64,000 bases of DNA from Microbacterium paludicola (GTDB lineage: Bacteria; Actinomycetota; Actinomycetes; Actinomycetales; Microbacteriaceae): contig NZ_JADGLL010000009.1 in NCBI RefSeq assembly GCF_015235415.1, positions 1 to 64,000 of the forward strand, given 5' to 3'. Positions 1 to 64,000 of this stretch are shown here, in pieces (within the stretch, counting starts at the first letter, position 1; the number at the start of each line of letters is the position of its first letter). Below the pieces are notes generated by a model. That model was not told where the DNA came from. It did no database searches and saw only the letters and a program-made list of their open reading frames with translations. A program made the translations under genes and the position numbers.

Positions 1-549
1 GCGAAGAGCCCCGCCCCGGTCAAGAGCCCCGCTCCCACGACGAGCACGGCCCCCACGCCGACGCCGTCGAAGAGCACGCGTCCCGCCGAGGGCGCCACCC
101 CGAGCACGGCGCCGTCTCCTTCGCCGTCGGCCCCCGGCGCGTCGGTGGGCGTCACGGCGCCCGGCGTCGCCGACGTGACCGCCGGAGTCGGCAGCGGTGG
201 GGTGTCCGTCGGCGCGGACGTCGCGGGCGGAGCCGTCGAGGCAGACGTCTCGGTCGGCGGAGACGGGATCGACGTCGGCGCGGATGTCGCCGGCGGCACC
301 GTGACGACCTACGTCTCGGTCGGCGGAGACGGAATCGACGTCGGCGCGGATGTCGCCGGCGGCACGGTCTCGACCGACGTCACGGTCGACGGCGACGGAA
401 TCGGCGTCGGCGCCGGCGTGGCCGGCGATCTCGCCGGGGTCGGCGCGGAGGTCGGCGACGGCGTCGATGTCGGCGTGAGCGTCGGCGGGATCGATCTCGG
501 CGTCTCGCTCGGCGGCAAGGGCGGCCTGCTCGGCCTGAAGCTCGGCTGA
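1..549 (+). CDS. Gly/Val-rich repeat protein, 5' end outside window
   Basis: The frame is open from the first base, so the start codon lies outside the window; 182 residues are visible. Residues 1–52 are rich in Ala, Pro, Ser, Thr and Lys, like a flexible wall-spanning or linker segment. The rest is a Gly/Val/Asp/Ala repeat built on a 22-residue unit with the core GGDGIDVGADVAGG, clearest at residues 82–125 and decayed on both sides. The C-terminus has no sortase motif, membrane helix or charged tail. Proteins of this composition are often exported in Microbacteriaceae, but no domain is recognised and no function is assigned. A strong terminator follows 15 bp after the stop, so this is the last gene of its transcript. 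Confidence 0.7.
   Translation, partial: AKSPAPVKSPAPTTSTAPTPTPSKSTRPAEGATPSTAPSPSPSAPGASVGVTAPGVADVTAGVGSGGVSVGADVAGGAVEADVSVGGDGIDVGADVAGGTVTTYVSVGGDGIDVGADVAGGTVSTDVTVDGDGIGVGAGVAGDLAGVGAEVGDGVDVGVSVGGIDLGVSLGGKGGLLGLKLG
245..442 (+). repeat. 66-bp tandem repeat within the Gly/Val-rich gene
   Basis: A 66-bp unit (22 codons) begins at 245, 311 and 377. The first 55 bases of the first two copies differ at one position only, while the third copy is clearly diverged. The near-identity of two copies points to recent unit duplication, so copy number may vary between strains. Confidence 0.85.
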
Positions 550-564
550 GCGCGCAGGCACAGA

Positions 565-609
565 AACGGGGCTCGAGAGCCCTCCCCCGAGAATCTCTCG
601 AGCCCCGTT
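565..609 (+). terminator. Rho-independent-type hairpin after the repeat protein
   Basis: Perfect 15-bp inverted repeat (565–579 with 595–609) around a 15-nt loop, starting 15 bp after the stop codon. There is no clear U-tract, which is common for actinobacterial terminators. Confidence 0.8.
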
Positions 610-918
610 GCGCCGCATCGGTCAGGATCCGGCGCGCCTTGCCCGCATGCCCCCCGGCAGTGCGAACCGATATGTGCTCTCACCTCATGAGATGCGGTGG
701 GGCCGGTTCTATGACGCGACTTCCGAGAATTTCTTCGCGGACGTCCAGACAACTCGTCCACAGCGCAGAATCCACCCACAAACCGGGCCTTTCAGTGGCG
801 GTTCAGGCCCGCGAGCGACGAGAATGGAGACACCAGGTGGCGCGGGGCGATCCGTTCCCGAGCGCCTGTCGCCCATCCGCCGTCCGCGCACCGGACACCA
901 TCCGTATCGAGCACACAC
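610..918. other. Intergenic region before the sigma-factor gene
   Basis: About 300 bp without a convincing gene. The stretch 664–735 is less GC-rich than its surroundings and holds the small palindrome CTCATGAG, so it may carry the promoter of the downstream sigma-factor gene. No -35/-10 pair or ribosome binding site could be fixed by eye. Confidence 0.5.
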
Positions 919-2991
919 ATGACGACCCACGAAGCACCCGACGCCCCCGAGGCCGCGCCTGACGCCGACCTCGTGCTGCGGTCGCGTTCCGGCGACGCGG
1001 ATGCCTTCGGCGAGCTCTGGCGTCGCCACTACCGCTCGGGTGTCGTGGTGGCCCGCTCCGTCTCCAGCACGATCGATCCGGATGACCTCGTGCAGGAGGC
1101 GTACGCCCGCATCTTCCAGGCGATCCGCCGCGGTCACGGACCCAGCGGCTCGTTCCGCGCGTATCTGTTCACGGCGATCCGCAACACCGCCGCCGCTTGG
1201 GGCCGCGCGGCGCGCGAGACGGCGATCGACGAGCTCGACACCCTCGAGGATCCCGAGACCACCGACGAGGCGACGATCGCCGCGCTCGACCGCAGCCTCA
1301 CGCACTCCGCCTTCCGCAGCCTGCCGACGCGCTGGCAGGAGGTGCTCTGGTACACCGAGATCGAGCAGATGAAGCCGTCCCAGGTGGCACCGCTGCTCGC
1401 GATGAAGCCCGTCGCCGTGGCGCAGCTCGCCTCTCGCGCGCGCGAGGGCCTGCGCGAGGCATGGATCCAGGCGCACCTCAACGCGGTCGAGGACGGCTCG
1501 GAGTGCCAGTGGGCGATCGAGCACCTCGGCGCCCACACCCGCGGCAACCTCGGCGTGCGCAATCGCACCCGGTTGGACGCCCACCTCGCCGACTGCGCGC
1601 GATGCACGATCGTCGCCGGTGAGGCGCACGAGGTGGGAAGCCGCCTCGCGCTCGTCCTGCTGCCCCTCTCGATCGGCGTCTCGGCCACCGCCGCCTACCT
1701 CGCGTCGCTGCAGCGCGGCGACGCCGCGGCTGTCGCCCTCGCCGCGATGCCGTCCTCCGTCGTCGAGGGCGCGGTCGTCGCCGTCGGCGGCGCCGCCGCC
1801 GGTGTGTCGGGCGGGGCCTCCGGCGGATCGGGCGGCCCCGGGGCGGGCGGTTCCGCCTCGGCGTGGACCGTGGGCGGCCTCGTCGCCGCCGGTGCCACGG
1901 CGCTGACCGTCGCCGGTGTCGTCGTCGCCGCCTCGCTCGGGCTGTTCCCCGGGGGAGGCTCCGCGGCGACCACGCCCGCGGCCGGTGAGAACGCCGCGCC
2001 TCCGTCGACCGAGGTCGAGGCGTCGCCCGAGCTGATCGACGAGACGCCGGCCCCCGAGGATGCGTCCGCGACCCCGGAGCCCGAGGAGACCGACGCCGCG
2101 AAGCCCGGCCCCTCGCCGACGGCATCGTCCCCCGCCGTCGCCCCGCCGTCGGCACAGCCGACCCCGTCACAGACCCCTGACCCCGCGCCGACCGAGGCGC
2201 CGACAGACCGCGCCCAGCTCGCCATGACCTCGGCGGAGCGCACCGACGACGGCGCCGTCGCCCTCGCCGTCACCGGCGAGCCGAACAGCGACGTGCAGGC
2301 CTTCGCCCGCTCCGATGACGCCTCGGGCGATGGCGGGTTCTCGGTGGGCGTGCCGTTGGCCGTGGCGATGGCGTCGGACGAGGTGCTCGACGAGACGACG
2401 CTCTCGGCCGAGGGCACCGGAACGCTCGTGTTCGAGCTGACGCGCGCGCAGGCGCAGGCCGACGTGACGATCGAGGTCGTCTACGCGGGAGAGGACGAGG
2501 GGATCGCCGCGCACCGCCTGAGCGAACTCGGTGACATCCGCACCCTACTGCTCGACGAGCCGGAGCCCGACGCACCGACGCCCACCCCCACCGACAGCCC
2601 CTCGGGGACGCCCACGCCCGAGCCGACGGACACGCCGGAGCCGACTCCGACGCCCACGGAGACGCCGACCGCGACGCCGACGCCGGAGCCGACTCCGGTG
2701 GAGACGACGCCGCCGCCGACCGCGCAGCCCGAGGTATGGGCATCGTGCGGTGACGGATTCTTCGGCGGCTTGACGTGCGTGATCGGCACCGACGACCGTC
2801 GGGTGTGGGGAAGCGTGTACCTGCAGCAGCCGAACGGCGATCCCGAGCGTCGCTCGGGGATCGCGCCCGGTGTGCCGATCGAGATCACTCTCGACGGCAA
2901 CACCCCGCGCTCCTCGGTGCTGTACATCCAGCTCAACGACGGCACGATCATCCACCTGGGCGCGCTCAGCGACCTCATGAACGACCAGTGA
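919..2991 (+). CDS. ECF-type sigma factor fused to a zinc-finger, membrane and Pro/Thr-rich extracellular part
   Basis: A 690-residue fusion. Residues ~17–100 match sigma region 2 (DPDDLVQEAYARIF, then FRAYLFTAIRN). Residues ~115–182 match region 4 with its helix-turn-helix. Then comes H222-x3-C226-x2-C229, resembling the zinc motif of ZAS anti-sigma factors, and hydrophobic segments at ~244–264 and ~315–343 that can span the membrane. The remainder should lie outside the cell: Pro/Thr/Glu-rich linkers at ~350–430 and ~556–610, a domain between them, and a small C-terminal module with two cysteines. Actinobacterial ECF groups with fused zinc-finger and membrane domains are known (ECF52/53 types). 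Inference: the membrane part senses a wall or surface signal and controls release of the sigma part. No separate anti-sigma gene is adjacent. Confidence 0.8.
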   Translation: MTTHEAPDAPEAAPDADLVLRSRSGDADAFGELWRRHYRSGVVVARSVSSTIDPDDLVQEAYARIFQAIRRGHGPSGSFRAYLFTAIRNTAAAWGRAARETAIDELDTLEDPETTDEATIAALDRSLTHSAFRSLPTRWQEVLWYTEIEQMKPSQVAPLLAMKPVAVAQLASRAREGLREAWIQAHLNAVEDGSECQWAIEHLGAHTRGNLGVRNRTRLDAHLADCARCTIVAGEAHEVGSRLALVLLPLSIGVSATAAYLASLQRGDAAAVALAAMPSSVVEGAVVAVGGAAAGVSGGASGGSGGPGAGGSASAWTVGGLVAAGATALTVAGVVVAASLGLFPGGGSAATTPAAGENAAPPSTEVEASPELIDETPAPEDASATPEPEETDAAKPGPSPTASSPAVAPPSAQPTPSQTPDPAPTEAPTDRAQLAMTSAERTDDGAVALAVTGEPNSDVQAFARSDDASGDGGFSVGVPLAVAMASDEVLDETTLSAEGTGTLVFELTRAQAQADVTIEVVYAGEDEGIAAHRLSELGDIRTLLLDEPEPDAPTPTPTDSPSGTPTPEPTDTPEPTPTPTETPTATPTPEPTPVETTPPPTAQPEVWASCGDGFFGGLTCVIGTDDRRVWGSVYLQQPNGDPERRSGIAPGVPIEITLDGNTPRSSVLYIQLNDGTIIHLGALSDLMNDQ

Positions 2992-3791
2992 GCGTCGGCG
3001 TTCCTCCGCTCTGGAGGCGCGCCGATGCCACCGCGGACGACGGCTCGACCCTCGCGTACTGGGTCGCCGGCGAGGGCGACCCGGTCATCCTGATCGCCGG
3101 TCAGGCAGTCGAGCACGCCTCATGGCGCATCGCGGCAGAGCTTCTGCTGCACTCCGGCGAGACGGCATCACGGCAGGTCATCGTGTTCGATCACCGCGGC
3201 ACGGGCGACAGCGGCAGAGGTTCCGCCGATCGCTACGAGACCCGCCTGTTCGCCAGGGATCTCGTCGCGATCCTCGATCACGCGGGGATCGAGCGCGCGG
3301 ACGTCGTCGGCCATTCGATGGGCGGCCGCGTGGCGCAGTGGCTCGCGATCGATGCGCCGGAGCGCGTGCGGCGCCTGGTGCTCGTGTCGACGTCGGCGGG
3401 CGACGCGCACGGCGCGCCCCGCACCGCCGCCGCGGAGGAGGCGCTGCGCTCCGGTGATCGCGCGCGCATCGCGCGCGTGTTCTTCACGAAGCACCCCGAG
3501 TGGTTCATGCACCTCCTCGCGATCAGCGGCGACCCGAACATCCGAGGCCGCCACTTCCGCGCCAGCCGGCGCCATGACGCGCTCGCCGACCTGCACTCCG
3601 TCGCCGGGCCGACGCTCATCCTGCACGGCGGCGCCGACGAACTCGCCCCCGTCGATCACGCGCGCCTGCTCCACGACCGGATCGCGGACGCCGAGCTCGT
3701 CGTCGTGCCCGAGGCGCGGCACGGCATCCTGCTCGAGGGCGGGCCGGGCGCGCGCATCGTCGGGCGCTTCCTCGACGGCGAGCCCGTCTAG
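2988..3791 (+). CDS. Alpha/beta hydrolase
   Basis: 267 residues from a GTG that overlaps the sigma gene's stop codon (GTGA), so the two are probably translationally coupled; a longer in-frame reading upstream lies inside the sigma gene and is not credible. The core is a typical alpha/beta-hydrolase fold: a DHRGTGDSG oxyanion segment, the nucleophile elbow GHSMGG (Ser near residue 110), an acidic residue near HGGADELAP, and the catalytic His in EARHGILL near 244. The length suits the HVO/esterase-type families. The substrate cannot be read from sequence. Coupling to a membrane-anchored sigma factor may mean it acts with that system, but this is only context. Confidence 0.85.
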   Translation: MSVGVPPLWRRADATADDGSTLAYWVAGEGDPVILIAGQAVEHASWRIAAELLLHSGETASRQVIVFDHRGTGDSGRGSADRYETRLFARDLVAILDHAGIERADVVGHSMGGRVAQWLAIDAPERVRRLVLVSTSAGDAHGAPRTAAAEEALRSGDRARIARVFFTKHPEWFMHLLAISGDPNIRGRHFRASRRHDALADLHSVAGPTLILHGGADELAPVDHARLLHDRIADAELVVVPEARHGILLEGGPGARIVGRFLDGEPV

Positions 3792-3814
3792 CGCACGCCC
3801 CTCAAGGGCCCGCG

Positions 3815-5728
3815 CTACCGGCGGCGCCCCGTGCCGAACAGGCCGCGGATCACGCCGTTGAGCAGCGTCTGCGTGGTGCGCGAGCCGAGCACCTTCTCGA
3901 GCGTCGACTTCTCGGCGCGCGACGAGGTGCGCGTCCCGCCGGTGCCGGAGGTCTTCTTCAGCAGGCGCTCGTACTCCTGCTGGGCCTTCTTCTCGGCCGC
4001 GGCATTCGCCTTGTCGATCTCGGCGCGCTGACGGGCGAGTTCCGCCTCGGTCTCGGCCCGCCGCTCCTCCTCCTCGGCCGCGTTCACCTTCGCAGTGAGG
4101 ATCTCGTACGCCGACTCACGGTCGACACGCTCGCCGTACTTCGGCAGCAGCGAGGACGCGGCGATCGCGGCGTCCATCTGCGCCTCCGGCGTGGGCTCCA
4201 TGAGGCCCTGGGGTGCCCGCACGCGGGTCCAGGCGACGGGCGTCGGCGCGCCCTTCTCGCTCATCACCGTGACGATCGCCTCGCCGGTGCCGAGTTCCTG
4301 CAGCACCCGCTCGAGGTCGTACCCCGACTTCGGGTAGGTGCCAACCGTGGCGCGCAGGGCCTTGGCGTCGTCCGGGGTGAACGCGCGCAGCTGGTGCTGC
4401 ACGCGCGAGCCGAGCTGCGCGAGCACATCCTCGTGCACGTCCTTCGGCGTCTGCGTCACGAAGAAGACGCCCACTCCCTTCGAGCGGATGAGCCGCACGG
4501 TCTGCGTGATCGCTGCGAGGAAGTCCTTCGACGCGTTGTTGAACAGCAGGTGCGCCTCGTCGAAGAAGAACACCAGCTTCGGCTTCTCGGGGTCCCCCAC
4601 CTCGGGCAGGATCTCGAACAGCTCCGCGAGCAGGTACATCAGGAACGTCGAGAACAGCTCGGGCCGGCTCGCGACGCCGGGCACCTCGAGCAGCGAGACG
4701 ATGCCGCGCCCATCCGGGGCCATCCGCAGGAAGTCGGCGACGTCGAACTCGGGCTCGCCGAAGAAGACGTCGGCGCCGCCCTCGGCGAACGTGATCAGCT
4801 CGCGCAGGATGACCCCGGCGGTGGCGCTGGACAGGCCGCCGAGCTCCTTGAGCTCGGGCTTTCCCTCGTCGCTCGTCAGGTAGGTCAGCACCGAGCGCAG
4901 GTCCTCGAGGTCGACGAGCGGCAGGCCGTTCTTGTCGGCGTAGTGGAAGACGAGGCCGAGGCTCGACTCCTGGGTGTCGTTGAGCCCCAGGACCTTCGAC
5001 AGCAGCAGCGGGCCGAAGCCCGTGACCGTCGCCCGCACCGGCACTCCCTTGCCGATGCCGCCGAGCGCGAAGTACTCGACGGCGGATGCGGCCGGCGCCC
5101 AGTCCTGGCCGATGCCCTTTGTGCGCGCGAGCAGCTTCTCGCTGGGCTCGCCGGGCGTGGCCATTCCCGAGAGGTCGCCCTTGATGTCGGCGGCGAACAC
5201 GGGCACGCCCTTCGCCGCGAGCTGCTCCGCGAGGCCCTGCAGCGTGCGGGTCTTGCCCGTGCCGGTCGCGCCGGCCACGAGGCCGTGCCGGTTCAGCATG
5301 CCGAGCGGGATCCGGATCTGCGCCTGCGGAAGCGGGTCTCCGTTCACGAGGGCGCCGATGTCGAGCGTCTCGGCGTCGAACGTGTAGCCCGCGACGATCG
5401 CCGTCACGGCGTCGTCGTCGAGCGGCCCGGTCGCGGCGGTCGCGGCCGGCGTCTCCTCAGCCTCGGCCTCGGGGGCCGGCGCCTCGGGCGCCTCCGGGGC
5501 CGGTGCCTCGGGTGCCTCCTGCTCGACACCGGGCTCGGGATCGGCCGGAGCCGTCTCGTCGTCCGCCGCCTCACCTGCGGCGCCCTGCGCGGCCGCGGCC
5601 TGCGCGGCCGCCAGCCGGGCCTTCGCCTCCGCCGCCTTCAGGGCCGCCTCCGCGGCCTCGGCTTCCGCCTGCAGTCGGGCGAGTTCGGCCTCGGCGGCCA
5701 CGACAGCGGGATCCTTCTCGGCGCTCAT
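3815..5728 (-). CDS. HerA-like helicase/ATPase (DUF853, YjgR family)
   Basis: 637 residues. The first ~95 are Ala/Glu/Pro-rich and probably coiled or disordered. A FtsK/HerA-type ATPase follows, with Walker A GATGTGKT at about 152–159 and Walker B LVFFFDEAHLLF at about 384–395. A charged helical segment (~540–600) and a basic tail ending in GRRR close the protein. The family is widespread and is annotated as a helicase HerA-like protein, but its cellular role is not established. It is not paired with a NurA nuclease here, as in archaeal end resection. It converges with the upstream hydrolase gene, with 23 bp between the stop codons. Confidence 0.85.
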   Translation of the reverse strand: MSAEKDPAVVAAEAELARLQAEAEAAEAALKAAEAKARLAAAQAAAAQGAAGEAADDETAPADPEPGVEQEAPEAPAPEAPEAPAPEAEAEETPAATAATGPLDDDAVTAIVAGYTFDAETLDIGALVNGDPLPQAQIRIPLGMLNRHGLVAGATGTGKTRTLQGLAEQLAAKGVPVFAADIKGDLSGMATPGEPSEKLLARTKGIGQDWAPAASAVEYFALGGIGKGVPVRATVTGFGPLLLSKVLGLNDTQESSLGLVFHYADKNGLPLVDLEDLRSVLTYLTSDEGKPELKELGGLSSATAGVILRELITFAEGGADVFFGEPEFDVADFLRMAPDGRGIVSLLEVPGVASRPELFSTFLMYLLAELFEILPEVGDPEKPKLVFFFDEAHLLFNNASKDFLAAITQTVRLIRSKGVGVFFVTQTPKDVHEDVLAQLGSRVQHQLRAFTPDDAKALRATVGTYPKSGYDLERVLQELGTGEAIVTVMSEKGAPTPVAWTRVRAPQGLMEPTPEAQMDAAIAASSLLPKYGERVDRESAYEILTAKVNAAEEEERRAETEAELARQRAEIDKANAAAEKKAQQEYERLLKKTSGTGGTRTSSRAEKSTLEKVLGSRTTQTLLNGVIRGLFGTGRRR

Positions 5729-5738
5729 GGCAGTCAGC

Positions 5739-6401
5739 CTAGCGACGCGCCGCTCCCCCGCGACCGCCGCGTCCGGCGCGACGTTCGACGGTCAGCCCGC
5801 GCGCGAACGCGACCGCGATCAGGAGGGCGACCGCCGCCCCGATCAGCGCGCCGCCGATCGTGTCCGTCAGCCAGTGCGCCGACACGTAGGTGCGCGAGAA
5901 CGCCATGAGCGCGATCCAGCAGGCGGCGAGCGCCGCCACCCACCGTCGGGGAAGGATGATCCAGAGCGCGAGCGTCAGGGTCGCGGCGTTCGCGACGTGT
6001 CCGGACGGGAAGGATCCGACATCCACCGTGACCAGGATGTCCTCCGGGCGTGCCCGGCCGAGGACGTGCTTGAGGATCTGCACCACCCCGGCGCTCGCGA
6101 GCGACGCGACCACGAAGTAGCCCGCGCCCCACGGCCGCCGGGCGACGAGGAGGACGGCAACCACGGCGAGGGGCAGCCACAGCGTCGCGATGCGGCCGCC
6201 CCCGGCCGCGTCCATGAACAGCGAGACCCAGAGCGCGAGACCGTCGGGCGTGCCGGCGAGCACGCCGTCCCACCACAGGTCGACGACCGTCGGGTCCGCG
6301 CCGGGAAGCAGCAGGCCGGCACCGAGCGCGATGCCCGCGGCGAGCAGCCCGACTCCCCACCACAGCCAGGCCCGGCTGATCCGATCCCGACGCGCGCTCA
6401 T
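5739..6401 (-). CDS. PAP2-family phosphatase, membrane-bound
   Basis: 220 residues with about six hydrophobic helices. The three PAP2 signature motifs are all present: KHVLGRARP (111–119), PSGHV (132–136) and SRTYVSAHWLTD (169–180), supplying the catalytic histidines and phosphate-binding basic residues. The family removes phosphate from lipid phosphates such as phosphatidic acid or undecaprenyl pyrophosphate at the outer face of the membrane. The gene sits 13 bp downstream of the efflux-pump gene on the same strand and probably shares its transcript. The exact lipid substrate is not evident; recycling of the lipid carrier for cell-wall synthesis is one option. Confidence 0.85.
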   Translation of the reverse strand: MSARRDRISRAWLWWGVGLLAAGIALGAGLLLPGADPTVVDLWWDGVLAGTPDGLALWVSLFMDAAGGGRIATLWLPLAVVAVLLVARRPWGAGYFVVASLASAGVVQILKHVLGRARPEDILVTVDVGSFPSGHVANAATLTLALWIILPRRWVAALAACWIALMAFSRTYVSAHWLTDTIGGALIGAAVALLIAVAFARGLTVERRAGRGGRGGAARR

Positions 6402-6414
6402 GCGGTCCCTCCCG

Positions 6415-7767
6415 TCAGGGGTTGAGCATCTCCACCGTGCGCGGCCGCACGACGAGCCAGAGCATCGCCACAGCGACCAGCGCGCAGCCGATCATCACCA
6501 CCGCCATGGACGTGCCCGTGATCCCCTCGGGGCCCGCGACCGCGCCCACGATCGGCGAGATGAGGCCCGCGATGCCCGCGTTGCTGGCACCGAGCAGCGA
6601 GGCCGCCGTCCCGGCCGCCTTGCCGTGGCGGTCGAGGGCGAGCACCTGCGCGCACGGGAACGTGAAGCCGCAGGCGCTCATGAAGAACCACAGCGGGATG
6701 GCCGTGCCCCACAGGCCGAGCCCCAGCTGGTCGAAGACGACGATGAGCGTCGCCGCGATCACGAGCACCGCGGTGGAGCCGCCGAGCACCCACTGCGGCC
6801 CGAAGCGGGCGGCGAGGCGCGAGGCGACCTGGTTGCCGATGACGAGCCCGATCGAGTTCGCCGCGAACAGCAGCCCGTACTGGATCTCGTCGAAGCCGTA
6901 GCTCTCCTGGAACAGGAACGGCGAGGCCGACAGGTAGGAGAAGAGACCGGCGAAGGTCATCCCGCCGATGATCAGCACGCCGACGTAGACGCGGTCGGAC
7001 AGCACCGACCGGTAGCGCTGCCACACGGTGCTCGCTCCGCGCTCCTGCCGCCGCGCGCGGGGAAGGGTCTCGGGGATGCCGAACACTGCCGCAGCGAGCA
7101 TGACCAAGCCGTAGCCGGCGAGCACCCAGAAGATTCCCTCCCACGGCATCACGCCGAGCAGGGCGGATCCGATGAGCGGCGCGACGACCGGGGCGACCCC
7201 CGTCACGAGCGCGAGCCGCGCGAGCATCACCACAAGCCGGCGCCCGCCGAACAGGTCGCGCACGATCGCCATCGCGGCGACCGCACCGGCGGCGGCACCG
7301 AAGCCCATCGCGACGCGGGCGACGCCGAGCAGCGCGAGGTTCGGCGCGAGCGCGGCCGTGATGCTCGCGACCACGTGCAGGCCCGTCGCCACGAGCAGTG
7401 GACCGCGCCGCCCCACCGTGTCGCTGAGCGGCCCGACAAGCAGCTGGCCGAAGGCGAAGCCGATCATCGTGCCCGTCAGCGTCAGCTGGATCGCCGCCTC
7501 GTCGGTGGCGAAGTCGCGCTGAAGCAGCGGGAACGCCGGCAGGTACAGGTCGACAGTGAAGGGGCCGAGCGCGGTGAGCGCGCCGAGCAGCAGCACGTAC
7601 AGCAGGCGCCGCGACGAGGAGATCGCATCGCCCGGGTGCAGCACGATGGGCGCGGTCGCCGGGTTCGGCCCGAGCGTGCGGATCGCGCCGGTGGCGGGCG
7701 GGATCGGGATGCTCCCCGTGAACGGGAGGGTGATCGAGTCTGTGCGCGGGGGCAGGGCGTCAGGCAC
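6415..7767 (-). CDS. Bcr/CflA-type multidrug efflux MFS transporter
   Basis: 450 residues with about 12 membrane helices after an unusual ~52-residue, proline-rich cytoplasmic N-terminus. DLYLPAFP (73–80) in the first helix is a Bcr/CflA hallmark, and the loop motif GPLSDTVGRRGP (~113–123) is MFS motif A. The family exports drugs such as bicyclomycin and chloramphenicol, or small metabolites, by proton antiport. A shorter protein starting nearer the first helix is possible, but the whole upstream frame is open and no better start is visible. It is divergent from the DUF3105 gene. Confidence 0.85.
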   Translation of the reverse strand: MPDALPPRTDSITLPFTGSIPIPPATGAIRTLGPNPATAPIVLHPGDAISSSRRLLYVLLLGALTALGPFTVDLYLPAFPLLQRDFATDEAAIQLTLTGTMIGFAFGQLLVGPLSDTVGRRGPLLVATGLHVVASITAALAPNLALLGVARVAMGFGAAAGAVAAMAIVRDLFGGRRLVVMLARLALVTGVAPVVAPLIGSALLGVMPWEGIFWVLAGYGLVMLAAAVFGIPETLPRARRQERGASTVWQRYRSVLSDRVYVGVLIIGGMTFAGLFSYLSASPFLFQESYGFDEIQYGLLFAANSIGLVIGNQVASRLAARFGPQWVLGGSTAVLVIAATLIVVFDQLGLGLWGTAIPLWFFMSACGFTFPCAQVLALDRHGKAAGTAASLLGASNAGIAGLISPIVGAVAGPEGITGTSMAVVMIGCALVAVAMLWLVVRPRTVEMLNP

Positions 7768-7860
7768 GGGGCCCTTTCATCGTCGGGGAGAGGGATCGAT
7801 CCTACGCCCACATAGCGTTCTCCGAGCCTCCGGTCAGCACTTTCGCTCCATGTGTCCGAA

Positions 7861-7875
7861 TAGGATTGTCGCGTG
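7861..7875 (+). promoter_or_regulatory. -10 element for a leaderless DUF3105 transcript
   Basis: TAGGAT at 7861–7866 fits the actinobacterial TANNNT -10 pattern. It ends 6 nt before the GTG start, and no Shine-Dalgarno sequence is present. Transcription would start at or next to the GTG. Confidence 0.55.
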
Positions 7876-8556
7876 TCCCCGCAGAAGCAGTCCGGCAACC
7901 CCGCGCGCCAGGCGCAGATCGAGCAGACCGTCAAGCAGCAGCGCGAGGCGAAGCGCCAGGAGAAGCTCGCCGAGTACCAGCGCCAGCTGAAGAAGCGCCA
8001 GCGCGGCAAGCTGCTCTGGTGGGTCGTCGGCATCGTCGCGGTCCTGGCGGTCGTTGCCGTCATCGTCGCGTCGATCGTGTTCGCGCCCCGGTCGTACACC
8101 GCCGGCAGCGAGGGCGCGACCATCGAGGGCGTCGAGACGTTCGATCTCGAGTCCGACCACGTCGAGGGCGTCGTCGAGTACGAGCAGAACCCCCCGGCCG
8201 GCGGACCCCACAACATCGCGTGGCTCAGCTGCGGCGTCTACGACCAGCCGCAGGCGAACGAGAACGCCGTCCACTCGCTCGAGCACGGCGCGGTGTGGAT
8301 CACGTACGACGCCGACGAGATCCAGGGCGACGACCTCGAGGCGCTCCGCGAGCTCGCCCCGCGCACCTACTCGATCGTGTCGCCCTACGAGGGCCTCGAC
8401 ACCCCCATCGCCGTCAGCGCCTGGGAGCACCAGCTGAAGGTCGACTCCGTCGACGACCCCCGCATCGCCCAGTTCATCGAGGAGTACTGGCAGGGCGGCA
8501 CCGCCCCCGAGCTCGGCGCCTCGTGCACGGGCATCGAGGGCCCCGGCAAGCTCTGA
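7873..8556 (+). CDS. DUF3105 membrane-anchored protein
   Basis: 227 residues. The first 47 are strongly basic and helical (Lys/Arg/Gln-rich), followed by one membrane helix at 48–70 and an extracytoplasmic domain. The domain has conserved His-containing segments (GGPHNIAW, HSLEHGAVWI, WEHQLKV) and two cysteines, as expected for DUF3105. The biochemical role of the family is unknown; the conserved histidines suggest metal binding. It is followed after 1 bp by the DUF305 gene, a family often linked with copper, so the pair probably works together outside the membrane. The GTG start is chosen because of the -10 element just upstream. Confidence 0.85.
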   Translation: MSPQKQSGNPARQAQIEQTVKQQREAKRQEKLAEYQRQLKKRQRGKLLWWVVGIVAVLAVVAVIVASIVFAPRSYTAGSEGATIEGVETFDLESDHVEGVVEYEQNPPAGGPHNIAWLSCGVYDQPQANENAVHSLEHGAVWITYDADEIQGDDLEALRELAPRTYSIVSPYEGLDTPIAVSAWEHQLKVDSVDDPRIAQFIEEYWQGGTAPELGASCTGIEGPGKL

Positions 8557-8557
8557 C

Positions 8558-9220
8558 GTGTCCGGCTCCGACGAGACCGTCACCCGCCCGCGCCGCTGGC
8601 CGCTGATCGCTCTGGCGATCGTGCTCGTCGCCGGCCTGGCGTTCGCGATCGGCCGGTTCTCGACGTTCGGCGCGGCCCAGGGCGGCCCGAACGCCGCCGA
8701 CATCGGCTTCGCCCGCGACATGCAGGTCCATCACGCGCAGGCCGTCGAGATGGCGCTGATCGTGTACCGCGACACCGAGGACGAGGAGGTGCGCCTCCTC
8801 TCCTACGACATCGCCACGGCGCAGTCGCAGCAGTCCGGCCAGATGTTCGGCTGGATCGAGGACTGGGGTGTGCCGCAGCACGGCTCGGATCCGCTCATGC
8901 AGTGGATGTCCGAGGACGGCGGCCACGGCCACGGCGGCTCCTCGACCGAGCCCGCGAGCGAGGACGAGCTGCGGGCGGCGATGGGAATGGCCGACGAGGA
9001 CGAGCTCTCCGCGCTGCGCGAGGCGACCGGCACCGCGCAGGACTGCCTCTTCGCGTCCCTGATGATCCGTCACCACGAGGGCGCGATCGAGATGGTGGAT
9101 GCCATCCAGCGGCTCGGCAGCGATCCCCGCGTGGGGCGTGTGGCGGGCGGCATGGCCGAGTCGCAGGAGCGCGAGATCCAGGCCCTTCAGTCGGTGCAGG
9201 AGCGCCTCGGCTGCAGCTGA
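8558..9220 (+). CDS. DUF305 (CopM-like) membrane-anchored protein
   Basis: 220 residues. An N-terminal hydrophobic segment at ~14–32 is an uncleaved anchor or signal. The rest is a ferritin-like DUF305 fold with two His-His pairs in similar settings (MQVHHAQAVEMA around 58–59 and MIRHHEGAIEM around 172–173), plus a His/Met-rich stretch GGHGHGG near 121–127 and several Met residues. Members such as cyanobacterial CopM bind copper outside the cytoplasm. Metal binding here is inferred from family and residues. The GTG start lies 1 bp after the DUF3105 stop codon, so the two genes form an operon that ends at the 9237 hairpin. Confidence 0.85.
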   Translation: MSGSDETVTRPRRWPLIALAIVLVAGLAFAIGRFSTFGAAQGGPNAADIGFARDMQVHHAQAVEMALIVYRDTEDEEVRLLSYDIATAQSQQSGQMFGWIEDWGVPQHGSDPLMQWMSEDGGHGHGGSSTEPASEDELRAAMGMADEDELSALREATGTAQDCLFASLMIRHHEGAIEMVDAIQRLGSDPRVGRVAGGMAESQEREIQALQSVQERLGCS

Positions 9221-9236
9221 GCGGCCTCACACGCAC

Positions 9237-9277
9237 AGCGGCTGCGGCGGAGACCGATCGTCGCCGCCGCAGCCGCT
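9237..9277. terminator. Bidirectional terminator hairpin
   Basis: Perfect 14-bp inverted repeat (9237–9250 with 9264–9277) placed between the convergent DUF305 gene and the sugar-permease gene; it can serve both strands. Confidence 0.8.
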
Positions 9278-9283
9278 GTCGCG

Positions 9284-10237
9284 TCAGCCCTTCGCCGACC
9301 CGGCGAGCAGGCCGCGGACGAAGTAGCGCTGCAGGAACAGGAACACAAGCAGCGGCACGATGATCGCGATGAACGCGCCGGCCGTGAGCAGGTGCCAGTC
9401 CTCGCCGCGCGATCCCGTCATCTGCGCGAGGAGCTTCGTGATCGGCGCGACGTTTCCGTCGGCGAAGATCAGCGCCACGAGCAGGTCGTTCCACACCCAC
9501 AGGAACTGGAAGATCGCGAACGACGCGATCGCCGGCATGCTGAGCGGCAGCACGATCCGGAAGAAGATCTGCCCGTGGCCCGCCCCGTCGACGCGCGCGG
9601 CCTCGATGACCTCGTGCGGGATCTGCGAGATGAAGTTGTGAAGCAGGAAGATCGCCAACGGAAGGCCGAAGATCGTGTGCGCGATCCAGACCTGCGCGTA
9701 CCCCGCCTGCCCGAAGGCCTGGATGATCGGGAAGCCGAACAGCTCGCCCCGCGAGAACAGCTGCAGGAGCGGGATGAACGCCATCTGGATCGGCACGATC
9801 TGCAGCGCGAACACCAGCACGAACAGCAGGTTCCGCCCGCGGAACTCGATCCACGCGAAGCCGTACGCGGCGAGCGTGGCGATGATCAGCGGGATGATCG
9901 CCGCCGGCAGCGTGATCGCGAACGAGTTCACGAACGCGCCGAGCATCGTCAGACCGCCCGTGCTCGAGTTGAGCGCCTCGCTGTAGTTGTCGGTCGTCCA
10001 GCCCCAGTTCTGCAGGGCCGTCCACCATCCGTTGCGCTCGATCTGCTGACGGGGCCGGAACGACGACACCAGCACGCCGAAGGTCGGCACCGTCCAGATC
10101 GCCGCGATGACGATCGCCGCGATGGTGGCGACGGGCGACGTGAGCCGCCGCTTGGTGTCGCCGAGCACCGGCTTCCTGCCGTTCTTCGCCGTCGTGACGG
10201 CCTGGGTCGTCGCCACGACCTCCTCTGTGGCAGCCAT
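9284..10237 (-). CDS. Sugar ABC importer permease, MalG/AglG type
   Basis: 317 residues. Translation starts at the ATG at 10237, which overlaps the stop of the upstream permease by one base (TGATG). The frame stays open further upstream, but only inside the neighbouring gene. Six membrane helices are expected. The EAA loop is seen as EVIEAARVDGAGHGQIFFRIVLP, broken here as EVIEAARVDGAG then HGQIFFRIVLP, and contacts the ATPase subunit. It is the last gene of the binding protein–permease–permease operon at 12726–9284. No ATPase is encoded nearby, so a shared MsiK-type ATPase elsewhere is expected. Confidence 0.9.
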   Translation of the reverse strand: MAATEEVVATTQAVTTAKNGRKPVLGDTKRRLTSPVATIAAIVIAAIWTVPTFGVLVSSFRPRQQIERNGWWTALQNWGWTTDNYSEALNSSTGGLTMLGAFVNSFAITLPAAIIPLIIATLAAYGFAWIEFRGRNLLFVLVFALQIVPIQMAFIPLLQLFSRGELFGFPIIQAFGQAGYAQVWIAHTIFGLPLAIFLLHNFISQIPHEVIEAARVDGAGHGQIFFRIVLPLSMPAIASFAIFQFLWVWNDLLVALIFADGNVAPITKLLAQMTGSRGEDWHLLTAGAFIAIIVPLLVFLFLQRYFVRGLLAGSAKG

Positions 10238-11370
10238 CACCGCACCTCCCTCTGCGCCCGGAGCTGTCTCGCGTTGTAGATGACGAGCGGCAGCACGAGG
10301 ATGAACAGGATGACGGCGTACGCCGCCGACCGTCCGGGTTCGAAGCTCCGGAACTGCTGGTACATCTCGTTCGCGAGCACCGAGGTGTTGTTGGCGCCGG
10401 CGGTCATGGTGCGCACGATGTCGAAGATCTTCATCGACGCGATGGCGATTGTCGTCAGCACCACGATCAGCGAGGGGCGGATTCCCGGCACGACGACGTT
10501 CATGAACCGCTCGAAGCCGTTCGCGCCGTCGAGCTCGGCGGCCTCGAGCTGCTCGGTCGGCACGCCCTTGATGGCGGCGGAGAGCACCACCATCGCGAAT
10601 CCGGTGTAGATCCAGACGAACACGATGATCAGGAACAGCGTGTTCCACGGCTGCACCTGCAGGAACGGGACGGGGCTGCCGCCGAGCCACACGATCAGCT
10701 GGTTCACGAAGCCGATCTGCTCGGCGTCCGCCGGACGCGCCGTGTACATGAAGCGCCAGATGATCGACGCGCCCACGAACGAGATCGCCATCGGCAGGAA
10801 CACGAGGATCTTGTAGACCCTCTCCCCCCGCGTCTTGTCGATGAAGTACGCGTACACGAGACCGATCACGGTCGAGAGCACCGGCGCGATCAGCACCCAG
10901 ACGATCGTGTTCACGACGGTCCGGATCCCCTGCGGCTGCGTGAAGATCCACAGGAAGTTGTCGAAGCCGACGAACGCCGTGCCGCGCGAGTTCATCATCG
11001 ACTGCGCGAACGTCTGGATCACCGGGAACACGAGCCCGACAAGCAGCAGGATCAGCGCCGGAGCGAGGAACCCGAACAGCTGGAAGAGCGTTCCCGCTCC
11101 GTCGCGGGAGCGCAGGTCGAGCCAGAAGAACAGCGCGCCGAGCACCCCCGCCGCGATGATCGCCCATGTGTACGACTGAAGCGCCCACATGATGCCGAGC
11201 GGGATGAGCACGCACGCGGCGAGCCGGATGATGGTGTACATCCGGCCCGCGCGCGGCGCGATCTCGATGAAGAAGAGCAGGATGCCGACCGCAGCGACGA
11301 ACACCCCGATGATGATCGGGATCTCAAGCCACGGCGACAGTGTGCTCAACCATGTGAGGAATGACGCCAT
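10237..11370 (-). CDS. Sugar ABC importer permease, MalF/AglF type
   Basis: 377 residues with about eight hydrophobic helices: two or three extra ones in the first ~95 residues, then the standard six. The EAA loop reads EQLEAAELDGANGFERFMNVV. The length and the extra N-terminal helices resemble AglF-type alpha-glucoside permeases. It lies 12 bp downstream of the binding-protein gene and overlaps the next permease by one base. Together they should import an oligosaccharide or glucoside; the exact sugar is inferred from the binding protein. Confidence 0.9.
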   Translation of the reverse strand: MASFLTWLSTLSPWLEIPIIIGVFVAAVGILLFFIEIAPRAGRMYTIIRLAACVLIPLGIMWALQSYTWAIIAAGVLGALFFWLDLRSRDGAGTLFQLFGFLAPALILLLVGLVFPVIQTFAQSMMNSRGTAFVGFDNFLWIFTQPQGIRTVVNTIVWVLIAPVLSTVIGLVYAYFIDKTRGERVYKILVFLPMAISFVGASIIWRFMYTARPADAEQIGFVNQLIVWLGGSPVPFLQVQPWNTLFLIIVFVWIYTGFAMVVLSAAIKGVPTEQLEAAELDGANGFERFMNVVVPGIRPSLIVVLTTIAIASMKIFDIVRTMTAGANNTSVLANEMYQQFRSFEPGRSAAYAVILFILVLPLVIYNARQLRAQREVR

Positions 11371-11382
11371 GGTCGTCGGCTG

Positions 11383-12726
11383 CTACTCGGCCGGCCAGCC
11401 GGATTCGATCTGCTCCAGCACCTGCGACGTCTCGGCTCCGTTCACCCAGTCGCGCATCCCCTGCCAGAACGAGCCGGAGCCGACGACCGAGGGCATGAGG
11501 TCCGAGCCGTCGAAGCGGAACGTCGTCTCCTCGCTCTGCAGGATCTCGATCGCCTCCTTGAGGATCTCGCTCTGCGCGTTCTCCGGGTCGAGGCCCTTGT
11601 TGGCGCTGATGACACCGCCGAGCGAGACGCGGGAGTTCGCCCACTCCGGGCTCGACAGGTACTCCTGCACCTTGACCACAGCCTCCTCGTCGCTGAACGC
11701 GCCGACGATCTCGCCACCACCCGTGACGACCTCACCCTCCGCGCTGGAGTCGTACGGCGGAAGCATGAACGCCCAGACGTCGCCGTCGGGGGCCACCTCG
11801 CCGCCGGCCTCGACGATGAAGCCGTCCAGGAAGGACGCCTGGTGCGTCAGCATGCAGTCGCCCTCGACGAGTGCCGTGGCGACGTCACCGAAGGGCGTCG
11901 TGCCGATCGAGGCGACGTCACCGAAGCCGGCGTTGACGTAGTCGGGGTTGAGCAGGATCTTCGCAGTCTCGTCGAAGGCGCTCTTGATCTGCGGATCCGT
12001 GAAGGGCACCTCGTTCGCCACCCACTGGTCGTAGACCTCGGGGCCGGCCTGACGCAGGACGAGGTCCTCGATCCAGTCGGTTCCCGGCCATCCGGTCGCC
12101 GCGTCCGATCCGAAGCCGGCGCACCACGGCGGGTTGCCGGTCGCGTCGCGCATCTCCTGGGTGAGATCGAGCAGACCCTGCCAGTCGGTCGGGACCTCCC
12201 AGCCGTTCTCCTCGAACACGCTCGGCTGGTACCAGACCCAGCCCTTGACGTTCGCCATGAGCGGCGCGCCGTAGATCTTGTCCTCGAAGGTGGCGTAGCC
12301 CTCCCAGTCCTCCGCCCAGTTCTCGCGGAGGTTGTTCACGACGCCCTCGGGGGCCTCGAGCAGGTAGCCGCGGCTCGCCATGTCGGCGAGAAGACCGGGC
12401 TGCGGGAAGATCGCCAGGTCAGGCGGAGTACCGCCCTGCGCACGCACGGCGATCTGGGCCTCGAACTCCTGCGACCCCTCGTACACGATGTCGATGTCGT
12501 TCTCCTCCTCCCAGTCCGCCCAGGACTGCTCGAGGAGTTCCTGCTCCGCGTCGATGATCGTGCCGTACACGGTCACCTGGTTGTCTCCGCCGCCGCCGTC
12601 TCCGCCGCCGCCGTCTCCGCCGCCACCCTGCACTCCGGGGCCGCCGCTGCAGCCCGCGAGTGCGAGCACGGTGATCCCTAGGCCGGTGGTCGAGAGGATG
12701 AGCCTCTTTCGCTGTGCAGTCGACAT
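11383..12726 (-). CDS. Sugar ABC importer binding lipoprotein, AglE-like
   Basis: 447 residues with a lipoprotein signal (basic start, hydrophobic stretch, LALAGC with Cys26) and then a Gly/Asp linker of GGGGD repeats. The mature part is an extracellular solute-binding protein family 1 fold. Segments such as the WCAGFGSDAATGWPGTDW region and TPFGDVATALVEGDCML resemble AglE, the alpha-glucoside binding protein of rhizobia, which supports trehalose, sucrose or maltose-like substrates. No glycosidase is next to it. A good -35/-10 pair lies ~75 bp upstream at 12799–12827. The first ~120 bp of the coding region and the linker are very GC-rich. Confidence 0.85.
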   Translation of the reverse strand: MSTAQRKRLILSTTGLGITVLALAGCSGGPGVQGGGGDGGGGDGGGGDNQVTVYGTIIDAEQELLEQSWADWEEENDIDIVYEGSQEFEAQIAVRAQGGTPPDLAIFPQPGLLADMASRGYLLEAPEGVVNNLRENWAEDWEGYATFEDKIYGAPLMANVKGWVWYQPSVFEENGWEVPTDWQGLLDLTQEMRDATGNPPWCAGFGSDAATGWPGTDWIEDLVLRQAGPEVYDQWVANEVPFTDPQIKSAFDETAKILLNPDYVNAGFGDVASIGTTPFGDVATALVEGDCMLTHQASFLDGFIVEAGGEVAPDGDVWAFMLPPYDSSAEGEVVTGGGEIVGAFSDEEAVVKVQEYLSSPEWANSRVSLGGVISANKGLDPENAQSEILKEAIEILQSEETTFRFDGSDLMPSVVGSGSFWQGMRDWVNGAETSQVLEQIESGWPAE

Positions 12727-12798
12727 CGTCTGCTCCCGTCTGTCGTCGCGCGATCCTGCCGCGCGCCTTTCCCTCGGGTTCGGAGGGCTGTGCCGCCG

Positions 12799-12834
12799 AC
12801 ACTAGTAGCCCCCGGGATCGCGGACAACGATCCC
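12799..12834 (-). promoter_or_regulatory. Promoter with overlapping dyad for the AglE-type operon
   Basis: Reading on the - strand, TTGTCC (12827–12822) and TAGTGT (12804–12799) are separated by 17 bp. The inverted repeat GGGATCG-N7-CGATCCC (12814–12834) is centred on the -35 box, as expected for a repressor operator. The regulator is not adjacent. Confidence 0.55.
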
Positions 12835-12879
12835 CGAGTCACGGGAGTGTCACGGACTGAGCGGCAAGCCCGCAGACGA

Positions 12880-12909
12880 CGAAAGCCCCGGGAGATCCCG
12901 GGGCTTTCG
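12880..12909 (-). terminator. Terminator after rplL
   Basis: Perfect 14-bp inverted repeat (12880–12893 with 12896–12909) starting 22 bp beyond the rplL stop codon. The loop is only 2 nt, so the inner pair probably opens. Confidence 0.8.
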
Positions 12910-12930
12910 CGCGAAGTGAATCCGAATGGA

Positions 12931-13311
12931 TTACTTGAGGGTCACCGTGGCGCCGGCGGCCTCGAGGGCCTCCTTGGCCTTGTCGGCGGTCTCCTTGTTC
13001 GCACCCTCGAGCACGGCCTTGGGCGCGCCGTCGACGACGGCCTTCGCCTCGCCGAGGCCCAGCGAGGTGAGCTCGCGGACGGTCTTGATGACCTGGATCT
13101 TCTTGTCGCCGGCGGCCTCGAGGATGACGTCGAACGAGTCCTTCTCCTCGACCTCTTCGGCAGCGGCGCCACCGCCGGCACCGGCGACGGCGACGGGAGC
13201 GGCAGCGGTGACCTCGAACTTCTCCTCGAACGCCTTCACGAACTCGCTGAGCTCGATGAGGGTCAGTTCGGAGAACTGCTCGAGCAGCTCCTCGGTGGTG
13301 AGCTTCGCCAT
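12931..13311 (-). CDS. rplL: Ribosomal protein L7/L12
   Basis: 126 residues, usual length. The N-terminal dimerisation part ([24 protein letters not shown]) is followed by an Ala/Gly hinge at ~35–52 and the C-terminal factor-binding domain ([20 protein letters not shown], then [14 protein letters not shown]). The protein forms the flexible stalk of the 50S subunit and recruits translation GTPases. It lies 51 bp downstream of rplJ and shares its transcript, which ends at the 12880 hairpin. rpoB, often next in other bacteria, is absent; a sugar importer follows instead. Confidence 0.98.
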
Positions 13312-13362
13312 GATGTATCTCCTAGATAGATAAGTGGTTTGTGGGGATGAAACGCCGGCTGC

Positions 13363-13851
13363 TTACGCGGCCTGAGCGGTCTCGAGCTTCTCGCGAAGAG
13401 CGTCGATGGTGGCCGCGGCCTTGCCCATCGTGGCCTTCATCATGCCCGCCGCCTTCGCCAGCAGAACCTCGCGGCTCTCGAGCGACGCGTACGTGTTGAC
13501 CTCGTCGGCGGAGAGGGCCTTGCCCTCGAACACACCGCCCTTGATCACGAGAAGCGGGTTGGCCTTGGCGAAGTCACGCAGCGTCTTGGCGGTGGTGACG
13601 AAGTCACCGTGCACGAACGCGATGGCCGACGGACCCTTGAGGTCGTCCTCCAGCGAGTCGAAGCCCGCAGCCTTGGCGGCGATCTTCGTCAGCGTGTTCT
13701 TCACCACGGCGTACTCCGCGTCCTGACGGATGTTGTTGCGCAGCTCCTTGAGCTGGGCAACCGTCAGACCGCGGTACTCGGTCAGCAGGACGGCGTTCGA
13801 GCTCTCGAAAGACTTCGTGAGCTCGTTGACCGATGCATCCTTCTGCGCCAT
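13363..13851 (-). CDS. rplJ: Ribosomal protein L10
   Basis: 162 residues. The ATG at 13851 is preceded by AAGGAG (13857–13862), which decides the start; the frame continues 15 codons upstream but without a ribosome binding site. Hallmarks are the N-terminal rRNA-binding part (ELTKSFESSNAVLLTEYRGLT, VVKNTLTKIAAK) and the C-terminal helices that hold L7/L12 dimers. L10 usually represses its own operon by binding the mRNA leader, and structured RNA is visible upstream of this gene. Confidence 0.97.
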   Translation of the reverse strand: MAQKDASVNELTKSFESSNAVLLTEYRGLTVAQLKELRNNIRQDAEYAVVKNTLTKIAAKAAGFDSLEDDLKGPSAIAFVHGDFVTTAKTLRDFAKANPLLVIKGGVFEGKALSADEVNTYASLESREVLLAKAAGMMKATMGKAAATIDALREKLETAQAA

Positions 13852-13876
13852 GGTCACTCCTTGGTGGGTACGAGAT

Positions 13877-13951
13877 GCCTCACGGCGGTGAGGCACCGAC
13901 CGAGGACCACCCCCGAAACGCAGAAAAGCTCCGGCGCAAGCGCACGGAGCT
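13877..13951 (-). promoter_or_regulatory. Candidate L10-type mRNA leader of rplJL
   Basis: Two stable hairpins lie in the untranslated leader: a 7-bp stem (13877–13883 with 13888–13894, loop GGCG) 15 nt before the Shine-Dalgarno, and a 7-bp stem with an 11-nt loop (13927–13933 with 13945–13951). L10 leader RNAs that bind L10–L12 are known in Actinobacteria. The position fits, but the binding kink-turn was not verified. Confidence 0.5.
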
Positions 13952-14090
13952 CAGATCCGGAGATCTCATTCGTACACCTGCGCGGGCCCCTGCGATGCAG
14001 TGCTTCGATCGTTCCGCGCAAGCGCGAGAAGATGACCGGCGGTCTTCGGCTTCGACAAGCTTAGCACGCCGTGCGGGCGCCCCCGAACCG

Positions 14091-14768
14091 TCAGTCGGAC
14101 AGCGCGAGAGCGCGGAACATGTCGCGCTCGCGCAGGCGCTCGCGGTTTGACGCCGGCGCGGGGGCGACCTCCGCGACGGTCTTGCCGGTCGTGCGCTGGT
14201 AGAGCTCGTCGATGAGCCGCGTCGCCAGGCGGACGAGCTGGGCGATCTCGCGATCGTCGCGCTCGATCCACGTGCACTTCGGCTCGTCGTGGAGCGGCTG
14301 GAAGTCGCGGTGCTCCTCCCACACGAACAGCGTGCGCTCGGCACCGAGCACGTGCTGCTGCCACCAGACCTGCCGCAGATAGCTGCGCGGGATCGAGCGC
14401 CACGACTTGTTCGTGGTCTTGATCTCGGCGAGCGCGACCCGGCCCTGCGCATCCACCCCGATGCCATCCGGCGTCGCGAGGTGGCGCTTCTCGACGACGG
14501 CGTGGAACAGCGCGCTCGAGGGCTGGATGCCGTGGGTCGCGGCGACCCACGCGGCGATCTCCGGCTCGCGCCGGCGGCCGTGGTCCGTGTAGGAGTTGCC
14601 GGAGAAGCGCGAGCCCATCAGCTTCTGGTCGGCGGCGCGGGCGATCGACTTGTCGCTCGCCGTGAGCGAGGCGACATCCGTCGCGGTGATTCCCCGGGCG
14701 CGAGCCCTGAGCCACGCGACCCGGTCGCGGGAGTCCGCGAGGATCCGGGCCTGCAGTTCGGGGGTCAC
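14091..14768 (-). CDS. YqaJ-type (lambda-exonuclease-like) nuclease
   Basis: 225 residues. The N-terminal motif WLRARARGITATDVASL, the segment HGRRREPEIAAW, the acidic site ATPDGIGVD and the E-x-K pair in AEIKTTNKSW mark the YqaJ/lambda-exonuclease branch of PD-(D/E)XK nucleases. Phage members degrade one DNA strand so that a single-strand annealing protein can recombine ends. No annealing protein (RecT/Bet) or other phage gene is nearby, so this is a chromosomal stand-alone copy of unknown role. It starts 83 codons upstream of nothing recognisable and lies between rplJ and an oxidoreductase gene. Confidence 0.8.
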   Translation of the reverse strand: MTPELQARILADSRDRVAWLRARARGITATDVASLTASDKSIARAADQKLMGSRFSGNSYTDHGRRREPEIAAWVAATHGIQPSSALFHAVVEKRHLATPDGIGVDAQGRVALAEIKTTNKSWRSIPRSYLRQVWWQQHVLGAERTLFVWEEHRDFQPLHDEPKCTWIERDDREIAQLVRLATRLIDELYQRTTGKTVAEVAPAPASNRERLRERDMFRALALSD

Positions 14769-14961
14769 CCATCGACCCTAACCCCGGCGGCCGACACCAT
14801 CCTGACGCAACGCCCGCGGGTCGCCATCCCGCCTCCCGCACCGGCGCCGCGGATCTGTTTCACCGCCGAAACACCCGCGAGACATTGGACGGGTTGACTC
14901 TCGATACGAGGGATCGGGCGACGACGCACGATCCGCTGGAACGCCGAGAAGGGGACGATCG

Positions 14962-15999
14962 ATGAGATTCCGCCCGGCACGCACGATCACTCCGCGCTCG
15001 GCAGGCCTCGCCGGCACACTGCCGGCGCCTCCCCCCGAGCAGATGCGCGCCGTCGTGTACGACGGACTGGGCGACGCGTCCATCCTGCGGGTGGAGACGG
15101 TCCCCGCGCCGGTGCCGGTCATGGACGAGGTGCTCGTGCGCGTGGTCGCCGCGGGCGTGAACCCGATCGACGCGAAGACCCGCGCGGGCCGGGGCGTCTC
15201 GCACGCCGTCGGCGCATACCCGGCCGTGCCGGGGTTCGACTTCTCGGGCGTGGTCGTCACCTCGCCCTACGAGGCGCATCCGCTTCCTCCCGGCACCGCG
15301 GTGTACGGCATGGTGGCAGCCCCGCGCACGCCGGGGAGCTACGCCGAGTACGTCGTCGCGCCGTCGCTGTCGCTCTCCGCGAAGCCGGCGTCACTGTCGC
15401 ACGCCGAGGCCGCGGGCGTGCCGCTCGCGGCCCTGACGGCGTGGCAGCTTGTCGTCGAGACCGCCCGCGCGCACGAGGGGCAGCGCATCCTGATCCACGC
15501 GGGATCGGGCGGCGTCGGCCACTTCGCCGTGCAGTTCGCCGCGTACTTCGGGGCGCACGTCACCGCCACCACGTCCTCGGCGAACGGCCCCTGGCTGCGC
15601 GAGCTCGGCGCCCAGGTCGTGATCGACTACACGACGACGCGCTTCGAGGGCGTGGTGACCGACGTCGACGTCGTGATCGACCTCGTCGGCGAGGCGCATG
15701 CGCACACAGGGCGCCGCTCGCTCGGCGTGCTGCGCCCGGGTGGTCTGCTCGTCGTCGTCCCGACCGGCAGCTGGCCCGAGTATGCCGAGGCCGCCGCGGA
15801 GGCGGGAGTGCGCGCGACCAGCTTCAAGGTCACGCCCGACGGCACCGCGCTCGGGACGATCGGGCGGCTGCTCGACTCCGGCGCGATCCAGGTCTACATC
15901 GAGAAGGTGTTCGAGCTCGAGGACGCCGCCGAGGCGCATCGTCAACTCGAGCTCGGCCACACCCGCGGCAAGCTCGTGCTGCGGGTCTCCGCCGACTGA
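14962..15999 (+). CDS. NADP-dependent zinc-less quinone oxidoreductase-like MDR protein
   Basis: 345 residues; the ATG has a GAAGGGGA ribosome binding site. After a ~27-residue basic/Pro-rich extension the protein is a standard medium-chain dehydrogenase: GroES-like part (RVVAAGVNPIDAKTR), then a Rossmann part with GSGGVGHFAVQFAA and the family-typical NGPWLRELGAQVVIDY. Zinc-binding cysteines are missing, as in quinone oxidoreductases. It should reduce an enone or quinone with NAD(P)H. The substrate is unknown. The neighbouring genes on both sides are on the opposite strand, so it is monocistronic. Confidence 0.85.
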   Translation: MRFRPARTITPRSAGLAGTLPAPPPEQMRAVVYDGLGDASILRVETVPAPVPVMDEVLVRVVAAGVNPIDAKTRAGRGVSHAVGAYPAVPGFDFSGVVVTSPYEAHPLPPGTAVYGMVAAPRTPGSYAEYVVAPSLSLSAKPASLSHAEAAGVPLAALTAWQLVVETARAHEGQRILIHAGSGGVGHFAVQFAAYFGAHVTATTSSANGPWLRELGAQVVIDYTTTRFEGVVTDVDVVIDLVGEAHAHTGRRSLGVLRPGGLLVVVPTGSWPEYAEAAAEAGVRATSFKVTPDGTALGTIGRLLDSGAIQVYIEKVFELEDAAEAHRQLELGHTRGKLVLRVSAD

Positions 16000-16014
16000 T
16001 CCGGATCCCGCGGA

Positions 16015-16902
16015 TCAGTCCTGCTCGAGCGCGGCGCGGGCGGCGGTGATGACCGCCTCGCGGATGTCGGCGAGCAGCGGGGACCGCAGGTTCCACTGCT
16101 GCCAGTACAGCGGCACGGTGATGCGCGGCCCGTCAAGTCGCACGAGGCGGCCGGCGTCGAGCGATGACTGCGCCTGCATCGGCGGCAGCAGGCCCCATCC
16201 GAAGCCGAGCCGCACCGCGGTCGCGTAGTCCTCCGAGGCCGGGACATAGTGCCGCGGCGGACGGGTCGGGTCGACTCCCCGCTCCTCGAGCCACTGCGTC
16301 TGCAGGTCGTCGGTGCGGTCGTAGTCGACGACGGGAGCTGCGGCGAGGGCGTCGAGCCCGGATCCCGCCGGGAACCAGCGCTCGATGAAGGCGGGCGATG
16401 CGACCGGGTGGTACACGGTCGATCCGAGGTCCGTGACCACGCAGCCGGCGATGGGGTCGCGCTGCGAGGTGACCGCGGCCGTCACCGTTCCCGCCTCGAG
16501 CAGTTCGGCGGTGTGATCCTGGTCGTCGCGGTGAAGCTCGAGCGCGATGTCGTGCGCGTGAAGCACCGGCTGCAGCGCGGGGAGGAACCACGTCGCGAGC
16601 GAGTCGGAGTTCACCGCGATCGGCACGTGCATCCGACCAGGGCCCTCGAGCCCGAGCTCCACGCCGGCGTCGTGGCCGAGCAGGGCGTACTGCCGCGCGA
16701 GTCGCACGACGACCGCGCCGGCCTCCGTCGCCCGCGCCGGCTTCGCCCGCACGACGAGTACCCGGCCGAGCTGGCCCTCGAGAGCCCGGAGCCGCTGGCT
16801 CACCGCGGACGGCGTGATGCGCAGCCGCCTGGCGGCGCCGTCGAGGCTCCCTTCGTCGACGATCGCCGCGACGGTGGCGGCCAGATCGGGCGCGATCAAC
16901 AT
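16015..16902 (-). CDS. lysG: LysR-family regulator, LysG/ArgP type
   Basis: 295 residues. The N-terminal winged helix-turn-helix contains GSLDGAARRLRITPSAVSQR (residues ~18–37), followed by a LysR substrate-binding domain. Divergent pairing with an LysE exporter, 75 bp apart, is the classic LysG–LysE arrangement, in which the regulator activates export when lysine, arginine or histidine accumulates. The order of the binding-domain segments (VNSDSLATWFLPAL, DDQDHTAELLEAGTVTAAVT) also matches ArgP/LysG. The activating amino acid is inferred from the family. Confidence 0.9.
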   Translation of the reverse strand: MLIAPDLAATVAAIVDEGSLDGAARRLRITPSAVSQRLRALEGQLGRVLVVRAKPARATEAGAVVVRLARQYALLGHDAGVELGLEGPGRMHVPIAVNSDSLATWFLPALQPVLHAHDIALELHRDDQDHTAELLEAGTVTAAVTSQRDPIAGCVVTDLGSTVYHPVASPAFIERWFPAGSGLDALAAAPVVDYDRTDDLQTQWLEERGVDPTRPPRHYVPASEDYATAVRLGFGWGLLPPMQAQSSLDAGRLVRLDGPRITVPLYWQQWNLRSPLLADIREAVITAARAALEQD

Positions 16903-16943
16903 GAAGCAGTCCTTAATCGAGCGAAGAATCTTGAACGTCGCTT

Positions 16944-16980
16944 TTGATCATCGCACGAACGCTCCTACCGTCGAAGGGTG
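16944..16980 (+). promoter_or_regulatory. Leaderless promoter of lysE
   Basis: TTGATC (16944–16949), a 16-bp spacer and TACCGT (16966–16971, TANNNT type) end 6 nt before the GTG start. No separate Shine-Dalgarno is present. The 75-bp gap must also carry the LysG site. Confidence 0.5.
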
Positions 16981-17658
16981 CTCACCGCCTTCTTCGCCGG
17001 CCTCGGCCTGTGCCTCTCGCTGATCATCGCCCCGGGCGCGCAGAACGTGTTCCTGCTGCGGATGGGCGTGCAGCGGCGCCACGTCATCGCGCTCGCCGTG
17101 ACCTGCCTGGTGAGCGACGCGATCCTGATCACGGCGGGCGTCGCCGGGTTCGGCGTGGTCGTCGAGCACCTCCCCTGGCTGTTCGAGCTCGTGCGCTGGG
17201 GCGGCGTCGTCTTCCTGGCGGCATACGGATTGATGGCCGCCTGGCGGGCGCTGCGCCCGCAGGAGCAGTCGATCGTGCTCGACGAGCCGGCGGCACCGGT
17301 CGCCGCTCCCGCATCCGACCTCGGCGGCGGCACCGCGACGCTGGTGCGCGTCGCCCAGACCGCACCCTCCCGCACGCTGGCGCCGGCGATCCTGTCGTGC
17401 CTGGCGATCACCTGGCTGAACCCGCACGCCTACCTCGACACGGTGTTCCTCGTCGGTTCGGTGTCGGCCGGCTACGGCGACCTGCGCTGGGTGTTCGGCG
17501 CCGGCGCCGTCGTGGGAAGCGCGATCTGGTTCTCGCTGATGACGGTCGCCGCACGCTTCGCGGCGCGCTGGCTGCGCTCCCCGCGCGCATGGCGCATCCT
17601 CGACGCCTTCATCGCCGTCGCGATGCTGCTGCTCGCCGCGGGGCTCGCCGTCGCCTGA
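16978..17658 (+). CDS. lysE: LysE/ArgO-family amino-acid exporter
   Basis: 226 residues with about six hydrophobic helices. The N-terminal helix carries the family signature LIIAPGAQNVFLLRMGV. A polar loop at ~95–125 and the segment CLAITWLNPHAYLDTV also match LysE/ArgO, in which the conserved Asn-Pro and Asp are needed for transport. The protein exports basic amino acids from the cytoplasm. The GTG start follows directly after a -10 element. The regulator gene lies divergently upstream, and acyP follows 21 bp later, possibly on the same transcript. Confidence 0.9.
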   Translation: MLTAFFAGLGLCLSLIIAPGAQNVFLLRMGVQRRHVIALAVTCLVSDAILITAGVAGFGVVVEHLPWLFELVRWGGVVFLAAYGLMAAWRALRPQEQSIVLDEPAAPVAAPASDLGGGTATLVRVAQTAPSRTLAPAILSCLAITWLNPHAYLDTVFLVGSVSAGYGDLRWVFGAGAVVGSAIWFSLMTVAARFAARWLRSPRAWRILDAFIAVAMLLLAAGLAVA

Positions 17659-17679
17659 TCCGCGCGCCACGATGGAGGC

Positions 17680-17967
17680 ATGACTCCTCGGCAGCTGTGC
17701 GTCCACGTCATCGTCCGCGGCCGGGTGCAGGGCGTGGGGTTCCGCTTCGAGACGCGCGCACAGGCCCGGCGCCTGGGCGTTGCCGGGTGGGTGCGCAACC
17801 TCGCGGACGGCTCCGTAGAGGCCCTCGTCGAGGGCGAGGTCGCGGCCGTCGACGCGCTGCTCGCCTGGATGGAGCACGGGCCGGCGGGCGCCGCGGTGAC
17901 GTCGCTCGACACCTCCCCCGCAGAGCCGACCGGTGCGAGCGGCTTCGAGATCCGTCGCACCGCCTGA
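17680..17967 (+). CDS. acyP: Acylphosphatase
   Basis: 95 residues, usual length. The two signature regions are GRVQGVGFR with the phosphate-binding Arg22, and GWVRNLADGSVEA with the catalytic Asn40. It hydrolyses carboxyl-phosphate bonds such as acetyl phosphate or carbamoyl phosphate. A GGAGG ribosome binding site lies 6 nt before the ATG. It is convergent with rplA, with a shared hairpin between them. Confidence 0.93.
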   Translation: MTPRQLCVHVIVRGRVQGVGFRFETRAQARRLGVAGWVRNLADGSVEALVEGEVAAVDALLAWMEHGPAGAAVTSLDTSPAEPTGASGFEIRRTA

Positions 17968-17988
17968 TCCGGATCATCCGGGAATGCG

Positions 17989-18020
17989 GAAGGGGCCCCG
18001 CCTGGCGGCGGAGCCCCTTC
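17989..18020. terminator. Terminator between acyP and rplA
   Basis: 8-bp perfect stem (17989–17996 with 18013–18020) with GC-rich flanks, situated between two convergent stop codons; it probably serves both. Confidence 0.65.
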
Positions 18021-18033
18021 TGCGATGCGCGAG

Positions 18034-18726
18034 TTACGCGATGACGTTGACGTCCAGCGGGATGCCAGGGCCGAACGTGGTCGACACGGCGCCCTTCTGG
18101 ATGTAACGGCCCTTGGAGCTCGACGGCTTCAGGCGCACGATCTCGTCGAGCGCGGCCTGCAGGTTGGCGTCGAGCTGCTCGGCCGAGAACGACGCCTTGC
18201 CCACGATGAAGTGGACGTTGGCGTGCTTGTCGACACGGAACTCGATCTTGCCGCCCTTGATCTCCTCGACGGCCTTGGCCGGGTTGGGGGTCACGGTGCC
18301 GGTCTTGGGGTTCGGCATCAGGCCGCGGGGGCCGAGGACCTTACCCAGACGACCGACCTGGCCCATGAGCTCCGGCACGGACACGGCCGCGTCGAAGTCG
18401 GTCCAGCCGGCGGCGACCTTCTCGATGAGCTCGGTGCCGCCGACCTCGTCCGCACCGGCCGCGATGGCGGCCTCGGCCGCGGGGCCGTTGGCGAAGACGA
18501 TGACGCGGGCGGTCTTACCCGTGCCGTGCGGCAGCATGACGGTGCCACGCACCATCTGGTCTGCCTTGCGCGGGTCGACCGAGAGCTTCAGCGCGACCTC
18601 GACGGTCGAGTCGAACTTCTTCGAGCCCGTCTCCTTCGCGAGGGCGACGGCCTCGGTGGGCGTGTAGAACTTGCCGGCCTCGAGCTTCTCGACGGCGGCA
18701 GCGTAAGCCTTGGACTTGGTAGCCAT
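18034..18726 (-). CDS. rplA: Ribosomal protein L1
   Basis: 230 residues from the ATG at 18726, 14 bp after the rplK stop; the frame stays open upstream through rplK but only the internal ATG gives a normal L1 N-terminus ([20 protein letters not shown]). The L1 signature around [17 protein letters not shown] is clear. L1 forms the mobile stalk that helps deacylated tRNA leave the E site, and it usually represses the rplKA mRNA. Genes between here and rplJ are unrelated. Confidence 0.97.
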
Positions 18727-18740
18727 GTTGGTTATCCCCC

Positions 18741-19172
18741 TCAGTCCTCGACCGTGATGCCCATGGAGCGGGCGGTGCCGGCGATGATCTTCGAGGCGGC
18801 CTCGATGTCGTTCGCGTTCAGGTCGGGCTGCTTCGTCTTGGCGATCTCGGCGACCTGCTCCTTGGTGAGCTTGCCGACCTTGACCGTGTGCGGCGTGGCC
18901 GAGCCCTTCGCGAGGCCGGCGGCCTTCTTGATGAGCTCCGCGGCCGGCGGGGTCTTCAGAACGAACGTGAAGCTGCGGTCCTCGTAGACGGTGATCTCCA
19001 CGGGGATGACGTTGCCGCGCTGCGACTCGGTCGCGGCGTTGTACGCCTTGCAGAACTCCATGATGTTGACGCCGTGCTGACCCAGGGCCGGGCCGATCGG
19101 CGGCGCCGGGTTGGCTGCACCGGCGTTGATCTGAAGCTTGATCAGGCCGGTCACCTTCTTCTTCGGTGCCAT
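18741..19172 (-). CDS. rplK: Ribosomal protein L11
   Basis: 143 residues, standard length. The N-terminal thiostrepton-binding part includes [20 protein letters not shown] with its conserved prolines, and the C-terminal rRNA-binding part includes [11 protein letters not shown] and [13 protein letters not shown]11 builds the GTPase-associated centre of the 50S subunit and takes part in RelA activation. The ribosome binding site is GAGAGGAAGAGGAA just before the ATG. It is the first gene of a two-gene operon with rplA and is separated from nusG by a terminator. Confidence 0.97.
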
Positions 19173-19189
19173 TTCCTCTTCCTCTCATC

Positions 19190-19214
19190 GAGCGGATGCC
19201 GGTTGCATCCGCTC
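19190..19214 (-). promoter_or_regulatory. Leader hairpin upstream of rplK
   Basis: Perfect 10-bp stem (19190–19199 with 19205–19214) with a 5-nt loop, 17 nt before the rplK start. This is where an L1-binding regulatory hairpin would be expected; the L1 contact bases were not checked. Confidence 0.4.
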
Positions 19215-19306
19215 TCCCGCACGCAGGACCATCCGGAGATCCGGATCCTGCGAGCGGTGTCGTTCGCGCAGACATGGCGCAAACCAGTAGATCTTAGCAG
19301 AGCAAG

Positions 19307-19337
19307 AGGGGGCCGATCCTGTGGATCGACCCCCTCG
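19307..19337 (-). terminator. Terminator after nusG
   Basis: 14-bp stem (19307–19320 with 19324–19337) with a 3-nt loop. The single irregular pair is a G·U on the - strand RNA but a mismatch on the + strand, so it is built for nusG. A T-containing run (TTGCTCTGC) follows. Confidence 0.8.
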
Positions 19338-19352
19338 CGCTCGTGAGAAGAA

Positions 19353-20378
19353 CTAGACCATCTTGGTGACCTGGTCGAAGCTGAGCTCGACCGGGGTCTC
19401 GCGCTCGAAGAGCGAGACGAGGACCGTGAGCTTGCCGCTCTCGGGCTTGATCTCGCTGATCGTGCCGGGAAGGCCCGCGAACGAGCCCTCCTTGATCGTG
19501 ATCGTCTCGCCGGTCTCGAAGTCGACCTCGGCGGGGATGACGCGGGCCTGCGTGGCGCTGCCCTTGGGGGCGCCGCTCTTCGCCTGAGCCTGTGCTTCCT
19601 TGATCTCGACGAGGGGCTTCAGCATGTTGAAGGCCTCCTCGAAGCGCAGCGGCGTCGGGTTGTGGGCGTTGCCCACGAAGCCGGTGACGCCCGGCGTGTG
19701 GCGCACGACCGACCAGGTGTCCTCGTTGAGCTCCATGCGCACAAGCACGTAGCCGGGGATGCGCACGCGCGTGACCATCTTGCGCTGGCCGTTCTTGATC
19801 TCGACGACGTCCTCCATCGGGACCTCGACCTGGTAGATGTCGTCCTCGACCTCGAGCGTCGACTTGCGCTGCTCGATGTTGGCCTTCACCTTGCGCTCGA
19901 AGCCGGCGTAGGAGTGGATGACGTACCACTTGCCCTCGAGCGAGCGCAGCTCCTGGCGGAACGCCTCGTACGGGTCGGCGTCCGCATCCGCGTCGGCGTC
20001 AGCCTCATCCTCGTCGCCGTTCACGTCGGGGCCGTCGTAGGGGGCGACCTCGGTGGCCTCGGCGGCCTCGCGCTCGGCGGCCTCCTCCTCCACGGAGTCG
20101 TTCAGCACCTCGGCGGCGGCCTCGACCTCTTCGGTCTCGTCGATGTTCAGGGCGTCGTTCACGATCGCGTCAGCCTCCGGGTCGTCGATCTCGATGTCTT
20201 CGTCGCTCACTTCGTCGTCCTCGTCATTCGGGCCGTCGATGTGCATCGCGAGGTGCTCGGCGGAGTCGCTGGCGTGCAGGTTGGCGTACAGGACGTTGCC
20301 CTCCTGGGCCTCGTCCTCCTCGCTCGACTGCTCGGCTGCCGGCGCCCAGTCGGCGTCGTCGACGTGCTTTTCAGACAC
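19353..20378 (-). CDS. nusG: Transcription antitermination factor NusG
   Basis: 341 residues. The first ~145 are an acidic, low-complexity extension (Asp/Glu/Ala-rich, with a run of Asp-Ala repeats near 128–138). The NGN domain begins near 149 ([15 protein letters not shown]) and includes PGYVLVRM and [13 protein letters not shown]. The KOW domain covers the last ~55 residues. NusG binds RNA polymerase and couples it to Rho or the ribosome. Long acidic extensions are usual in Actinobacteria. It lies 93 bp after secE and before a nusG-specific terminator. Confidence 0.96.
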
Positions 20379-20471
20379 TGGCGTTCATCTCTTCCGTTCA
20401 ACGGCGGATGAGCGGGTGCGCTTCATCCGCATGCTCACCTGCCGAGACAGGACGAGCGATGCGTCAGCAGG

Positions 20472-20732
20472 TCAGGCCGGGACTCCGAAGACGACCGTCG
20501 TGACCCACGAGAAGAGGTAGTCGAGACCGTAGACAAGGGCCATCATCACGACCACGAATCCCAGCACGACAGCCGTGAACTTCAGCAGCTCCGAGCGGGT
20601 CGGAGTCACGACCTTGCGGAGTTCGGCGATGACCTGGCGGAAGAAGATCACGATCCGTGCGAAGAAGCCGGGCTTCTTCTCACCGCTCGTGCCTGCCGCG
20701 ACGACGTCGCCGCTTGCTGCGTCCTGGACCAT
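20472..20732 (-). CDS. secE: Preprotein translocase subunit SecE
   Basis: 86 residues from the ATG at 20732; the frame continues upstream only through the tRNA gene. A short polar N-terminus is followed by the conserved amphipathic segment FFRQVIAELRKVVTPTRSEL and one membrane helix (FTAVVLGFVVVMMALVYGLDYLF). SecE clamps SecY in the secretion channel. The order tRNA-Trp, secE, nusG is the typical bacterial arrangement. The ribosome binding site (GAAAGGCAG) is moderate. Confidence 0.95.
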   Translation of the reverse strand: MVQDAASGDVVAAGTSGEKKPGFFARIVIFFRQVIAELRKVVTPTRSELLKFTAVVLGFVVVMMALVYGLDYLFSWVTTVVFGVPA

Positions 20733-20767
20733 TGACTGCCTTTCGTGAGTCAGCTGACGCTGACGCG

Positions 20768-20840
<73 letters not shown>

Positions 20841-20969
20841 AGAGATCCGTCGGACCCCTGGATCATCCGCTCCCCCGCCCGTCCGGAAGCCGGGCACGGC
20901 GAAAGAATGCAGATGACAACTGCCACACAAGCATACGGCATGCCCTGAGACCCCGCGAACCGTGGGGCC

Positions 20970-20995
20970 GCCCGCGCGTGGCGCCGGACGCGGGC
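20970..20995 (-). terminator. Hairpin after the succinate-semialdehyde dehydrogenase gene
   Basis: 7-bp GC-only stem (20970–20976 with 20989–20995) just after the stop codon of the dehydrogenase. Weaker than the other terminators in the window. Confidence 0.5.
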
Positions 20996-20999
20996 TGCG

Positions 21000-22463
21000 T
21001 CAGGCGTTCGGGAGGAACGTGTACTTCGTGGAGAGGTACTCGTGGATTCCCTCGAAGCCGCCCTCGCGGCCCACGCCCGACTGCTTGACGCCGCCGAACG
21101 GGGCCGCGGCGTTCGACACGACGCCCGCGTTGAGGCCCATCATCCCCGTCTCCAGGCGCTCGATCATCCGGTGCCCGCGCTGCAGGTCCTCGGTGTACAC
21201 GTACGACACCAGGCCGTACTCGGTGTCGTTCGCGAGGCGCACGGCATCGTCCTCCGTGGCGAACGTGGCGATCGCCAGCACCGGGCCGAAGATCTCCTCG
21301 CGCAGGATGGCGCTGCCCGGCTGGACGCCGGTGACCACCGTCGGCTGGTAGAACGTGCCGGGGCCGTCGAGCCGCTCGCCGCCCGCGACCACCGTCGCGC
21401 CGCGCTCTGTCGCATCCGCCACCAGCTCGACCGCCTTGTCCACGGCATCGGAATCGATGAGCGGGCCGATCTCGACCCCCTCCTCCGTGCCGCGACCGAT
21501 CTTCATCTTCGTGACGCGCTCGGTGATCCGCTGCGCGAACTCCTCGGCGACCGACTCGTGCACGATGAAGCGGTTCGCCGCTGTGCAGGCCTGGCCGATG
21601 TTGCGGAACTTGGCGAGCATCGCGCCGTCCACCGCCTTGTCCAGGTCGGCGTCCTCGAACACCACGAACGGCGCGTTGCCGCCCAGTTCCATCGACACCC
21701 GCAGCACGCCCTCCGCGGCCTGCGCGATGAGCTTGCGCCCGACCTCGGTCGACCCGGTGAAGGAGAGCTTGCGCAGCCGCGGGTCGGCGATGATCGGCGC
21801 CGACACCCGGCTCGACGACGCCGAGGTCACGACGTTCACAACACCCTTCGGAAGGCCCGCCTCCACGAGCAGCTTCGCGAAGAACAGCGTCGTCAGCGGG
21901 GTCAGCTGCGGGGGCTTGATGACCACCGTGCAGCCCGCGGCGAGCGCCGGCGCGATCTTGCGGGTCGCCATCGCGAACGGGAAGTTCCACGGCGTGATGA
22001 AGAACGACGGCCCCACCGGACGCTGCGACACGATGATCCGGCCCGTGCCCTCCGGGTTCGAGCCGTAGCGGCCCGCGATGCGCACGGCCTCCTCGCTGAA
22101 CCACCGGTTGAACTCGTTGCCGTATGTGACCTCGCCCTTCGCCTCGGCGAGGGGCTTTCCCATCTCGATCGTCATCAGCAGCGCCACGTCATCCGCGCGC
22201 TCTCGGACGAGCTCGAACGCGCGACGCAGGATGTCGCTGCGCACGCGCGGCGGGGTGTTCGCCCACTCGTCCTGCACCGCCACGGCCGCATCGAGCGCGG
22301 CGATCCCGTCCTCCTCGGTCGCGTCGGCGACGTGCGCGACGACCTCGTTCGTGGCGGGATCGCGCACCTGGAAGGTCTTCCCCGACGAGGAGTCGACCCA
22401 TTCGCCCCCGATGAACAGGCGGGTGTCGACCTCGTCCAGCAGCGCCTTCTCGCGTTCGTTCAC
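21000..22463 (-). CDS. gabD: NAD(P)-dependent succinate-semialdehyde dehydrogenase
   Basis: 487 residues from a GTG at 22463, chosen for the GGAGGA ribosome binding site 6 nt upstream. It is an aldehyde dehydrogenase: FITPWNFPFAMATRKIAPAL, the catalytic Glu in VSMELGGNAPF and the catalytic Cys293 in NIGQACTAANRF. The combination of GNAPFVVFEDADLD and CTAANRF is typical of the succinate-semialdehyde dehydrogenase branch, which feeds GABA-derived carbon into the TCA cycle. No GABA transaminase is clearly adjacent. The divergent aminotransferase looks like an aspartate-type enzyme, so pathway pairing is unproven. Confidence 0.88.
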   Translation of the reverse strand: MNEREKALLDEVDTRLFIGGEWVDSSSGKTFQVRDPATNEVVAHVADATEEDGIAALDAAVAVQDEWANTPPRVRSDILRRAFELVRERADDVALLMTIEMGKPLAEAKGEVTYGNEFNRWFSEEAVRIAGRYGSNPEGTGRIIVSQRPVGPSFFITPWNFPFAMATRKIAPALAAGCTVVIKPPQLTPLTTLFFAKLLVEAGLPKGVVNVVTSASSSRVSAPIIADPRLRKLSFTGSTEVGRKLIAQAAEGVLRVSMELGGNAPFVVFEDADLDKAVDGAMLAKFRNIGQACTAANRFIVHESVAEEFAQRITERVTKMKIGRGTEEGVEIGPLIDSDAVDKAVELVADATERGATVVAGGERLDGPGTFYQPTVVTGVQPGSAILREEIFGPVLAIATFATEDDAVRLANDTEYGLVSYVYTEDLQRGHRMIERLETGMMGLNAGVVSNAAAPFGGVKQSGVGREGGFEGIHEYLSTKYTFLPNA

Positions 22464-22608
22464 GGTTCTCCTCCGAGTTCGCGTCTGTCTCAGTCCGCGA
22501 TCGCGTCGGCGCCGACGCCGCAGACCGTCCTGCACTGCCGACATTACGCCTGCCGCCGGGGGCGGGCGCGCGACCGTAACGGCTCTCATGCGACGGGGCA
22601 TCAGCTAC

Positions 22609-22624
22609 TACGCTCGTGCGTGTG
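22609..22624 (+). promoter_or_regulatory. -10 element for a leaderless aminotransferase transcript
   Basis: TACGCT (22609–22614) fits TANNNT and ends 7 nt before a GTG at 22622, two codons inside the longest reading. A leaderless start would favour 22622 over the GTG at 22616. Confidence 0.45.
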
Positions 22625-23821
22625 ACCGACCGCGCCCCCCTCTCCCGCAAGCTCTCCGCTATCGCCGAATCCGCCACGCTGAAGGTGGATGCAAAGGCGA
22701 AGGCCCTCAAGGCCGAGGGAAAGGCCGTCATCTCGTACGCCGCCGGGGAGCCCGACTTCGCGACGCCCGCGTTCGTCGTCGATGCGGCCGCCGAGGCGCT
22801 GAAGGACCCGGGAAACTTCCGGTACACCCCGGCCGCCGGCCTCCCCGCGCTGCGCGAGGCGATCGCGGCGAAGACGCTTCGCGACTCGGGCCTGGACGTC
22901 CCCGCGTCGCGCGTCGTCGTCACCAACGGCGGCAAGCAGGCGGTGTACCAGGCGTTCCAGGCGGTCGTGAACCCCGGCGACGAGGTGCTGCTGCCCGCGC
23001 CGTACTGGACCACCTACCCCGAGGCGATCCGCCTCGCCGACGGCGTTCCCGTCGAGGTGTTCGCGGGCGCCGACCAGGACTACAAGGTCACCGTCGACCA
23101 GCTCGAGGCTGCGCGCACCGACCGCACGACCGTGCTGGTGTTTGTATCCCCGTCGAACCCGACCGGATCCGTCTACACGCCGGAGGAGACGAAGGCGATC
23201 GGCGAATGGGCGCTCGCCCATGGCATCTGGGTGATCAGCGACGAGATCTACCAGAACCTCGTCTACGAGGGCGCCCGCGCCATGTCGATCGTCGAGGCCG
23301 TCCCCGAGCTCGCCGAGCAGACCATCCTGCTCAACGGCGTCGCGAAGACCTATGCGATGACCGGATGGCGCGTGGGCTGGATGGTGGGGCCCGCCGATGC
23401 GATCTCGCTCGCGGCGAACCTGCAGTCGCACCTGTCGAGCAACGTCAACAACGTCGCCCAGCGCGCGGCCCTCGCCGCCCTGACGGGCTCGCAGACGGAT
23501 GCCGAGGAGATGCGCGTGGCGTTCGACCGCCGCCGCCGCCTGATCGTCGGAGAGCTGTCGAAGATCCCCGGCGTCGAGGTGCCGAACCCGCTGGGTGCGT
23601 TCTACGTGTACCCCGACGTGCGCGGCCTGCTGGGCCGCGAGTGGGCCGGCCGCACGCCGGCCACGTCGCTGGAGCTCGCCGACCTCATCCTCGACGAGGC
23701 CGAGGTCGCGGTCGTGCCCGGCGAGGCGTTCGGCCCCAGCGGCTACCTGCGCCTGTCGTACGCCCTGGGCGACGACGCCCTGCTCGAGGGCGTGCAGCGC
23801 CTGCAGCGCCTGTTCAGCTGA
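22616..23821 (+). CDS. Pyridoxal-phosphate aminotransferase, aspartate type
   Basis: 401 residues from the first GTG; 399 if the GTG at 22622 is used, as the nearby -10 suggests. Fold-type I class I aminotransferase: [50 protein letters not shown] and the PLP lysine K244 in [16 protein letters not shown]. These motifs match the AspC/PatA-like (subgroup Ib) enzymes that transfer amino groups between aspartate or related amino acids and 2-oxoglutarate. The preceding gene on the other strand is succinate-semialdehyde dehydrogenase. Confidence 0.9.
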
Positions 23822-23888
23822 CAACTCTTCCGCACGGTCGTCCGCGTCCGCGGGCGGCCGTGCGCCGTACCATCCTCATCGGAGAGAC

Positions 23889-25349
23889 ATGGCTCGTTCC
23901 CTGATCACGGGCACCCCGTGGCGTGTCATCCTGCTGTACTCGGTGCCGCTGCTGCTGGGAAACATCGTGCAGCAGGCGTATCAGATCGCCGACACGATCG
24001 TCGTCGGCCGCTACCTCGGTGTCGACTCCCTCGCCGCCGTCGGCGCGACGGGAAGCCTGCTGTTCCTGCTGCTCGGATTCGCGTGGGGCCTCACAAGCGG
24101 CTTCGCCATCCCCACCGCGCAGGCGTTCGGGGCGCAGGATGACGCCGCCGTGCGCCGCTCGGTCGCGGCCGGGACGATCCTGACCGCGATCGTCACTGTG
24201 ATCATCACCGTGGGTGCCCCGCTCATCGCGGCCCCCGCGCTCGCGCTGATGCAGACGCCCGCCGAGCTCATGGACGAGGCGACCGTGTTCACGCAGATCA
24301 GCTTCCTGGGCGCCGCCGGGATGATGTTCTTCAACTACCTCTCGGCGATCATCCGCGCCATCGGCGACTCGCGCACGCCGCTGGTGTTCCTCACTGTCTC
24401 GTGCGTGCTGAACATCGCGCTCGTCCTGCTGTTCGTCGGCGTGCTCGACTTCGGCGTGGCCGGTGCGGCGCTGGCGACGGTGCTTGCGCAGAGCGTGTCG
24501 GTGCTGCTGTGCCTCGACTACGTGCGGCGCCGCCTGCCGGTGCTTCACGTGCGACGCGAGGACTGGCGCGCGGCACGCGATGATCTGCGCGAGCACCTGC
24601 GCCTCGGCCTGCCGATGGGCTTCCAGGCGTCGATCATCGCGATCGGCACGATCACGGTGCAGGTCGCGCTCAACACGCTCGGCACCGAGGCGGTGGCGGC
24701 GTACACGACCGCGTCGCGCATCGACAGCCTGGCGATCGCGCTGCTGCAGTCGCTGGGCCTCGCCGTGTCGATGTACGCGGCGCAGAACCTCGGCGCCCGC
24801 CGCCCCGACCGCATCCGTCGCGGCGTCTCGCAGGCGACCTGGCTCGCGGTGGCCGCGGCCGTGCTGCTTGGCCTGTTCATGATCCTCCTCGGCGCGCCCA
24901 TCGTGCGGCTGTTCGTCGGGGACGGCGCGGACGCCGTCGTCGAGCTCGCGCACGGGATGCTGATCATCAACGGCGCCGCCTACTCGCTGCTCGGCGTGCT
25001 GTTCGTGATCCGCGGCGCCCTGCAGGGACTCGGCCACACGCTCATCCCGACGGTGACGGGCATCGTCGAGCTCGTGATGCGCACCGCCGCGGCGGTGGTG
25101 CTCGGCGGCGTGATGGGCTTCATGGGGGTCGCGCTCAGCAACCCGCTGGCCTGGCTCGGCGCCGTCGCACTGCTGATCCCGTCCTACGTGAGCGCGCACC
25201 GCAAGCTCGCGACCATGCGGGTGGAGCCGCGCGAGGTCACCCCCACGACGACGATCCCCGTGATCGGCCCCACCGACGGCTCGATGGTCGTCGACGCCGT
25301 CGTGACCTCGCCGATCCCGGTGATCCGCCGGATCCGCCGCCGCCGCTGA
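23889..25349 (+). CDS. MATE-family efflux transporter
   Basis: 486 residues from the ATG at 23889 (GGAGAG just upstream); the frame is open further back only through the aminotransferase gene. Twelve hydrophobic helices form two related halves, each starting with similar segments (LLLGNIVQQAYQIADTIVVG and, later, LGLPMGFQASIIAIG). This matches MATE exporters of the NorM/DinF branch, which expel cationic drugs or metabolites using ion gradients. A ~35-residue hydrophilic tail rich in Thr, Val and Arg follows the last helix and is unusual in length. Confidence 0.88.
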   Translation: MARSLITGTPWRVILLYSVPLLLGNIVQQAYQIADTIVVGRYLGVDSLAAVGATGSLLFLLLGFAWGLTSGFAIPTAQAFGAQDDAAVRRSVAAGTILTAIVTVIITVGAPLIAAPALALMQTPAELMDEATVFTQISFLGAAGMMFFNYLSAIIRAIGDSRTPLVFLTVSCVLNIALVLLFVGVLDFGVAGAALATVLAQSVSVLLCLDYVRRRLPVLHVRREDWRAARDDLREHLRLGLPMGFQASIIAIGTITVQVALNTLGTEAVAAYTTASRIDSLAIALLQSLGLAVSMYAAQNLGARRPDRIRRGVSQATWLAVAAAVLLGLFMILLGAPIVRLFVGDGADAVVELAHGMLIINGAAYSLLGVLFVIRGALQGLGHTLIPTVTGIVELVMRTAAAVVLGGVMGFMGVALSNPLAWLGAVALLIPSYVSAHRKLATMRVEPREVTPTTTIPVIGPTDGSMVVDAVVTSPIPVIRRIRRRR

Positions 25350-25374
25350 CGGACGTCGCGAGCGACGGGATGGG

Positions 25375-26514
25375 CTAGAGCTCGACGCCGACGAGCACCG
25401 GCTCGGGCATCAGCACGATGCCGAACTCCGCGGCGACGCGGCTCTGCACAAAGCGGGCGAGCTCGCCGACCTCGCCGGCCGTGGCGCCGCCGCGGTTCGT
25501 GAGGGCGAGCGTGTGCTTCGTCGACAGCGATGCGCGCGAGCGCGGCAGCGAGAAGCCCTTCGGCAGCCCCGAGTTCTCGATCAGCCACGCGGCGCTGACC
25601 TTCACCTGCGTCTCGGTCCGCGCCGGCGGCGGGACGTAGCCGTCCCACTGCGACAGCGGGATGACCGACACCGCGTCGACCGTGGGCGTCATCGGCCACC
25701 GCGGGCATTCGGCGGGAAGAGTGCGGGAGACCGCCTCGGAGACGATCGGGTTGTTGAAGAAGGATCCGGCGCTGTGCGTGTCGTGATCCGGCTCGTTCAG
25801 CACCATCCCCTTGCTGCCGCGGATGGCGAGCACGGTCTCGCGGATCCAGGATCCGGACACCGCCTGATCCGGTGTCAGCCCGAGGGCCGACCGCAGGCGC
25901 GCATCCGCGACCGGGCGCGCCTCGTGCCCCACCCGCGCGAGGTCGATCGTGAGCGAGAGCACAACGGCCGAACGCGGCGCGACCGACCCGTAGTGGTGCT
26001 TGAGCACCGACGTTCGAGGCCCGAGGCCCAGCTCGGAGGCCGGCACCGTCGAGACGTCGCCGGTGGCCTCGTCGATGAGCTCGACCTCGACGAGCGTCTG
26101 CACGATCTCCTGGCCGTACGCGCCGACGTTCTGGATGGGGGCCGCTCCCGCGGTGCCGGGGATGCCCGACATCGCCTCGATGCCGGCGAGCCCCTGCGAC
26201 ACGGTCCACGCGACCAGCTCGTCCCAGTTCTGCCCGGCCTCCACGCGCAGCCGCACGAAGCCGTCCCGCGCACCCGGGATCTCCTCGAAGCCGGACGTCA
26301 GGATCCGGATCACCGTGCCGGGGAACGGCTCGTCTCCGGCGAGCAGGTTGGATCCGCCGCCGAGCACGAACCACGGCTCGTCGCCCGTCTCCCAGACGTC
26401 GCGGAGCGCCGCGACGAGTTCGTCGCGCGTGTGCGCGTCGACCATGCGCGCGGGCGCGGCACCCACGCGCAGCGTCGTCAGGTCCCGCAGCGGGATCGGG
26501 GCGACCTCGGGCAT
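25375..26514 (-). CDS. murB: UDP-N-acetylmuramate dehydrogenase MurB
   Basis: 379 residues from the ATG at 26514, which overlaps the upstream dehydratase stop by one base. FAD-binding segments are FVLGGGSNLLAGD and SGIPGTAGAAPIQNVGAYGQE, with the catalytic Ser region SAGSFFNNPIVS. The enzyme reduces the enolpyruvyl group of UDP-GlcNAc-enolpyruvate with NADPH to make UDP-MurNAc in the cytoplasm. Its coupling to two dehydratase-fold genes is recurrent in Actinobacteria, but a functional link to peptidoglycan is not established. Confidence 0.95.
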   Translation of the reverse strand: MPEVAPIPLRDLTTLRVGAAPARMVDAHTRDELVAALRDVWETGDEPWFVLGGGSNLLAGDEPFPGTVIRILTSGFEEIPGARDGFVRLRVEAGQNWDELVAWTVSQGLAGIEAMSGIPGTAGAAPIQNVGAYGQEIVQTLVEVELIDEATGDVSTVPASELGLGPRTSVLKHHYGSVAPRSAVVLSLTIDLARVGHEARPVADARLRSALGLTPDQAVSGSWIRETVLAIRGSKGMVLNEPDHDTHSAGSFFNNPIVSEAVSRTLPAECPRWPMTPTVDAVSVIPLSQWDGYVPPPARTETQVKVSAAWLIENSGLPKGFSLPRSRASLSTKHTLALTNRGGATAGEVGELARFVQSRVAAEFGIVLMPEPVLVGVEL

Positions 26515-26918
26515 CACGCCCTCCGGACGCGCACCTGCGCCTTGCCGAGCACGCTGGTGCCGTCGAAGGTGACCGTGAGGTCGATGCGGGCGGTCTCGTC
26601 GTCGACCTGGCCGACCTTCGCCGAGACGGTCACATCCGCGCCGGTCTCGGCATCGACGACGACGGGCTTGCTGAAGTTCACGGCGTAGTCGACGATCCGG
26701 CCGGCATCGCCGAGCCACTCCCCGATCGTCGCGACCGCGAGGCCCATCGTGAGCATCCCGTGCGCGAGCACGCCGGCGAGGCCCACGCGGGCGGCGACGT
26801 CGTCGCGGTAGTGGATCGGGTTGAAGTCGCCCGACGCTCCCGCGTAGCGCACGAGCGACTCGCGGGTCAGGTGGACGGTGCGCTCGGCGATCACGTCGCC
26901 GACGGTGAGCTCGCTCAC
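26514..26918 (-). CDS. MaoC-like (R)-hydratase, HadB type
   Basis: 134 residues with a single hot-dog fold. The hydratase motif AGASGDFNPIHYRDD gives the catalytic pair Asp31 and His36. Members such as mycobacterial HadB pair with a non-catalytic HadA partner and dehydrate 3-hydroxyacyl-ACP in a type II fatty-acid elongation cycle. The HadA-like gene is directly upstream with a 4-bp overlap, which supports a heterodimer. Mycolic acids are not made by Microbacteriaceae, so the acyl substrate is open. Confidence 0.88.
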   Translation of the reverse strand: MSELTVGDVIAERTVHLTRESLVRYAGASGDFNPIHYRDDVAARVGLAGVLAHGMLTMGLAVATIGEWLGDAGRIVDYAVNFSKPVVVDAETGADVTVSAKVGQVDDETARIDLTVTFDGTSVLGKAQVRVRRA

Positions 26919-27364
26919 TCTTCTCCCCCGATCAGCAGCACGGACGTCGCCGTGACGATGTGGCCGCCCTCGGCGTCGAGGATCTCTGTCTCGCTCGTGA
27001 CCATCGCCCCCGCGCCCATCGCGCGGACGCCCGTGACGGTCATCCGGCCCGTGACCTCGTCGCCGGCGACGATGGGCCGGGTCCAGCGGAAGCTCTGCTT
27101 CGCGTGGATCGTGCGCTCGAGCACGATGCCCGAGTCGGGCTCGGCGAGCAGCTGCTGCAGCGTCAGGTCCTGGATCACCATGGCGAATGTCGGTGGGGCT
27201 ACGACGTCGGCGTAGCCGAGCGCGGCCGCGGCCTCCGGGTCGTGGTGCTCCGGCGCATCGGCGAAGACGGCGCGGGCGAACTCGCGCACCTTCTCGCGGC
27301 CGACCAGGTACGGCGGCGTCGGCGGGAACTCACGACCGAGCAGTTCGGGATTCACTGGCACCAC
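26915..27364 (-). CDS. HadA-like FAS1-type dehydratase domain protein
   Basis: 149 residues, hot-dog fold of the UPF0336/HadA kind (PTPPYLVGREKVREFARAV, ADVVAPPTFAMVIQDL). It lacks the Asp-x4-His hydratase pair, as the substrate-binding HadA subunit does. First gene of the hadA–hadB–murB cluster, with ATGA overlap to the next gene. Expected to bind the acyl chain while HadB does the chemistry. The first Met is kept; a second possible start would shorten it by only a few residues. Confidence 0.88.
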   Translation of the reverse strand: MVPVNPELLGREFPPTPPYLVGREKVREFARAVFADAPEHHDPEAAAALGYADVVAPPTFAMVIQDLTLQQLLAEPDSGIVLERTIHAKQSFRWTRPIVAGDEVTGRMTVTGVRAMGAGAMVTSETEILDAEGGHIVTATSVLLIGGEE

Positions 27365-27399
27365 CCGATCCTATCGACCGAGCGCTGGTCGCTCGCCGG

Positions 27400-28242
27400 T
27401 CAGGCGGGCTTGCGGGCGACGACCGTGAACGTGCTCGGCACGCGGTCGCGCTCGTCCTCGGGCCACGCGTAGCCGCCGGGCACCTCGACCATCCGGTCGC
27501 TGAAGCGCCACGGCAGGGTCGTGTCCTCGTCGAGCCGCAGGATCTGCAGCCCGGCGCCGATGAGCGCGTTCACGACCTCGGACAGCGGATGCGGCCACTC
27601 GTAGGTGCGGGTGCTGGCGAGGGTGCCGTCGCCGGCGTACGTGGTCTCCTCATCCCACTGCTGCGCCTGCCCGTTCGGGAAGTACCGGTATCGGATCTCG
27701 AGCCCCTCGGCGTTCTCGTCGAGCGAGTACAGCGCCGGATGCCCGTCGCGGATGTAGAACAGGCCACCCGCGCGAAGCAGCCCCGCGATTTGCGCGGCCC
27801 AGCGATCGAGATCGGCCAGCCAGCAGATCGTGCCGATGCTGGTGTAGACGAGGTCGAAGTCCCCGGTGACCGCCGCGCGGGCCTCCAGCACGTCGCTGTG
27901 CACCCACGTCGCGTCGGCCGCCTGGCGCTCGAAGAGGCGCGCGGCGGCGGCGAGCGCCTCGGGCGAGAAGTCGACGCCCGTCACGGTCGCGCCGGCCCGC
28001 GCGAGCGAGAGGGTGTCCGTGCCGATGTGGCACTGAAGGTGGCAGACGTCGAGGCCCGCCAGGGACGGAAGGAAGCGCTCGAGCGCGGCGAGGTCGTGCC
28101 GCACCACGTCGGACAGGTGCGTCGGGTCGTCGTACGCCTCGAGCCCGTACGCCTTCTCGTGAAGAGCCACCCGCTCCTCCCAGTTCGCGAGGTTCGCCTC
28201 GCGCGCCTCGTGCCACTCGACCGCCGCGTCTTCTCCTGCCAT
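27400..28242 (-). CDS. Class I SAM-dependent methyltransferase
   Basis: 280 residues from the ATG at 28242; the longer open frame upstream runs antisense to the FBP gene and is rejected. The SAM-binding start is LDVCHLQCHIGTDTLSLARAG, followed by VTGVDFSPEALAAA and the acidic DLVYTSIGTICWL. The Cys/His-rich form of motif I (HLQCHIGTD) is typical of a family of small-molecule methyltransferases in Actinobacteria whose substrate is unknown. No neighbour suggests a pathway. It is divergent from the FBP-domain gene. Confidence 0.85.
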   Translation of the reverse strand: MAGEDAAVEWHEAREANLANWEERVALHEKAYGLEAYDDPTHLSDVVRHDLAALERFLPSLAGLDVCHLQCHIGTDTLSLARAGATVTGVDFSPEALAAAARLFERQAADATWVHSDVLEARAAVTGDFDLVYTSIGTICWLADLDRWAAQIAGLLRAGGLFYIRDGHPALYSLDENAEGLEIRYRYFPNGQAQQWDEETTYAGDGTLASTRTYEWPHPLSEVVNALIGAGLQILRLDEDTTLPWRFSDRMVEVPGGYAWPEDERDRVPSTFTVVARKPA

Positions 28243-28271
28243 GCATCGAGCGTATGGCCAGGTGGAGCCCG

Positions 28272-28287
28272 TAAGCTGTCGCGCGTG
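28272..28287 (+). promoter_or_regulatory. -10 element in front of a short leaderless frame
   Basis: TAAGCT (28272–28277, TANNNT) ends 7 nt before the GTG at 28285. It is the likely promoter of the FBP gene, giving a ~185-nt leader that contains a short open frame. Confidence 0.4.
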
Positions 28288-28356
28288 TTCTGGATGGATC
28301 GAGGCCCCGTCGGGGCGGAGGAGGTCGTCGGCGCGTCCCGCGCCGGCAGGAGCTGA
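28285..28356 (+). CDS. Possible 23-residue leader peptide upstream of the FBP gene
   Basis: GTG to TGA frame of 23 codons beginning VFWMDRGPVGAEE. It starts 7 nt after a -10 element, as a leaderless gene would, and the region behind it has several GC-rich dyads (for example GCCCCGTCGGGGC at about 28303–28315). If translated, it could act as an attenuator for the ribosome-linked FBP protein. The only support is position and the promoter pattern. Confidence 0.3.
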   Translation: MFWMDRGPVGAEEVVGASRAGRS

Positions 28357-28470
28357 CGCGCACCCTCGCGCGCTCCTCGGCTGAACCAGCCGCCCGGCTC
28401 CGGCCGTCCCCTTCCCGCCGCACGCGGCGACATCCGGGTGCTCCGCACCCTCACTCACAAGGACACATCC

Positions 28471-28956
28471 ATGCTTCCCGTCACCGAGCGCGACATCCGC
28501 GCCTCCTTCGTCAACGCCAGCCGCAAGGAGGTCTCCGACCTCACCCTGCCCGCCGGCTTCGCCGACCTCGACTGGGATCGGCTCGACTACCTCGGCTGGT
28601 CCGACCCGAAGTTCCCGCGCCGCGCCTACGCGGTCGTCGAGCTCGACGGCCGGCTTGTCGGCATGCTGCTGCAGCAGGCCGAGCAGCGCACGTCGGCCCG
28701 GGCCCAGTGCTCGTGGTGCGAGGACGTCATGCTGACAAACGACGTGCAGTTCTTCGCCGCACGCAAGGCGGGGCCCGCCGGCCGCAAGGGCGACACCGTC
28801 GGCACGCTCGTGTGCGCGAACTTCGGCTGCTCGGCGGTGGTCCGCAAGCTCCCGCCGCTCGCCTACGAGGGGTTCGACCGCGAGGCCGCGCGCGACGAGC
28901 GCATCCGCCGCCTCGGCGAGCACGTCCGCGCGTTCGCGCGCGCCCTCGGCGCCTGA
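28471..28956 (+). CDS. FBP-domain (FusB-like zinc-finger) protein, copy A
   Basis: 161 residues from the ATG at 28471, which has AAGGA 7 nt upstream; an in-frame GTG 33 bp earlier lacks a binding site. The protein matches the elongation-factor-G-binding (FBP) C-terminal domain: RDIRASFVNASRKE at the start and a treble-clef zinc site C80-x2-C83 … C115-x4-C120. FusB/FBP proteins bind EF-G and release it from the ribosome, which can give fusidic acid tolerance. A paralogue lies at 37745–38236. Role here is inferred from the domain only. Confidence 0.85.
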   Translation: MLPVTERDIRASFVNASRKEVSDLTLPAGFADLDWDRLDYLGWSDPKFPRRAYAVVELDGRLVGMLLQQAEQRTSARAQCSWCEDVMLTNDVQFFAARKAGPAGRKGDTVGTLVCANFGCSAVVRKLPPLAYEGFDREAARDERIRRLGEHVRAFARALGA

Positions 28957-28963
28957 GGATCGC

Positions 28964-30025
<1,062 letters not shown>

Positions 30026-30829
30026 TCAGTCGTCCTTCGGCTTGCGGCTCGCGCGGATCGCGCGCTGCGTCATCTGCACGAGGATCAGCGTGAGGAACAC
30101 GACGAACAGGATGTTCGCGAGCTGCGGGTCGATCGCACCGGCCGTCAGGGCGCCCAGCGGGGTGGTGACGCAGGCGGCGACGCCGATCCCGAGCCCGGCC
30201 ACGAGATCGACGTTCTTGTGACGGATGTTCCCGATCGTGCCGGAGATCGTGGTCGGGATCATCATGAGCAGCGAGGTGCCCTTGGCGATCAGGTCGCTCG
30301 CCCCGAACAGCAGGATGAGCACCGGCACGACGACGATCCCGCCGCCGACGCCGATGAGGCCCGACATCACGCCCGTCACCAGGCCGGTCAGGACGAGGGC
30401 CGCGCCCGACCAGAAGGTGAGGTGCAGCTCGGCGTCGCGCGAGGGGATGACGAAGAACAGGCTGACCATCACCACGATCAGGAAGCCGACGAAGATCCAC
30501 CGCAGCAGCGGCTCGGACAGGCGGTTCAGCAGGCGGGTGCCGAGCTGGGCGCCCACCACCGCACCCGCGGCGAGCAGCAGGGCGGCGATCCAGTCGACGT
30601 CGCCGTGCACGGCGTAGGTGATGACTCCCACCGCGGCGATGGGCATGATCGCGGCCGAGGAGGTTCCGGAGGCGAGGCGCTGCCCGAAGGCCGCCAGCAT
30701 CACGAGCAGAGGGACGATCACCGTTCCGCCGCCGACGCCGAACAGTCCGGACAGGAACCCGGTGAGGAGGCCGATGCCCGCGTAGGTCAGCAGGGCACGG
30801 GGTCCGCGGGAGCGGAGGGCATCGATCAC
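30026..30829 (-). CDS. TauE/SafE-family membrane exporter
   Basis: 267 residues with about eight hydrophobic helices in two homologous halves. Each half begins with the family motif around GVGGG (residues 31–35 and 160–164). Members export sulfite, sulfoacetate or related organosulfur anions. No sulfur-metabolism gene is nearby, so the substrate is unknown. The gene ends 75 bp upstream of mdh on the same strand and is probably separate. Confidence 0.88.
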   Translation of the reverse strand: MIDALRSRGPRALLTYAGIGLLTGFLSGLFGVGGGTVIVPLLVMLAAFGQRLASGTSSAAIMPIAAVGVITYAVHGDVDWIAALLLAAGAVVGAQLGTRLLNRLSEPLLRWIFVGFLIVVMVSLFFVIPSRDAELHLTFWSGAALVLTGLVTGVMSGLIGVGGGIVVVPVLILLFGASDLIAKGTSLLMMIPTTISGTIGNIRHKNVDLVAGLGIGVAACVTTPLGALTAGAIDPQLANILFVVFLTLILVQMTQRAIRASRKPKDD

Positions 30830-30955
30830 CGTGCCACCCTACCGGGCGGATGTGACGGTCCCGTTCATCGCACATCGTCTCCCGGAGGGCAAGAGCCTTG
30901 AGCGGATGATTCGCCCGCCGGACAGTGGACCAATACGAGCGAGACAGGAGGCGCG

Positions 30956-32104
30956 ATGAAGGCGATGGTGTACCGCGGCCCGTACAAGGTGCGGGTGGAG
31001 GAGAAGGACATCCCCCCGATCGAGCATCCGAACGACGCGATCGTGCGCGTCACGCGCGCCGCGATCTGCGGCTCGGATCTTCACCTGTACCACGGCATGA
31101 TGCCCGACACCCGGGTCGGCACCACGTTCGGGCACGAGTTCATCGGGGTCGTCGAGGAGGTGGGCCCGTCCGTCGAGAACCTGCAGGTGGGCGACCGCGT
31201 GATGGTGCCGTTCAACGTGTACTGCGGCTCGTGCTGGTTCTGCGCCCGCGGCCTGTACTCGAACTGCCACAACGTGAACCCGAACGCCACGGCGATCGGC
31301 GGGATCTACGGCTACTCGCACACGTGCGGCGGCTACGACGGCGGGCAGGCCGAGTACGTGCGCGTGCCGTTCGCGGATGTCGGCCCGAGCGTCATCCCCG
31401 AGTGGCTCGACGACGACGACGCGCTGATGCTCACCGATGCCCTGCCGACGGGATACTTCGGCGCGCAGCTCGGCGACATCGCCGAGGGAGACACGGTCGT
31501 GGTGTTCGGCGCCGGCCCCATCGGGCTCTTCGCGGCGAAGTCGTCGTGGCTCATGGGCGCCGGCCGGGTGATCGTCGTCGACCACCTGGAGAACCGCCTC
31601 GCCAAGGCGCGCGAGTTCGCGCACGCCGAGACGCTGCACTTCGGTGAGCACGACGACATCGTGGTCGCGCTGAAGAAGGCGACGGATCATCTCGGGGCGG
31701 ATGTCGCGATCGATGCGGTCGGGGCGGAGGCCGACGGCAACCTCACCCAGCACATCACCGCGGCGAAGTTCAAGCTGCAGGGCGGCTCGCCCGTGGCGCT
31801 GAACTGGGCGATCGATTCCGTGCGGAAGGGCGGCAACGTCTCGGTCATGGGGGCGTACGGCCCACTGTTCTCGGCCGTGAAGTTCGGCGACGCGATGAAC
31901 AAGGGCCTCACGCTGCGGATGAACCAGTGCCCCGTCAAGCGGCAGTGGCCGCGGCTGCTCGAGCACATCCGCAACGGCTACATCACGCCGAGCGAGATCA
32001 TCACCCACCGGCTGCCGCTCGAGGACATCGCCGAGGGGTACCACATGTTCTCGGCGAAGCTCGATGGCTGCATCAAGCCCGTGATCGTGCCGAGCGCCGC
32101 CTGA
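30956..32104 (+). CDS. Zinc-dependent alcohol dehydrogenase, formaldehyde-dehydrogenase-like
   Basis: 382 residues with an AGGAGG site before the ATG. Catalytic zinc ligands are Cys38 (CGSDLHLYHG) and the His60-Glu61 pair (GHEFIGVVEE). The structural zinc site is Cys90, 93, 96 and 104. The NAD site is GAGPIGLFAAK. The long insert after the structural zinc site (NPNATAIGGIYGYSHTCGG) places it with glutathione-independent formaldehyde dehydrogenase-like or threonine-dehydrogenase-like enzymes. The real substrate is not evident. A conserved hypothetical gene follows after 23 bp with its own ribosome binding site, as an operon. Confidence 0.88.
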   Translation: MKAMVYRGPYKVRVEEKDIPPIEHPNDAIVRVTRAAICGSDLHLYHGMMPDTRVGTTFGHEFIGVVEEVGPSVENLQVGDRVMVPFNVYCGSCWFCARGLYSNCHNVNPNATAIGGIYGYSHTCGGYDGGQAEYVRVPFADVGPSVIPEWLDDDDALMLTDALPTGYFGAQLGDIAEGDTVVVFGAGPIGLFAAKSSWLMGAGRVIVVDHLENRLAKAREFAHAETLHFGEHDDIVVALKKATDHLGADVAIDAVGAEADGNLTQHITAAKFKLQGGSPVALNWAIDSVRKGGNVSVMGAYGPLFSAVKFGDAMNKGLTLRMNQCPVKRQWPRLLEHIRNGYITPSEIITHRLPLEDIAEGYHMFSAKLDGCIKPVIVPSAA

Positions 32105-32127
32105 GACGAGCGAGGAAGGAGAACGAC

Positions 32128-32694
32128 ATGCCGTACACCGCTGAGGACCCGAGGCACTGGTCTCCCGACGAGCTGCGCGCGCGCATCCCCGGCTGGGGCG
32201 TCGACGCCGACCCGGCCGACCGGCCGTCGTACCCGAAGCAGCGGTTCGCGCCCGGAGAGACCGGCGCGCACTGGGAGCTGCCCGAGCAGCAGCCCGAGCG
32301 CACGCCGCGGGAGAGGTCGATCGAGCATGCGCGGCTCACGCCGGTGTTCGGGACCGCCGCTCCCCTGCACGGGCTCTCTGGGGCGATCCGGCGCTTCGCG
32401 TACGCCCGGTTCAGCGAGGGCCGCGCCGCGCACTGGCTGCTGCTGATCGTCGGCGACCGCGTCGACGCCGTCGAGAGTCACCTGCTGTCGGTGGCGAAGG
32501 GACGGCCCGACAACCCGATCACGCAGACGGGCATCCTGAGCGAGGGGCGCCGCCACGGTGTCGCCTCGCGCTTCGGCACCCGGCGGGCGGACGTGAAGCA
32601 CCACTGGCTGGATCCGATCATCGTGGCCGGGCCGTGGGTGCTCGCCGCCTGGAGCGTCGTCTCGCTCCTGCGGAGGACGATCGGCCGCCGCTGA
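32128..32694 (+). CDS. Hypothetical protein with C-terminal membrane helix
   Basis: 188 residues from the ATG at 32128, set by GAAGGAGAA just upstream. The first ~70 residues are hydrophilic and Pro-rich (DPRHWSPDELRARIPGWGVD). Residues ~80–150 form a basic, possibly folded segment (AIRRFAYARFSEGRAAHWLLLIVGDRVD). A membrane helix at ~163–180 is followed by a basic end. No family is recognised. Its tight spacing after the zinc alcohol dehydrogenase suggests a linked function, perhaps anchoring or stress protection; this is only context. Confidence 0.7.
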   Translation: MPYTAEDPRHWSPDELRARIPGWGVDADPADRPSYPKQRFAPGETGAHWELPEQQPERTPRERSIEHARLTPVFGTAAPLHGLSGAIRRFAYARFSEGRAAHWLLLIVGDRVDAVESHLLSVAKGRPDNPITQTGILSEGRRHGVASRFGTRRADVKHHWLDPIIVAGPWVLAAWSVVSLLRRTIGRR

Positions 32695-32712
32695 GCGGTG
32701 GGGCCGACCGGA

Positions 32713-32913
32713 TCAGGACGGATGCGGCCGCGCGCGGTCGTCTCCCTGATCGGCGTCGGCGTCGGCATCCGGATCCGTGAACCCGGCGAAGTCCGTCTCG
32801 CCGTGCTCGGTGGCGAGACGATCGGCGTCCTCGTGGTCGAGGTTCGCGGCCTCGCCCTGCGCGCCGCCGTCTGATCCGTGGTGGTCCGGGAGGTCCTCGT
32901 GTTCGGTGCTCAT
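32713..32913 (-). CDS. Small acidic hypothetical protein
   Basis: 66 residues rich in Asp, His and Glu, with a [13 protein letters not shown] run near the end. There is no membrane segment and no recognised domain. No ribosome binding site is clear, so expression is uncertain. The composition is unlike a random frame in this GC context and similar small acidic proteins are common in Microbacteriaceae. Confidence 0.45.
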   Translation of the reverse strand: MSTEHEDLPDHHGSDGGAQGEAANLDHEDADRLATEHGETDFAGFTDPDADADADQGDDRARPHPS

Positions 32914-32995
32914 GCCGGCACGCTATGCGTGCGATGTCCCGATGTGGATGGGGTTGCCGCGAGAGGCCGGACGTGCAACCACAGTCCGGGTGGCC

Positions 32996-33562
32996 TCAGC
33001 CCTCCGCGGGGCCCTCGTCCTTCACGGCCGAGATCTCGAACTCGAGCGTGATCTTCTCCGACACGAGCACGCCACCAGTGTCGAGCGCCGCGTTCCACTC
33101 GAGGCCGAAGTCGCGGCGGTCGAGGCGTCGGGTGCCCTCGAAGCCGGCGCGCAGCTTGCCGAACGGGTCGCGCTCCACGCCCGTGAACGCCAGCGGGATC
33201 GTGACCTGGCGCGTGACGTCGCGGATCGTCAGGTCGCCGATCACGTTGAGCGCGTTCTCGTCGACCTCGTCGATCGCGGTGCTGCGGAACACGATCTCGG
33301 GGTAGGTCTCGACGTCGAAGAAGTCGGCGCTGCGCAGGTGCTCGTCGCGCTGCTTGCTGCGGGTGTCGATGCTGGCGGTCTGCACGCGCACCTCGACCCA
33401 CGACTCCTCGGGGTTGTCGACATCCAGGTGGATGCGGCCGTCCACGTCGTTGAAGGCGCCGCGCACCTTCGTGACCATCGCGTGGCGGGCCGAGAACCCG
33501 ATCCGGGTGTGATCGGGGTCGAACAGCCAGTCGCCGCTCAGGGAAGCGTCGAGTGCAGTCAT
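32996..33562 (-). CDS. YceI-family lipid-binding protein
   Basis: 188 residues from the ATG at 33562, preceded by GAGGAGAACG. The lipocalin-like YceI fold is visible from DWLFDPDHTRIGFSARHAMV through RGAFNDVDGRIHLD, SADFFDVETYPEIVFRST and the C-terminal KITLEFEISAVK. There is no signal peptide, so this is a cytoplasmic member. The family binds long isoprenoid or fatty-acyl chains, such as polyprenyl phosphates or quinones. The ligand is not evident here. Confidence 0.9.
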   Translation of the reverse strand: MTALDASLSGDWLFDPDHTRIGFSARHAMVTKVRGAFNDVDGRIHLDVDNPEESWVEVRVQTASIDTRSKQRDEHLRSADFFDVETYPEIVFRSTAIDEVDENALNVIGDLTIRDVTRQVTIPLAFTGVERDPFGKLRAGFEGTRRLDRRDFGLEWNAALDTGGVLVSEKITLEFEISAVKDEGPAEG

Positions 33563-33671
33563 CGTTCTCCTCGGGTGAGAATCCGTGCGCGCCCTTGCCG
33601 GCACGTCCGCCCAAGGCTATCGTGCACCGTCCCGCGATGTCCCGGGATTCAGTACGATGCCGCAGAAACGA

Positions 33672-33716
33672 CAACACCTCCGAAATCCCTGATCGAATCA
33701 GGTTTCGGAGGTGTTG
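33672..33716 (-). terminator. Terminator after the tRNA-Thr/tRNA-Met pair
   Basis: Outer 14-bp stem (33672–33685 with 33703–33716) continued by an inner CCTGAT/ATCAGG stem with a 3-nt CGA loop. It ends the - strand transcript 6 bp after tRNA-Met. Confidence 0.85.
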
Positions 33717-33721
33717 ATCTG

Positions 33722-33795
33722 TAGCAGGAGCGGGGCTTGAACCCGCGACCTCACGATTATGAGTCGTGCGCTCTCACCAACTGAGCTACCCTGCC
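33722..33795 (-). tRNA. tRNA-Met (CAT), elongator type
   Basis: 74-nt cloverleaf with anticodon loop CTCATAA on a CACGA/TCGTG stem and discriminator A. The first acceptor pair is G·U, and the D-arm GCTCAGTTGGTGAGAGC is of the elongator kind; initiator tRNAs have a different acceptor and D-stem. The CCA end is not encoded. Confidence 0.92.
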
Positions 33796-33823
33796 ATTCG
33801 CATCTCGGTCGCAAGATGTCGAG

Positions 33824-33895
33824 AGCCCCGAGTCAGGATTGAACTGACGACCCCTTCCTTACCATGGAAGTGCTCTGCCACTGAGCTATCGGGGC
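33824..33895 (-). tRNA. tRNA-Thr (GGT)
   Basis: 72-nt cloverleaf with acceptor GCCCCGA/TCGGGGC and anticodon loop ATGGTAA on a CTTCC/GGAAG stem; the CCA end is not encoded. It lies 28 bp upstream of tRNA-Met on the same transcript. Confidence 0.94.
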
Positions 33896-33923
33896 GTGCT
33901 GCCCGCGCCGGGGCAACCACACG

Positions 33924-33929
33924 AGGATA
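33924..33929 (-). promoter_or_regulatory. Possible -10 of the tRNA-Thr/Met transcript
   Basis: TATCCT on the - strand (TANNNT type) lies 28 bp before tRNA-Thr, inside the palindrome GAGGATatcATCCTC (33923–33937). No convincing -35 was found. Confidence 0.35.
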
Positions 33930-33944
33930 TCATCCTCAGGGCCA

Positions 33945-33961
33945 GGACTCGAAACGAGTCC
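33945..33961 (-). terminator. Short hairpin after the M23 peptidase gene
   Basis: Perfect 7-bp stem GGACTCG/CGAGTCC with an AAA loop, 16 bp beyond the peptidase stop codon. Confidence 0.55.
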
Positions 33962-33976
33962 CCGCCCGCGCGCGTC

Positions 33977-35353
33977 TCACTCGTCGGAGGCGCTCGCCAC
34001 CTCTTCCTCGGCCGCGTCGGTCTTCGGGTAGTGCGTTCCGGCGTACTGCTCGAGCCACGGCATCGGGTCGATCGCCTGATTGTTCGGCAGGCGCAGCTCG
34101 AAGTGGAGGTGGGCGCCGAACGAGCGGCCCGTGTTGCCGACGAGGCCGATCACGTCGCCGACCTCAACCTGCTGGCCCTGACTGACGCGCAGCGAACCGT
34201 ACTGCATGTGCGCGTAGTGGCTCGTGATCATCTCGCCGTCGATGACGTGGTCGATGTAGACGTTCACGCCGTAGGCGCCGCCCGACTCGGTGGCGATGCG
34301 CACCGTGCCGTCGGCGATCGCCTGCACGGGCGCCCCGTTGCCGGGCGTGAAGTCGATTCCCTCGTGGAGGCGACCCCAGCGCTGCCCGAACGAGTACGAC
34401 TTGCTCGTGCCCAGGGCGATTGGCCACTGGATGTCGGCCGTCGGGTCGTTCACGTAGAAGGCGTTCGCCGTGTTGATGCCGGTGACCTCGGCGAGCTCGG
34501 CGAACGTGGCGGTCTCGTAACCGGCCGAGCTCTGCACCTCTGCGTTCTTCACCTCGGCGGGGGCGACGAAGGCCTGGATCTCCTGCTCCGTCTCGTCGGC
34601 GGCGGCGATCGAGACGCCTGCAGCGGCCGAGGCGCTCTTCGTGGGCGCGAGCGCGGAGAACGGAGTGGTCATCCCCACGGCGAGAAGTCCGACGACGCCG
34701 AAGGCGCTGATCGAGGCCGTGAGCGTGGCGACGCGGCGGACGGTGGCGGGCCGGCCGCGGTGCGCGGGGCGGGCCTTCGTCTGCGGAGCCGGGCGCGGCT
34801 CATCCGACGCGATCGGGGTCTCGCCCGTGAAGTTCAGGGCACGTGCCGCCTCGATGAAGAGATCGACGGGCTCGTCCGCCGGCTCTTCGGCCGTGGCGGC
34901 CTCGATGACCTCGGCCACAGGCTCCTCGGCGACGCGCGACGCCTCGGCCGCGGGCTGCTCCACGGCGGACTGCGTGACCGTCGGCTCGTCGGCGATGGCG
35001 GGCTTCGCGGCGGCGGGTTCCTCAGTCGAGAGGAACGGCAGGTGCAGCACGGGCTCGCTCGGCACGGGGACCGCAGGCACGGCCGCGGCGGAGCGCACGC
35101 GCGAGGACCGGCGAGTGAGGGGCGCGACCTCGGCGAGCATCTCGGGCAGGGGCTCCGAGGCGTTCATCGCGGTGTGCGGTGCGCGGGCGCGGAGCTCACG
35201 GCGCGACAGCGGCGCCTCGACTTCCGGGCGCGGCGCTGCGACGCGACGTGAGCGGCGCGTGGGCGCGGACTCAGACGGGGGGACGTCGAAGGGCACAGAG
35301 AGACTTTCGGGTTGGTGCGCCGAGGCACTTTGGGGAGGGTCGGCGAGGGGCAC
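33977..35353 (-). CDS. M23-family peptidoglycan endopeptidase with a long cytoplasmic head
   Basis: 458 residues from a GTG. Residues 1–205 are a low-complexity Ala/Glu/Pro/Arg-rich region, then one membrane helix (~207–229), a helical stem to ~300, and a LytM/M23 metalloprotease domain. Zinc and catalytic residues are His330 and Asp334 (LHEGIDFTPG), His379/His382 and the HLHFE motif (His415, His417). Such enzymes cut peptide cross-links in the wall. The large cytoplasmic head could be a regulatory platform. The exact GTG start is uncertain because the head is unconserved in composition. Confidence 0.88.
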   Translation of the reverse strand: MPLADPPQSASAHQPESLSVPFDVPPSESAPTRRSRRVAAPRPEVEAPLSRRELRARAPHTAMNASEPLPEMLAEVAPLTRRSSRVRSAAAVPAVPVPSEPVLHLPFLSTEEPAAAKPAIADEPTVTQSAVEQPAAEASRVAEEPVAEVIEAATAEEPADEPVDLFIEAARALNFTGETPIASDEPRPAPQTKARPAHRGRPATVRRVATLTASISAFGVVGLLAVGMTTPFSALAPTKSASAAAGVSIAAADETEQEIQAFVAPAEVKNAEVQSSAGYETATFAELAEVTGINTANAFYVNDPTADIQWPIALGTSKSYSFGQRWGRLHEGIDFTPGNGAPVQAIADGTVRIATESGGAYGVNVYIDHVIDGEMITSHYAHMQYGSLRVSQGQQVEVGDVIGLVGNTGRSFGAHLHFELRLPNNQAIDPMPWLEQYAGTHYPKTDAAEEEVASASDE

Positions 35354-35384
35354 GGGTTCATCGTCGTCCGTCTCGGGTGACAGA

Positions 35385-35408
35385 GTAACGATTGGGTAAA
35401 CACTAACC
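35385..35408 (-). promoter_or_regulatory. Helically phased GTAAC-like direct repeats upstream of the M23 gene
   Basis: On the + strand GTAAC (35385), GTAAAC (35396) and CTAACC (35403) follow each other at 11 and 7 bp in an unusually AT-rich stretch 32–55 bp before the GTG. Such tandem half-sites are typical of OmpR-family response regulators; MtrA, which controls wall peptidases in other Actinobacteria, is one candidate. Confidence 0.35.
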
Positions 35409-35491
35409 GGTTGCGACTGAAAACGCCATGTGCGGCACTCCCTGTGGGCGGGACCGGAGTCGGCAGCCCGCTGTGGACGACCGATCGGGCG

Positions 35492-36283
35492 TCATCCGAG
35501 GATCCGTTCGCGCAGACGCTCATAGAGTTCTGGCCCGCCGGTGATCGCCAGGTGCCGGCCGAACTCGTCGGGCGCGAACCAGCCGGTGCGCCCGCCCGCC
35601 TCGTCGACCAGCAGCCGCCCCGCGGCGATGTCCCACGGTCGCAGTCCGCGCTCGAAGTACCCGTCGAGGCGCCCCGCCGCGACGAACGCGAGGTCGAGCG
35701 ACGCGGCGCCGATCCGGCGGATGTCGCGCGCGAGCGGCATTGCACGCCGCAGCGTCTCGAGGTCGCCGGTGTGAGTGCGCGGGTCGTAGCCGAGCCCGGT
35801 TCCGAGCAGCGCTCCCGCCGGCGCGTCCGTGTTCACCTGCAGCCGGATGTCGCCCAGCCAGGCCCCCTCGCCCTCCGCCGCGCGGAACGTCTCGCCGAGG
35901 GTGGGAGCGTGAACGACGCCGGCGAGCGCGCGCCACTCCCCCGGGTCGACCGAGCCGCTCACCGCGGCGATCGAGACGGCCCAGGACGGGATCCCGAACG
36001 CGTAGTTGACGGTGCCGTCGATCGGATCGACCACCCAGGTGATGCCGCTCGTGCCCTCCGCGTCTCCCGACTCCTCGCCGAGGAACCCGTCCTCGGGCCG
36101 CGCCGCCGCGAGGCGGCTGCGGATGAGGGCCTCGACCTCGCGGTCGGCCTCGGTGACGATATCGGCGAGCGTCGACTTCGAGGCCGCGATCGCGACCCCC
36201 GCGACGCGTCGGCGGTGGGCGAGCTCGCCCGCCTCCTCGGCGATGGCGCGGGCGATCTCCTGGAGTTCGAGCGGCGAGGTCAT
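35492..36283 (-). CDS. Inositol-monophosphatase-family phosphatase
   Basis: 263 residues with all metal-site motifs of the family: DIVTEAD (41–47), GEES (69–72), DPIDGTVN (86–93) and WDIAAG near residue 211. Mg-dependent enzymes of this family act on inositol phosphates, fructose-1,6-bisphosphate, histidinol phosphate or PAP. In Actinobacteria similar proteins are used for inositol or histidinol phosphate; sequence alone does not decide. It stands between the M23 gene and a membrane-protein gene on the same strand. Confidence 0.9.
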   Translation of the reverse strand: MTSPLELQEIARAIAEEAGELAHRRRVAGVAIAASKSTLADIVTEADREVEALIRSRLAAARPEDGFLGEESGDAEGTSGITWVVDPIDGTVNYAFGIPSWAVSIAAVSGSVDPGEWRALAGVVHAPTLGETFRAAEGEGAWLGDIRLQVNTDAPAGALLGTGLGYDPRTHTGDLETLRRAMPLARDIRRIGAASLDLAFVAAGRLDGYFERGLRPWDIAAGRLLVDEAGGRTGWFAPDEFGRHLAITGGPELYERLRERILG

Positions 36284-36328
36284 GCCTTCACGGTATCGGG
36301 GCCGGATGACGGCCCTCCGTGCGGGCGC

Positions 36329-37405
36329 TCAGCGCGGCGGCATATGCCCGCCCCGGTCACCCGGGTACGGCGGGACCGGCGGGACCGGGGGCTGCGGCGC
36401 CTGAGGCACCGGCGGCACGGGCGCCGGAGCCTGCTGCGCGGGCGGCTGCTGCTGCATGGGCGACTGCGGAGCCGAGGTGGGCGTCTGGAACACCGTGGGG
36501 ACACCCGTGTAGTAGGCGTTCCAGTCGGGGGAACCGTCGGGCATCACCGGAAGCGGCGTGCGACCGTCGGCGTAGGTCGGCCACTGCTGAAGCTGCGGCG
36601 CCGCCTGCGGCACGCCGTAGCCCGGTGCCGCGGCGTACGGGGCGGGGCGCGGCTTCTTCGGAGCGAACAGGGCGTTCAGCAGCGGGATCATCAGCGTGCC
36701 CACGACGGCGAGGATCGCGAGGGCGACCACCACCCGCCAGTAGAACTCGTGGAAGTCGAACGTGTCGGCGAAGGCGAGGAAGAAGAGGAGCATCAGCACC
36801 AGAGCGCCGGTGAGCGCGGTCGTGGCGATCGTGATGGCTCGGGTGAACGTGGTGACGTGGCGCTGGTGCGCCTTCCACAGGAAGTGCTGCGTCCACACCG
36901 CGAGCTGCACGAGACCGATCGCGAGCAGGAGATGCCAGATGCGCTCGGCGACGTTCTCGTCGGTGTAGGTGTCGCCGAAGTCGGTTTCGACCACCTCGAA
37001 AGGCGCCCAGATCTTCACGGCGCCGACGAGCAGCACGAGCACCCAGCCGACCATGCTGGCGAGCACGAGCCACGGGGGCCGCCGCTCGGCGAGGCTCGCC
37101 TCAAGCAGCACGCAGGCCGAGAATCCGGCGAGGAGCACGATGGTGGCGAGGAGCACGATGGTGAGGAACGCGCGCCCGACGAGCTCGTTGCCCTGCGGGC
37201 CGATCAGCACCCACACGACGCAGACGATGGCCGCCGCGATCAGCGCGCCGATCGCGATCCAGATCGCGCCGCGCAGCACCTTCGGCATGCCGGGCACCTG
37301 CGGGCGTCCGGGCTCGGCGGCGGGCGCGGTGCCCTGAGCGGGTGCCTGATGCGGCGCCTGCTGCTGCGGCGCCGGCTCGTACGGCGCACCGTTCGGTGTC
37401 GACAT
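36329..37405 (-). CDS. Membrane protein with Pro/Gln-rich cytoplasmic tails
   Basis: 358 residues from the ATG at 37405 (GGGGGAT upstream). Residues 1–42 and ~255–358 are rich in Pro, Gln and Ala, and between them are about six hydrophobic helices. No domain is recognised. Low-complexity Pro/Gln tails are common in actinobacterial envelope proteins, where they recruit partners. It lies 45 bp upstream of the phosphatase gene on the same strand. Confidence 0.7.
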   Translation of the reverse strand: MSTPNGAPYEPAPQQQAPHQAPAQGTAPAAEPGRPQVPGMPKVLRGAIWIAIGALIAAAIVCVVWVLIGPQGNELVGRAFLTIVLLATIVLLAGFSACVLLEASLAERRPPWLVLASMVGWVLVLLVGAVKIWAPFEVVETDFGDTYTDENVAERIWHLLLAIGLVQLAVWTQHFLWKAHQRHVTTFTRAITIATTALTGALVLMLLFFLAFADTFDFHEFYWRVVVALAILAVVGTLMIPLLNALFAPKKPRPAPYAAAPGYGVPQAAPQLQQWPTYADGRTPLPVMPDGSPDWNAYYTGVPTVFQTPTSAPQSPMQQQPPAQQAPAPVPPVPQAPQPPVPPVPPYPGDRGGHMPPR

Positions 37406-37508
37406 GGAGATCCCCCTTCTCGATGCGGACCAGCGGCCCTGCGGGATCATCCTGGCACGGGGCGAGCGCGCGCCGACAGGACGGTGGACAGCCCGGTGCC
37501 GGGAACGA

Positions 37509-37538
37509 CGAAACCCCCAGGTCTCCCTGGGGGCTTCG
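37509..37538 (-). terminator. Terminator after tRNA-Tyr
   Basis: 13-bp stem (37509–37521 with 37526–37538) with a 4-nt loop, 8 bp beyond the tRNA. The irregular pair is G·U only on the - strand RNA. Confidence 0.85.
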
Positions 37539-37545
37539 ATCGGTG

Positions 37546-37627
37546 TGGCAAGTGAGGGATTCGAACCCCCGAAGCATGACGCGGCTGATTTACAGTCAGC
37601 TCCCTTTGGCCGCTCGGGCAACTTGCC
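37546..37627 (-). tRNA. tRNA-Tyr (GTA)
   Basis: 82-nt class II tRNA with acceptor GGCAAGT/ACTTGCC, anticodon GTA within GCTGACTGTAAATCAGC, a long variable arm and discriminator A. CCA is not encoded. Confidence 0.95.
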
Positions 37628-37744
37628 AGGCGTACCCGACCGACTTATCCAGCCGACCGGAGACGCGTGTCAATGTTACCTGCACCTTGCCGTGCACTGA
37701 AATCCAGCCCCTCGCCCCGGGCGCGGCGCGATCCTGCGTCGGTG

Positions 37745-38236
37745 TCAGGCGGCCTTCGCCAGCACCCGCTCGACGAAATCGCGCGTGCGGCGCTTGGTTC
37801 CGTCGATCTTCATGTCGACGCTCGTGCGGTACTCGTTGGGGGCGAGCGGCAGGGCCAGGCGCACGTTCTCGTGGCACGACAGATCGGCGCAGATGTAGGT
37901 GCCGACGCTGTCGCCGTGCTCCCCCGCGCTTCCCGCCTTCCGCGCGGTGAACAGCGCCACCTGGTTGCCCGGCTGCATCGTGCGGCAGATGTTGCAGAAC
38001 GCCGAGCGCGCGTTCGACGCCCCGTCGGCCGCGCGCAGCACGACGCCCGCGAGTTCACCGTCGATCTCGGCCACGATGTAGCCGCGGCTGCGCGTGCGGG
38101 GGTCGCGCCAGGCGAGGAAGTCGAGGTGATCCCACTCCGTGAGCAGGAAGTCGTGGGGAAGGGCGATCGCGGACGCGTCGGTCCGCTCGGCGTTGACGAA
38201 CGACTCGCGGATCTCCGCCTCGGTGAGCGCGCGCAT
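37745..38236 (-). CDS. FBP-domain (FusB-like zinc-finger) protein, copy B
   Basis: 163 residues from the ATG at 38236 (GGGAGG upstream). It aligns along its length with the protein at 28471–28956: AEIRESFVNAERTD at the start, the zinc pair C81-x2-C84 and C116-x4-C121, and the linking segment FTARKAGSAGEHGDSVGT. Family members bind EF-G and rescue ribosomes from fusidic acid. Divergent from yajQ. Two paralogues 9 kb apart suggest specialisation, but nothing in the sequence says how. Confidence 0.85.
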   Translation of the reverse strand: MRALTEAEIRESFVNAERTDASAIALPHDFLLTEWDHLDFLAWRDPRTRSRGYIVAEIDGELAGVVLRAADGASNARSAFCNICRTMQPGNQVALFTARKAGSAGEHGDSVGTYICADLSCHENVRLALPLAPNEYRTSVDMKIDGTKRRTRDFVERVLAKAA

Positions 38237-38286
38237 GCAAACCTCCCGGATGTCTGCCGGATCCGCCGTCGCGCGGATCCCTGACG

Positions 38287-38292
38287 AGTCTA
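38287..38292 (-). promoter_or_regulatory. -10 element for FBP copy B
   Basis: TAGACT on the - strand (TANNNT) about 50 bp before the ATG; no clear -35. Confidence 0.35.
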
Positions 38293-38338
38293 CGAATCCC
38301 TGACGACGTGGGGCCTCGGCTGGGCGACGCGACGCAAG

Positions 38339-38353
38339 TAGGCTGGCGCCATG
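38339..38353 (+). promoter_or_regulatory. -10 element for a leaderless yajQ transcript
   Basis: TAGGCT (38339–38344) ends 6 nt before the yajQ ATG and no Shine-Dalgarno is present, the same layout as at the DUF3105 and lysE genes. Confidence 0.5.
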
Positions 38354-38839
38354 GCTGACAGTTCTTTCGACATCGTGTCCAAGGTCGACAAGCAGGAGGC
38401 GGACAACGCCCTCAACCAGGCCCGCAAGGAGGTCGAGCAGCGCTACGACTTCAAGGGAACGGATGCGTCGATCGCCTGGAGCGGCGAGCAGATCCTGATC
38501 ACCGCCAACAGCGAGGAGCGCGCCAAGGCGGTGCTCGACGTGTTCCAGTCGAAGCTCATCAAGCGCGGCATCTCGCTGAAGAGCCTCGAGTCGGGCGAGC
38601 CGACCCCGAGCGGCAAGGAGTTCAAGCTCGTCTCCAGCCTCAAGGACGGCATCTCGCAGGAGAACGCGAAGAAGATCGGCAAGATCATCCGCGACGAGGC
38701 CCCGAAGGGCGTCAAGTCGCAGATCCAGGGCGACGAGCTGCGCGTGTCGAGCAAGAGCCGCGACGACCTGCAGGAGGTCATCCGCCTCCTCAAGGCCGCC
38801 GATCTCGACATCGATCTGCAGTTCATCAACTACCGCTGA
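38351..38839 (+). CDS. yajQ: YajQ-family nucleotide-binding protein
   Basis: 162 residues, usual length. Conserved from [20 protein letters not shown] through [11 protein letters not shown] to the C-terminal [10 protein letters not shown]. The two ferredoxin-like halves bind cyclic di-GMP in some Proteobacteria, where YajQ proteins affect transcription factors and virulence. In Actinobacteria the ligand is unproven. It is probably leaderless. A weak hairpin region at about 38838–38864 may terminate it. Confidence 0.92.
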
Positions 38840-38936
38840 TCCCACCGGCGAAGCCCGGCCGGGATGGCCCCGCGTACGAGCGCCACTGAGCGGCACGACG
38901 CCGGGCTGCACCCTGCTGGGCCTGCCTCTGCTCGCG

Positions 38937-38942
38937 TAGAAT
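38937..38942 (+). promoter_or_regulatory. -10 element for the GntR gene
   Basis: TAGAAT (TANNNT) about 90 bp before the GntR start; the -35 region is poor. Confidence 0.4.
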
Positions 38943-39032
38943 GACGAGGATCTGATCGCTGCGGGCGCGGTTGGCGTGTGCAGCACGCTCCCCTCCTCAG
39001 CCGCGCGATCCCACAGCCATGGCAGGAGTTGA

Positions 39033-39656
39033 ATGAGCGGCCTGACGCCGATCGACAAGGGCAAGCAGCTGCTGGCGGACTCGGTCTTCCAGTACCTGGG
39101 TGCCGCGATCATCGATGGAACCCTCGAGCAGGGTTCGCGCATCCGCGATGCCGAGCTCGCCGAGAAGCTGAACGTGTCGCGCATGCCGATCCGCGAGGCG
39201 CTGCAGCGCCTGGAGCGCATCGGCCTGGTCGAGATGATGCCCAGCCGCTACACGCGGGTGACGGTCGTCACCGACGAGCTCGTCCGCGCCTCGCTCGCCT
39301 ACGCCGGCTACAAGTGCGGCATCGAGATCTACGCCACGCTGCCGAGCATGACCGACGAGCAGGCCGACCACGCCGTCGAGCTGCTCGATGCGATGGACGG
39401 CGCCCTCGGCGACGCCGCGGCCTCGATCGCCGCCCGCATCGCCTTCTCGCGGTACATCGCCTCGCTGACCGCCGAGAACGTCTACAAGCAGCACCTCGAG
39501 GATCTCGACCTCGCCCTCGAGCGCAACCTGACCCACGTGGGTCCCGTCGTCTCCGACGACGAGCTGCGCGAGAACTACCGCCGGCTGCGCGAGGCCATCC
39601 GCGCGCGCGACAAGGTCGCCGCCGAGCGTCTCGTCCGCGAGCAGTTCGGCCTCTGA
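39033..39656 (+). CDS. GntR-family (FadR/VanR type) transcription regulator
   Basis: 207 residues. Winged helix-turn-helix at ~14–78 with RIRDAELAEKLNVSRMPIREALQRLE. The C-terminal all-helical ligand domain fits the FadR group (FCD or closely related). Such proteins sense carboxylates or sugars acids and repress catabolic genes. The gene stands alone between yajQ and a convergent hydrolase, so its target is unknown; it may act on a distant operon or itself. Confidence 0.88.
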   Translation: MSGLTPIDKGKQLLADSVFQYLGAAIIDGTLEQGSRIRDAELAEKLNVSRMPIREALQRLERIGLVEMMPSRYTRVTVVTDELVRASLAYAGYKCGIEIYATLPSMTDEQADHAVELLDAMDGALGDAAASIAARIAFSRYIASLTAENVYKQHLEDLDLALERNLTHVGPVVSDDELRENYRRLREAIRARDKVAAERLVREQFGL

Positions 39657-39666
39657 GGACAGCGGC

Positions 39667-40656
39667 TCAGTCCGAGGACGCCGCGAAGCCGCGGATCCAG
39701 CGATCCAGGCGGGCATACGCGTCGCGACGCACCGCGGGGTGCGACAGGAACACGTCGTGCAGCGCCCCGTCGAGGCGTTCGACCGTCACCGTCCGACCGA
39801 GCCGCAGCGACGCCCGCGCCACGTCCTCCACATACAGCACGGTGTCGGACCGGGTGAGGTCGTCGCTCCAGCGGACCGGCAGCGTGCTGCGCGCCGACAG
39901 CATGACGCACACGGGCGCCGTGATGCCGAGGCCCTTCGCCACGGCATTGTGGCCGCCCAGGATGGCGTCGAGCCAGCCCGCATAGACAGGGAAGCCGGAC
40001 GCGGGGCGCCAGTCCGCGTCGATCGACACGGGATCGTCGGGGTCGGCCGCCTCCTCCACCGCCCGCGAGTAGAAGCCGTGGTCGGTGATCCGGATCTTGT
40101 CCAGCGGACGCCACCGCGCGCGCAGTTCGACCATGGGCGACAAGGCGGTGCGGGCCACGGCGCTCAGCTGGAATTCGAGCCACGGGCTGTTGAGTACAAG
40201 CGCCGCGACCTCGTCGGGGTGCCGCGACGCCCACAGGCTCAGCACGAGGCCACCCGTCGAGTGGCCGAGCAGGATGAGCCGGCGCCCGTCGCTGTCGCCG
40301 CGCGCGTCGAGAGCCGCCCGGATGTCCTCGTCGTAGGTGGCGAGGTCGGTCACGTAGCCCGGCGTCTGCCACTCCCGCAGGCTGCGGCCGTACTTGCGCA
40401 GATCGAGCGCGAAGAACCGGGCGCCCCGATCCGTCCAGAACCGGGCGAGACGGCGCTGGAAGAAGTAGTCCGACCAGCCGTGCACGTACAGCACGTCGAC
40501 GTTCTCGAGCAGCCGCGGCCGCTGCCAGAACCGCCGCGGAGCGGGGAGGTGCCGCACCACCGTGGCGACGACCTCGCCCTCCTCATCCGCGCCCAGCGGC
40601 AGCGTCAGGGCCTCGAACCCCTCACCGAGGACATCGGCGACCCATGTGGCGGACAC
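39667..40656 (-). CDS. Alpha/beta hydrolase, lysophospholipase-like
   Basis: 329 residues, single-domain alpha/beta hydrolase. The oxyanion segment is LYVHGWSDYFF, the nucleophile elbow GHSTGG gives Ser133, and the catalytic His is in GALHDVFL near 298. The sequence around RKYGRSL and the lid resembles serine aminopeptidase S33/monoacylglycerol-lipase-like enzymes. The substrate is not clear. It is convergent with the GntR gene, 10 bp between the stop codons. Confidence 0.85.
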   Translation of the reverse strand: MSATWVADVLGEGFEALTLPLGADEEGEVVATVVRHLPAPRRFWQRPRLLENVDVLYVHGWSDYFFQRRLARFWTDRGARFFALDLRKYGRSLREWQTPGYVTDLATYDEDIRAALDARGDSDGRRLILLGHSTGGLVLSLWASRHPDEVAALVLNSPWLEFQLSAVARTALSPMVELRARWRPLDKIRITDHGFYSRAVEEAADPDDPVSIDADWRPASGFPVYAGWLDAILGGHNAVAKGLGITAPVCVMLSARSTLPVRWSDDLTRSDTVLYVEDVARASLRLGRTVTVERLDGALHDVFLSHPAVRRDAYARLDRWIRGFAASSD

Positions 40657-40723
40657 GCCTGCCAGCCTACGAGGGCGTGCTCGTCAGGCTGTCCGCCGCG
40701 CGGGCCCGTGCCGGCCGCGCGCA

Positions 40724-40765
40724 CGAAGGGGGCCAGATCGAACCCGATCGATCTTGCCCCCTTCG
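40724..40765 (-). terminator. Terminator after the GH1 gene
   Basis: 18-bp stem with a single mismatch (40724–40741 with 40748–40765) and a 6-nt loop, 18 bp after the GH1 stop codon. It ends the VOC–aldo/keto reductase–tautomerase–GH1 transcript. Confidence 0.8.
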
Positions 40766-40782
40766 CTCTGCGCAGCGTCACC

Positions 40783-42165
40783 TCACGCCGGGGCGTCCTC
40801 TCCCGCGAGGAAGTCCTTCAACCAGCGGGCGCTGCGCTTCGGCGTGCGCTTCTGCGACTCGAAGTCGACGTGCACGATGCCGAAGCGGCGTGAGTACCCC
40901 CATGCCCACTCGAAGTTGTCGATCAGCGACCACACGAAGTAGCCAGCGAGCGGCAGCCCTTTCTCCACGGCCTCGAGGCACGCCCCGACGTGCTGCGCCA
41001 GATAGTCCGTGCGCTCGACGTCGTTGATCGATCCATCCGGCTCCAGGGTATCGACGTACGTGGAGCCGTTCTCCGTGATGTACAGCGGCAGCTCCGGCGC
41101 GATCGCGTGCGCCTGCTCAAGCACGTCCACCATGCCATCCGGATGGATGGGCCACCCCGCAAACGTGCGCGGCGCGCCCGTGTCGACGAACTCGATTGAC
41201 TCGCTGCCGGGGTAGGCGCTCGCCTCGCCGCGGTCGTTCTGCACGCGCGCCTCGCCCGCGCGCACGGTGTGCCGACTGTAGTAGTTGATGCCGAGGAAGT
41301 CGATCGGCGCGGCGATCACCGGCAGGTCCTCCGACTGCCCGGCGAACCACGCCTGCTCGCCGAGATCGGCGACGACGTCCTCCGGATACGCGCCGCGCAG
41401 CACCGGGTCGAGGAACAGCCGGTTGCTGAGGCCGTCGATGCGACGCGCTGCGTCGAGGTCGGCGGGCGCGTCACTAGCGGGCTTTACTGAGTACAGGTTG
41501 AGCGTGATGCCGACCTGCGCATCCGACGGCAGCGCGTCGCGCAAGGCGGGCATCGCGAGGCCGTGGCCCAGCAGCAGGTGATGCGCGGCGCGCGCAGCAC
41601 GCGAGCCCTCCTGACGCCCCGGGGCGTGGTGCCCGCTGCCGTAGCCGAGGAACGCCGAGCACCACGGCTCGTTGAGCGTGATCCAGTGCTTCACGATGTC
41701 GCCGAGCTCCTCCGCGACGCGCGCGGAGTACTCCGCGAACCGCAGCGCGGTATCGCGGTTCAGCCAGCCGTCGCGGTCTTCGAGGGTCTGGGGCAGATCC
41801 CAGTGGTACAGCGTCGCCCATGGCGTGATGCCGCGCTCGAGCAGCTGCTCGGCGAGACGGCGATAGAACCCGATCCCCGCCGCATTCACGGGCCCACTCC
41901 CGTCCGCCTGGATGCGGGGCCACGCGATCGAGAACCGGTAGGCGTCTAGCCCCAGGTCGGCCATGATCGCGACGTCGTCCGCGTACAGGTGGTAGTGGTC
42001 GTCAGCGATGTCGCCCGTGTCGCCGTTCGCGACACGGCCGGGCGTGTGGCTGAAGGTGTCCCAGATGCTCGGACCCCGGCCGTCCTCCGCGACCGCGCCC
42101 TCGATCTGGTACGACGCTGTCGCCGATCCCCAGACGAACGACGGCGGAAAATGCGTGCGCTGCAT
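40783..42165 (-). CDS. GH1 family beta-glucosidase
   Basis: 460 residues, standard length, cytoplasmic (no signal). The family begins with FPPSFVWGSATASYQIEGA. The acid/base Glu166 is in TLNEPW and the nucleophile Glu365 in YITENGS. Retaining GH1 enzymes cleave terminal beta-glucosides, beta-galactosides or related glycosides after uptake. It starts 1 bp after the tautomerase stop codon and is the last gene of the operon that opens with the VOC protein. The aglycone or sugar is not evident. An importer lies upstream at 45.7–49.0 kb. Confidence 0.93.
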   Translation of the reverse strand: MQRTHFPPSFVWGSATASYQIEGAVAEDGRGPSIWDTFSHTPGRVANGDTGDIADDHYHLYADDVAIMADLGLDAYRFSIAWPRIQADGSGPVNAAGIGFYRRLAEQLLERGITPWATLYHWDLPQTLEDRDGWLNRDTALRFAEYSARVAEELGDIVKHWITLNEPWCSAFLGYGSGHHAPGRQEGSRAARAAHHLLLGHGLAMPALRDALPSDAQVGITLNLYSVKPASDAPADLDAARRIDGLSNRLFLDPVLRGAYPEDVVADLGEQAWFAGQSEDLPVIAAPIDFLGINYYSRHTVRAGEARVQNDRGEASAYPGSESIEFVDTGAPRTFAGWPIHPDGMVDVLEQAHAIAPELPLYITENGSTYVDTLEPDGSINDVERTDYLAQHVGACLEAVEKGLPLAGYFVWSLIDNFEWAWGYSRRFGIVHVDFESQKRTPKRSARWLKDFLAGEDAPA

Positions 42166-42166
42166 C

Positions 42167-42529
42167 TCAGGCCTCCTTCGCGGGCGACAGCCAGTCGCCG
42201 TCGCCGTTCTCGTGAAGCGCGATCAGGATGTCGTCACGCTTGATCCCGAGCGCCGCGAGCCGGTCGACGACCAGGCCCGCGCCCCGCTGCTTCACCTCGG
42301 GCGTGTATCCGTTGTAGGCGAGGATCTGGATGAAGACGATGTCGGACCGGTCGGCATCGGGAAAGGTGCGGCTGTAGAACAGGTCACCCTGCTCGTGCAC
42401 GCTGAAGATCTGAAAGAGGTCGTCGGCGGGAAAGTCCCAACCTTCGACCAGGCCCGCGTGGATCGCCGCGCTGATCTGGGGGCGGAGCTCCGCCAGGTGG
42501 CTGTGAAGGTCGACTCTGACAAGTGGCAT
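42167..42529 (-). CDS. Tautomerase-superfamily protein
   Basis: 120 residues, longer than the 62-residue 4-oxalocrotonate tautomerase and of the Tautomerase_2 type. Translation begins Met-Pro-Leu, so removal of Met exposes Pro1, the general base of the superfamily. The motif FSVHEQGDLFYSRTFP and the C-terminal LIALHENGDGDWLS follow. The enzyme shifts keto-enol pairs. In this operon it could tautomerise an oxidised sugar or aglycone released by the GH1 enzyme; this is inference. Confidence 0.85.
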   Translation of the reverse strand: MPLVRVDLHSHLAELRPQISAAIHAGLVEGWDFPADDLFQIFSVHEQGDLFYSRTFPDADRSDIVFIQILAYNGYTPEVKQRGAGLVVDRLAALGIKRDDILIALHENGDGDWLSPAKEA

Positions 42530-42590
42530 CTTCTGCTGCTTCTCTCTCTGTGTGTTCTATCCGTCGTCGGTGGTCAGTGAGCCGCTCGGC

Positions 42591-43544
42591 TCAGCCGAGC
42601 TGGCTGTGGTCGAGCCAGTTCTCTGGGCCGGGCACGACCTGCTCGAGCTCCGCCCAGAAATCGTCGGGGAGCGCCGTGGTGGCCGCCTCGATCGTCGTTT
42701 CGATGCGCTCGCGCTTGCTGATCCCGACGATCGTGCTGTCGATCCGCGGATCGCGCGTCGAAAACCGGATCGCGGCGGTTCCGAGATCGGTGCCGTGGCG
42801 CGAACAGATCCCACGCATGCGCTCGATCGCTTCGAGTGTCGCCGCGGGCGCCGGGCGGTAGCCGTAGGTGGTATTGCGACCCGTCCGGTCGGCGAGGATG
42901 CCCCCGCCCAGCACGGCGGCGTTTATGATCCCCATGCCCTTCTCACGGGCGCGTTCGATCAGTTCCCCCGCACTGCGATCCACGAGCGTCCAGCGGTTGT
43001 GGACCAGCAGGACATCGAACACGTCGAGGTCGAGGTATCGACGCATCACGCGCACGTCGCCGCCCGCGAGACCGATGTGGCCGATCTCGCCGCTTTCGCG
43101 CGCGGCGACGAGCGCTTCGACAGCGCCCCCGGGTCCTGCAATCGCACCGAAGTCGTGGAACTCCGGATCGTGGAGGTGCACTACCGGCAGTCGTTCCAGC
43201 CCGAGGCGCTCGCGACTCTCCGCCAGAGAACGCCGCACCCGCTCCCCGCTGTAATCGGATCCCTGCGCGTCGGTCTTCGTGATCACCAGCGCGTCGTCGG
43301 GCAGACCGCCGTGCTCGGCGATCGCCTTTCCGATCCGCATCTCGCTGCGTCCACCCGAGTACCCGTTCGCGGTGTCGATCGTGCGGATGCCGCTGTCGAG
43401 CACGGCCCGCACCAGATCGATGGCGTCGCGCTCGGCGACCTCGTACCCGAAGTTCTCGGGCATACTGCCGAGCGGCGCTCCTCCGAGCGTGACCGGGCTC
43501 ACCCGCAACCCGGTCGCCCCCAGGGGACGGAGGTCCCAGCGCAC
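42591..43544 (-). CDS. Aldo/keto reductase, D-threo-aldose dehydrogenase-like
   Basis: 317 residues, (beta/alpha)8 fold. Catalytic tetrad Asp57, Tyr62 (TIDTANGYSGG), Lys90 and His123 (VVHLHDPEF). The start RPLGATGLRVSPVTLGGAPLG and the pattern of the C-terminal NADP segment (STIVGISKRERIETT) place it near D-threo-aldose 1-dehydrogenases and L-fucose/galactose dehydrogenases. It would oxidise or reduce a sugar at C1. It lies 2 bp after the VOC stop and before the tautomerase. Confidence 0.88.
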   Translation of the reverse strand: MRWDLRPLGATGLRVSPVTLGGAPLGSMPENFGYEVAERDAIDLVRAVLDSGIRTIDTANGYSGGRSEMRIGKAIAEHGGLPDDALVITKTDAQGSDYSGERVRRSLAESRERLGLERLPVVHLHDPEFHDFGAIAGPGGAVEALVAARESGEIGHIGLAGGDVRVMRRYLDLDVFDVLLVHNRWTLVDRSAGELIERAREKGMGIINAAVLGGGILADRTGRNTTYGYRPAPAATLEAIERMRGICSRHGTDLGTAAIRFSTRDPRIDSTIVGISKRERIETTIEAATTALPDDFWAELEQVVPGPENWLDHSQLG

Positions 43545-43546
43545 GC

Positions 43547-44317
43547 TCAGTCCTCTGTCGCCGTGTGGACGAGACCGTCGGGATCGGCGACCAGGGTCAC
43601 ACCCGCTGTATCGCCGACGGGAGTCGCATCGACGGGGATCGCGCCGTCGAACTCGACGGCGAGGAACCCGGGGGCGTCCAGCTGCGGCACGCGATGGGTC
43701 TTGTCCGCCTTCGCGTACGTGAAGATCTCAAGTGAGCTGTCCCCGTCGCGCAGGAAGTCGATCTCGTATCCGCGCGGATCCCATGCCTGGTGGATGCCCG
43801 ACATCCGCGCGTAGCCGAGTTGCGCGAAGTACGCGATGGTGGCGTCGATGTCCTCGACGGTCTCCGCCACATGATCGAAGCGCGGCCGCTCCGGGTCGCC
43901 GAGCGCCCAGTCTGCGTCTACGAGCTCGCGATCGTAGACCTCGTGGTACTGGAGCGCGCGCTCGACGAGCTCGAGCAGTGTGCCGTCCGGATCGAAGAAG
44001 AACGTGATGCGCACCCCTCCCTCCGCCTCGATCGGGTCGAGGTGGAACGGCACGCCCGCCGTCTTGAGGCTCTCCACGCGGGCATCGAGGTCGGAGACCT
44101 TGAATCCGACATGGCGGAAGCCGGCCTGCAGATCATCACTGTCCCACGTCGAGACCGTCTCGCCAGACACCTTCACGAGGCGAATCACGCCGACGACGGC
44201 ATCGAGCACGGCCCCGTCGTCGTCCTGGGAAAGGACCTCGACATCGAGGAAGCGCGTATAGAAGTCGACCGAGCGCTGGACGTCGGTCACATTGATGAGC
44301 ACGGAACGGATGGCCAC
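43547..44317 (-). CDS. Two-domain VOC (glyoxalase/dioxygenase fold) protein
   Basis: 256 residues made of two VOC halves: AIRSVLINVTDVQRSVDFYT … FFFDPDGTLLELVE and PRFDHVAETVEDIDATIAYF … SSLEIFTYAKADK. Metal-ligand candidates are the His in FRHVGF, the Glu in TLLELVE and the later His/Glu residues. Members include glyoxalases, isomerases, epimerases and extradiol dioxygenases, so the reaction is open. First gene of the GH1 operon; its promoter must be in the AT-rich spot at 44380–44395. Confidence 0.82.
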   Translation of the reverse strand: MAIRSVLINVTDVQRSVDFYTRFLDVEVLSQDDDGAVLDAVVGVIRLVKVSGETVSTWDSDDLQAGFRHVGFKVSDLDARVESLKTAGVPFHLDPIEAEGGVRITFFFDPDGTLLELVERALQYHEVYDRELVDADWALGDPERPRFDHVAETVEDIDATIAYFAQLGYARMSGIHQAWDPRGYEIDFLRDGDSSLEIFTYAKADKTHRVPQLDAPGFLAVEFDGAIPVDATPVGDTAGVTLVADPDGLVHTATED

Positions 44318-44440
44318 TGTGCCATTCCTCTCTGGTTGGCGCGGGTTCCCCCGCTTCGCGGCGTGATCGCCGCAGATCTACTTATTGACATTTAGGTACG
44401 AAGTGAGGACACGCCTCGGGCCTGTCGCGACGCGGATCGG
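44318..44440 (-). promoter_or_regulatory. Promoter/operator region of the VOC–GH1 operon
   Basis: 123 bp between the ROK stop and the VOC start. The segment 44380–44399 is strikingly AT-rich for this genome and contains the imperfect palindrome CTTATT-GAC-ATTTAG (44381–44395), a plausible operator. No -10/-35 pair is certain. The ROK repressor encoded next door is the natural candidate to bind here. Confidence 0.4.
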
Positions 44441-45676
44441 TTAGGCGGAGGCTCGCATCGGCGCGATACGGGGGTTGCGGGCGTGCGGGGTCAGCACATG
44501 CTGAAGCGCCAGCGCTGCAGCCCCGACGGCGGCGGCGTCGAACCCCGGATCGGATAGGACCACATCAACCCCGTGCACCGCGCGCGCACGCGCGTGTCGG
44601 GAAACGAGATCGGAGATGGCCTGGGCGTAGATGGGTCCCGCGTCGTCGAAGCCGGGCCCGCTGAGATGGAGGCGATCGAGATCGAGAACGTTCACGGTGG
44701 ACAGCACCGCTGCAGCGACGTATCGCGCCGACTCCCGCACCAGCGCGAGCGAGCGTTCCTCCCCCGATGCGGCCGCTCGCGCCAGCGCGTCGTAATCGCG
44801 CCGCAGCGCAGCGTCCTCCCCAGACAGCTCCAACTCCTTCGTCAGCTCAGGATCGCCCAGCGCGCGGCGCACTATCGCGCGCGGCGCGGCGAGCATCTCC
44901 AAGCACCCGCTCGCACCGCACCAGCAGGCGGGGCCGTCGACGTCGATGATCACGTGACCGATCTCGCCGACATTGGACGACGCGCCACGCGCGACGCGTC
45001 CGCCGGAGACGAGCCCGAGGCCGAAGCCGTTGGACATGTAGAGAGTGCAGAAGTCCTGCGTCGCTGGGATTCGACCGACCCAGTATTGCCCGAGAGCGGC
45101 GCACGCCGCGTCATTGTCGCGCACGACGGGCAGTCCGAGCCGGGCCTCGAGGATCTCCTGAACGGCGAACTCGTCCCATTCGTCGGCCGTCGTTGAAAGG
45201 CGACGGGACCCCGCGCCGAGATCAAGGCCCGCACCGGCGACGCCGACGCCGAGCACTTGGGATCGGGGAACCTCGAGCTCCCGGAACAACTCCTCGAGTT
45301 CTTCCACGATGCGCTCGAGAACGGCGCTGGGCGACGCCTTGCCGATGCCCGCGGTCACGACCCGGCCGATGACGTCACCGCCCAGGTCGACCACCACGTA
45401 GGTGAGCCTCCCCTCGTCCAGGGAGATCCCGACAGCGAACCCCGCCTTCGGGTTGAGTTCGAGCAGGCTGCGGCGCTTGCCGCCCGTCGAATCTCCGAAG
45501 CCGGTCTCGATCACGAGCCCGTCCTCGATAAGCGACTTCACGATCCGTGTGATCGACGTCGCGGTCAGCCCCGACATCTCTGCGAGCTCGATCCTGCTCA
45601 CGGTGCCGCTGGAGCGCACCATGTCGAGGATCGCGCTGCGCGTGTGCTCGGAAGACGGCCCGATCGGACGCACCAT
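44441..45676 (-). CDS. ROK-family transcriptional regulator
   Basis: 411 residues. A winged helix-turn-helix at ~10–58 (GTVSRIELAEMSGLTATSITRIVKSL, shown here in part) precedes a sugar-kinase-like ROK domain with VRDNDAACAALG, GEIGHVIIDVDG and the zinc site His241, Cys251, Cys253, Cys258 (CWCGASGCLE). Such repressors sense free or phosphorylated sugars. It lies between the importer operon (ending at 45740) and the VOC–GH1 operon, all on the same strand, and probably controls one or both. Confidence 0.9.
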   Translation of the reverse strand: MVRPIGPSSEHTRSAILDMVRSSGTVSRIELAEMSGLTATSITRIVKSLIEDGLVIETGFGDSTGGKRRSLLELNPKAGFAVGISLDEGRLTYVVVDLGGDVIGRVVTAGIGKASPSAVLERIVEELEELFRELEVPRSQVLGVGVAGAGLDLGAGSRRLSTTADEWDEFAVQEILEARLGLPVVRDNDAACAALGQYWVGRIPATQDFCTLYMSNGFGLGLVSGGRVARGASSNVGEIGHVIIDVDGPACWCGASGCLEMLAAPRAIVRRALGDPELTKELELSGEDAALRRDYDALARAAASGEERSLALVRESARYVAAAVLSTVNVLDLDRLHLSGPGFDDAGPIYAQAISDLVSRHARARAVHGVDVVLSDPGFDAAAVGAAALALQHVLTPHARNPRIAPMRASA

Positions 45677-45739
45677 CAGCTTCTCCCCCCTTGCGCGCGT
45701 CGGCGCGCGAATGCTGTCGTCATTCTCCCCGCACGTCCC

Positions 45740-46528
45740 TCACTTGATGGCTCCGGCGGCCATGCCGCGCTCGAACTGCTTCTGCAGTGCCACGTAGGCG
45801 ACGACTGTCGGGATAACGGTGATCACCGAGGCGGCGAGGATCTTCGGGATGTCGTCGTTGTACTGGCGACGGAAGAACTCCGGCAGCAGCGTCACGACAC
45901 CCATATCCTCGTTCACCAGGAACACCTTCGGCAGCAGATACGCGTTCCACGCGTTGATCAGCACAAGCACGATCAGCGCGACGGCCATCGGGCGGGCGAG
46001 CGGCACGAGCACATTCCAGAAGATGCGCCACGTGCCGGCACCGTCGATGCGGGCCGCCTCGAACAGCGTGTCGGGGATGCCGTCGACGAAGCCGCGCGTG
46101 ATCAGCACGGTGAACGGGATCTGCAGGGCCGCGATCGGCAGGATCACCGACCAGAACGTGCCGAGCATCCCGAGCGTGACGGCGGTGGAGTACAGCGGCG
46201 CGATCAGCACGACCTCGGGCAGCGTGAGGCACACCATCATGAGCCAGAAGAACAGCTCCTTGTTCCAGATGCGCAGCTTCGAGAAGCCGTAGGCAGCGGC
46301 CATCGTCGCGAAGTAGATGATGATGATCGATCCGCCGGCGACGATCGCGGTGTTCAGGAAGAAGCGCGCGAAGCCGGGCACCTGCAGCACCGCGGAGTAG
46401 TTGCCCCAGCCCGCGCCCTCGAAGGACTTCGTGAACATGGCGTAGAGCGGAATCAGGAACGGGATCACGGCGATCGTGATGATCACCTGCAGCACGATCC
46501 GGGCCGCGAGAGAACGGGTCTCGAACAT
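45740..46528 (-). CDS. Sugar ABC importer permease, MalG type
   Basis: 262 residues from the ATG at 46528, 2 bp after the upstream permease stop. Six membrane helices; the EAA loop is DTLFEAARIDGAGTWRIFWNV. Short for a MalG-type permease because the N-terminal segment is brief. Part of the binding protein–permease–permease set 49013–45740, again without an ATPase. The ROK gene follows 63 bp later. Confidence 0.9.
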   Translation of the reverse strand: MFETRSLAARIVLQVIITIAVIPFLIPLYAMFTKSFEGAGWGNYSAVLQVPGFARFFLNTAIVAGGSIIIIYFATMAAAYGFSKLRIWNKELFFWLMMVCLTLPEVVLIAPLYSTAVTLGMLGTFWSVILPIAALQIPFTVLITRGFVDGIPDTLFEAARIDGAGTWRIFWNVLVPLARPMAVALIVLVLINAWNAYLLPKVFLVNEDMGVVTLLPEFFRRQYNDDIPKILAASVITVIPTVVAYVALQKQFERGMAAGAIK

Positions 46529-46530
46529 GA

Positions 46531-47574
46531 TCAGTCTCCTTGTCCGCCGCGACGGCGCGCGGCGTGGGGCTGCACGATCGCCCGGGTCGACTCGACGGCG
46601 AGCGGCTCGGTCGCGATCTGGGTGGTGCGGCGTGCGTCGCGCTCGCGTCCGCGCACCTGCATGAAGATGCTCGTCGCAACCGCGATCACGAGCAGGATGA
46701 CCGACAGCGCGGCGGCGTATCCGACCTCGCGGGTCGACGACGCGGTCTGCGAGTAGATCATCGTGCCGAGGAACTCGGAGGAGTTCGCAGGTCCGCCCTG
46801 CGTGATCAGCCAGACGCCGTCGAACAGCTTCAGGGCGGTGATGAAGTTCAGGATCGCGAGCGAGACGGTGATGGGGCGCAGGTTCGGCAGCACCACTGAG
46901 AACAGCGCGCGGAGGTTGCCTGCGCCGTCGATGCGGGCGGCCTCCAGCATCTCGGGGTCGAGCTGCGCCATCCCCGCGAAATAGAGGATGAAGCCGAATC
47001 CCACCGAGCCCCAGCAGCCGAGGAGCACGATCACGAGCAGCGACGTCGACGACTGCCCGAGCCACGACTGCGCCACGAACCCGAGCCCGATCGCGTTCAG
47101 GATCTCGTTGATCGTGCCATCCGTCTGCCACACCTGGATGTGCGCGGGGGCGAGGGTGGCCGGTGCCACGACGACAGGGACGACGACGATCACCTTGTAG
47201 ACGTTCGCGAGCCACACCTTGGAGTGCATCGCGGCGGCGAACAGCACGCCGCCCACGACCTGGACGACGTACACCACGACGAAGAAGATCACCGTGTTGC
47301 GGATCGCGATCCAGAACACCGGATCGGTGAACGCGCGCACGTAGTTGTCGAATCCGGCGGGCACCATGAGCGAGCGTCCGCCACCCCAGTCGAAGAACGA
47401 CAGGTACCCGGCGTAAACGATGCTGTAGTAGATCAGTCCGACCGAGACGATCAGACCGGGCAGGATCCACGCCATCCCGCCGGGGACGAGGGAGCCGGCG
47501 CGGTGCCGTCCCCCTCGCCTCGCGGGCGTGGTCGGACCCGGCACAGTGGCGGTGTGCTCTGCGAGAGCGGTCAT
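46531..47574 (-). CDS. Sugar ABC importer permease, MalF/UgpA type
   Basis: 347 residues from the ATG at 47574, selected because AAGGAAGG lies upstream of it; an ATG 21 bp earlier would bury that site in coding sequence. Six to seven helices, EAA loop PEMLEAARIDGAGNLRALFSVV. A ~35-residue basic tail follows the last helix. It sits 53 bp downstream of the binding-protein gene. Confidence 0.9.
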   Translation of the reverse strand: MTALAEHTATVPGPTTPARRGGRHRAGSLVPGGMAWILPGLIVSVGLIYYSIVYAGYLSFFDWGGGRSLMVPAGFDNYVRAFTDPVFWIAIRNTVIFFVVVYVVQVVGGVLFAAAMHSKVWLANVYKVIVVVPVVVAPATLAPAHIQVWQTDGTINEILNAIGLGFVAQSWLGQSSTSLLVIVLLGCWGSVGFGFILYFAGMAQLDPEMLEAARIDGAGNLRALFSVVLPNLRPITVSLAILNFITALKLFDGVWLITQGGPANSSEFLGTMIYSQTASSTREVGYAAALSVILLVIAVATSIFMQVRGRERDARRTTQIATEPLAVESTRAIVQPHAARRRGGQGD

Positions 47575-47627
47575 GTGCGGGTGCCTTCCTTGCATTCAGT
47601 GGATGTCGACGGCTGGTGCGGCGTCGG

Positions 47628-49013
47628 TCACTTGCCGATGTCCGTCGGCTCCGAACCGGCCTGCATCTCGGCCGCGATGTCCTCGATGCTCTTGTCGATC
47701 GAGGGATCGAGCACCTGCTGCATCGCGAGCACGATCGCATCCAGCGTCTTCTCGTGCGTCTGCCACTGGCGCGACTGGGTCGTGGCGGCGCTGTCGGCGA
47801 TCAGCTTCTCGATCGCGGGACGCTGCACCGCATCGTCCACGAGGGCGATCTCATCCCACGCGGGTGTGACGCCCTGGAGGGCGGGGAGCAGGTCGAGAGC
47901 GTTCGCGACGTGCTGCTGACCGGCCTCCGACATCGTCAGCCACGACAGGAATGTCTTGGCCGCACCGATGTTCTCGGAGTCCGCGTTGATCGCCAGGCCG
48001 TAGTCGGCCTCGCCGAAGTACGCCGAGCCGTTGCCTTTGCCTGCGACATCCGGGAACTCGGCAGGAAGCTGCACGAAGCACGTGGCGTTGCTCACACCCG
48101 CGCCCTCCATGGCGGTCTTGCACGACTCGGCTTCCGCGTACTGCGTGTACCAGAAGCCCATCTGCACCATGGCGGCCTCGCCCTTCATGAACGCCTCGTT
48201 CGCGAGGGGGTACTGGGGGCCGTCGAGTGCGTTGGCGGCGATGATTCCGTCATCGCGCATCTTCTGGAGGATCTCGAGCACCTCGATGCCCTGGGGGTCG
48301 TCCCACTGCGCTTCACCCGTGGCGGCCTTGATGAACCATTCCGGGTCGACCGAGTTCGCGATCGAGTGGAACATCTCGGTGGGGAACGTGTCCTCGCCGC
48401 CGGCGCCCATCGTGTAGCAGGTCTTGCCGATCGCGCTGATCTTCTCGCAGGCGTCGACCCACGAGTCGTAGTCGGTCGGCGCTTGGGTGCCGGCCTCGTC
48501 GAGGATGTCCTGGTTCACCCAGAGGAATCCCGCCGCCATGCCGCCGAGCGGCATCGACACGAGGCGACCATCCGACGCCCGCAGCTGCTCGGCGTAGCCG
48601 CCCGCGAACTTCGACTCCCAGTCGCTGCCGAGCACGTCGGCGGCGAGCGGCTCAAGGTCGAGTGCGTACCCGCCGTAGGTATCGGGAGAGCCGCCTGCAG
48701 GCGACAGGTTGAAGATGTCGGGGCCCGTGCCCGAGTCGAGCGCGGGCACGATGGCGTTACGGAAGTCGACGTTCTCGAAGTTCTTGTAGGTGACTTTGAT
48801 GTCCGGGTATTCCTCGTTGAACGCCGCGATGTAACGCTCGGCGACCGGCGTATCGGGGGTCCAGCCCCACCAGACGACCTCGCCCGACTCAGCGGGCTCG
48901 ACTTCTTCTCCTCCGCCGGCTGCGCCGCCCGCAGCACAGCCACTGAGCGCGAGCGCGACGACGGCCCCAGCCGCTGCCAGGCCGCGCGCACGGGACATCT
49001 TGATACGGGACAT
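47628..49013 (-). CDS. Sugar ABC importer binding lipoprotein
   Basis: 461 residues from the ATG at 49013 with GGAGGA upstream. Lipoprotein signal with lipobox ending LALSGC (Cys26), then a family 1 extracellular binding protein (EVVWWGWTPDTPVAERYIAAF, PAGGSPDTYGGYALDLEPL, FLWVNQDILDEAG). It should deliver a sugar or oligosaccharide to the two permeases downstream. A TGTAG-N5-CTACA palindrome lies 71 bp upstream at 49084–49098, the same site type found in front of the nearby catabolic operons, which ties the importer to that regulon. Confidence 0.9.
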   Translation of the reverse strand: MSRIKMSRARGLAAAGAVVALALSGCAAGGAAGGGEEVEPAESGEVVWWGWTPDTPVAERYIAAFNEEYPDIKVTYKNFENVDFRNAIVPALDSGTGPDIFNLSPAGGSPDTYGGYALDLEPLAADVLGSDWESKFAGGYAEQLRASDGRLVSMPLGGMAAGFLWVNQDILDEAGTQAPTDYDSWVDACEKISAIGKTCYTMGAGGEDTFPTEMFHSIANSVDPEWFIKAATGEAQWDDPQGIEVLEILQKMRDDGIIAANALDGPQYPLANEAFMKGEAAMVQMGFWYTQYAEAESCKTAMEGAGVSNATCFVQLPAEFPDVAGKGNGSAYFGEADYGLAINADSENIGAAKTFLSWLTMSEAGQQHVANALDLLPALQGVTPAWDEIALVDDAVQRPAIEKLIADSAATTQSRQWQTHEKTLDAIVLAMQQVLDPSIDKSIEDIAAEMQAGSEPTDIGK

Positions 49014-49083
49014 CGGTGTTCCTCCATCACATCGTTGTGGGGTGCTGCTCCATCGACGCCGCGCAGGGTCCGCGGTCCGTCGA

Positions 49084-49098
49084 TGTAGTGACGCTACA
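49084..49098 (-). promoter_or_regulatory. RpiR/HexR-like operator before the importer
   Basis: TGTAGTGACGCTACA: palindromic TGTAG…CTACA with one deviation from TGTARTNNNAYTACA. 71 bp upstream of the binding-protein start codon. Confidence 0.6.
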
Positions 49099-49338
49099 CG
49101 CGTCGTCGCGTTTGCGCTACTACTTACTACACTTTTGTTATTTAGCTTGAGGAAGAGGCGTCCGCAGCAGCCGTACTCACCCCGATGCCCGCACGCCCAA
49201 CAGCCCTGCCACACCCCTCCTCACCGACGGTGGCCAGCGGATCCGGGTCGCCCCGAATGCCTGCCGCAGCGGCAACCGCATGACACCCGTCGCGCATCTT
49301 TGAGCGCCAGCCCGGAAACCCTCACATCCGATCGAGGA

Positions 49339-49353
49339 TGTAGCAGAACTACA
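49339..49353 (+). promoter_or_regulatory. RpiR/HexR-like operator before the + strand catabolic operon
   Basis: TGTAGCAGAACTACA, perfect TGTAG/CTACA arms. It covers the -35 position of a promoter whose -10 would be TATTGT (49363–49368), so binding would block RNA polymerase. The flank ATCGAGG is shared with the site at 58487. Confidence 0.7.
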
Positions 49354-49427
49354 GGATTCGGCTATTGTCGATGCATCGGGCGCGCGATCAGCGCCACCCG
49401 CGGAGCTGAGTTCAGTGAGGAGCTGCA

Positions 49428-50171
49428 GTGTCAGAAGTCATCTCCGGCCGGTTCACCGGTCGCCGCGTCGCCGTGGTGGGGGGCGCCGGCGGTATCGGCG
49501 CCGCAATCGCGCGTCGCCTCGCCGACGAGGGAGCCGAGGTATACGCACTCGACCTGCGTGGGCTGGAGAACGTACCCGCGCACATCCAGACGGTCCCGAT
49601 AGACGTCGCCAACGAGCAGTCCGTCGCCGATGTCGTATCCCGCCTGTACGCCCATGACGACCGGCCGATCGACCTCGTCAACAGCGCGGGCATCGTCGAG
49701 GACGACGTGGCCGCGGAGGATATGCCGATGGAGACCTACGACCGCGTCATGGGCGTGAACCTGCGTGGCGTCTTCCTCACGTCCCGGGAGTTCGGCCGGC
49801 AGCTGCTCGCTCGCCAGGGCGGTTGTATCGTCAACATCGCCTCGATGTCCGGGAACGCTCTGGTGAACTTCCCCCAGCGACAGAGCGTCTACAACACCTC
49901 CAAGGCAGGGGTCAGTGCGCTGACACGATCTCTCGCCGTCGAATGGGGCGGACGAGGCGTGCGAGTCAACGCCGTCTCCCCCGGGTACGTGGACACGCCG
50001 TTGAATGCGTTGAAGAAGCACATGCACCAGGGCTGGATCGAAGGCACGATCGTCGGGCGCTTCGCACTGGTCGAGGAGATCGCCGGCACCGTCGCGTTCC
50101 TGCTGAGCGACGACGCCGCCTACTTCTGCGGCGCCGAGCTCCTAGTCGATGGCGGGTCGTCCCTGCGGTGA
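49428..50171 (+). CDS. SDR-family oxidoreductase, sugar/polyol type
   Basis: 247 residues from a GTG with a GAGGAG site. NAD(P)-binding GGAGGIG (18–24), NSAG (85–88), catalytic Ser139 and the Y155-x3-K159 pair; SPGYVDTPL follows. The sequence is of the classical SDR kind that oxidises sugars, polyols or sugar acids. First gene of the catabolic cluster; its stop overlaps the kinase start by 4 bp. It probably carries out an early oxidation or reduction of the imported sugar. Confidence 0.88.
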   Translation: MSEVISGRFTGRRVAVVGGAGGIGAAIARRLADEGAEVYALDLRGLENVPAHIQTVPIDVANEQSVADVVSRLYAHDDRPIDLVNSAGIVEDDVAAEDMPMETYDRVMGVNLRGVFLTSREFGRQLLARQGGCIVNIASMSGNALVNFPQRQSVYNTSKAGVSALTRSLAVEWGGRGVRVNAVSPGYVDTPLNALKKHMHQGWIEGTIVGRFALVEEIAGTVAFLLSDDAAYFCGAELLVDGGSSLR

Positions 50172-51703
50172 CCGCGTACATCCTTTCCCACGACCTGGGC
50201 ACGACCGGCGACAAAGCGACTCTTGTCGACGATGCCGGTCGCGTGGTCGATACAACCACCGCCACGTACAGTGTCACGTTCGGCCCGGGTGGGCTGGCGG
50301 AGCAGGACCCCGATGACTGGTGGCGAGCAGTCTGCGTCGCGTCGCGGCAGCTGATCGATGCTCATCCAGAGGCACGAGGTGCCCTGGCCGCTGTGGCCTT
50401 CTCCGGACAGATGATGGGTGCGGTCATGCTGGATGGGGATCTGGCCCCCGTGAGGCCTGCGATCATCTGGGCGGATACCCGCTCGAGTGCGCAGGCCGAC
50501 CGCCTGGTGGAGCGCGTGGGGATGGCCCGTGCGTACCGCATCACCGGACACCGGCTCAATCCCACTTACACCCTTCCAAAGCTCATGCTGGTGCGTGACC
50601 GGGAGCCCGACGTGTTCGCCCGTGTGCGGCACGTTGTGCTCGCGAAAGACTACGTCGTGCTTCGGCTCACGGGCGAACTCGCAACGGATCCGTCGGATGC
50701 CAGTGGCACCAATGCGTTCGATCAGACATCCGGCGATTGGTCCGACGAGCTGCTGGCCGCGGCGGAGGTGCCTCGCGGCGTCCTGCCGCCCATCGTCCCT
50801 TCCACGACGATCATCGGGCATGTCACGGGGGAGGCCGCATCACTGACCGGGATCGCGGCCGGCACGCCCGTCGTCATCGGCGGTGGCGACGGGCCGATGG
50901 CCGCTCTCGGCGCCGGCGTGCACGCCCCATCCTCTGGCACATACGGCTATCTCGGCACGTCTTCATGGGTGTCGTACGCCTCGACCGCCCCGCTCCACGA
51001 TCCCCAGATGCGCTCGATGACGTTCAACCATGTCGTGCCCGGCCTGTTCGTCCCGACCGCCACCATGCAGTCGGGCGGAGGCGCGATCGAATGGATCGCG
51101 GATGTGCTCGAGCCGCAATCGGGCGGGGAGCGCTACGCCGCACTGCTCGGCCCGGCGAGAAGCGCGGCGGCCGCGGACGACGGTCTCTTCTTCCTGCCGC
51201 ATCTGCTCGGGGAGCGCTCGCCCTACTGGAACCCTCACGCTCGCGCTGCCTTCGTAGGCCTCGGGCGCCATCACGATCGCCCGCACCTCGTGCGCGCGGT
51301 TCTCGAGGGAGTGGCATTCACTCTCATGAGCGGGTTACACGCATTCCGCGAAGGCGGCGCCGCCATCACAGGCGTGGACCTGATCGGCGGCGCCGCGAAC
51401 TCCGAGGTCGTGATGTCAGTGCTGTGCGACGTCTGGGGCGTGCCCGTGCGCCGGCGAGCGCTCGTCGACGAATCGACGGCGCTCGGCGCAGCCGTGGTCG
51501 GCGGAGTCGGCGTCGGGGTGTTCTCCGATTTCGGAATCTCTCGGCGGATGTCGGAACTGGACGAGCCGCTTCAACCAGACCACACCGCGACTGCGAAGTA
51601 CCGCGAAGCCCATGAGGCGTTCACCGACGCCTACCGACGACTGGAGCCTTGGTTCGAGGATCGCGCAGCCGCAGCCGCAGTCGCGAGGGAAGGAGACAGA
51701 TGA
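50168..51703 (+). CDS. FGGY-family carbohydrate kinase, xylulokinase-like
   Basis: 511 residues from a GTG (GTGA overlap). The ATPase-fold start is HDLGTTGDKATLVD; then AFSGQMMGAVMLD, PAIIWADTRS, a second phosphate segment (GTSSWVSY) and ERSPYWNPHARAAF near the C-terminal domain, plus GGAANSEVVMSVLCDVWGVPV. FGGY kinases phosphorylate ketoses, polyols or related sugars with ATP. Xylulokinase-like members have variable substrates. It is coupled to the SDR before it and the cupin isomerase after it, which points to ketose phosphate chemistry. Confidence 0.9.
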   Translation: MTAYILSHDLGTTGDKATLVDDAGRVVDTTTATYSVTFGPGGLAEQDPDDWWRAVCVASRQLIDAHPEARGALAAVAFSGQMMGAVMLDGDLAPVRPAIIWADTRSSAQADRLVERVGMARAYRITGHRLNPTYTLPKLMLVRDREPDVFARVRHVVLAKDYVVLRLTGELATDPSDASGTNAFDQTSGDWSDELLAAAEVPRGVLPPIVPSTTIIGHVTGEAASLTGIAAGTPVVIGGGDGPMAALGAGVHAPSSGTYGYLGTSSWVSYASTAPLHDPQMRSMTFNHVVPGLFVPTATMQSGGGAIEWIADVLEPQSGGERYAALLGPARSAAAADDGLFFLPHLLGERSPYWNPHARAAFVGLGRHHDRPHLVRAVLEGVAFTLMSGLHAFREGGAAITGVDLIGGAANSEVVMSVLCDVWGVPVRRRALVDESTALGAAVVGGVGVGVFSDFGISRRMSELDEPLQPDHTATAKYREAHEAFTDAYRRLEPWFEDRAAAAAVAREGDR

Positions 51704-52317
51704 GGACCGAGGACATCTACGGAGCCCCAGTGCGCCTCGCCCCGGATGCGGAAGGGACGCTGGAAGGCTCCGACGGACGCTACGAGAAGCGGTTGTCAGA
51801 TCTCGCAGGCCTCTACCGCGACGATGCGGCATATGCGCGTGCGCTCGAAGCCGACCAAGGCGAGCCCGTGTACTGGGTCGAGTCGAGCACCCCGTCTCAG
51901 GTCGCCGGCGCCCTCACCATCGGAGTCAGTTGCCTGCGCCCGGGGACGATAGGCAACGAGTTCGCCATGACGCGAGGCCACATTCATAGGACCGTCGGCG
52001 CCGCCGAGTTGTACTACGGCCTGTCCGGTCGCGGTGTGATGCTGATGGACGCACTCGACGGCGATTCACGCGCCGTCGAGATCACGCCAGGCGTCGCTGT
52101 GCACGTGCCGGGCGGTTGGATCCACCGCAGCGTGAACGTCGGCGACGAGTTGTTCACGACCCTCTTCTGCTACGCCACGGATGCTGGGCAAGACTATGAC
52201 GTCATCGCCCACGCGGGCGGAATGCGGAGCCTCATCGTGCGCGGAGCCGGCGGCGCATGGGCACAGGTGCCGAACCCTGACCATCGCGGATACCGTTCCG
52301 GGGAGACTGACGAATGA
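51700..52317 (+). CDS. Cupin-type (archaeal-like) phosphoglucose isomerase
   Basis: 205 residues, ATGA overlap with the kinase; GGAGAC upstream. It shows the metal site of cupin PGI: His94, His96 (RGHIHRTVG), Glu103 (AAELYYGLSG) and His142 (GGWIHRSVN). These enzymes isomerise glucose 6-phosphate and fructose 6-phosphate and are best known from archaea and a few bacteria. In this cluster the enzyme may act on an analogous sugar phosphate produced by the FGGY kinase. The domain identity is firm; the actual substrate is inferred. Confidence 0.85.
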   Translation: MRTEDIYGAPVRLAPDAEGTLEGSDGRYEKRLSDLAGLYRDDAAYARALEADQGEPVYWVESSTPSQVAGALTIGVSCLRPGTIGNEFAMTRGHIHRTVGAAELYYGLSGRGVMLMDALDGDSRAVEITPGVAVHVPGGWIHRSVNVGDELFTTLFCYATDAGQDYDVIAHAGGMRSLIVRGAGGAWAQVPNPDHRGYRSGETDE

Positions 52318-53285
52318 CGGACGTGCTGCCGGTCCTCACTGCCTCCAGCCTCACCGCGGCCGAGGAACCGACGTTGTACTTCATCGGCGTGACCACCGGA
52401 CGCTCGTCCATCCAGCGCGTCTTCCCGCAGTGGGCTCGCGCTCTTGGCCGCCCCGACGTGCGACTGCGTGGCATCGATCTTCCGTTGCATGCCCCGGCCG
52501 AGGACTACCGAGCCGTGGTCGAGTTCATCGCGACGGATCCCCTCAGTCTCGGCGGGCTGGTGACGACTCACAAGATCGACCTCTTCACCGCATGCCGTGA
52601 CCTCTTCGATGAGATCGACCCGCTCGCGGCACTCATGGGCGAGACGAGTTGCTTGTCGAAGTCGAACGGCCGCCTGGTCTGCCATGCGAAGGATCCGATC
52701 TCGAGCGGGCTCGCGATGGACGCGTTCATCCCTGAACGGCATTGGGCGGACACCGGTGGGCAGGTGCTCAGTCTTGGCGCGGGAGGCTCGACCATCGCCA
52801 TCGCCTGGCATCTCTCCCACTCCGATCGCGCCGACCGCCCCGATCGGATCGTTGTCACGAACCGCTCCCCTCAGCGTCTCGCGCATCTGGAGCACGTGTA
52901 CGCGCAGTTCGGCACCGACGTGCCTCTGGAGACCGTGCTCGCGCCCTCGCCGGTGGACAACGACCGCGTGCTTACGCGCATGCCGTCCGGCTCGCTCGTG
53001 GTGAACGCGACGGGACTCGGTAAGGACGCGCCGGGCTCACCGCTCACGGATGACGCACGCTTCCCCGCCGACGGCTTCGCGTGGGAGTTGAACTATCGCG
53101 GCGAGCTTGTGTTCCTCGATCAGGCGCGCGCCCAAGCGGGCCCCCGCCGCTTACGCATCGAGGATGGATGGGTGTACTTCCTCCACGGCTGGACGCGGGT
53201 GATCGCCGAGGTCCTTCACGAGGATGTCCCCACGGCGGGTCCGGTGTTCGACGATCTCGCCATGCTCGCCGCTTCGACCCGCTGA
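52314..53285 (+). CDS. Shikimate-dehydrogenase-family (AroE-like) dehydrogenase in a sugar cluster
   Basis: 323 residues, ATGA overlap. The AroE two-domain fold is visible: substrate Ser31-Ser32 (TGRSSIQRVFP), catalytic Lys87 (LVTTHKIDLF), Asp127 (AKDPISSG) and NADP-binding GAGGST (155–160). The usual GxPIxHSxSP substrate motif is absent, and no other shikimate or quinate gene is near, so it should act on a different cyclic or hydroxy-acid substrate. In this cluster it might oxidise or reduce an inosose-like or keto sugar acid. Its presence between a sugar-phosphate isomerase and an RpiR regulator is unusual. Confidence 0.8.
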   Translation: MTDVLPVLTASSLTAAEEPTLYFIGVTTGRSSIQRVFPQWARALGRPDVRLRGIDLPLHAPAEDYRAVVEFIATDPLSLGGLVTTHKIDLFTACRDLFDEIDPLAALMGETSCLSKSNGRLVCHAKDPISSGLAMDAFIPERHWADTGGQVLSLGAGGSTIAIAWHLSHSDRADRPDRIVVTNRSPQRLAHLEHVYAQFGTDVPLETVLAPSPVDNDRVLTRMPSGSLVVNATGLGKDAPGSPLTDDARFPADGFAWELNYRGELVFLDQARAQAGPRRLRIEDGWVYFLHGWTRVIAEVLHEDVPTAGPVFDDLAMLAASTR

Positions 53286-54209
53286 ATGGAAGCCATGAAC
53301 GACGCCCTCTCCGCCGGCTCCGCCGCCCCCGCATCGGGTCTGTTCGAGACCCTCACCGCGACGATGCCGGACCTCCGCGCGTCCGAACGCAAGGTCGCCG
53401 ACGTGGTCCTGGCGGACCCGGCCGAGGCTGTGGAGTTCAACATGGCGGGCCTCGCGGACGCCGCGGGTGTGAGCGAGCCGACCGTGATGCGGTTCTGCGC
53501 CGCATTGGGATTCGACGGCTTCCGGTCGTTCAAGCTCGCGCTTGCGCAGTCCGTGGCGGTCGGGCTCCCGCTGACGTACTCCGCGATCAGCCGCAGCGAT
53601 TCGCTCGACGCCCTGGCAGAGAAGGTCTTCAACCACACGATCTCGAGCCTCGATCGCGCGCGACGCCACCTCGACACAAAGCGGATCGGCCTCGCGGTCG
53701 ATCTTCTTGTGAAGGCCGACGATCTGATCTTCGTGGGATTCGGCGCGAGCGGGATCGTCGCGCAGGACGCCCAGCAGAAGTTCCCTCTGTTCGGCGTGCC
53801 GTGCCAGGCACCGTCGGACTTCCATCAGCAGTTCATCGCCGCGTCGATGAGCCGCCCGACAACGGTCACCGTGGCGATCTCTCACACCGCGCGCACTCGA
53901 GAGGTGGTGCGGGTCGCCGAGGCTGCCCGCGCCGCCGGAGGCCGTGTTGTCGCGATCACGGGGGACGAGGGGCCACTCTCCTCGCTCGCCCACGTCGAGA
54001 TCCGCAGCAGCACATTCGAGGACACCGACGTATACACCCCGAGCGTGAGCCGCCTGGCAGACCTCGTCATCGTTGACATCCTTGCAACAGCGGTTGCGAC
54101 CCGGCGCTCCGTTGCGGATCTCGAGCGCGTCCAGGAGATGAAGCAGAGTCTGGCGCGCATGCGCGGCAGCGAGGAGAGCGCCGCCTCGCGACCTGGAGCC
54201 GCACCGTGA
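53286..54209 (+). CDS. RpiR/MurR-family transcriptional regulator
   Basis: 307 residues. An HTH_6 domain at ~25–95 (PDLRASERKVADVVLADP, GVSEPTVMRFCAALGFDGF) precedes a SIS sugar-phosphate-binding domain (~130–260: IFVGFGASGIVAQDAQQKF, TVAISHTARTREVV). Such proteins respond to phosphorylated sugars. Its start follows immediately after the AroE-like stop codon. Four HexR-like palindromes around the cluster (49084, 49339, 58487, 58560) make it the likely regulator of the cluster and the importer; DNA binding is inferred. Confidence 0.9.
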   Translation: MEAMNDALSAGSAAPASGLFETLTATMPDLRASERKVADVVLADPAEAVEFNMAGLADAAGVSEPTVMRFCAALGFDGFRSFKLALAQSVAVGLPLTYSAISRSDSLDALAEKVFNHTISSLDRARRHLDTKRIGLAVDLLVKADDLIFVGFGASGIVAQDAQQKFPLFGVPCQAPSDFHQQFIAASMSRPTTVTVAISHTARTREVVRVAEAARAAGGRVVAITGDEGPLSSLAHVEIRSSTFEDTDVYTPSVSRLADLVIVDILATAVATRRSVADLERVQEMKQSLARMRGSEESAASRPGAAP

Positions 54210-55141
54210 TCGGACGCGGCCGAATTCTCATCACACCGCGCTCCCTCACACGACAAGGTCTCATTGCGGAGGGCCCGCTTGATCTGCTCCGGCAGGCGGG
54301 CTACGAGTTGGTCGGATGCACCCCTGGAGAGATCCCAGCCGAAGCGGAGCTGCGCCGAGTTCTTCCCGGTTGCGTCGGCTGGCTGGCTGGAGTTGAACCC
54401 ATCACCGCCCGCGTGCTGGATGCGGCAGACGCGCTGCGGGTGATCAGCCGCAACGGCGCCGGGGTCGATGGAATCGATCACGACGCGGCCGCGGAGCGCG
54501 GAGTACGGGTCGTCCGCGCGGCCGGGGCCAACGCACAAGGCGTCGCCGAACTCGCCATCGGACTCGCGATCGACGGGCTTCGTGGCATCACCTGGTCGGC
54601 ACGCGCACTCGCGGATGGCCAGTGGCGTCGCCGCGAAGGCCGTGAGCTCGGCGACGTGACGATCGGCGTCGTCGGTCTCGGTGCGATCGGTCGCCGCGTC
54701 GCGACGATGGCCGCGGCACTGGGCGCGGACGTCGTCGCGCACGATCCGTTCGTCGCCGAGGCGCCTTTCGACCTTGTTCCCCTCGACGACCTCATCGCAC
54801 GAGCCGATGTCGTCACCCTGCACATTCCACCAAGCCCGCAAGGGCGTCCGGTGATCGACGGAGCGCGCCTCGCGCGGATGCGACGCGGCGCAGTGCTCAT
54901 CAACACCTCGCGTTCCGCGCTCGTTGACGATGACGCGGTCCTCGCGGCCCTCGAGAGTGATCAGCTCGCCGCCTACGCGGTCGACGCCTACGACACGGAG
55001 CCCCCGGCACCCAGCCGCCTGCTTGCCCACCCCGCGACCATCGCGACCTCCCACCTTGGCGCGTACACGGATGCGAGCGTGCGCCGCGCGGCCGCCGATG
55101 CGGTACGCAACCTGATCACGGCCCTGGAGAAAGAAGCATGA
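54206..55141 (+). CDS. D-2-hydroxyacid dehydrogenase, PGDH-like
   Basis: 311 residues from a GTG, 4-bp overlap. NAD-binding GVVGLGAIGRR (154–164), catalytic Arg236 (INTSRSALVD), Glu265 (AYDTEPP) and His283 (TSHLGAY) form the complete triad of the family. It interconverts a 2-keto acid and a D-2-hydroxy acid, such as 2-keto sugar acids, glyoxylate or 3-phosphoglycerate. Its position after the regulator and before a lactonase-like gene suggests oxidation or reduction of an aldonic acid derivative. Confidence 0.88.
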   Translation: MIGRGRILITPRSLTRQGLIAEGPLDLLRQAGYELVGCTPGEIPAEAELRRVLPGCVGWLAGVEPITARVLDAADALRVISRNGAGVDGIDHDAAAERGVRVVRAAGANAQGVAELAIGLAIDGLRGITWSARALADGQWRRREGRELGDVTIGVVGLGAIGRRVATMAAALGADVVAHDPFVAEAPFDLVPLDDLIARADVVTLHIPPSPQGRPVIDGARLARMRRGAVLINTSRSALVDDDAVLAALESDQLAAYAVDAYDTEPPAPSRLLAHPATIATSHLGAYTDASVRRAAADAVRNLITALEKEA

Positions 55142-56055
55142 CGCCGCCCTTCGAGCCCGAGGTGATGACGGGGCGCGTACGCACAGTCGCCGGTGATGTC
55201 GCGGCCGGCGACCTCGGTCGCGTGGACTACCACGAGCATCTCTTCCAAGTGACGCCCCTGCTTCCCGGCGACGAGCTCGATGACGAGTCGGCCGCAGCGG
55301 CCGAGGCAGCCGAGCTGCGTGAGTCCGGCTTCGAAGCGATGATCGACGCGACCCCGCTCGGTCTCGGCCGGGACGTTCCCGCGCTGGCACGCGTCGCCGC
55401 CGCCACAGGGCTTCGGATCGTGTCGGCTACGGGGGCCCACCGGGAATCGCATTACCGCGCTGACCATCCTCTCGTCGCGCTGAACGAGGCGGACCTCGCG
55501 CGGCGCTTCACAAAGGACCTCAGGAGCCGGTCGGGAATCGTCAAGGCGGGGATCGATTACTGGAAGATCACGCGGTTCTCTCGACGGGTGCTCGCCGCCG
55601 CGGCGTCGGCGCACGCCGAGGTCTCCGCACCCGTCATGGTGCACCTGGAGCACGGCAGCGCCGCCCACGAGGTGCTCGACGTCCTGGAAGCCGACGGTGT
55701 ATCGGCGGACGCCGTTGTCCTGGCCCACATAGACCGGAACCCCGACGCCGTGCTGCATGCTGAGCTCGCCGCGCGCGGCGCGTTCCTCGGCTACGACGGA
55801 TTCGCAAGGCATCGCGAACACCCGGATTCGGTGGTGCTCGACTGCCTGGAGCGGGCGGCGCACCTCGGTGCCGAGAACCGGCTGCTGGTCGGCGGAGACG
55901 TCGCGCGGCGCTCGCGATATCGCGCCTATGGCGGCCTCCCGGGCCTGCGCTATCTCGGGCTGCGCGTCGTGCCTCGTCTCATCGCCATGGTCGGCGAAGA
56001 TCTCTCCGACCGGGTGCTGCGCCGCAACCCCGCCCGCCTGCTCGCACGCTTCTGA
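55138..56055 (+). CDS. Phosphotriesterase-family hydrolase, probable lactonase or phosphate esterase
   Basis: 305 residues, ATGA overlap. The binuclear metal site of the family is complete: His32-x-His34 (YHEHLF), the carbamylated Lys136 (GIVKAGIDYW), His169 (VHLEHG), His197 (LAHIDRN) and Asp254 (GGDVARRS). Members hydrolyse organophosphates in a few cases but more often lactones, including phosphorylated sugar lactones. In this cluster a lactone or sugar-phosphate ester is the likely substrate. Last gene of the + strand operon; 15 bp later the opposite operon ends, with no strong hairpin between them. Confidence 0.88.
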   Translation: MTPPFEPEVMTGRVRTVAGDVAAGDLGRVDYHEHLFQVTPLLPGDELDDESAAAAEAAELRESGFEAMIDATPLGLGRDVPALARVAAATGLRIVSATGAHRESHYRADHPLVALNEADLARRFTKDLRSRSGIVKAGIDYWKITRFSRRVLAAAASAHAEVSAPVMVHLEHGSAAHEVLDVLEADGVSADAVVLAHIDRNPDAVLHAELAARGAFLGYDGFARHREHPDSVVLDCLERAAHLGAENRLLVGGDVARRSRYRAYGGLPGLRYLGLRVVPRLIAMVGEDLSDRVLRRNPARLLARF

Positions 56056-56070
56056 ACCGGGGGCGACCCC

Positions 56071-57117
56071 TCAGGGGGCGATCACAGCCTTGACGCACGC
56101 GCTATCGGCCACCGCGGCGAGCGCATCGGCATACTGCTCGATTCCGAAACGGTGCGTGACGTACCCGCTCGGATTCACGACGCCGGAGCGCAGGTAGGCG
56201 AGCGCACGATCGAACGAGAACTGCTGCGCGAAGGATCCCTTGATCGTCAACTCGCGACGGAAGACCTCGTAGGAAGCGACCGGCCACCGGGTTGCCTCCG
56301 GTGTCATGCCATAGACGAACACCGTGCCGCCTGTGCGGGTGAGCCCGATCGTGCTCTCCAGGACAGAGGGTGCGCCAGTGGCGTCGACAACGACGTCGTA
56401 TCCGCGTGGTGCGTTCGCCCGCAGGTGGGCCAGTGCCGTCTCCGGATCCTGACGATCGACTCGCACGGTCCGCGTCGCACCGCTCCGACGCGCAAGCTCG
56501 AGTTTCTCGACCGTCGGCGCCGCGACGGTGAGTCGGGCTGCTCCGTTTCGAGACAGCAATTGTGTCAATAGCAGACCGGTCGGTCCGGCGCCGAACAGCA
56601 GCACGTCCGATCCAGGCCGCAGTCCGAGCACATCGAGGCCGTGGACGACGCACGCCGTGGGTTCCGCGAAGACGGCGACGTCGACATCGAGGTCGTCCGC
56701 GGGGTAGCAACGTCCGATCCTGATGACGACATATTCGGCAAAACCGCCCTGCGCGTTGACGCCGTGCGCGACGTTGGCGAGGCAGAATGCCGGCCGTTGG
56801 CGTAAGCACTCTGCGCATTCACCGCACTGAGCGGTGTTGTCGAGCACTACTCGCATTCCCTCGGCGAGTCCCGCCATCGCAACGAGGTCTTCGGAGTCCG
56901 CGCCGAACCTGACCACCTCACCGACGATCTCGTGCCCCGGCACCAGCGGGTAGCTCGGGCCGAACTCGCCGACGTGCAGGTGAAGATCTGTACCGCACAC
57001 ACCGGCGAGCAGCACTCGCAGCAGCACTTCCCCAGGCCCAGGCTCGGGCACAGGGAGCTCGCGGATCTCGAAATGCTCGGGGCGGTCGTAGACCACGGCC
57101 TTCATCGTGGCGGGCAT
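56071..57117 (-). CDS. Zinc-dependent polyol/alcohol dehydrogenase
   Basis: 348 residues with GGAGGA before the ATG. Catalytic zinc Cys41, His61-Glu62 (CGTDLHLHVG, PGHEIVGE); structural zinc Cys98, 101, 104, 112. NAD site GAGPTGLLL. The overall pattern resembles D-arabinitol or sorbitol dehydrogenases, oxidising polyols to ketoses. It follows the isomerase-like gene on the - strand after 21 bp and shares the operator region at 58487–58574. Confidence 0.88.
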   Translation of the reverse strand: MPATMKAVVYDRPEHFEIRELPVPEPGPGEVLLRVLLAGVCGTDLHLHVGEFGPSYPLVPGHEIVGEVVRFGADSEDLVAMAGLAEGMRVVLDNTAQCGECAECLRQRPAFCLANVAHGVNAQGGFAEYVVIRIGRCYPADDLDVDVAVFAEPTACVVHGLDVLGLRPGSDVLLFGAGPTGLLLTQLLSRNGAARLTVAAPTVEKLELARRSGATRTVRVDRQDPETALAHLRANAPRGYDVVVDATGAPSVLESTIGLTRTGGTVFVYGMTPEATRWPVASYEVFRRELTIKGSFAQQFSFDRALAYLRSGVVNPSGYVTHRFGIEQYADALAAVADSACVKAVIAP

Positions 57118-57138
57118 GATCGGGTCCTCCGTGGGATG

Positions 57139-58467
57139 TCAGATGCGGAAGGTCTCGAGATCCAGAACGCGCGAGACCACGTCGAGTCGTCGCGTGAGAT
57201 CCCCGACGGCGATGATCGCGTGATGAGATGGCAGGTTCTCGACGAAGCGATAGCCGTCCTCGACGCGCAGCACGGCACCGTTGAGGCAATCCGAGTTCTC
57301 GAATTGCGCATACTCGGAAAGCACGGCGGGAGTGACCGAGAGGCGGTCCATCGTGCTCGTGATCTTCACGAGGGTCACGTCACCCTCGGGAAAGCGGGCG
57401 TCGAGCGCGTGTGCGCGCGGATCGACGATCTCGAGCACCCGGGGCCGCACCGCCCACTGGCTCGCCCACCGCTGCGGCACGATGCCGAAGAACCCGCAAT
57501 GGGCAGCAAGGATGTGGTTCTCTGGCTGGGCGGACACGGGCGGGAAATGCGGAATCTTCTCGTGCTTAAGCGCGGCTTGACCCATGAGGAACGGGTACAG
57601 GTTGGTCATCATGACGGGCGCGTCGAGAGAGGCGTTGACGAGGTACTTCGTGATCATGGAGGTCAAGTCGGCTTCGCACCCCCAGATCAGGCCTCGCTCC
57701 TCGAAGAGCAGGTTCCAGGCGAGACAGGGCGTGGTCGCCGACGTCTCCGACTCGTTCAGGCAGTTGATCCCGGCTGCGATAACGCCGGGGGTCTCGTCGA
57801 GTTCGTCGGAGAGCGCGAGCTTCATGCGGAGGGCCTCTTCTCGGGCACGCAGACCGAGCTCGCTGAGCTGCACCCCGTTGGACACGCGTGCGATCTCCTC
57901 CGTGACCCGTGACGCGGGTACGGCGGCGGCGCGTGCGGCCAGCTCTCGAAAGCTGCGTTTCTCGACCACCGTGCCGAACACATCGGCGAGCGCTCCCGCG
58001 CAGTCGTCTTCGTACCAGTAGAAGCGCTTGAAGATGTCGGGCTGCTTGCCTGCGCCGAGGTCGTCGAGGTAGGCAAGCATGCGCGCACCGCGCAACGTCG
58101 CCTTGGCGCCGAGCGCACGAAGAATGTCCTCGAACTCCGTGCGCGCGGTCGGAGCAATTGTGGGCACGCCTCGCCGCGCGAGGAAATCGCGGATCTCCCA
58201 GTCCCACATGGAGACGGTGCCGAACTCGCTGGTCACGACGAGGATCGGAACCCGAATGCGCTGGAAGTAGTCGAGCTGGCGGTACGCGGCGCCGCTCATG
58301 TCGGGCACGATCACGGCGTCGGCCTGCACCCCGTCGGCTTCCGGTAGCCGACAAGGCTCGAGCCAGGCCACCATGTGCCCCGCGATGGCGCGCAACGCCT
58401 CGAGTTGAATGTGGAACGACTGCTGCGGTATGTCCTCCAGATACACCGGAAGCACTGTCGGGATCAC
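57139..58467 (-). CDS. L-fucose/L-arabinose isomerase-like protein
   Basis: 442 residues from a GTG with GGAGAG upstream. The central segment WGCEADLTSMITKYL provides Glu265 and Asp267 in the place of the metal-binding acidic residues of L-fucose isomerase, and AAHCGFFG gives His323. The fold is that of the FucI/AraA superfamily, which interconverts aldoses and ketoses at a Mn site. It is shorter than FucI (about 590 residues) and closer to FucI-like proteins of unknown substrate. First gene of the - strand part of the cluster; two operators precede it. Confidence 0.75.
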   Translation of the reverse strand: MIPTVLPVYLEDIPQQSFHIQLEALRAIAGHMVAWLEPCRLPEADGVQADAVIVPDMSGAAYRQLDYFQRIRVPILVVTSEFGTVSMWDWEIRDFLARRGVPTIAPTARTEFEDILRALGAKATLRGARMLAYLDDLGAGKQPDIFKRFYWYEDDCAGALADVFGTVVEKRSFRELAARAAAVPASRVTEEIARVSNGVQLSELGLRAREEALRMKLALSDELDETPGVIAAGINCLNESETSATTPCLAWNLLFEERGLIWGCEADLTSMITKYLVNASLDAPVMMTNLYPFLMGQAALKHEKIPHFPPVSAQPENHILAAHCGFFGIVPQRWASQWAVRPRVLEIVDPRAHALDARFPEGDVTLVKITSTMDRLSVTPAVLSEYAQFENSDCLNGAVLRVEDGYRFVENLPSHHAIIAVGDLTRRLDVVSRVLDLETFRI

Positions 58468-58486
58468 GAGAGCCTCTCCATCGAGG

Positions 58487-58501
58487 TGTAGTAGAACTAC
58501 T
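58487..58501 (-). promoter_or_regulatory. RpiR/HexR-like operator 1 before the isomerase-like gene
   Basis: TGTAGTAGAACTACT, one deviation (last base) from TGTARTNNNAYTACA, 13 of 15 bases equal to the site at 49339 and with the same TCGAGG flank. It lies 20 bp upstream of the GTG. Confidence 0.7.
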
Positions 58502-58559
58502 CAGAAGTCACCTTCCCGACCGCGGAGCGAGTCCGGCGGGCGCTGGGTGCATGCTTTCG

Positions 58560-58574
58560 TGTAAACGTACTACA
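58560..58574 (-). promoter_or_regulatory. RpiR/HexR-like operator 2 before the isomerase-like gene
   Basis: TGTAAACGTACTACA, one deviation from TGTARTNNNAYTACA. It lies 73 bp from operator 1 (about seven helical turns), so two dimers could sit on the same face and loop the DNA. Confidence 0.6.
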
Positions 58575-58635
58575 AAGAGCGACGTCGGCGCCGGACCGAC
58601 AGGCGATCCGGCGCCTCCGTCGTGCCAGCCGCGGG

Positions 58636-59519
58636 TTACTTCACGGCACCCGCGGTCAGTCCGCCGACGATGTACTTCTGCAGGAACAGGAACAGCGCGA
58701 CCACCGGCAGCGCGGCCATCACCGCGCCGGCCGAGAAGGCGCTCCAGTCTGCGTAGCGCGGGTTCGAGACCAGCTTCGTCAGACCCACGGCGAGCGTCTG
58801 GTTCTCGGTGTCGATCAGCACGACCGACGCCACCACGAACTCGTTCACGCTGCCGATGAAGGACAGCAATGCGACAACCGCCAGGATCGGCGCGACGAGG
58901 CGCAGGATGATCGTGAAGAACACGCGCACGTGGCTCGCGCCGTCGATCTTCGCGGCCTCGTCGATCGACTGCGGCACGGTGTTGAAGAATCCGTACATCA
59001 GATAGGTGTTCACGCCGAGGGCGCCGCCGAGGTAGACGAGGATCAGGCCGATCCTGCTGTTCAGGCCGATGGCCGGGAACCAGTCGCCGATGGCGCTCAG
59101 CAGCAGGAAGATCGCCACCACCGCGAGCAACTGCGGGAACATCTGCACGACGACGATCGTGATGAGCCCGAAGCGACGGCCGGTGAACCGCATGCGCGAG
59201 AACGCGTATGCGGCGAGCGCGCCGAGGAAGACGGTGAGGATCGCGGTGATGCCCGCGATGATCAGGGTGTTCGCGAACCACGCGAGGAACGGCACCTTCG
59301 GGTCGCTGACGATGCGCACGTAGCTGTCGAAGCCGATCGCCGAGAACAGCGCGTTCGATCCGGTGAGGGTGCCGCGCGGGTTGAGCGAGCTCGAGATCAC
59401 GAACACGATCGGCAGCAGCGAGAACGCGGTGACGATGATGCCGACGACGTGGCGCCAGCCGAGGTCGGCGAACCAGCGTCCGAAGGAGCGGCGGCGGTCG
59501 GTGAGGGCGGTCGCGCTCA

Positions 59520-59520
<1 letters not shown>
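58636..59520 (-). CDS. Maltose-type ABC importer permease MalG-like
   Basis: 294 residues from the ATG at 59520, which overlaps the MalF-like stop by one base. Six helices; EAA loop QSIDEAAKIDGASHVRVFFTI. The C-terminal LQKYIVGGLTAGAVK matches MalG. Last gene of the binding protein–MalF–MalG operon. No ATPase follows; the next gene beyond is the isomerase-like gene, 168 bp away. Confidence 0.92.
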
Positions 59521-61154
<1,634 letters not shown>

Positions 61155-61187
61155 GGCTCCCTTGCCCGTGCGAAGTCGTCAGAGTCC

Positions 61188-61227
61188 GCTCGTCGAGCGA
61201 GGGCCGCGAGGCCCTCGCTCGACGAGC
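61188..61227 (-). terminator. Intercistronic hairpin between malE-like and malF-like genes
   Basis: Perfect 18-bp stem (61188–61205 with 61210–61227) with a GCGA tetraloop. It lies inside the operon, so it probably reduces read-through or protects the upstream mRNA, giving more binding protein than permease. Confidence 0.85.
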
Positions 61228-61253
61228 AGGGATGTGGAGGTGTCAGTCCCGGA

Positions 61254-62504
61254 TCAGCCGATGGCGGCCTGCACGTCGGACGTCAGCTTCTGCCACGTCG
61301 CGACGGGGTCGGCGCCGTTGATGATCTCGGCCTGTGCGATGCCCCAGTACTGCCACACCGAGCCCATCGCCGGGATCGCGGGCATCGCCACCGCCTGCTC
61401 GCCCACCGTGGCGAAGCCGCCGATGATCGGGTCCTCCGAGGCGGTCTCGGCCGCGGCGGAGAGGGCCGGCAGGATGTTGCCCGCCTCGAACAGCGCGAGC
61501 TGCGCGTCCTCGGAGCCGAGGTAGTTCACGAGGAAGTCGTTCGCGGCGACCTTGTTGTCCGACTCGGCCGAGACGAAGAAGCCCTTGACGCCCGCGAACG
61601 GCGAGGCGGGCTTGTCGGTCGGGCTCGGGACCGGGTCGATCGCGACGTCCACGCCGGCGTCGATCGCGGCGCCGACGTTCCACGGGCCGGTGAGCCAGTA
61701 GGCAGCCTTGCCGTCGATAAACGACTGCTTGGCGATGTCGCCGTCGATGTCGGTGTTGAACACGCCGGTGCCGTTCTTGCCCTGGCCGGCGAGCCACTGG
61801 GCGAACTGCTCGCCTCCGGCGCTGCCGAGCTGCAGGTCGGTCGGGTCGTAGCCCTTGTCGTTCGTGCCGAAGACGGGGGCGCCGAACGCGGTCTGGAACG
61901 GGTACAGGTGGTAGGGGTTGCCCTCGGCACCCTGCTCGACGACGAACGGCTGGTCGAGGCCGGCGGCCTTGCCCTTGGCGATCATGTCGTCGAAGCTCGT
62001 GGGCGCATCCGGCACGAGCGCCTTGTTGCGCAGCACGGCGATGTTCTCGACGGCGTACGGGAGCATGTAGACGGTGCCCTCGTAGGTGGAGGCGTCCAGC
62101 GCGACGGGCAGGTAGTCCGAGGCCGCGTCGCCGAGCTCGAGCGGCGCGACGACGCCGTTGGTGGCGAGCTCGCCCAGCCAGTCGTGGGCACCCATGGTGA
62201 TGTCGGGGCCCTCGCCCGTCGGCACCTGCTGGATGAAGTCGTCCTTGATGTCGGCGTTGTCCTTGCCGACGAGCTCGACCTCGACACCGGTCTGCTCGGT
62301 GTACGCGTCGGCCGCACCCTGCAGCGCATCCACGCGCTCGGCGTCGACCCAGACGGTCAGAGTCGATGTGGCCTCGCCCTCGCCCTCGGCGGGGGCGGAC
62401 GTCTCGCCGCCCTGCGGGGCCGGCGTGGACGAGCATCCGGCAAGGCCGAGAGTCGTCGCGATCGCGAAAGCCGCGACCAGGCGGCCCTTGCTGTTCACCT
62501 TCAT
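61254..62504 (-). CDS. Maltose/maltodextrin-binding lipoprotein MalE-like
   Basis: 416 residues from the ATG at 62504. Lipobox LGLAGC with Cys24, then a Gly/Glu-rich linker. The mature part has the MalE pattern: LTVWVDAERVDALQGAADAY, GPDITMGAHDWLGELATNGVV, YMLPYAVENIAVLRNKALV and AAYWLTGPWNVGAAIDAGVDV. This strongly suggests maltodextrin binding. A promoter and a LacI-type operator lie upstream. The divergent GH13 glucosidase would split the imported sugars. Confidence 0.92.
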   Translation of the reverse strand: MKVNSKGRLVAAFAIATTLGLAGCSSTPAPQGGETSAPAEGEGEATSTLTVWVDAERVDALQGAADAYTEQTGVEVELVGKDNADIKDDFIQQVPTGEGPDITMGAHDWLGELATNGVVAPLELGDAASDYLPVALDASTYEGTVYMLPYAVENIAVLRNKALVPDAPTSFDDMIAKGKAAGLDQPFVVEQGAEGNPYHLYPFQTAFGAPVFGTNDKGYDPTDLQLGSAGGEQFAQWLAGQGKNGTGVFNTDIDGDIAKQSFIDGKAAYWLTGPWNVGAAIDAGVDVAIDPVPSPTDKPASPFAGVKGFFVSAESDNKVAANDFLVNYLGSEDAQLALFEAGNILPALSAAAETASEDPIIGGFATVGEQAVAMPAIPAMGSVWQYWGIAQAEIINGADPVATWQKLTSDVQAAIG

Positions 62505-62550
62505 TGGCGTGTTGCCTCTCTGTCGTGGAATCGGCCACTCCGCCGATTTC

Positions 62551-62592
62551 TGCAAGCGGTTACAGGTATACCCGTTCATCCCGGATCCGCAA
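62551..62592 (-). promoter_or_regulatory. malE-like promoter with LacI-type operator
   Basis: On the - strand TTGCGG (62592–62587), a 16-bp spacer and TATACC (62570–62565) form a promoter. Just downstream, TGCAAGCGGTTACA (62551–62564) matches the LacI-family operator pattern TGNAANCGNTTNCA at every fixed position, placed to block initiation. Confidence 0.65.
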
Positions 62593-62658
62593 AACGGCCC
62601 TTCTGTGATGCCAGAGGTTCGATACCCAACCGTGATGCACACGGACGCCGCTCCTGCC

Positions 62659-62696
62659 TGCAAACGTTTCCACATCCAGCCGGAATCGCATAAAGT
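62659..62696 (+). promoter_or_regulatory. GH13 promoter with LacI-type operator, leaderless start
   Basis: TGCAAACGTTTCCA (62659–62672) matches TGNAANCGNTTNCA completely. TAAAGT (62691–62696) is a -10 that ends 8 nt before the GH13 ATG, so the mRNA is probably leaderless and the operator overlaps the -35 zone. Confidence 0.65.
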
Positions 62697-62704
62697 CTCA
62701 TCTC

Positions 62705-64000
62705 ATGACTCCCGCTCCCACCCTGAGCCCGACACTCGTGGGCCCCGAAGGCGACGCCGCCGCCCCCGGCGCCGCCTGGTATCGCACCGCCGCGATCTAC
62801 CAGATCTATCCCCGCTCCTTCGCGGACGCGAACGGCGACGGCATCGGCGACCTGCCCGGCATCACCTCGCGCCTGGACGCACTCCGCGACCTCGGCATCG
62901 ACGCGATCTGGCTCTCGCCCTTCATGACCTCGCCGCAGAAGGACGCCGGCTACGACGTCGCCGACTACTGCGACGTCGACCCGCTGTTCGGCACGCTCGC
63001 CGACTTCGACGAGATGCTCGAGCACGCGCACGAGCGCGGCATCCGCGTGATCGTCGACCTCGTGCCGAACCACTCCTCCGACCAGCACCCGTGGTTCCAG
63101 GCGGCCCTCGCCGCCGCTCCCGGAAGCCCCGAGCGCGGCCGCTACATGTTCCGCGACGGTCGCGGCGAGAGCGGCGAGCTGCCCCCGAACAACTGGCAGT
63201 CGGTGTTCGGCGGCAACGCCTGGACCCGCGTCACCGAGGCCGACGGCACGCCGGGCCAGTGGTACCTGCACCTGTTCGACTCCTCCCAGCCCGACTTCGA
63301 CTGGGCGAACGAGGAGGTGCGCGAGGAGTTCCGCCGCATCCTGCGCTTCTGGCTCGACCGCGGGGTCGACGGCTTCCGCGTCGACGTGGCTCACGGCCTG
63401 GTCAAGCACGACGAGCTTCCCGACTACATGCCGCCGGAGGACTCCGACTCGATGGGCGGCAAGGAGCCGGTTCCCTACTGGGGTCAGGAGGGCGTGCACG
63501 AGGTGTACCGCGACTGGCGCCGCCTGCTCGAGGAGTACGAGGGCGACCGCGCCCTGTGCGCCGAGGCGTGGCTGCCGACCGCGGCCGAGACGGCCCTGTG
63601 GGTGCGTCCCGACGAGATGCACCAGGCCTTCAACTTCCCGTACCTCATGGCCGACTGGGATGCGGCGCAGCTGCGCGAGGTCGTCGACGAGTCGTTCCGC
63701 GCGTTCGGCGGCGTCGGCGCCCCGACCACGTGGGTGCTGTCGAACCACGACGTGATCCGCCACGCCTCGCGCCTCGCGCTGGGCGCCGACGCGCCGCAGG
63801 GCCACGGCATCGGCCCCCTCTCCCCCGGCAAGCCGGACGCGGTGGTCGGCCTGCGCCGCGCCCGCGCCGCGACGTCGCTGATGCTCGCGCTGCCCGGCTC
63901 CGCCTACCTCTACCAGGGCGAGGAACTCGGCCTGCCCGAGGCGATCGAGCTTCCGGACGACGCGCGCCAGGATCCGACGTGGTTCCGCACGCAGGGCGAG
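62705..64000 (+). CDS. GH13 alpha-glucosidase, 3' end outside window
   Basis: 432 codons are visible and the frame is still open at the last base. The fold is GH13: AAIYQIYPRSFADANGDGIGDL near the start (shown in part), VDLVPNHSS at ~117–125, the nucleophile Asp227 (FRVDVAHG), acid/base Glu287 (CAEAWLP) and the transition-state Asp349 (LSNHDV). The QIYPRSF and GDLPGI patterns belong to the oligo-1,6-glucosidase/alpha-glucosidase subfamily. It should hydrolyse maltodextrins imported by the divergent MalEFG system. No signal peptide, so cytoplasmic. Confidence 0.93.
   Translation, partial: MTPAPTLSPTLVGPEGDAAAPGAAWYRTAAIYQIYPRSFADANGDGIGDLPGITSRLDALRDLGIDAIWLSPFMTSPQKDAGYDVADYCDVDPLFGTLADFDEMLEHAHERGIRVIVDLVPNHSSDQHPWFQAALAAAPGSPERGRYMFRDGRGESGELPPNNWQSVFGGNAWTRVTEADGTPGQWYLHLFDSSQPDFDWANEEVREEFRRILRFWLDRGVDGFRVDVAHGLVKHDELPDYMPPEDSDSMGGKEPVPYWGQEGVHEVYRDWRRLLEEYEGDRALCAEAWLPTAAETALWVRPDEMHQAFNFPYLMADWDAAQLREVVDESFRAFGGVGAPTTWVLSNHDVIRHASRLALGADAPQGHGIGPLSPGKPDAVVGLRRARAATSLMLALPGSAYLYQGEELGLPEAIELPDDARQDPTWFRTQGE

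Follow-up and report, generated by a model that had tools for sequence, protein, structure and literature searches.

Organisation of the locus

The window, i.e. the whole stretch of DNA analysed, covers 64,000 nt of Microbacterium paludicola (contig NZ_JADGLL010000009.1, positions 1-64,000). The genes and sites considered here are the following:

40783-42165, - strand: GH1 beta-glucosidase (TIGR03356, over cut-off), possible upstream module
42167-42529, - strand: tautomerase (PF14552), possible upstream module
42591-43544, - strand: aldo/keto reductase (PF00248), possible upstream module
43547-44317, - strand: glyoxalase-like VOC protein (PF00903), possible upstream module
44441-45676, - strand: ROK-family regulator (NagC, Mlc and ROK models, all below cut-offs)
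45740-47574, - strand: two CUT1 ABC permeases (open frames)
47628-49013, - strand: CUT1 sugar-binding lipoprotein, divergent from gene A
49084-49098, strand not applicable: operator-like palindrome, TGTAG-N5-CTACA, exact
49339-49353, strand not applicable: same palindrome, exact, upstream of gene A
49428-50171, + strand: gene A, SDR oxidoreductase (PF13561), variable entry gene, polyol or sugar dehydrogenase
50168-51703, + strand: gene B, FGGY ketose kinase, xylulokinase type (TIGR01312)
51700-52317, + strand: gene C, cupin-type phosphoglucose isomerase (PF06560), ketose phosphate to aldose phosphate
52314-53285, + strand: gene D, AroE-superfamily dehydrogenase, proposed lactone-making aldose-6-phosphate 1-dehydrogenase
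53286-54209, + strand: gene E, RpiR/HexR-type regulator with SIS domain (PF01418 and PF01380)
54206-55141, + strand: gene F, D-2-hydroxyacid dehydrogenase (PF02826/PF00389), proposed aldonate-6-phosphate 2-dehydrogenase
55138-56055, + strand: gene G, phosphotriesterase-fold hydrolase (PF02126), proposed phospho-lactonase
56071-57117, - strand: gene H, zinc-dependent polyol/sugar dehydrogenase (PF08240/PF00107), entry module
57139-58467, - strand: gene I, isomerase with L-arabinose/L-fucose isomerase fold (predicted structure), entry module
58487-58501, strand not applicable: operator-like site, 1 mismatch, about 20 bp upstream of gene I
58560-58574, strand not applicable: second operator-like site, 1 mismatch, upstream of gene I

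An initial annotation had placed nine open reading frames, A to I, at these coordinates, and a check against the ORF list found them all. The tight packing of the forward-strand genes was confirmed: five adjacent pairs overlap by 4 bp, and the AroE-like and RpiR genes abut. Pfam and NCBIfam bore out the family calls for the SDR, FGGY kinase, cupin phosphoglucose isomerase, RpiR regulator, 2-hydroxyacid dehydrogenase, phosphotriesterase (PTE) and zinc dehydrogenase. NCBIfam matches of gene A include GolD/DthD NF005309 (168.2 bits, below the cut-off of 286), and gene E scores 260 bits with the HexR model, below its cut-off of 296.

The FucI-like call for gene I holds for the predicted fold, not for membership in a sequence family, as no match was found in Pfam (E≤0.001), NCBIfam or the PDB (E≤1). 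An AlphaFold model, obtained with 8 homologues as input, had a pLDDT of 75.5, with weak stretches such as 325-355. Foldseek aligned it to 7cyy (3.3e-17), and VIA gave Z scores of 22.9 with 7cxo (400 aligned residues, rmsd 4.6) and 21.4 with 1fui. As modelled, gene I has the arabinose/fucose isomerase fold. It is rare, being present in 5 of 299 genomes of the family and 2 of 394 of the class (own genome counted in both). Gene H adjoins it in the window and in L033, L091, L093, L170, L171, L172 and L173.

Transporter and operator-like sites

The initial annotation missed a sugar ABC transporter (45740-49013), over which the locus probably extends, and perhaps as far left as 40783. The best PDB match of the lipoprotein is a chitin-oligosaccharide binding protein (2.6e-15), and L093 and L170 have homologues (74% and 78% identical to it) in the vicinity of gene I. 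Of the two permeases, that at 45740-46528 has hits to sugar ABC permease models, none over cut-off, and the other was named by eye. In L170 a similar upstream run comes before I-H-A, and L171 has part of it; gene names in these two loci were given by eye from the starts of the sequences. Of the 106 loci described below, 10 have an aldo/keto reductase no more than 10 kb from D, 1 a tautomerase, 1 a VOC protein and none a GH1, the window's own GH1 being left out of that count as it sits just over 10 kb from D.

Exact TGTAG-N5-CTACA occurs at 2 places in the 3.29 Mb genome, both in this locus. The palindromes are rare and well placed, and are not enriched genome-wide, the backwards control pattern being more frequent (6 places). 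With up to 1 mismatch, the window holds 4 sites against 0.15 expected, a number reached in 0 of 100 shuffles; genome-wide there are 32 such places versus 146 for the control pattern, so that a single 1-mismatch site is weak on its own. Judging from its positions, the palindrome appears to tie the cluster to the sugar ABC transporter. The distribution of sites further suggests that the RpiR protein E probably binds TGTAG-N5-CTACA, jointly controlling the transporter, core and isomerase operons.

A core conserved among related loci

In a public scan, at least 552 stretches encode relatives of D (552 of 593 pattern-matched, among the matches listed). For the genome-neighbourhood comparison, which the initial annotation had proposed as a check, we used 106 non-redundant D loci, window included, 92 of which are at least 15 kb long; some are short or cut, such as L035, completed by L173. 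Most share a core made of an FGGY kinase (93 of 106, and 86 of the 92 long loci), a cupin isomerase (94), D itself, a hydrolase and an NAD-dependent 2-hydroxyacid dehydrogenase of F type (82), often with an RpiR regulator. The nine genes had been read as one unit: the gene set is not due to chance, but nine genes do not form its natural unit. What recurs is this smaller core, the SDR, zinc dehydrogenase and isomerase being variable.

Entry genes, glycosidases and transporter types do differ from locus to locus, as expected if several unrelated sugar operons had gathered around a common regulator region. We consider such an accidental neighbourhood very improbable, given the cupin-aldolase-D-F run common to part of the actinobacterial and rhizobial loci, the 4-bp overlaps, and the palindrome common to the operons. 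The proposed pathway is distributed among many soil and plant-associated bacteria, and is apparently undescribed. No described pathway with this gene set was found in the open-access literature searched, which is no proof of absence; the earlier statement that the combination matches no pathway stands to that extent, but the combination is not a one-off.

Kinase, isomerase and AroE-like dehydrogenase

Gene B passes the xylulokinase TIGR01312 cut-off (395.7 vs 380.25 bits), which indicates the family, not the substrate. Gene C matches PF06560 at 129.4 bits (cut-off 20.7) and phosphoglucose isomerase structures from 1.7e-34. Its residues H94, H96, E103 and H142, presumably metal ligands, are kept in no fewer than 95% of 109 sequences, a number that includes duplicates.

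Pfam gave nothing for gene D at E≤0.001. Its AroE-like call is backed by a profile search of the PDB, which reached shikimate dehydrogenase 1nvt at 2.5e-9. In the alignment, the Lys of THK falls over PHK and the Asp of AKDP over NTDG; K87, D127, N231, K237 and D238 are the same in all 130 sequences compared, which include duplicates, and we take the aligned invariant Lys and Asp to be the AroE catalytic pair. Profile match and Lys/Asp conservation place D in the AroE superfamily. With the curated shikimate dehydrogenase model TIGR00507, D scores 31.5 bits, under the cut-off of 200.2.

Two unrelated folds at the proposed lactone step

Gene G matches PF02126 at 121.8 bits (cut-off 22.4). Residues H32, H34, K136, H169, H197 and D254, which we assume to be metal ligand positions, are kept in at least 95% of 41 sequences. 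In the 106 loci, a PTE is found in 35, a UlaG-like metallo-beta-lactamase-fold protein (MBL) in 52, both together in 0, and neither in 19, some of which are short or cut; shared descent of the loci inflates the statistics of this exclusion. The two folds are unrelated, and the type changes twice on a quick tree of D, where starred branches force both changes. The MBL is remotely related to UlaG (NF008688, 43.9 bits vs a cut-off of 306; PDB 2wyl, 2.4e-7). Such a swap, never within one locus, marks the lactone-opening step and backs the hydrolysis that had been proposed; together with the relatives of each protein, it leads us to infer that G and the MBL act as phospho-lactonases. The lactone-forming oxidase had been given as "SDR or AroE-like": it is the AroE-like protein that accompanies the lactonase, and not the SDR, a very common family.

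D and G could alternatively act on a pentose-5-phosphate, in a C5 phospho-furanose lactone pathway like that of described PTE relatives. The structure closest to G is 3pnz (6.3e-36) and its best NCBIfam model the phospho-furanose lactonase NF045706; kinase B is of the xylulokinase family, an RbsD-like pyranase occurs in 12 of 106 loci, and the title of one publication names a lactonase for pentono-1,4-lactone-5-phosphates. Yet the NF045706 score of G (89.5 bits) is far under the cut-off of 630, the cupin relatives with structures are glucose-6-phosphate isomerases, and cleavage of a C5 compound by the aldolase would yield glycolaldehyde phosphate, a poor end product. We regard a pentose substrate as improbable.

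2-hydroxyacid dehydrogenase and aldolase

The solved structures closest to F are phosphoglycerate dehydrogenase and glycerate dehydrogenase/glyoxylate reductase. Among the 92 long loci, 74 have F alone, 6 an FAD-dependent D-2-hydroxyacid-type dehydrogenase alone, 3 both and 9 neither (17 of all 106, some of them short or cut). The FAD enzyme taking F's place points to oxidation, and backs the 2-hydroxyacid oxidation step put forward initially.

A KDPG-type aldolase lies inside 64 of 106 loci and is absent from the window's cluster, a point that the initial annotation missed. One cluster aldolase tested passes the TIGR01182 cut-off, and E39 and K128 are kept in at least 95% of 80 sequences; a deoxyribose-phosphate aldolase is found in 15 of 106 loci. 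The genome has one eda copy outside the cluster (184.6 bits, over cut-off), adjoining genes that read, by eye, as hexuronate catabolism. In the window's family, eda is present in 38 of 39 genomes with D versus 127 of 260 without (lists compared by eye, Fisher p 3.6e-10), an association partly built in because D loci often carry their own copy. It was found elsewhere in all of 20 genomes examined, which were drawn from 38 scan loci (of 80) that have no eda of their own. In proteobacteria eda is common. The pathway would require a KDPG-type aldolase, local or elsewhere in the genome.

Proposed pathway and substrate

We judge it an even call that the sugar pathway encoded here is a phosphorylating oxidative one, running through a lactone and a 2-keto acid to C3 products. 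Every reaction, the substrate and the order are inferred from what was computed, i.e. gene families, the conserved core, non-homologous swaps and sites. The ABC transporter, I, H, A and perhaps GH1 would import a glycoside or sugar and turn it into a ketohexose. Kinase B would form the ketose-6-phosphate and C the aldose-6-phosphate, of which D would oxidise the anomeric carbon; G would open the phospho-lactone to aldonate-6-phosphate, and F would oxidise its C2. The resulting 2-keto acid would be split by a KDPG-type aldolase, in this genome that of the hexuronate-type operon, into a C3 keto acid and glyceraldehyde-3-phosphate. The order first proposed, from ketose through kinase, cupin isomerase, lactone oxidation and PTE-like hydrolysis to 2-hydroxyacid dehydrogenase, is supported as one coupled route.

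With a 3-deoxy-hexulose as substrate, the route would give KDPG, then pyruvate and glyceraldehyde-3-phosphate. One example, 3-deoxyfructose, is the reduction product of 3-deoxyglucosone. In a set of 130 loci, 25 unlabelled families turn up within 8 kb of D at 4 loci or more; named by eye, none is a dehydratase, which makes a 3-deoxy-hexulose the simplest closed scheme. A talarate/fuconate-type dehydratase gene lies at the locus edge, over 8 kb from D, in 8 loci of the family, and Marinovum has an IlvD/Edd-type gene some 3.5 kb away from D. Tentatively, this may be a widespread route for 3-deoxy-hexuloses, detoxification products of the 3-deoxyglucosone that arises in sugar browning, in which D, as an AroE-superfamily enzyme turned sugar-phosphate dehydrogenase, either phospho-lactonase and F make KDPG without a dehydratase.

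The same enzymes might also serve an ordinary hexitol or hexulose (e.g. D-talitol or altritol). C3 then stays hydroxylated, and the 2-keto-6-phosphoaldonate would be cleaved to hydroxypyruvate, which F may reduce, and glyceraldehyde-3-phosphate. Eight proteobacterial loci share a sugar-binding protein family that matches PDB 4ry9 (1.8e-148), which we take to be a D-talitol complex; with a hexitol as ligand, this match leaves the 3-deoxy substrate less certain. The same direction is indicated by a GldA-type dehydrogenase, present in 27 of 106 loci, by SDRs, present in 70, by a GolD/DthD-family dehydrogenase over cut-off in the S. meliloti locus (385 vs 286) and by the glycerate dehydrogenase/glyoxylate reductase likeness of F, and psicose-3-epimerase-type barrels, near D in 14 of 106 loci, are an odd fit with a 3-deoxy sugar. 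However, KDPG-type and deoxyribose-phosphate aldolases normally require a CH2 beside the carbonyl, no nameable hydroxypyruvate-handling gene recurs among the 25 families near D (by eye), the FAD enzyme points to oxidation, and an ordinary eda copy is present in genomes whose locus lacks an aldolase. We regard a plain hexitol or hexulose as rather unlikely.

Comparison with known systems

Annotated records label the D gene 'shikimate dehydrogenase' within sugar operons. If D is a sugar-phosphate dehydrogenase, the records are mislabelled, and pathway databases lack a common catabolic route. The unrelated replacements of lactonase and hydroxyacid dehydrogenase make the reaction assignments testable. 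Were the substrate a 3-deoxy sugar, the locus would show the fate of browning products in soil and on plants.

The proposed route resembles the phosphorylated Entner-Doudoroff pathway via KDPG in going from aldose-6-phosphate to lactone, in its opening, and in a TIGR01182 aldolase giving glyceraldehyde-3-phosphate. It differs in that no Zwf, Pgl or Edd appears in the core gene lists (read by eye, not searched singly), and Edd, the 6-phosphogluconate dehydratase, is found neither in the window's cluster nor among the 25 families that recur within 8 kb of D. In their stead the proposed route would use an AroE-like dehydrogenase, a hydrolase of PTE or MBL type and a 2-hydroxyacid dehydrogenase. 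In L-ascorbate-6-phosphate (Ula) utilisation, a UlaG-type MBL opens a phosphorylated lactone, and it is this enzyme type that stands in for G in proteobacterial loci. A PTE homologue of Listeria, 31% identical and located in a different operon, adjoins an ascorbate-type PTS gene. Unlike Ula, the core shows no UlaD-type decarboxylase or ascorbate PTS, and has ABC uptake and a kinase. The PTE-family phospho-furanose lactonases (NF045706; 3pnz) share superfamily and conserved metal-ligand pattern with G, which nevertheless misses their model's cut-off.

Polyol pathways for threitol, erythritol and altritol are known from M. smegmatis and Agrobacterium. Like the present locus, they combine ABC uptake, an SDR or zinc polyol dehydrogenase and a ketose kinase, but their last steps are isomerisations or epimerisations that yield central sugar phosphates, whereas the route proposed here would proceed through lactone and 2-keto acid steps.

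The nine genes and their families

The initial annotation had described a nine-gene catabolic cluster, and all nine genes were found as stated, those on the + strand being joined by five 4-bp overlaps and one abutment. The features needed below are:

49428-58467, the cluster: genes A (SDR), B (FGGY kinase), C (cupin PGI), D, E (RpiR regulator), F (D-2-hydroxyacid dehydrogenase), G (PTE-fold hydrolase), H (zinc dehydrogenase) and I
52314-53285, + strand, gene D, AroE-like dehydrogenase
57139-58467, − strand, gene I, FucI-like isomerase

The family names also agreed with ours, except that those of D and I had weak sequence support. Gene D had no Pfam match at 0.001, and shikimate dehydrogenase models matched it below cut-off only; a profile built from 13 D homologues reached solved shikimate dehydrogenases (1nvt, 2.5×10−9). 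The gene I protein matched nothing in Pfam, NCBIfam or PDB sequences. Modelled from the single sequence it gave a pLDDT of 34.1, and from an alignment of 8 homologues 75.5; the latter model had the L-arabinose/L-fucose isomerase fold (Foldseek, 3.3×10−17), with Z 22.9, 400 aligned residues and an rmsd of 4.6 to this family, among those listed by VIA-align. A profile search of 396 genomes of the phylum gave clear matches to gene I in 4 genomes besides its own, and weak ones in 3 others. Within the family of the window, true gene I was present in 5 of 299 genomes, its own included, and the plasmid collection held no relative at 1e-5.

A core recurs around gene D

Gene D was found in 39 of the 299 family genomes, and relatives with 52-64% identity were detected on 15 plasmid records, mostly rhizobial. 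A public scan yielded at least 593 pattern matches, at least 552 of them encoding a D relative, of which 80 were kept. After all sets were pooled and D was grouped at 90% identity, with each group represented by a single locus, there remained 106 non-redundant loci, window included, 92 of which measure at least 15 kb; gene names in unannotated loci lacking a family call were assigned by eye. Among the 106, the FGGY kinase was present in 93, the cupin in 94, the RpiR regulator in 73 and the NAD-dependent dehydrogenase F in 82. PTE was found in 35, a UlaG-like metallo-beta-lactamase-fold hydrolase (MBL) in 52, a KDPG-type aldolase in 64 and a deoxyribose-phosphate (DeoC-type) aldolase in 15. Isomerase I was counted in 11, a figure that overstates true gene I, as one of the two queries was a 545-residue protein of locus L067 without family match.

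D residues K87, D127, N231, K237 and D238 were invariant in 130 of 130 sequences, and the positions expected from their families to be catalytic or metal-binding were kept in at least 95% of the PTE (n = 41), cupin (n = 109) and aldolase (n = 80) sequences, duplicates included in all cases; the D residues presumably have such roles too.

Many of the family loci L053-L067 add to the core genes for D-ribose pyranase, ribokinase-like and GntR proteins and for a CUT2 transporter, with fucose-type genes near. Lone D homologues, with no kinase, cupin or lactonase nearby, occur in three genomes of one genus (L047 9465-10424, L048 4012-4968, L049 9426-10370). A second D paralogue adjoins a UlaG-like MBL gene (L050 2605-9468, L051 11044-17277, L068), and its neighbours, read by eye, are a split transketolase, a HAD protein and SDRs; a sister pathway ending in transketolase is possible there.

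Two steps are probably filled by unrelated enzymes

In annotated rhizobial and related loci, an MBL-fold gene occupies the position of PTE, and the copies tested were distant UlaG relatives. The two were never found together, either in a 129-locus set containing duplicates (PTE 40, MBL 66) or in the 106 loci (Fisher's p = 4×10−16, shared descent ignored). On a quick D tree the lactonase type changes twice, and starred branches force both changes, although stars on a quick tree are less sure; as there are only two changes, we conclude that the switches were few independent events. Since phosphorylated-lactone hydrolases are named in both superfamilies (UlaG for MBL, NF045706 for PTE) and in the title of one paper, lactone opening would be the likeliest shared function. 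In L082 (7709-9918), a Listeria PTE homologue directly follows an ascorbate-type PTS IIC gene, where UlaG might be expected.

Oxidation to the lactone had been ascribed to the SDR or to the AroE-like protein. The SDR was ruled out: SDRs vary between loci, whereas D keeps company with the lactonase, down to the small loci L142, L145 and L161 (contigs of 4.6-8.7 kb), where D and MBL were the only genes recognised. This favours the AroE-like half of the proposal.

A second exchange concerns F. Among the 92 long loci, an FAD-linked D-2-hydroxyacid-type dehydrogenase was present in 9 (6 without F, 3 with an F match), and 9 had neither enzyme; the type changes about five times on the D tree. Replacement of F by an FAD-linked enzyme suggests that a 2-hydroxy acid is oxidised at this step.

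The proposed aldolase lies outside the window cluster

In many related loci the core genes are interrupted by an additional gene of ~220 residues. The copy tested was a KDPG/KHG aldolase, exceeding the cut-offs of PF01081 and TIGR01182; two loci have a DeoC-type gene instead, placed between cupin and D. The window cluster has neither type. Its genome has one copy of eda, the KDPG-type aldolase gene, on another contig, among genes read by eye as hexuronate catabolism. In the family, eda was present in 38 of the 39 genomes with D (two lists compared by eye) versus 127 of the 260 without, an association that is partly by construction; the sole exception, G209 (locus L048), has a solitary D that belongs to no cluster. 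From the 38 scan loci without eda, 20 genomes were searched whole, and all 20 had it, 18 above cut-off. This is weak support for an aldolase encoded elsewhere in the genome, because eda is common in proteobacteria.

Eight cluster aldolases, when compared, fell into two types, according to whether an arginine follows the conserved Glu region, so that repeated recruitment of these enzymes is possible. Two DeoC-bearing actinobacterial loci have glycosidase-related neighbours: a GH2-domain protein and a large protein with a chitobiase C-terminal domain in L031 (3177-5792, 11996-14476), and an alpha-L-rhamnosidase in L092 (5202-7757). This suggests plant glycosides as their sugar source.

Proposed scheme and substrate

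With one turn each of kinase, cupin isomerase, D, lactonase, F and aldolase, a ketohexose would yield a C3 keto acid and glyceraldehyde-3-phosphate. KDPG-type aldolases normally require a CH2 at C3. A dehydration step inside the pathway was rejected: inspection by eye revealed no dehydratase among the 25 unlabelled families that 4 or more of 130 loci share no farther than 8 kb from D. A talarate/fuconate-type dehydratase gene lies more than 8 kb from D in 8 family loci, and an IlvD/Edd-type gene lies near D in Marinovum; the former, with the fucose-mutarotase genes near some family loci, we read as putative separate fucose operons. Given the aldolase requirement and no recurring dehydratase, a 3-deoxy-hexulose substrate gives the simplest closure, and the DeoC-type aldolases (15 of 106 loci) fit it, as they would cleave at the same end of the molecule. 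Two observations speak against such a substrate: CUT2 binding proteins from eight proteobacterial loci group with PDB 4ry9 (1.8×10−148; next match 1×10−53), presumably a complex with D-talitol, and 14 of the 106 loci have psicose-epimerase-type barrels near D. Weighing this evidence, we consider the order of the core reactions probable, the pathway as a whole an even bet, and the 3-deoxy substrate a tentative proposal, somewhat doubtful.

Regulation and extent of the unit

The palindrome TGTAG-N5-CTACA, allowing one mismatch, occurs four times in the window against 0.15 expected (0 of 100 shuffles).

Palindrome sites from the motif scan
Gap from the transporter gene to gene A: two exact copies
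58487 and 58560, ahead of gene I: two copies, one mismatch each

Genome-wide, the exact form is found in two places, both here (backward control, six). The one-mismatch form is found in 32 places (control, 146), so that the gene I sites are argued from their position. Among the 129 loci of relatives, duplicates included, 25 of 27 exact palindromes were intergenic, while 9.7% of the sequence is intergenic by the gene caller used. The exact form was present in 21 of the 90 loci with an RpiR gene, the other 69 lacking it.

The genes to the left (40783-49013) have counterparts next to I-H-A in L170, and some of them also in L171 and L093; import and cleavage of a beta-glucoside may therefore be part of the system. 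Across the other loci of the 106, this module was absent within 10 kb of D, aldo/keto reductases excepted. To the right (58636-64000) lie a second maltose-type ABC transporter, with a MalE-like protein, and a GH13-like gene (by eye); sites 58487 and 58560 sit in the gap between gene I and this region.

Comparison with known pathways

The statement that the cluster matches no named pathway held in one open-access library: among the entries listed there for the lactonase, 3-deoxy sugars, kinase/cupin/aldolase combinations and AroE-like sugar enzymes, no matching route was found, and passages of PMC9007349 and PMC5788505 selected by keyword contained nothing bearing on it. We conclude that the proposed D pathway, without match in the literature searched, is a variant of phosphorylating lactone/2-keto-acid routes, ordinary in its parts, unusual in their combination, and widespread.
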